From the NCBI GenBank assembly GCA_030523805.1, contig JAUNHS010000010.1, forward strand, positions 5,604 to 25,560: a DNA stretch of 19,957 bases. Reading direction: 5' to 3'. A model generated the notes under the pieces. It made no database searches. It worked only from the letters and a program-made list of their open reading frames with translations, and was not told where the DNA came from. Below are positions 1-19,957 of this stretch, piece after piece; the first letter of the stretch is position 1, and every line of letters starts with the position of its first letter. Source of the stretch: Acinetobacter sp. (GTDB lineage Bacteria > Pseudomonadota > Gammaproteobacteria > Pseudomonadales > Moraxellaceae). Both the position numbers and the translations under genes were made by a program.

Positions 1-644
1 GTATGGTCAGATAAACCCACCACCGCATCAGGGAATTTTTCAGCCAGCTCGGTCATGCCACCCAAACGTACATCTTGATATTGTGTCGGATAAACGTTGG
101 TGCAATGCAGTAACGCATAAGGCACACCTGCCGCACGGATAATGTCCACCGATTTTTGAATGCTGGCGATGGTGTTCATGCCTGTAGATAAAATAATCGG
201 CTTGCCAAATGACGCAATCAGCTTAATCAGCGGATAATTATTGCATTCGCCAGAGCCGATTTTGTAGGCTTCCACGCCCATGCGTTCCAAACGATGAGCC
301 GCTGCACGAGAAAATGGCGTACTGATAAAAATCATGCCTTTGCTTTCAACGTATTCTTTGAGCTTGATTTCGTCTTCTTCGTTTAAAGCACAGCGAGCCA
401 TGATTTCGTAAATAGACACATCTGCATTACCTGGAATGACGGCTTTGGCTTCGTCCGACATTTCGTCTTCTACAACGTGGGTTTGGTGTTTAACCACTTC
501 TGCACCTGCTGCGTGAGCTGCGTCCACCATTTCAAAAGCGGTTTTCAGGCTGCCTTCGTGGTTGATGCCGATTTCACAGATGATTAAAGGTTCGTGTTGG
601 TAGCCGACAAGACGGTTGCCGATTTTAAATTCGTTGTGTTGCAT
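1..644 (-). CDS. neuB: N-acetylneuraminate synthase, N-terminal part (cut by window edge)
   Basis: Condenses ManNAc with phosphoenolpyruvate to give N-acetylneuraminic acid in the cytoplasm. About 214 codons are present from the ATG at 642-644; the C-terminal part, including the expected antifreeze-like (SAF) domain, lies beyond base 1. The visible part is the NeuB TIM barrel. Its motifs include [11 protein letters not shown] (about residues 22-32), [38 protein letters not shown] and GLSDHT. From memory it is much closer to the meningococcal SiaC/NeuB protein than neuA and neuC are to their meningococcal counterparts. It is the third gene of the neuC-neuA-neuB series, 105 bases after neuA, with a possible promoter in that gap. 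The ribosome binding site is weak (GAG about 8 bases upstream). A hand count over 1-360 gives about 47% G+C, higher than in neuC. A related synthase for legionaminic or pseudaminic acid is possible but fits the sequence and neighbours less well. Confidence 0.93.
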
Positions 645-677
645 TGTATTCTCAAAAATAAGGTTGAAATTTTGTGT

Positions 678-686
678 ATTGTAGCA
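678..686 (-). promoter_or_regulatory. Possible extended -10 promoter for neuB
   Basis: On the minus strand the gap between neuA and neuB carries TGC directly before TACAAT, an extended -10 element. There is no convincing -35. Transcription would start near 671, leaving a leader of about 27 bases before the neuB ATG. This would let neuB be transcribed apart from neuC and neuA. Seen only as a motif. Confidence 0.4.
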
Positions 687-749
687 CATTTTAATGGCAT
701 TGATTGTATTGTTCATGCGTTAAAATCAATGCACTTTCATTTGAGTTCA

Positions 750-1439
750 CTAATGATTGGTTTGCACCAACGCATTTGCCAATTCCAAATCTTGCACACG
801 GTCAATATCCACCGAATCACGCTCACTCATTTCATACAAACAAATCGGATCATGGAAAAAGCGTGGCTCAGCAATCAAGCGTGCAATATGATTAAAATAA
901 ATCGCACCATTCGGTGTAAAGGCTTTCGGTAATTGCTGGCGTGGTCGCTCCAAGTCGCTCAATTCATGTACAGGCATAAAGCCTTGCTCCGTCTGCAATA
1001 ACACCTTATACGGGTGCTGCTCACTCGCACAAGCCGCAATCACACAGCCACCATTTTGCTGCAAAAATAATTCATAGGCTTCACGAATATGCTGCCCTGT
1101 GCGTAATGGACTGGTCGGCTGTAGTAAACAACAAATTCCATCTTGAATGTGCAACTCGTCCAAAGCGTGCAATACGCCTGCAATAGACGTTGCGGTGTCA
1201 TTGGCAAGTTCGTCAGGTCGGTGAATAACGCTTACACCATAACTTTTGGCTTCGTGAGCGATGGCATCGCCATCGGTAGAAACCACAATTTGACTAAATA
1301 CGCCACTGTCTTTTGCAGCTAAAATAGCTCGTCCAAGCAATGAAATGCCACCAACTGTTTGCAAGTTTTTTAGTGGAATGCCTTTAGAATTTTGTCTCGC
1401 CAAAATAATGGCAATGCGATGTTGATGTGCTTGTGTCAT
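750..1439 (-). CDS. neuA: CMP-N-acetylneuraminate cytidylyltransferase
   Basis: Activates sialic acid with CTP to give CMP-Neu5Ac, the donor for sialyltransferases. The protein has 229 residues, close to the meningococcal enzyme (about 228). Family motifs are in order: ILARQNSKG (about residues 12-20), the nucleotide-binding P-loop-like signature; VSTDGD (53-58); LLQPTSPLRTG (about 105-115); ERPRQQLP; FTPNGAIY; and DSVDID near the end, whose acidic residues bind the metal. The ATG at 1439 is chosen because it begins just before the conserved first strand and sits one base after the neuC stop, which suggests translational coupling. The frame stays open upstream to 1484, but that extension would overlap neuC and adds unconserved residues. 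The stop is TAG at 750-752. The neighbours fix the substrate as sialic acid rather than KDO or legionaminate. Confidence 0.94.
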   Translation of the reverse strand: MTQAHQHRIAIILARQNSKGIPLKNLQTVGGISLLGRAILAAKDSGVFSQIVVSTDGDAIAHEAKSYGVSVIHRPDELANDTATSIAGVLHALDELHIQDGICCLLQPTSPLRTGQHIREAYELFLQQNGGCVIAACASEQHPYKVLLQTEQGFMPVHELSDLERPRQQLPKAFTPNGAIYFNHIARLIAEPRFFHDPICLYEMSERDSVDIDRVQDLELANALVQTNH

Positions 1440-1440
1440 G

Positions 1441-2562
1441 TTACATATCCACAAAACTTTTTTGTAAATTGGTTTGCCATACATTACTTTGCGTTAAAAA
1501 TTCAGCAAAACGGCTAACGCTATCGCCATCACCAAACGTTTGGCTTGGCTGCAAATCCGTCAAAGCACAGGCTTGGGCAATAGCATTTAAAATGGCTTGT
1601 GGTGCATAATCGCTATTGATAATGCTTGGTGCATTGGCACGTTTATTTTGCCGTGTACCCACATTCACCGTAGCCACACCGTAAAACGGTGCTTCACGAA
1701 TGCCTGCACTAGAATTACCAATAATGAATGTTGCATTTTTCAACAACACCAAAAAGGCTTCAAATCGCACCGATGGAAAGCAACGGAATTGTGGATTGGT
1801 TTTTAATTTTTGAATTTCATGCAAAATGGCTTCTGTGCCTGTGTCATTATTGGGATAAATCACCACATAATTTTTGCCACTTTGGCGTAGTGCCGCAAAA
1901 TATTGCTCGGCATAATGGGCAATTTGTTCACTTTCTGTGGTTACAGGGTGGAATAATGAAACGGCATAATCATCAAAATCAATGTCGTAATAACGCTTCA
2001 CATCGTCTAAATTCGGTAGGCTTTTGGATTGCATCACGTCCAAATCTGGCGAACCAATAATGAAAATATGCTCGCTTTTTTCGCCCATCTGTATAAGACG
2101 TTGTTTCGCATCTTGGTTGGCAACCAAATGTATGTGCGATAATTTGCTCACCGCATGGCGAATGGAATCATCAATCGTACCAGACAATTCGCCCCCTTCA
2201 ATATGACACACCAAACAATTGCTCAATGCTCCAACCGTCGCTCCTGCTAAGGCTTCTAAACGGTCGCCATGAATGACCAATAAATCAGGCTCAATTTCTG
2301 CCACAAAGCGTGAAAGTAGCGTAATGGTATTGCCTAGCACCGAACTCATCGGCTCACCTTGAAATTGGTTGGCAGCTAAATAAACGTGTTGATATTTTTC
2401 TCGTAAAACTTCTATATAAGTGCTACCGTAGGCTTGCATCATGTGCATACCTGTTACGATCAGATGTAATTCTACATCGTGTTGTTGTTCTACAAAATTG
2501 AGCAAAGGCTTGAGCTTTCCAAAATCGGCTCGTGTACCTGTAATAAAAAGAATTTTTTTCAT
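1441..2562 (-). CDS. neuC: UDP-N-acetylglucosamine 2-epimerase (hydrolysing), ManNAc-forming
   Basis: First step of bacterial sialic acid synthesis: converts UDP-GlcNAc to ManNAc and UDP. The protein has 373 residues, the usual size for NeuC/SiaA. It begins ITGTRADFGKLKPLL (about residues 7-21), typical of the family, followed by LIVTGMHMM, QGEPM, HGDRLEALAG, HIEGGELSGTIDDSIRH and GNSSAGIREAP. The acidic residues known to matter in NeuC appear at the expected places: Asp100, Glu122 and Asp131. A histidine in the FHPVTTE segment (about 205) lies in the nucleotide-handling half. It is the promoter-proximal gene, with a terminator for the upstream unit and an extended -10 element just before it. 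There is no clear Shine-Dalgarno sequence before the ATG at 2562. A hand count over 1741-1980 gives about 39% G+C. Gene order matches meningococcal siaA-siaB-siaC. Confidence 0.94.
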   Translation of the reverse strand: MKKILFITGTRADFGKLKPLLNFVEQQHDVELHLIVTGMHMMQAYGSTYIEVLREKYQHVYLAANQFQGEPMSSVLGNTITLLSRFVAEIEPDLLVIHGDRLEALAGATVGALSNCLVCHIEGGELSGTIDDSIRHAVSKLSHIHLVANQDAKQRLIQMGEKSEHIFIIGSPDLDVMQSKSLPNLDDVKRYYDIDFDDYAVSLFHPVTTESEQIAHYAEQYFAALRQSGKNYVVIYPNNDTGTEAILHEIQKLKTNPQFRCFPSVRFEAFLVLLKNATFIIGNSSAGIREAPFYGVATVNVGTRQNKRANAPSIINSDYAPQAILNAIAQACALTDLQPSQTFGDGDSVSRFAEFLTQSNVWQTNLQKSFVDM

Positions 2563-2593
2563 GACGGTTGGCGTCTGTTGTGATATTGCTTAC

Positions 2594-2602
2594 ATCATAG
2601 CA
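2594..2602 (-). promoter_or_regulatory. Probable extended -10 promoter of the neuC operon
   Basis: The minus strand reads TGC followed by TATGAT, inside the octamer TATGCTAT seen before several other genes in this window. No good -35 is visible. Start of transcription would fall near 2587, giving a leader of about 25 bases. It lies directly downstream of the terminator at 2625-2655, so the operon seems to have its own start. Confidence 0.5.
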
Positions 2603-2624
2603 TAGAATAATCACATGAAATAGC

Positions 2625-2655
2625 AATAAAAAATCAGGCAATCTGCCTGATTTTT
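2625..2655 (-). terminator. Intrinsic terminator between the 77-aa membrane protein gene and neuC
   Basis: Perfect 12-bp inverted repeat (arms 2629-2640 and 2644-2655, core TCAGGCA/TGCCTGA) with a 3-base loop and A/T tails on both sides, so a T run follows the stem on either strand. It sits just after the minus-strand gene ending at 2671 and insulates the neuC operon from it. Confidence 0.8.
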
Positions 2656-2670
2656 GCTATAAAACACATC

Positions 2671-2904
2671 TTAATTTTGCTTTTGTTCAGCAGGTGCAGC
2701 GGCTGGTGTTTTCGCTTCTTCTGCTTTACGCTGAATTTCTGCTTCTTGCTGACGTTTCAGTTGTTGGCTCGGCATATAATCTGGCTCAGATGTTACTGCC
2801 AAAAAGAAAAAACCAAGAAATGTACCTGCAATAACAGCAGCAGCAATCAAGCCTTTATAGCCCCATGCTGATTTTTCTGGTCTAGTATCATTCATACTGC
2901 TCAT
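2671..2904 (-). CDS. Small single-pass membrane protein, function unknown
   Basis: A 77-residue protein that I do not recognise by name. A short polar N-terminus (about 16 residues) leads to one hydrophobic segment, about residues 17-38 (GLIAAAVIAGTFLGFFFLAV). After it come a short acidic stretch and a tail rich in Gln, Glu, Lys and Ala that looks helical, possibly coiled-coil, ending in an Ala/Pro stretch. The layout suggests an inner-membrane anchor with a soluble tail; orientation is not clear. The ATG at 2904 is chosen because GGAG lies six bases before it. A TTG at 2916 in the same frame overlaps that ribosome site and is unlikely. It has its own strong extended -10 element and its own terminator, so it is probably a separate unit, although readthrough from the AraC gene is possible since no terminator is seen there. 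Confidence 0.75.
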   Translation of the reverse strand: MSSMNDTRPEKSAWGYKGLIAAAVIAGTFLGFFFLAVTSEPDYMPSQQLKRQQEAEIQRKAEEAKTPAAAPAEQKQN

Positions 2905-2949
2905 GAGAGACTCCAATTTACGCTCAGCGTATTATCAAAATTTCAGATA

Positions 2950-2958
2950 ATTATAGCA
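2950..2958 (-). promoter_or_regulatory. Extended -10 promoter for the 77-aa membrane protein gene
   Basis: The minus strand reads TGC followed by TATAAT, a perfect extended -10 element, 46 bases upstream of the ATG at 2904. The -35 region is poor, as extended -10 promoters allow. This is the best match to the TATGCTAT motif in the window. Confidence 0.65.
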
Positions 2959-2996
2959 TATTTTTTGATAAACCGAACTATCTATTTGACAGATGT

Positions 2997-4034
2997 TTAG
3001 GCTTTAAATTCATCATAATAGCCGTGCAACTGGCGATATAAACCTGGTGTTACACCTGTCCACTTTTTAAAGGCACGGTGGAAGGTACTGCTCTCACTAA
3101 AGCCAATATGCTGTGCGACATCTTCCAAACTGTATTTTGGATCAATCAATAAATGAATGGCAACATCACGGCGTAACGCATCTTTCACGCCTTGGTAGCT
3201 TTTACCTTCCGTCGCCAAACGACGACGCAACGTCTGTGGCGAAACATAAAGCTGTGCAGCAACTTCATTCAGCGTTGGCATTTCTTCGCCAATGTGAGCT
3301 TTTAAAATATCTCTAATACGAGATGTGAGTGAGTGTGTATTTTTATATTTAATCAACAACTGTGCAGGAGCGTATTTGAGAAATTCTTCCAAGCTATCGC
3401 CATCTTGGCGGATCGGAAAATCTAAATAATCGCTGGCAAAAGTCATTTCGGTACGAGCCATATCAAATTGCGTTACCGCAGAAAAGAATAAAGCATCGTA
3501 TTCATCGGCATGGGCTGGGCGTTTATAGTTAAAGTGAGTACGCTCAAGTGGAATGCGTTTATCAATCAACCACGCTGCCAAACCGTGCCAAATCATCATC
3601 ATACCTTCGGTTAAGAAATGGTCTGGGTCTTTGTCTGTCGGCACATTAAATACCAAGCGTGATTCGTGTTTATCACGTTCCAAGCTCACAATCCAGTCAT
3701 CGCCAAACAATTTGTAGAATTGTGTGCATAGCTCTAACGCATCGCCCAAAGTTTTGCTGTGTACAATCAATTGGCACATAATGGCAAATGTACCTAAACG
3801 ACGGGGTTGATCGTCAAATGCCACGTGTTCATCTTGCGTAACCAGCCACAGCATTTTCACAAATCGCATATATTGCTCTGGTGAAATGCGTGCTTTAGGG
3901 TGCTTAAGCAGTTCTGCTTCAATACCGACATGGGCTAATAAGGTTTCAATATCCATTCCCAAGCGTTTTACGCCTGTTAAAGCCGCATTGACAAAATGAA
4001 TACTAATGGTTTCCCGACTCACCGATGAACTCAT
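2997..4034 (-). CDS. AraC-family transcriptional regulator
   Basis: A 345-residue DNA-binding regulator. The N-terminal two thirds resemble the arabinose-binding-like domain of the long AraC subgroup (the type found in OruR/ArgR-like regulators); the ligand cannot be named. The C-terminal 100 residues hold the double helix-turn-helix: LNEVAAQLYVSPQTLRRRL for the first unit and YSLEDVAQHIGFSESSTFHRAF for the second, followed by the usual WTGVTPGLYR. The ATG at 4034 is favoured because a GAG-rich stretch precedes it by about 7 bases. ATG codons at 4046 and 4082 and a TTG at 4103 are also in frame; the 4082 start lies only about 20 bases from the predicted transcription start, so it stays possible (361 aa). 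The gene is divergent from cysI across a 223-base gap, which makes control of cysI plausible but unproven. Cys regulators are usually LysR-type. Confidence 0.9.
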   Translation of the reverse strand: MSSSVSRETISIHFVNAALTGVKRLGMDIETLLAHVGIEAELLKHPKARISPEQYMRFVKMLWLVTQDEHVAFDDQPRRLGTFAIMCQLIVHSKTLGDALELCTQFYKLFGDDWIVSLERDKHESRLVFNVPTDKDPDHFLTEGMMMIWHGLAAWLIDKRIPLERTHFNYKRPAHADEYDALFFSAVTQFDMARTEMTFASDYLDFPIRQDGDSLEEFLKYAPAQLLIKYKNTHSLTSRIRDILKAHIGEEMPTLNEVAAQLYVSPQTLRRRLATEGKSYQGVKDALRRDVAIHLLIDPKYSLEDVAQHIGFSESSTFHRAFKKWTGVTPGLYRQLHGYYDEFKA

Positions 4035-4108
4035 CTTTTCTCTCATAGATGCAAAATCTCTACTTATTGACGATATGGACATGAAATAATTTGAGTTTAG
4101 CAATTTAC

Positions 4109-4137
4109 ATTGTATTTTTCTACATTTGAATGGTAAA
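4109..4137 (-). promoter_or_regulatory. Candidate promoter for the AraC-type regulator gene
   Basis: Minus strand: TTTACC at 4132-4137, a 17-base spacer, then TACAAT at 4109-4114. Transcription would start near 4102, 68 bases before the chosen ATG at 4034 and 20 bases before the alternative ATG at 4082. Confidence 0.45.
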
Positions 4138-4201
4138 TTTTTGGTAGATGATTCGGCTATATCACAAAATCTGCTAATGAATATGCAAAAAAGATATTTT
4201 A

Positions 4202-4231
4202 TTGATGAATACTTTTTCTGTATGCTATGCG
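4202..4231 (+). promoter_or_regulatory. Candidate promoter for cysI
   Basis: TTGATG at 4202-4207, an 18-base spacer ending in TGC, then TATGCG at 4226-4231. The spacer end and -10 contain the TATGCTAT octamer. Start would be near 4238, about 20 bases before the cysI ATG. The -10 is imperfect, which suits a promoter needing an activator; the divergent AraC gene is a candidate. Confidence 0.45.
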
Positions 4232-4257
4232 AAAAATAGTTTGACTAGCTAACCGCC

Positions 4258-5901
4258 ATGTACTTATATACTGATTTTGACCAAAAACTGATTGATGAGC
4301 GAGTAGCTCAATTTAAAGACCAAACCGAACGCTATCTTGCAGGCAAATTATCGGAAGATGAATATCGTCCACTTCGTTTGCAAAATGGCTTATATGTGCA
4401 GCGCTACGCACCAATGTTGCGTGTCGCTGTGCCGTATGGTTTGATGAACTCACGCCAATTACGCAAAATTGCAACATTAGCACGAGATTATGACCGTGGC
4501 TATGCCCATGTTTCTACACGACAAAACATTCAATTTAACTGGCCTGCCCTAGAAGATGTGCCTGCCATGTTAGCCGAATTGGCAACCGTGCAAATGCACG
4601 CCATTCAAACGTCTGGCAACTGTATCCGTAACACCACCACCGACCAATATGCAGGCGTGGTTGCAGGTGAAATTGCCGACCCACGTCCGACCTGTGAATT
4701 AATCCGTCAATGGAGTACATTCCACCCAGAATTTGCCTTTTTACCCCGCAAATTTAAAATTGCCGTATCGGCATTAGAAGAAACGGATCGTGCTGCCACA
4801 GCATTCCACGATATTGGCGTGTATTTGGTGCGTAATGATGTAGGCGAATTGGGCTATCGCATTAATGTCGGCGGTGGCTTGGGGCGTACACCGATTATCA
4901 GCAGTGTGATTAAAGAATTTTTACCACGAGAAGATTTGATTGCTTATTTAGAAGCAGTATTGCGTGTCTATAATTTGCACGGTCGCCGTGATAATAAATA
5001 CAAGGCTCGTATTAAAATTTTGGTAAAAGCCTTAACGCCTGAAGTATTTGCCGAAAAAGTGGAAGCCGAATTTGCTTATACTCGTGAGCAACTGAAAATT
5101 CAACCTGAAATTTTAGCGAAAATGGATGCGGAGTTCCGTCCATTTGATTATCAAGATTTAGATGATGTGGACTTTAGCGAACTGTTTGCACAATATCCAA
5201 AATTCCGCCATTGGTTCAATATTAATACCAATGCTCATAAAGTCAAAGGCTATCGCATTGTAACCATTTCTTTAAAACGTGCAGGCATTGCCCCTGGTGA
5301 TATGACCGTTGAAGAAATGAATTTAATTGCCGATTTGGCGGATCAATACACCTTTGGCGAATTGCGTACCACGCATGAGCAAAATATCGCCTTGGTTGAT
5401 GTGCCGCAAAAAGATTTATTTACGCTATGGCAAACGCTAGAAAATGCCAACCTTGCACGGGCTCATATCGGCTTTGTTACCGATATTATTTGCTGCCCAG
5501 GGGGCGATTTCTGCTCATTGGCAAATGCAAAATCGATTCCAATTTCAGAAGCCATTTCTCGCCGTTTTGATGATTTGGATACCATTTACAATCTGCGTGA
5601 ATTGGATTTGAATATTTCTGGTTGTATGAATGCTTGTGGTCATCATCACGTTGGGCATATCGGCATTTTAGGCGTGGATAAAAAAGGCGAAGAATTTTAC
5701 CAAATTACGCTAGGTGGCAATGCCAATCATGATGCGTCTTTGGGCGATATTCTTGGGCCATCGTTCGCTGCTGAAAAAATTCCTGATGTGATTGAAGAAT
5801 TGCTCAATACTTATCTTGATTTGCGTGAAGATGAAGAGCGTTTTATTGACACCTATCGTCGTGTGGGCATTAAACCATTTAAGGAGCGTGCGTATGCTTA
5901 A
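4258..5901 (+). CDS. cysI: Sulfite/nitrite reductase, siroheme and [4Fe-4S] subunit
   Basis: Reduces sulfite to sulfide (or nitrite to ammonia in close homologues) with six electrons. The protein has 547 residues, the usual size for the CysI-like form found with DUF934 proteins. It shows the duplicated ferredoxin-like and siroheme domains. The first half carries STRQNIQFNWP and TSGNCIRNTT, with basic residues for siroheme. The second half holds the cluster ligands: Cys413-X5-Cys419 within CCPGGDFC and Cys456-X3-Cys460 within SGCMNACGHHH, where the last Cys would bridge cluster and siroheme. The ATG at 4258 gives the normal family N-terminus, but there is no clear Shine-Dalgarno sequence. The stop overlaps the next gene by 8 bases. 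No CysJ flavoprotein gene is next to it, so electrons probably come from a ferredoxin or another donor. Sulfite is favoured over nitrite by analogy with the Pseudomonas cysI-DUF934 pair; sequence alone does not settle it. Confidence 0.9.
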   Translation: MYLYTDFDQKLIDERVAQFKDQTERYLAGKLSEDEYRPLRLQNGLYVQRYAPMLRVAVPYGLMNSRQLRKIATLARDYDRGYAHVSTRQNIQFNWPALEDVPAMLAELATVQMHAIQTSGNCIRNTTTDQYAGVVAGEIADPRPTCELIRQWSTFHPEFAFLPRKFKIAVSALEETDRAATAFHDIGVYLVRNDVGELGYRINVGGGLGRTPIISSVIKEFLPREDLIAYLEAVLRVYNLHGRRDNKYKARIKILVKALTPEVFAEKVEAEFAYTREQLKIQPEILAKMDAEFRPFDYQDLDDVDFSELFAQYPKFRHWFNINTNAHKVKGYRIVTISLKRAGIAPGDMTVEEMNLIADLADQYTFGELRTTHEQNIALVDVPQKDLFTLWQTLENANLARAHIGFVTDIICCPGGDFCSLANAKSIPISEAISRRFDDLDTIYNLRELDLNISGCMNACGHHHVGHIGILGVDKKGEEFYQITLGGNANHDASLGDILGPSFAAEKIPDVIEELLNTYLDLREDEERFIDTYRRVGIKPFKERAYA

Positions 5902-6382
5902 TTTAACATCAGATGTGCTGTATAAAGATGGTTCGGTGCAAGCCAACAGCTACCAAAGCATTGGTGAAGATGGTGCAATTCCAACAGGCGATGTGCTATT
6001 GACCACAGAGCAATTAGAGCAAATATCGCAAGTCCAAGGCAAAAAAGCCTTGCTGATTACGGTGGATACTTCACCAGAAGAGCATTCTTTTCCATTAAAC
6101 GAACTTGATGCAATTTTTATTGAATTTGCAGGTTTTGGCGATGGACGTGGTTATTCTTTTGCCACCTTGCTGCGTCGTCAAGGCTTTCAAGGCGAATTGC
6201 GTGCGGTGGGCGATGTATTTAAAGACGTGTTGAATTATTTAATGCGTTCTGGTTTTGATAGTTTTGTGATTAAGGAAGGCAAAGATATTGCCGAAGCTGC
6301 TCAAGGCTTGAAGGATTTTACCACGCCTTATCAAGCATCTACAGCGGTGCGTGAAGCAAATTATCAGACAGGTAAAGCGTAA
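5894..6382 (+). CDS. DUF934 family protein, partner of the sulfite reductase
   Basis: A 162-residue soluble protein of the DUF934 family, commonly encoded right after a CysI-type reductase in proteobacteria. Its biochemical role is not established; a part in assembly of, or electron supply to, the reductase is a guess from context. Family-like segments include LNELDAIFIEFAGFGDGRGYS (about residues 66-86), LLRRQGFQGELRAVGDVFKD and MRSGFDSFVIKEG. The ATG at 5894 is chosen because AAGGAG at 5881-5886 stands 7 bases before it and it overlaps the cysI stop by 8 bases, a typical coupled pair. The same frame is open further upstream inside cysI, but those starts lack a ribosome site. A terminator follows 32 bases after the stop, closing a two-gene operon. 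Confidence 0.88.
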   Translation: MLNLTSDVLYKDGSVQANSYQSIGEDGAIPTGDVLLTTEQLEQISQVQGKKALLITVDTSPEEHSFPLNELDAIFIEFAGFGDGRGYSFATLLRRQGFQGELRAVGDVFKDVLNYLMRSGFDSFVIKEGKDIAEAAQGLKDFTTPYQASTAVREANYQTGKA

Positions 6383-6403
6383 TTTCAAGCCGTCATTTTC
6401 GCC

Positions 6404-6432
6404 TTTACAGTTGGGGTTGATGTGTTTATGAT
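6404..6432 (+). promoter_or_regulatory. Promoter for the FKBP-type isomerase gene, nested in a terminator
   Basis: TTTACA at 6404-6409, a 17-base spacer, then TATGAT at 6427-6432: five of six matches in each box. The -10 lies in the loop of the preceding operon's terminator hairpin. Transcription would start near 6439 in the right arm, so the new transcript would lack the left arm and could not form the hairpin. Confidence 0.65.
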
Positions 6433-6446
6433 ACATCAACCTTTTT
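6415..6446 (+). terminator. Intrinsic terminator of the cysI-DUF934 operon
   Basis: Perfect 9-bp stem, GGTTGATGT (6415-6423) and ACATCAACC (6433-6441), 9-base loop, followed by TTTTT and further T-rich sequence. It lies 32 bases after the DUF934 stop. Confidence 0.8.
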
Positions 6447-6465
6447 ATATTTTGGAAAACTCACA

Positions 6466-6912
6466 ATGAAAAAATTACTCACTGCACTATGCTTGCTGTT
6501 CACTGCGACAGGAGCAATCGCTCATACCGATTATATCCACAGCCAACAGCAGTTTATTCAGCATTATGCTCAATTAGACAATGTCCAACGTACTGCATCG
6601 GGTTTGCATTATCGCATCATTCAACAAGGGACAGGAGCAAAGCCAACAGCACGTTCTGTAGTTAGCGTGCATTATACTGGGCGATTGAGTAATGGCGATA
6701 TTTTTGATAGTTCACACGCACGTCAGCAAGCGATTAGTTTTCCATTAAACCAAGTGATTGCAGGCTGGACGGAAGGTTTACAGCTCATTCAAGAAGGTGG
6801 CAAAATTGAATTGGTCATTCCTGCTGCATTGGCGTATGGCAATCGTAGCGTGGGAGATATTCCTGCCAATAGTGTTTTATATTTTGAAGTAGATTTGCTC
6901 AAAGTGGAATAA
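6466..6912 (+). CDS. Secreted FKBP-type peptidyl-prolyl cis-trans isomerase
   Basis: A 148-residue protein that speeds cis-trans turning of prolyl bonds, probably helping proteins fold in the periplasm. Residues 1-19 form a signal peptide: two lysines, a hydrophobic core and an AIA site before His20. A short linker of about 30 residues is followed by a complete FKBP domain (about 50-147) with VSVHYTGRL, GDIFDSS, FPLNQVIAGWTEGLQLI, GGKIELVIPAALAYG and the final strand LYFEVDLL. These hold the aromatic and acidic pocket residues of active FKBPs. It lacks the long N-terminal dimerisation domain of FkpA and Mip, so it is a minimal form. It has its own promoter and a GGA about 10 bases before the ATG. 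It converges with the glycine-zipper gene. Substrates cannot be inferred. Confidence 0.92.
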   Translation: MKKLLTALCLLFTATGAIAHTDYIHSQQQFIQHYAQLDNVQRTASGLHYRIIQQGTGAKPTARSVVSVHYTGRLSNGDIFDSSHARQQAISFPLNQVIAGWTEGLQLIQEGGKIELVIPAALAYGNRSVGDIPANSVLYFEVDLLKVE

Positions 6913-6936
6913 ATCATATATTTTTGCGATAGATAT

Positions 6937-6974
6937 AAAAATCCCCAAAAGTAGTATCTCTCACTTTTAGGGAT
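6937..6974 (-). terminator. Intrinsic terminator of the glycine-zipper lipoprotein gene
   Basis: Arms 6941-6952 and 6963-6974 form a 12-bp stem with a 10-base loop. The one non-Watson-Crick position is G-U in the minus-strand RNA but C-A in the plus-strand RNA, and the T run (TTTTAT) follows only on the minus strand. It therefore serves the minus-strand gene ending at 7002, not the FKBP gene. Confidence 0.7.
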
Positions 6975-7001
6975 AGATGATGATCAATGACTTAATTTGT
7001 A

Positions 7002-7343
7002 TTAACGCTGACGATTTTCATCAATTTTATTACCAACCACGCTACCTACAGCACTTCCTAATGCAGCCCCTGTTGTGCCACCAATGGTTTTTTCACCAAG
7101 TACCGCACCCAAACCAGCACCAATCACTGAGCCACTGGTCATATTTTTATTTTTGCTCGCCACGCCTGCACCAATTGCACCGCCCAATGCTGCACCTGCT
7201 TCACCACCAATATGATTGCCAATACCAGCACCAATCGCACTGCCTAATGCTGCACGAGCATCTGTTTGGTTTACACCTGTATTCGTTGCACAACCTGTGA
7301 ATAATACCGCAGATAATACGCTTAGAATTGCAATTTTTTTCAT
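7002..7343 (-). CDS. Glycine-zipper lipoprotein
   Basis: A 113-residue envelope lipoprotein. Residues 1-17 are a lipoprotein signal, with lipobox LFTGC and the lipidated Cys at residue 18. The mature part is three glycine-zipper blocks (about 33-62, 68-85 and 87-107) made of repeated GAAxGxxIGxG-type units, such as AALGSAIGAGIGNHIGGEAG, split by a short polar turn (SKNKNMTSG). Such domains resemble the 17-kDa surface antigen (Rickettsia) and OmpA-type glycine-zipper families and are thought to pack helices in or on the membrane. The exact role is unknown. AGGAG seven bases before the ATG at 7343 fixes the start. It has its own extended -10 element and a terminator, so it is a single-gene unit between rpoC and the FKBP gene. 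Confidence 0.88.
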   Translation of the reverse strand: MKKIAILSVLSAVLFTGCATNTGVNQTDARAALGSAIGAGIGNHIGGEAGAALGGAIGAGVASKNKNMTSGSVIGAGLGAVLGEKTIGGTTGAALGSAVGSVVGNKIDENRQR

Positions 7344-7366
7344 TTTGACATCTCCTGTTTAAGATG

Positions 7367-7375
7367 AGCATAGCA
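7367..7375 (-). promoter_or_regulatory. Possible extended -10 promoter for the glycine-zipper gene
   Basis: The minus strand reads TGC followed by TATGCT, again within the TATGCTAT octamer. Start near 7360 would leave a leader of about 17 bases, just enough to hold the AGGAG ribosome site. No convincing -35. Confidence 0.4.
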
Positions 7376-7483
7376 TAGCCCAAATCTATGAATGATTTTC
7401 AAATTTCTTGTAATATCTAGTAACATTAAGCATTATTTATGTATGAATGTTTTGTAATTTCCTTGTTGTTTTAAAGCGTAAGC

Positions 7484-7517
7484 AAAAAAATATCGCCCAA
7501 CATTGAGCGATATTTTT
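7484..7517 (-). terminator. Intrinsic terminator at the end of the rpoBC operon
   Basis: Perfect 11-bp stem with arms 7486-7496 and 7507-7517 (core ATATCGC/GCGATAT), 10-base loop, and seven T residues on the minus strand counting from the stem. It begins 25 bases after the rpoC stop. Confidence 0.85.
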
Positions 7518-7541
7518 ATAGCTTATAGATTTAAATCAGAA

Positions 7542-10500
7542 TTAAAATTCTTGATTTAAAGCATCACTAAAGGCTTGGTCTAAATCCAAACTTGGTGCTG
7601 CTGCATCTGTATTTTCAGCTAAGAATTCAGCTGTAAACACATCTTGCTCTGTTGCCATTTGTGCTGCTTCAGCTTCTTGGCGACGACGCTCTAAATGATA
7701 CGCCAAGCCAGTACCTGATGGAATTAAACGACCGACAACAACGTTCTCTTTCAAGCCACGCAAGTCATCTTCTTTACCTGTTACCGCAGCTTCAGTCAAG
7801 ACACGTGTGGTTTCTTGGAACGATGCTGCAGAGATAAATGAGTCTGTAGATAATGACGCTTTAGTAATACCCATTAATTGACGTTCAAAACGTGCTGGGA
7901 ATTTATCCTGACCTTCTAAGGCTTTATTCTCTTGAACTACACGAATGTAATCCACTTGCTCGCCTTTAATGAAGTTCGTATCGCCACCATCAACAATTTC
8001 AACTTTACGCAACATCTGACGTACAATCACTTCAATGTGTTTATCATTGATTTTTACGCCTTGTAAGCGATAAACGTCTTGTACTTCATTTACGATGTAG
8101 TTGGTCAATGCCACTTCGCCTTTTAAGCGTAAAATATCGTGTGGATTTTGTGGGCCATCGGCAATCGTTTCACCACGTTGTACCGTTTCGCCTTCAAACA
8201 CGTTAATTTGACGCCATTTCGGAATTAATTCTTCATACGGTTCAGAACCATCTTCAGGCGTAATGATTAAACGGTTTTTGCCTTTTGTTTCTTTACCAAA
8301 GCTCACTAAACCAGACACTTCTGCCAAAATTGCGTGCTCTTTTGGTTTACGTGCTTCAAACAAGTCAGCAACACGTGGCAAACCACCTGTAATGTCTCGG
8401 GTACGAGATGATTCTTGTGGTACACGACCGATGACATCACCAATACCGATTTTTTCGCCATCACGCACAGTTAAGATAATGTTTTGTGGTAAGAAGTAGA
8501 ATTGCTCACCACCATCAACTGTATCTAACACAATCGCAGGACGTAAATCTTTACCCGATGCAGGACGAGCCGTTACAGGTAAGATTTGAATCGTAGTCAT
8601 ACCAGTAGATTCATCAGTTTTAGATGCTGCAGTTACGCCATCAGCGATTTGTGAGAAGCGAACTGTACCAGCCACTTCAGTAACGATTGGGTGTGTATGT
8701 GGATCCCAAGTCGCTACGATACCACCGCCATCAACTGCTTCACCATCTTTAATCAAAATGGTTGCACCGTAAGGCAATTTATAGCGTTCACGTTCACGAC
8801 CTAAATCATCGGCAACACCGATTTCACCTGAACGAGAAACAGAAACTAAATGTCCTTTCGCGTGTTGTACTGTTTTCACATTGTGGAAACGTACTGTACC
8901 TTTGTTTTTCACTTGTACGCTATTGACTGCTGATGTACCACTTGCCGCACCACCCACGTGGAATGTACGCATGGTCAGCTGTGTACCTGGTTCACCAATT
9001 GACTGTGCAGCCATTACGCCCACAGATTCACCTGGGTTCACCAAATGACCACGAGCCAAATCACGGCCATAACACTTCGCACATACGCCAAAACTTGACT
9101 CACAGCTCACCACAGAGCGAACTTTCACTTCGTCCACACCTGCTTCTTCAAGCTGAGCAGCAATTTTTTCGTCAATCAATGTGCCTTTTGGTAATACCAC
9201 TTCACCATCTGCTGCACGGTGTACATCATCAGCTGTTACACGACCTAATACACGATCACGCAATGGTTCAATGACATCACCACCTTGGATTAATGGTGTC
9301 ATCACTAAGCCGTGTTCTGTACCACAATCAGGTTCAGTAATCACTAAATCTTGTGCAACATCAACCAAACGACGTGTTAAGTAACCAGAGTTTGCTGTTT
9401 TTAATGCGGTATCCGCCAAACCTTTACGTGCACCGTGTGTAGAAATAAAGTACTGTAATACTGTCAAACCTTCACGGAAGTTCGCTTTAATTGGCGTTTC
9501 AATAATTGAGCCGTCTGGTTTTGCCATCAAGCCACGCATACCTGCCAACTGACGAATCTGTGTTGCACTACCACGGGCACCCGAATCTGCCATCATGTAG
9601 ATTGAGTTAAATGATTTTTGCTTTTCGTCTTCGCCTTGCTTATTCTTCACGGTAGTGAATGACAAGTTATCCATCATCGCTTTTGCAATTTGGTCGTTGG
9701 TACGTGTCCAAATATCCACGACTTTGTTATAGCGTTCGCCTTCGGTTACAACACCTTGGTTAAATTGCAATTCAATTTCACGCACTTCAGCTTCAGCTTT
9801 AGCGATAATTTCTTGCTTTTGTGGTGGAATTAACATATCTTCCATACCCACCGATACGCCTGAGCGTGTCGCTTGACGGAAACCAAGATACATTAATTGG
9901 TCAGCAAAAATCACCGTGTCTTTCAAACCTAAAATACGGTAGCATGAGTTGATTAATTTAGAGATGTTTTTCTTATTCATCTCCACGTTAATCATGTCAA
10001 AACCTAAACCTTCAGGCACAACTTCCCAAAGCAAACAACGTCCTGGTGTAGTATCTACGATGACGCTTTGTTGCTCTTTTTCGCCTTGCTCATTTACCAA
10101 TGTTTGATTGACACGTACTTTAATGCGTGCGTGTAAAGCCACTTGTTGCGTTGCCAATGCACGGTTTACTTCTTCCGTATCAGCAAAAACCATGCCTTCG
10201 CCTTTGGCATTAATCGCTTCACGAGAGATATAGTACAAGCCCAATACCACGTCCTGCGATGGTACGATAATCGGTTCACCATTGGCTGGAGATAAGATGT
10301 TGTTGGTAGACATCATCAAGGCACGAGCTTCTAACTGTGCTTCCAAAGTCAATGGAACGTGTACCGCCATTTGGTCACCGTCAAAGTCGGCGTTAAATGC
10401 TGTACACACCAATGGGTGCAAACGAATGGCTTTACCTTCAATCAAAATCGGTTCAAACGCTTGTAAACCCAAACGGTGCAAGGTTGGTGCACGGTTCAAC

Positions 10501-11780
10501 ATCACAGGGTGCTGACGAATCACATTCGCTAAAACGTCCCACACTTCTGGCGTTTCACGCTCCACCATCTTTTTCGCAGCTTTAATCGTTGTCGCATGAC
10601 CTGATGATTGCAATTTCGCATAGATAAATGGCTTAAACAACTCCAACGCCATTTTCTTCGGCAAACCGCACTGATGCAAACGTAAAGACGGACCAACGGT
10701 AATGACCGAACGACCAGAATAGTCCACTCGCTTACCTAACAAGTTTTGACGGAAACGACCTTGCTTACCTTTAATCATATCTGCTAAAGATTTCAATGGA
10801 CGTTTGTTTGAACCTGTAATCGCACGACCACGACGACCGTTATCCAATAACGCATCTACTGATTCTTGTAACATACGTTTTTCGTTACGCACAATAATAT
10901 CAGGTGCAGCTAAATCTAATAAACGCTTCAAACGGTTGTTACGGTTAATCACACGACGATACAAATCGTTCAAATCCGACGTTGCAAAACGACCGCCTTC
11001 TAAAGGTACTAACGGACGCAAATCTGGTGGCAATACTGGCAATACATTCATTACCATCCACTCAGGTTTGTTGTTTGACTCTTTGAATGCTTCCATCAAT
11101 TTCAAACGCTTAGACGCTTTTTTCAATTTGGTCTCAGACGTTGTTTGTGGAATTTCTTCACGCAAACGTGCAATTTCAGCTTCTAAATCAATATCTTTTA
11201 ATAGGTCTTGAACCGCTTCTGCACCCATTTTTGCCGCAAATTCATCACCATGCTCTTCTAAAGCATTGTAATATTCTTCGTCGGTCAATAATTGGTATTT
11301 CTCAAGTGGTGTCATACCTGGGTCTGTTACCACATAAGATTCAAAATACAACACACGCTCAATATCACGCAATGTCATATCCAATAACAAACCAATACGG
11401 CTTGGCAATGATTTCAAGAACCAAATATGAGCCACTGGCGATGCCAACTCAATATGACCCATACGATCACGACGTACTTTGGCTGTGGTAACTTCTACAC
11501 CACATTTTTCACAAATTACGCCTTTATATTTCATACGCTTGTATTTACCACACAAGCATTCATAATCTTTTACAGGACCAAAAATTTTGGCACAAAACAA
11601 ACCATCACGTTCAGGTTTAAACGTACGATAGTTAATGGTTTCAGGTTTTTTTACTTCACCATGAGACCATGACTTAATCATCTCTGGCGACGCAAGACCA
11701 ATACGGATACGATCAAATTCTACTGGAGTTTGACCTTCGCCCTCTGGCTTCTTACGCATAATATCGAGCAAGTCTTTCAC
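7542..11780 (-). CDS. rpoC: DNA-directed RNA polymerase beta' subunit
   Basis: Largest subunit of RNA polymerase, carrying the catalytic magnesium. The protein has 1412 residues, close to E. coli (1407). The N-terminal zinc site has Cys75, Cys77, Cys90 and Cys93. The catalytic loop NADFDGD spans 463-469, with Asp465, Asp467 and Asp469 binding magnesium. The second zinc site shows Cys893, Cys900 and Cys903 within [11 protein letters not shown], plus a Cys near 819 in EPDCGTEHG. The C-terminal tail after about residue 1370 is acidic and less conserved. The start is GTG at 11778-11780, seven bases after GGAG; no better ATG lies nearby. It follows rpoB after 77 bases that hold a strong hairpin. 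I saw no break, insertion or missing motif. Confidence 0.99.
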
Positions 11781-11794
11781 TTTATTTCTCCGTG

Positions 11795-11824
11795 AACCGA
11801 GTAATCACGCTGCGTTACTCGGTT
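11795..11824 (-). promoter_or_regulatory. Perfect hairpin between rpoB and rpoC, beside the rpoC ribosome site
   Basis: AACCGAGTAA (11795-11804) and TTACTCGGTT (11815-11824) form a perfect 10-bp stem with a 10-base loop. No T run follows on the minus strand; the next bases lead straight into the GGAG that serves rpoC. It is therefore not a normal terminator. A role in rpoC translation, RNase processing or message stability is inferred. Confidence 0.6.
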
Positions 11825-11857
11825 GGTTCAATTCATTAATACGTTATCAAACGTGAA

Positions 11858-14800
11858 TTATTCGCCATCTTTAAGTTCAATATTGATACCTAAAGAACGG
11901 ATTTCTTTAGTCAATACGTTAAATGACTCTGGGATACCAGGATCCATGTAATGATTGCCATCTACAATATTCTTATAGATGCGTGTACGACCATCAACAT
12001 CGTCCGATTTCACCGTTAGCATTTCTTGTAAGGTATAAGCTGCACCGTAGGCTTCTAATGCCCATACTTCCATCTCACCGAAACGCTGACCACCAAACTG
12101 AGCTTTACCACCCAATGGTTGTTGTGTTACAAGTGAGTACGAACCTGTAGAACGGGCGTGCATCTTATCATCTACCAAGTGGTTCAATTTCAGCATATAC
12201 ATATAACCCACGGTGACAGGGCGATCAAATTGTTCACCTGTACGACCGTCAAATAATACCTGCTGACCTGAACGTGGTAATTCTGCCAATTCAAGCAATT
12301 CTTTAATTTGCGTTTCTTCTGCACCATCAAATACTGGTGTAGCTAAAGGCACACCTGCACGCAAATTACCTGCAAGTTTTAAGATTTCATCATCAGTTAA
12401 GCTATCAAGATCTTCTTGCTCGCCACCGACTTTGTTATAAATCTTATCTAAGAATTCACGCAATTCTAAAATGGTACGTTGTTGTTTCAACATCTTATCA
12501 ATTTGCTCGCCCAAACCTTTGGCCGCCAAACCGAGATGCGTTTCCAAAATCTGTCCCACGTTCATACGAGACGGTACGCCCAACGGGTTCAACACGATAT
12601 CTACAGGTACACCATTAATATCGTATGGCATATCTTCTACTGGTAAGATGTTTGATACCACACCTTTGTTACCATGACGACCTGCCATCTTATCCCCTGG
12701 TTGGATACGACGTTTTACTGCAAGATACACTTTAACAACTTTCAACACACCAGTGGTTAATTCATCGCCTGTAGAAAGTTTGCGTTTTTTCTCTGCAAAT
12801 TTCTCATCAATTTCTTGACTCTTCTCTTTTAAGAAGGTTTGAATTTGCGTTAAACGCTCTGCAATCGCTTCATCTGCAGGTTGGATTTCAAGTAAATCTG
12901 CAACATCTAAACCTGACAATAATGTTTCATTCAACTTATCGCCACGCTTCGTTGTGCCACCACCATTTGATGTTTGATCTTTCAACAAACGAATGATACG
13001 CTCACGAGCTGCTTCCTCAAAGATTTTGTATTCTTCTTTCAAATCTTTACGATAGGCATCAAGCTGTGCTTTTTCAATGGCTAAAGCACGTTCATCTTTT
13101 TGCACGCCATCACGAGTGAAGACTTGTACATCAATCACTGTACCTTTCGTACCCGATGGTACACGCAATGATGAATCTTTCACATCAGTCGCTTTTTCAC
13201 CGAAAATCGCACGCAATAATTTTTCTTCAGGCGTTAATTGAGTTTCGCCTTTAGGGGTAACTTTACCCACCAAAATATCGCCAGCAGTCACTTCAGCACC
13301 GATATAAACAATACCAGACGCATCAAGTTTAGATAATGCCGCTTCACCCACATTTGGAATATCTGCGGTAATTTCTTCTGCACCTAACTTGGTATCACGT
13401 GCCACACACGACAATTCTTGAATGTGAATAGACGTTAAACGGTCTTCTTGCAACACACGCTCAGATAATAAAATCGAGTCTTCGTAGTTATAACCATTCC
13501 ACGTCATGAATGCCACACGCATATTTTGACCCAATGCCAACTCACCCATATCGGTAGATGGACCATCAGCCAACACATCACCTGTTGCAATCTTATCGCC
13601 TTGTTTTACCACAACATTTTGGTTAATACAGGTGTTTTGGTTAGAACGTGTATATTTAATCAAGTTATAAATATCTACGCCTGCTTCACCAGCAACCATT
13701 TCATCTTCATTGACACGCACCACGATACGAGACGCATCAACATAATCAATCACACCGCCACGTTTTGCAACGACACACACACCTGAGTCTCGTGCCACAT
13801 GAGCTTCCATACCCGTACCAACTAACGGCTTATCAGCACGCAATGTTGGCACAGCTTGACGTTGCATGTTTGAACCCATCAATGCACGGTTCGCATCGTC
13901 ATGCTCAAGGAATGGAATCAATGATGCTGCAACAGAAACCACTTGTTGAGATGAAACGTCCATATGCGTTACACGGTCTGCGGTCATACGCACAAACTCA
14001 CCATGATGACGCACCGAAACTAATTCTTCAGTCAAATAGCCATTTTCATCTAACACAGAATCCGCTTGTGCAATCACTGTACCTACTTCTTCAATCGCAG
14101 ATAAGTATTCCACTTCTTCTGTTACACGACCATCAACGACTTTACGATACGGCGTTTCTAAGAAACCAAATTCATTAGATTTTGCATAAATAGATAAAGA
14201 GTTGATCAAACCAATGTTTGGACCTTCAGGCGTTTCAATTGGACACACACGACCATAATGCGTTTGATGTACGTCACGCACTTCAAAGCCTGCACGTTCA
14301 CGTGTCAAACCACCAGGACCTAATGCTGATACACGACGTTTGTGTGTAATTTCAGACAATGGGTTGTTTTGATCCATAAATTGCGATAACTGGCTAGAAC
14401 CAAAGAATTCCTTAATCGCTGCCGATACAGGCTTCGCATTAATCAAATCTTGTGGCGATAAATTATCAGTTTCCGCCTGTGATAAACGCTCTTTCACTGC
14501 ACGCTCAACACGCACCAAACCTACACGGAATTGGTTTTCAGTCATTTCACCAACAGAACGCACACGACGGTTACCTAAGTGGTCAATATCGTCCACTTCA
14601 CCTTTACCGTTACGAATATCTACCAAAGTACGCAATACATCAATAATATCTTCGTGAGATAAAACACCTTCCACTTCACGAGATTTTTGATCTGTACCTA
14701 CGGCATAAGGACGACCCAAACGACGGTTAAACTTCATACGACCGACTGGCGATAAGTCATAACGCTCCATCGTAAAGAATAAATTATTAAATAAATTCTC

Positions 14801-15946
14801 TGCCGCTTCTTTGGTTGGTGGCTCGCCTGGACGCATCACTTTATAGATTTCAACCAAGGCTTCATCACGATCACGTGTTGTATCTGCACGCAATGTATCT
14901 GCAATAAATGGCCCACGGTCAATATCATTGGTAAATAAAATCTTAAATTGCTTAATGCCATGCTCAGCAATTTTCACCAATGTTTCATGGTCCAACAAAG
15001 TATTTGCTGCGATGATACTACCATCAGACAATTCAATATTTTCAGCAAGAATACGTTCATACAAATATTCATCAGGCACAGATAATTTGTTAATCCCTGC
15101 AGCTTCCATCTGACGAATATGGCGAGCATTAATACGCTTGCCTTGCTCTACAAGTACTTTACCTGCATCATCTTTAATATCAAATTGTGCCATTTCACCA
15201 CGCAAACGCTCTGGTACCAACTCAATTTGATAACTTCCCATATCTACAAATACGCCTACTTTTTCGTAGAACATACTCAAGATTTCTTCTTCTTTATAAT
15301 CCAACGCACGCAAAATCACAGTCGCCAACAACTTACGACGACGGTCAATACGCACATAAACTAAATCTTTTGCATCAAATTCAAAATCTAACCATGAACC
15401 ACGGTAAGGAATGATACGAGCAGAATACAACACTTTACTACTAGAATGTGTTTTACCCTTATCATGATCAAAGAATACACCAGGAGAACGATGCAACTGC
15501 GATACAATCACACGCTCTGTACCATTAATCACAAATGTACCATTTTCCGTCATTAACGGAATTTCACCCATGTAAACTTCTTGTTCACGTACATCTTTAA
15601 TTGCTTTTGTATCGCGATCTTTTAAAATCAAACGAATTTTTACACGCATTGGAGCAGCATAAGTTGAACCACGCAAAATACATTCACGCACATCAAACTC
15701 AGGCTTACCCAACTGATACTCAACAAATTCTAAAGCTGCATTGCCAGTATAACTTTCAATAGGAAAAACTGAACGAAATGCTGCTTGAAGACCGATATCT
15801 TCACGATTTTTTGACGTTTTGCCATCTTGCAAGAATGTTCTGTATGAATCAACTTGAATCGCCAATAAATACGGAACATCCATGATTTGAGGCAATTTAC
15901 CAAAATTTTTACGGATCCGCTTTTTTTCGGTATATGAGTATGCCAT
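11858..15946 (-). CDS. rpoB: DNA-directed RNA polymerase beta subunit
   Basis: Second large subunit of RNA polymerase, forming much of the active-site cleft and the rifampicin pocket. The protein has 1362 residues, the length I associate with Acinetobacter and relatives. The rifampicin region (about residues 516-545) reads [20 protein letters not shown], then [20 protein letters not shown]. The positions matching E. coli Asp516 (here Asp525), His526 and Ser531 are the sensitive forms. Later landmarks are [17 protein letters not shown], the [14 protein letters not shown] segment, [16 protein letters not shown] and the C-terminal clamp contact [19 protein letters not shown]. The ATG at 15946 stands 7 bases after GAGGA. 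A 283-base gap separates it from rplL, with an attenuator-like hairpin; rpoC follows in the same operon. No truncation seen. Confidence 0.99.
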
Positions 15947-15974
15947 CTTGGGTCCTCGTTAGTTAAATAAAATA

Positions 15975-15992
15975 TTCATCCGGCCGAATGAA
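15975..15992 (-). repeat. Compact inverted repeat upstream of the rpoB ribosome site
   Basis: An 18-base near-palindrome centred on GGCC. In the minus-strand RNA it can fold as a 7-bp stem (one G-U pair) with a four-base loop, followed by A/T-rich sequence and then the rpoB ribosome site about 20 bases further on. A regulatory role is inferred only from position. Confidence 0.35.
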
Positions 15993-16044
15993 ATCAAAAT
16001 ACCCCTAGATGTTCAGAAAACCAATACATCTAAAGACTTAAAAA

Positions 16045-16056
16045 ATGCTTAAGCAT
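16045..16056. repeat. 12-base perfect palindrome in the rplL-rpoB gap
   Basis: ATGCTTAAGCAT, symmetric with no spacer. It could be a protein-binding site or chance in A/T-rich DNA. No function assigned. Confidence 0.3.
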
Positions 16057-16095
16057 ATTTTCTGCAACTAAAACATGATTAAACATTTGATGATC

Positions 16096-16107
16096 ATTTG
16101 TACAAAT
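16096..16107. repeat. Second 12-base perfect palindrome in the rplL-rpoB gap
   Basis: ATTTGTACAAAT, symmetric with no spacer, 39 bases from the other palindrome. No function assigned. Confidence 0.3.
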
Positions 16108-16160
16108 TGAATGCACACACTTACATTCAAAAATTCAGGCCAAGCTCTCTATTGTAACGC

Positions 16161-16191
16161 AAAAGGGCTGATGACCCAATAGTCATCAGCC
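16161..16191 (-). terminator. Attenuator-like hairpin between rplL and rpoB
   Basis: Perfect 10-bp stem, GGCTGATGAC (16166-16175) and GTCATCAGCC (16182-16191), loop of 6, then on the minus strand one C and only four T residues. The weak T run fits partial termination. In E. coli an attenuator at this place lowers rpoBC expression relative to rplJL; the same job is inferred here. It starts 38 bases after the rplL stop. Confidence 0.7.
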
Positions 16192-16229
16192 ACTTTTTGG
16201 AACTTTTTTGCAAAAGCCCCAAAATACAA

Positions 16230-16601
16230 TTACTTAAGTGTAACTGTAGCACCAGCTTCTTCAAGTTTCTTCTTAAGTTCTTCGCCTTCTTCTTTAGAAA
16301 CGCCTTCTTTAAGAATCGCTGGAGCACCTTCAACCAAGTCTTTCGCTTCTTTCAAGCCTAAACCAGTTGCTTCACGAACTGCTTTAATTACGCCTACTTT
16401 GTTCGCACCAAAGCTTGTCAATTCAACATTGAACTCTGATTGCTCTTCAGCAGCAGCACCGCCAGCAGCAGGAGCAGCAGCAACTGCAACAGCAGCAGCT
16501 GATACATTGAATTTCTCTTCAAATGCAGAGATTAATTCAACCAATTCAAGAACAGTTTTTTCAGCAACTGCATTTAAAATTTCTTCGTTAGATAAAGCCA
16601 T
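16230..16601 (-). CDS. rplL: 50S ribosomal protein L7/L12
   Basis: Stalk protein of the large ribosomal subunit, present in several copies, which recruits translation GTPases. The protein has 123 residues. The N-terminal dimerisation domain (about 1-35) is followed by an Ala/Gly-rich hinge (about 36-52) and the C-terminal factor-binding domain with [20 protein letters not shown] and the final GATVTLK. GGAG lies 8 bases before the ATG at 16601. It is 48 bases after rplJ in the same operon. No oddities seen. Confidence 0.98.
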
Positions 16602-16649
16602 GAGAATAACTCCAAATGGATATTGAATGATGTGTAAAAAAGTTTAAGA

Positions 16650-17156
16650 TTAAGCAGCTTCTTGCTCGTTTTTCTCTTTGAGCGCTGTAAGTAAGCGACC
16701 CAATTTTGAAATTGGAGCTTGAAGAACATTGGCAAGCATAGTAAGTGCTTTTTCTTGGTTCGGAAGATTTGCGATAACGCTAATTTCATTAGCACCATAC
16801 ACTTTGCCATCAAACGCAGCAGCTTTTAATTCAAATGCCTTGTTTGTTTTAGCAAAATCTTCGAACAAGCGTGCAGCTGCACCCATGTCATCTTCAGAAG
16901 TTGAAAAACCAATGATTGTTGGACCAACTAAAGTATCGTTTAAAATGTCAAACTGAGTACCTTCAACTGCACGCTTAGCCAAAGTATTACGCACGATACG
17001 CACATAAACATTTGACTTACGAGCTTGAACACGAAGTTCTGTCAATTGTTCAACATTTAAACCTTGATAGTCAGCTACAACAGCAGAGTATGCAGTGCTA
17101 GCGACTTGATTAACCGCTGCTACAATCTCTTTTTTGTTCTCTAAAAGTAGAGCCAC
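16650..17156 (-). CDS. rplJ: 50S ribosomal protein L10
   Basis: Base of the ribosomal stalk; binds 23S rRNA and holds the L7/L12 dimers. The protein has 168 residues. The N-terminal RNA-binding domain (about 1-130) includes VADYQGLNVEQLTELR and VRIVRNTLAKRA. The C-terminal helix that binds L7/L12 is about 140-168 (KLGRLLTALKEKNEQEAA). The start is GTG at 17154-17156, preceded six bases upstream by a perfect AGGAGG. The gene is preceded by a 262-base leader with an L10-binding type fold, so its translation is probably repressed by the L10-L7/L12 complex, as known in E. coli. rplL follows after 48 bases. Confidence 0.98.
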   Translation of the reverse strand: MALLLENKKEIVAAVNQVASTAYSAVVADYQGLNVEQLTELRVQARKSNVYVRIVRNTLAKRAVEGTQFDILNDTLVGPTIIGFSTSEDDMGAAARLFEDFAKTNKAFELKAAAFDGKVYGANEISVIANLPNQEKALTMLANVLQAPISKLGRLLTALKEKNEQEAA

Positions 17157-17418
17157 TGTAAACCTCCTAAAGGGAATTTATGTACCATAAAAGTACACAC
17201 CTATTTGCAAATCCTTTCAGATTTGCCACGGAGGAGAAAAATCTCACTACCGCATCTACGCAGGCTAACTTTTAAGAAAGCAAGTGCTTTCGCCTGTGGT
17301 CTTTGACGCTAATAGACTTACATCTATCAATTCAAAGTCCACTTGGATTGAGAGAATATTAAACATTCTCACTCTCCAAGATTTTGTTTACCCAATGTGC
17401 AATGCACATTCAGTGAAA
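17157..17418 (-). promoter_or_regulatory. L10 leader RNA and rplA-rplJ intergenic region
   Basis: This 262-base gap carries several hairpins on the minus strand. The telling part is at 17261-17296: an outer stem CAGGC/GCCTG, an inner stem GAAAGC/GCTTTC with a four-base loop, and on one side only the unpaired TTAAAAGTTA. This is the asymmetric, kink-turn-like arrangement known from ribosomal L10 leaders. Downstream lie a 7-bp hairpin GCAAATC/GATTTGC (about 17202-17221) and a short TGTAC/GTACA stem close to the rplJ ribosome site. Upstream, just after rplA, is an AATGTGC/GCACATT hairpin. No clear promoter was found, so rplJ may depend on readthrough from rplKA. Confidence 0.75.
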
Positions 17419-18114
17419 TTATTTAGAAACGTCGTTTACATCAATTGTTAAACCAGGACCCATTGTAGAGCTCAAAGTTACTTTCTTGATATATACACCT
17501 TTAGACGTTGCTGGTTTAGCTTTCTTCAAGTCAGCGATTAAAGCTTCAACGTTTTGACGTACCGCAGCAGCATCAAAACCTACTTGACCAATCGCAGCAT
17601 GGATAATACCTGCTTTATCTACACGATAACGTGCTTGACCTGATTTTGCATTTTTAACTGCAGTTGCTACGTCTGGAGTTACTGTACCTACTTTAGGGTT
17701 TGGCATCAAACCACGTGGACCTAATACAGTACCTAACTTACCTACCACACGCATTGCATCTGGCGCAGCAATCACTACATCAAAGTCTAAGTTGCCTGCT
17801 TGAATGCTTTCAGCAAGGTCATCAAAACCTACAACATCAGCACCTTCAGCTTTTGCAGCTTCAGCTTGAGCACCTTGAGCAAATACTGCAACACGTACAC
17901 TCTTACCAGTACCTGCTGGTAAAGTTGTCGCACCACGCACTACTTGGTCAGATTTACGTGGATCTACACCCAAGTTTACCGCAATATCCAAAGACTCTTT
18001 AAATTTTGCTGCTGGCAAACCATTTAATACAGCTACTGCTTCATCTAAAGTATAAACTTTATTTGCTTCTACTGCAGCTGCAATCGCTTTTTGACGTTTA
18101 GTTAATTTAGCCAT
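17419..18114 (-). CDS. rplA: 50S ribosomal protein L1
   Basis: Builds the mobile L1 stalk of the large subunit and, in E. coli, represses its own operon by binding the rplK leader. The protein has 231 residues, the normal length. Family motifs include [58 protein letters not shown] and, near the end, the [22 protein letters not shown] region. The ATG at 18114 comes 3 bases after the rplK stop, with GGAG inside the end of rplK, which indicates coupled translation. Confidence 0.99.
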
Positions 18115-18117
18115 GTG

Positions 18118-18546
18118 TTACAGCTCCACTTCCAAGCCCATAGAACGTGCAGAACCTGCGATTGTACGCACACGAGCGTCCAAGTCAGCACCTGTTAAAT
18201 CTGGTTCTTTCGTTGTTGCAATTTCTTCTAATTGAGCACGAGTCAATTTACCAACTTTAGTTTTGTTTGGTACTGATGAACCCTTTTGGATGCCAGCCGC
18301 TTTCTTCAACAAGATAGACGCTGGTGGAGTTTTCATGATGAAGGTAAACGATTTATCGTTATATACCGTAATCACAACAGGAATTGGCAAACCTGGTTCA
18401 ACTTTTTGCGTAGCTGCGTTGAACTCTTTACAGAATGCCATAATGTTCACACCACGCTGACCCAATGCAGGACCAATAGGTGGAGATGGATTCGCTTTAC
18501 CTGCTGGAACTTGAAGTTTGATATAACCTTCAATCTTCTTAGCCAT
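18118..18546 (-). CDS. rplK: 50S ribosomal protein L11
   Basis: Binds the GTPase-associated region of 23S rRNA and is needed for factor binding and the stringent response. The protein has 142 residues, the standard length. It starts [20 protein letters not shown], with [24 protein letters not shown] in the proline-rich N-terminal domain (about 18-42), and ends with the RNA-binding C-terminal domain ending [20 protein letters not shown] lies 9 bases before the ATG at 18546. First gene of the rplKA unit. Confidence 0.99.
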
Positions 18547-18560
18547 TTTACATTACCTCT

Positions 18561-18584
18561 GGGTACAAACGCCGTTAAGCTCCC
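18561..18584 (-). promoter_or_regulatory. Candidate L1 autoregulatory operator in the rplK leader
   Basis: On the minus strand GGG-A-GC, a six-base loop, GC, seven unpaired bases (GTTTGTA) and CCC form two short helices with a very uneven internal loop. This resembles the L1-binding fold on rRNA and on rplK leaders. It lies 15-38 bases before the rplK ATG. Fold and role are inferred; the predicted promoter just upstream may start transcription inside it. Confidence 0.4.
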
Positions 18585-18585
18585 C

Positions 18586-18615
18586 ACTATACTAAAATTC
18601 AATTTTATTTTGCAG
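18586..18615 (-). promoter_or_regulatory. Candidate promoter for rplKA
   Basis: Minus strand: CTGCAA at 18610-18615, an 18-base A/T-rich spacer, then TATAGT at 18586-18591. The -35 is poor, but the stretch is very A/T-rich and lies between the nusG terminator and rplK, where a ribosomal promoter is expected. Start near 18579. Confidence 0.45.
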
Positions 18616-18639
18616 TTTTATAAGTATTTACACCACCAC

Positions 18640-18666
18640 AAAATAATGCCCTAAACACATAGGGCA
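18640..18666 (-). terminator. Intrinsic terminator after secE-nusG
   Basis: Perfect 8-bp stem, ATGCCCTA (18646-18653) and TAGGGCAT (18659 end to 18666), loop about 6, followed on the minus strand by TATTTT. It lies 58 bases after the nusG stop and separates secE-nusG from rplKA. Confidence 0.7.
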
Positions 18667-18723
18667 TATAATTATACTACACTTTTTGTAAAAGTGCTAA
18701 TTTTTAAACCAATTTATTACAAA

Positions 18724-19257
18724 TTAAATGGTTTTTTCTACCTGACGGAATTCAAGCTCTACTTGTGTTGGACGATTAAACACATTAATGGTTAGTGTTA
18801 AACGTGATTTATCATACAACACTTCTTCCACCACGCCTTTAAATTCAGCAAATGGCCCATCAATCACCAACAATTCTTCACCTGGTTCAAATTGTGTCTT
18901 CGGACGCGGTTGCTCTGCTTTTGCTTGCACACGAGCTAAAATCGCATCAGCTTCTTTTTGCGTAATTGGTGCTGGCTTTTCTGGCGTACCACCAATAAAA
19001 CCCAATACTTTTGGACATTCTTTCACAATATGCCAAGTATCGTCATTCATTTCCATTTCCACCAGCACATAGCCTGGGAAAAATTTACGCTCTGACTTAC
19101 GCTTTTTACCGTCCTTCATTTCCACCACTTCTTCGGTTGGAACGAGAACATCACCAAAATTTTCAGCGACCGCACTACGCTGGATTCGCTCTTTCAATGA
19201 ACGCATCACTTGCTTTTCATACCCTGAATAAGCATGAATAATATACCAACGCTTCAT
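18724..19257 (-). CDS. nusG: Transcription termination/antitermination factor NusG
   Basis: Binds RNA polymerase, reduces pausing, and links it to Rho or to the ribosome through S10. The protein has 177 residues. The NGN domain (about 1-115) starts [20 protein letters not shown] and contains [31 protein letters not shown]. The KOW domain (about 125-177) has [20 protein letters not shown] and ends FRQVEKTI. The ATG at 19257 gives the normal N-terminus and follows the secE stop by 6 bases, with an AGGTGG element overlapping that stop. A GTG at 19263, directly after the secE stop, is in frame and would add two residues; it is less likely. Same operon as secE. Confidence 0.98.
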
Positions 19258-19263
19258 GACCAC

Positions 19264-19698
19264 CTACCCAATTACTATTGTCATTAACCAATTAAAAAAT
19301 GTATCAAAACACCATAACAAAAATGCGGTAATTGCAACCACTAACATAACCTGCCATGATGTATTTATTGTTTCCGACTTTGTCGGCCAAACCACACGAC
19401 GCAATTCTATGCGTGATTCTTTCAGCAACTGTATAAAATTTTTGCCTTGCGTTGTCAAATACAGCAATACGACCGCAACCACAACACATGCCGAAATTAC
19501 CCCTACACGCACCCAAATATCATTTGCTGCCACCCAATATTTTGGCAGATAAGTATTTGCCACTAGAGATACTAGCAATAAACCTAAAGCAACAATCCAT
19601 AATAAGGTATCTAAAGCTGAACCTTGCTTTACAACTTCAGCTTGCTGATGTGCTTTAGAATTGACACTTGATGTGCCAGTTAATTTATCATTCGACAT
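19264..19698 (-). CDS. secE: Preprotein translocase subunit SecE
   Basis: Essential membrane clamp of the SecYEG channel. The protein has 144 residues with three hydrophobic segments (about 31-51, 62-83 and 117-141), as in the three-helix gammaproteobacterial form. The conserved amphipathic part before the last segment, LKESRIELRRVVWPTKSETI (about 95-114), is the SecE signature. An unconserved polar N-terminus of about 30 residues precedes helix 1. The ATG at 19698 has only a weak GAG upstream. The gene has a near-consensus promoter and overlaps the leader of nusG almost end to start. No tRNA gene was seen between it and tuf. Confidence 0.97.
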   Translation of the reverse strand: MSNDKLTGTSSVNSKAHQQAEVVKQGSALDTLLWIVALGLLLVSLVANTYLPKYWVAANDIWVRVGVISACVVVAVVLLYLTTQGKNFIQLLKESRIELRRVVWPTKSETINTSWQVMLVVAITAFLLWCFDTFFNWLMTIVIG

Positions 19699-19727
19699 TT
19701 TTTATACTCGTCGCAGAATTCGTGATT

Positions 19728-19756
19728 ATTATAGAAAATTTTCTAATCAGTATCAA
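19728..19756 (-). promoter_or_regulatory. Promoter of secE-nusG
   Basis: Minus strand: TTGATA at 19751-19756, exactly 17 bases, then TATAAT at 19728-19733. This is the best sigma-70 type promoter in the window. Start near 19721, giving a leader of about 23 bases. Confidence 0.8.
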
Positions 19757-19770
19757 AGAGTTTTCATAAA

Positions 19771-19800
19771 AAAGAGCGTAAAAATTATAAAGCACTCTTT
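19771..19800 (-). other. Weak AT-rich hairpin between tuf and secE
   Basis: AAAGAG (19771-19776 region) and CTCTTT (19795-19800) can pair, with T-rich sequence on both sides. It may be a second, backup tuf terminator just before the secE promoter. The stem is short and the loop long, so it may not form. Confidence 0.25.
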
Positions 19801-19850
19801 ATTTTTCATTATAGCCAACTATTTCTACGATTAAACCATTGACCTATAAC

Positions 19851-19886
19851 AATAAAATGTATCGGGAACACGCCCCGATACATTTT
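19851..19886 (-). terminator. Intrinsic terminator of tuf
   Basis: Perfect 13-bp stem with arms 19854-19866 and 19874-19886 (core TGTATCGGG/CCCGATACA), 7-base loop, and TTTTATTG on the minus strand. It lies 19 bases after the tuf stop. Strongest terminator in the window. Confidence 0.88.
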
Positions 19887-19904
19887 ACTCATATCATACT
19901 AGAC

Positions 19905-19957
19905 TTATGCAGTTACAGTAGCAACTACACCAGCACCTACAGTACGACCACCTTCAC
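19905..19957 (-). CDS. tuf: Elongation factor Tu, last 16 codons (cut by window edge)
   Basis: EF-Tu carries aminoacyl-tRNA to the ribosome. Only the C-terminus is inside the window: EGGRTVGAGVVATVTA then TAA at 19905-19907. EGGRTVGAGVV is the invariant end of domain III of EF-Tu. Position just upstream of secE-nusG is the usual one for a tuf copy. Whether a second copy exists cannot be told. Confidence 0.93.
   Translation of the reverse strand, partial: EGGRTVGAGVVATVTA

Follow-up and report, generated by a model that had tools for sequence, protein, structure and literature searches.

A meningococcal-type neuCAB operon and an unlinked candidate GT80 sialyltransferase gene in a small-genome Acinetobacter

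The window, by which we mean the whole 19,957-nucleotide stretch of DNA that was analysed, carries at one end the genes neuC, neuA and neuB, which are adjacent, on the same strand, in the order C-A-B and all open (neuB as far as it is visible). The features and their window coordinates are:

3..716, minus strand: neuB, N-acetylneuraminate synthase, 5' part, codons 1-238 of the reading frame (PF03102 (NeuB), 178.9 bits)
750..1484, minus strand: open reading frame of neuA, CMP-sialic acid synthetase, complete (PF02348 (CTP_transf_3), 72.8 bits; top solved structure 1eyr, E 1e-74)
1441..2562, minus strand: neuC, UDP-GlcNAc 2-epimerase (hydrolysing), 373 aa, complete (PF02350 (Epimerase_2), 251 bits; TIGR03568, 416 bits with a cut-off of 236; 75% identity to the NeuC of genome G036)
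2629..2655, minus strand: terminator-like hairpin (12 pairs) that separates neuC from the 81-aa gene upstream of it
2671..2916, minus strand: small protein of 81 aa, an upstream neighbour outside the pathway, with one hydrophobic stretch (by eye) and no family match
2997..4103, minus strand: AraC-type regulator, a chromosomal neighbour whose top match in the plasmid collection is from A. baumannii (77%)
11858..15946, minus strand: rpoB, the marker by which the host was assigned to the A. baumannii genus

The family matches of NeuC, NeuA and NeuB far exceed the chance level. The likely start of neuA is at position 1439, one base past the stop codon of neuC, and the likely start codon of neuB is at 642-644, which leaves 214 codons of the gene visible. 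The hairpin upstream of neuC faintly suggests that neuCAB is a separate transcription unit; the region holds 4 terminator-like sites in comparison to a mean of 3.7 in shuffles and is not enriched in them, and the promoter and terminator scans gave counts no higher than in shuffles. The original prediction had called the operon complete-looking, which holds for neuC and neuA, while neuB is interrupted after codon 238 by a run of exactly 100 N (contig C168:5504-5603) immediately before window base 1. Two other N runs seen in the same assembly, on contigs C179 and C112, have this exact length of 100 as well, and the gap in neuB is thus most likely a scaffold placeholder, the real length of which is not given by the N count. 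The assembly therefore lacks the 3' part of the gene, which may be defective in the organism too, although we infer that an intact neuB, encoding a barrel plus an antifreeze-like domain, continues past the gap. With a full-length relative as query and E values up to 10, this stretch alone was matched, and the remainder of neuB was not found on any other part of the assembly. The truncated NeuB scored 251 bits with TIGR03569 (cut-off 400), and the full-length relative from G036, at 396 bits, also fell slightly below.

The draft assembly of the host comprises 220 contigs and 1.85 Mb, with a completeness of 90.45% and an estimated contamination of 2.86%. In the RpoB tree the host, on a long branch, clusters with A. 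baumannii and nine genomes of the same genus (support 100/99), which makes it an Acinetobacter species with a small genome. The guess that the DNA came from Moraxella nonliquefaciens or a relative did not survive this placement, and M. nonliquefaciens as the host is ruled out by RpoB, which showed no grouping with Moraxella-like genera. The named-genome scan had a reach of close relatives only. In A. baumannii NZ_CP064203.1, checked for an empty insertion site, comM, araC and rpoB lie far from one another, and in A. baumannii CP035931.1 the region past rpoC differs and the upstream side of mlaA has no listed feature.

A search with NeuA across 175 genomes of the genus gave six matches at E <= 1e-25, namely the host genome and five at 32-35% identity, and the host genome is thus alone among the 175 in having this NeuA type. 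The nearest relative found, G036, belongs to another genus (NeuC 75%, NeuA 62%, NeuB part 89%), and in both the NeuC tree and the NeuB tree the window pairs with G036 with a support of 100/99 each. Since these trees conflict with the RpoB tree, they point to horizontal transfer, and neuCAB was probably gained in this way; the pathway is of a known kind in an unexpected host. When codon use was fitted to a table from six neighbouring genes (which score 0.18-0.36, measured on themselves), neuA, neuB and neuC gave low values of 0.106-0.147 nats per codon; fkbp, pglD and the GT80 gene described below fit the table as poorly, and no inference is therefore drawn from the codon use of neuCAB.

In the sialic acid capsule locus of Neisseria meningitidis the order siaA-siaB-siaC corresponds to neuC-neuA-neuB. 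The window shares this order, with 86% identity for the NeuB part and 58% for NeuA, the comparison being made for NeuA and NeuB. The differences are that no siaD polysialyltransferase or ctr export genes are seen here, that the operon lies between comM (across the gap) and the AraC gene, and that the host is Acinetobacter. The order C-A-B was found in all six Moraxellaceae loci that were read, window included, among them those with a polysialyltransferase or a GT52 gene (G260, G010, G036). The G036 genes are accompanied by a flippase, a GT52, a Wzy_C/PglL-like ligase and pilin-like genes, of which the assembled portion of the present locus shows none.

A sialyltransferase gene anywhere in the genome was what the original prediction needed, and one candidate was found on a different contig, C154. 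It encodes a GT80 protein of 397 aa that matched PF11477 with 251.5 and 251.8 bits (cut-off 25), and aligned with the solved chain 4v39 with 113 identities over 351 residues (32%), the last 41 residues being unaligned. The control for the GT80 search rang in one of 14 genomes, below the cut-off; the match in the host is backed by Pfam and by solved structures. The catalytic residues of PmST1 are Asp141, His311, Glu338, Ser355 and Ser356, according to the part of PMC4202792 that was available. D124, H292, E320, S337 and S338 of the GT80 protein, positions that were partly counted on the printed alignment, align on the identical chain residues 117, 287, 314, 331 and 332, which were converted to PmST1 numbering by a presumed offset of 24. 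The tested motif set, i.e., the Asp of D/E-D/E-G, the His of HP, the Glu and the two Ser, is thus kept, and the protein is, judged by its sequence, a candidate sialyltransferase with the published catalytic residues. In comparison to the Pasteurella GT80 enzymes (PmST1/PM0188 and P. dagmatis PdST), it is alike in scoring far above the PF11477 cut-off and in retaining the published catalytic positions, and unlike in that it is 32% identical to the best solved chain, has an unmatched C-terminal end and sits beside mlaA in an Acinetobacter-type chromosome. Among the matches listed, the adjoining MlaA is closest to A. baumannii (61%), with the next genus at 41%, so that contig C154 fits the same kind of genome; an NmrA-type gene on this contig gave no Acinetobacter signal. 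The G+C content of the GT80 gene, 0.358 in comparison to 0.409-0.448, is below that of neuCAB, which together with the lack of linkage indicates that it may have been acquired separately. No GT80 relatives were found in viral contigs, and the plasmid collection held one, from Vibrio, at 21% identity.

We consider it probable that neuCAB was gained horizontally and makes CMP-Neu5Ac in this small-genome Acinetobacter, and that the unlinked GT80 enzyme caps a surface oligosaccharide, in place of a polysialic acid capsule. The alternative that the operon feeds such a capsule, with the polysialyltransferase and the ABC-type export genes hidden in the gap or in the tenth of the genome that the assembly lacks, appears unlikely, though it can draw on the relatives and on the length of the N run, which says nothing on the true length of the gap. 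In the other five Moraxellaceae loci, a PF07388 polysialyltransferase is the second gene after neuB in two and a GT52 is carried by one, and ABC-transporter-type capsule export genes stand straight after neuB in one more besides the two PF07388 loci. Moraxella bovis Epp63 and M. nonliquefaciens are members of the same neuCAB comparison group, and the accessible part of PMC12797221 reports that polysialic acid has been proved in the former, where the capsule genes are not all contiguous, and states that the latter has a polysialic acid capsule, as the original prediction had said. The capsule or sialyltransferase gene expected beside neuB was nevertheless not seen: what lies beyond base 1 is the assembly gap and then comM, facing the operon, and no ABC-type export genes (kps/ctr) were found on the near side of the gap or within 5.5 kb on its far side. 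The family searches covered the genome as assembled, which is 90% complete (threshold E <= 1; 14 control genomes), and gave no match to the GT38 polysialyltransferase family (PF07388), for which the control rang in six of the 14 genomes and above the cut-off in three. No match to GT52 was obtained either, with a weak control that rang in one of 14, below the cut-off, and the zero matches to GT42 carry no weight either way as its control rang in no genome. The sole Poly_export match in the genome adjoins wzb- and wzc-like genes; a capsule system is therefore present, of the Wza/Wzc type instead of the ABC type, and the GT80 gene offers an alternative use for the activated sugar. The K locus was read in pieces on contigs C179 and C112, and further unrecognised sialyltransferases, e.g., of the GT97 type, may lie beyond these pieces. 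The absence of a GT38 match and the presence of GT80 make a sialic acid cap likelier than a polysialic acid capsule.

The second question is which sugar is made. The NeuB part is identical to the solved chain of meningococcal SiaC (4ipi, N-acetylneuraminate synthase), which we take to be a ManNAc-using synthase, in 184 of 213 residues (86%), and NeuA (query residues 22-239) is identical in 127 of 218 (58%) to 1eyr, presumably the meningococcal CMP-N-acetylneuraminic acid synthetase. These enzymes are the top solved structures for the two proteins. They support the expectation that a Moraxellaceae chromosome carries a Neu5Ac-type pathway with its genes in the meningococcal order, and the identities make Neu5Ac the likely product. 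That the product is instead legionaminic acid or a different nonulosonic acid, the usual situation in A. baumannii, made through the gdr, DegT aminotransferase and PglD-like acetyltransferase genes of the K locus, we regard as quite improbable. These bacillosamine-type genes were found in the genome, and A. baumannii capsules are known for the bacterial-type pseudaminic, legionaminic and acinetaminic acids, with legionaminic and pseudaminic modules frequent in K loci (PMC9676051, available part). TIGR03568 also gives 455 bits to a same-genus NeuC of <=36% identity, so that this model cannot separate Neu5Ac epimerases from those for other nonulosonic acids, and the sole notable NCBIfam equivalog for NeuA is the pseudaminic acid enzyme PseF, at 134 bits and below its cut-off of 206. 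Against this stand the SiaC identity and a NeuB_NnaB score above the PseI score for the NeuB part, as well as the NeuC sequences from five further genomes in the same-genus family sample, which are just 33-36% identical and may be the legionaminic-type ones. Moreover, qhbAB with gdr is listed for QuiNAc4NAc synthesis in 14 of 237 K loci in the portion of PMC9676051 seen, which would account for the K-locus genes without legionaminic acid. Table 7 of the same partly available source gives a neuAB module in one of the 237 A. baumannii K loci, without structural data; it is alike in predicting a neuraminic acid derivative in the genus, and unlike in being neuAB only and in a K locus, in comparison to neuCAB here on a contig without K-locus genes.

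There is likewise only a slight chance that the operon is a decaying remnant, with a neuB that is truncated in the organism itself and a genome that is shrinking: the small assembly, the long RpoB branch and the missing remainder of neuB would agree with it, but neuC, neuA and the entire visible neuB are free of stops and the sequence is lost precisely at a 100-N run, of a kind seen at two other sites of the assembly. That the operon stems from a Moraxella or Neisseria contaminant binned together with Acinetobacter is hardly credible, as, despite the fragmentation and the estimated contamination of the assembly, one uninterrupted stretch, with no N in the window, joins neuCAB to rpoBC, ribosomal protein genes, a sulfite/nitrite reductase gene and the AraC gene, the best matches of rpoB and araC in the plasmid collection are from A. 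baumannii, and RpoB falls in that genus.

The genes, their families and order, the host genus, and the GT80 gene with its catalytic residues are established here, and on these the following pathway can be proposed. NeuC would convert UDP-GlcNAc to ManNAc, NeuB would form Neu5Ac by condensing ManNAc with phosphoenolpyruvate, and this would be activated by NeuA with CTP to CMP-N-acetylneuraminic acid. The GT80 enzyme, if it works together with neuCAB as we infer, would then move Neu5Ac in the cytosol to a galactose-type residue at the end of a surface oligosaccharide. The acceptor would most likely be lipooligosaccharide or a side branch of the capsule, and the result would be a sialic acid cap like that of the host. 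A bolder version, to which we give a little less than even weight, is that two separate transfers, of a neisserial or Moraxella-type neuCAB and of a Pasteurella-type GT80 gene, produced a complete and self-sufficient sialylation, with lipooligosaccharide capped with Neu5Ac, the first in the genus.

Sialic acid is a sugar that coats animal cells. If the proposed pathway is true, a host-like sialic acid made from scratch together with a candidate transferase would fit a life on animal surfaces, and the range of GT80 would extend past Pasteurella, Photobacterium and Haemophilus, as given in the partly available sources. In general, the finding would show a route for sialylation to enter the genus Acinetobacter.

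The genes neuC, neuA and the start of neuB were found together in the first 2.6 kb of the window, with the likely start of neuA 1 base past the neuC stop:

1441-2562, minus strand: neuC, Epimerase_2 at 251 bits
750-1484 (open reading frame, likely start 1439), minus strand: neuA, CTP_transf_3 at 73 bits
3-716 (likely start 644), minus strand: 5' part of neuB, NeuB family at 179 bits

The NeuC, NeuB and NeuA families lead from UDP-GlcNAc to CMP-Neu5Ac. Against solved structures, the best matches of NeuB were the meningococcal SiaC chains, with a score of 414 bits and identity at 184 of 213 aligned residues, and NeuA matched best, at 254 bits, the CMP-N-acetylneuraminic acid synthetase 1eyr (127 identities, query residues 22-239). 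For NeuC, the top type of solved match was a bifunctional UDP-GlcNAc 2-epimerase/ManNAc kinase at 211 bits, and the second was a diacetylbacillosamine 2-epimerase at 191 bits. Its NCBIfam model scored 416 bits, above the cut-off of 236, and because the same model gave 455 bits for a NeuC-like protein from another genome of the host genus, at no more than 36% identity, NeuC alone is no proof of Neu5Ac. The NCBIfam match of NeuA was PseF at 134 bits, below the cut-off of 206. It is chiefly the nearness of NeuB and NeuA to solved meningococcal enzymes that speaks for Neu5Ac, and at the level of sequence this bears out the original prediction of a Neu5Ac-type pathway, by which the three enzymes would convert UDP-GlcNAc to CMP-Neu5Ac in the host.

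The original observation was mostly right, but its description of the operon as complete-looking holds only in part: neuC, neuA and the neuB start are present, but the neuB end, along with anything past it, is missing from the assembly (1.85 Mb, 220 contigs, 90.45% complete) because the window, which spans bases 5604-25560 of contig C168, abuts a run of exactly 100 N directly ahead of base 1. Two other N runs met in this assembly are likewise exactly 100 long, and a search of the assembly with a full-length NeuB relative gave no second neuB piece. Beyond the run lies comM on the plus strand, which matched a YifB-type ATPase. An inverted repeat resembling a terminator was noticed with it by eye, but had no entry in a terminator scan restricted to 3-8-base loops. 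After comM, away from the window, come a small gene and then two genes which we take to be glnK and amtB.

The suggestion of a Moraxella-type host was ruled out by RpoB. The rpoB gene was 83% identical over its full length to four A. baumannii records, and an RpoB search of 21 genomes gave 18 matches (own genome, nine from its genus at 89-91% and eight of other genera at 76-80%) and three genomes without a match. In a tree of those 18 plus A. baumannii, the host RpoB fell into one group (support 100/99) with A. baumannii and those nine genomes, on a long branch whose exact position inside that group the tree did not resolve. This places the host in the genus of A. baumannii.

The meningococcal gene order noted at the outset, C-A-B, is indeed present but was found in all six Moraxellaceae loci read (the window and genomes G036, G050, G056, G260 and G010), and is thus common to these loci rather than a special meningococcal link; G036 carries an acyltransferase gene between neuA and neuB. 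In each of four loci outside the family neuB was ahead of neuC, with B-C-A in L003 and L069, A-B-C in L071, and B-C in L070, which had no NeuA match at E <= 1e-5; the NeuA matches in these outside loci were weak (30-36%).

The genes adjoining neuCAB vary among the relatives. In G260 and G010, neuB is followed by a DUF6716-type gene and then a PF07388 polysialyltransferase gene. This putative glycosyltransferase gene in the neuB-polysialyltransferase interval (L028 12034-13134; L030 6818-7891, the G010 locus, where the DUF6716 match is below the family cut-off) was seen in two genera. G050 has capsule export genes of the ABC-transporter type, and no sialyltransferase was recognised among three proteins scanned in G056. 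The GT52 gene of G036 adjoins flippase, Wzy_C/PglL-like ligase and pilin-like genes, within the following cluster:

L026 (G036:C7:89000-108999) 4212-16333: Neu5Ac cluster of neuC, neuA, acyltransferase, neuB, flippase, GT52 and GT2

Next to this cluster lie the ligase gene and, both named by eye, two pilin-like genes and one for an initiating sugar transferase; it looks like a locus for sialylated pilin or protein O-glycosylation.

NeuC matches at E <= 1e-40 were found in 21 of 299 family genomes, own included, five of the others at 59-75% identity and the other 15 at 30-36%. At E <= 1e-70, four of 369 class genomes matched, namely the own genome and three at 46-52%, and a named-genome scan reaching close relatives only gave one, Helicobacter cetorum, at 47%. 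A neuC 54% identical to that of the window also lies at 7218-8336 of an 83-kb plasmid record of Alistipes indistinctus (NZ_AP023050.1). For NeuA at E <= 1e-25, six of 175 genus genomes matched; since five of these were only 32-35% identical, the own genome is the sole carrier of this NeuA type in that sample, which holds one genome per species and leaves strain-level carriage outside its reach. In both the NeuC and the NeuB tree, built without Neisseria and with several deeper forks not resolved, the partner of the window is G036, which belongs to another genus (support 100/99 in each tree), while in the RpoB tree G036 joins G010, far from the window. This conflict is what horizontal transfer would give, and the 75% NeuC identity to G036 suggests an exchange that was indirect or not recent.

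A sialyltransferase somewhere in the genome had been named as a test of the prediction, and one was found. The GT80 search of the own genome gave a single gene on contig C154 (PF11477, 251.5 bits; the control of this search gave 1 of 14, below the cut-off). No matches at E <= 1 were obtained in the own genome for GT38 (control good), GT52 (control weak) or GT42, although the control of the last was silent. The GT80 gene and the pieces in which a Wza/Wzc-type capsule system is present are as follows:

L068 (C154) 1571-2764: GT80 (PF11477) sialyltransferase gene, between an hxlR regulator and mlaA
C179: wza-wzb-wzc, galE, pgi, ugd, galU and gdr (wzb, galE, pgi, ugd and galU by eye)
C112: initiating transferase, PglD-like gene and DegT gene

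The GT80 product has 397 aa, no signal peptide by eye and no NCBIfam model match. Its best match, at 160 bits, was the sialyltransferase chain 4v39, presumably from Pasteurella dagmatis, with 113 identities across 351 residues. The Asp, His, Glu and two Ser that PMC4202792 names as important for PmST1 are conserved in it. Next to it, C154 encodes an HxlR regulator, an NmrA-type reductase, MlaA and, by eye, a transporter. The contig fits the host because MlaA is nearest to A. baumannii (61%; next genus 41% among the matches listed); the NmrA-type gene gave no A. baumannii-like signal. On C179 (L059 8224-18623), two acyl-CoA dehydrogenase-like genes (by eye) lie past wza-wzb-wzc, followed by galE-pgi-ugd on the opposite strand, a layout unusual for an Acinetobacter K locus, and on C112 (L063 1123-2652) an AlbA/Schlafen-domain open reading frame with a Fic-like C-terminal domain lies amid K-locus sugar genes. 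The reading of a sialic acid capsule is unproved.

In print, PMC9676051 lists a neuAB module for one A. baumannii K locus among 237 and flags it as having no structural data, and 'sialic acid biosynthesis' occurs once in an A. baumannii paper (PMC8225882). Polysialic acid was shown in Moraxella bovis Epp63 by PMC12797221, which also states the earlier confirmation in M. nonliquefaciens, in agreement with the original statement on the capsule of that species. Among the matches listed, open-access titles and abstract openings held no complete Neu5Ac pathway or GT80 enzyme in Acinetobacter.

A cytosolic GT80 enzyme would transfer Neu5Ac to what we infer to be an acceptor of galactose type, carried by a lipid-linked oligosaccharide. 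PMC4202792 places polysialyltransferases in GT38 and describes GT80 enzymes as using galactose-terminated acceptors, often with several activities; a lipooligosaccharide cap or a capsule side branch, on such a presumed acceptor, is thus likelier than a polymer. The neuCAB pathway belongs to a known type, its host is unexpected, and the GT80 gene is the finding added here.
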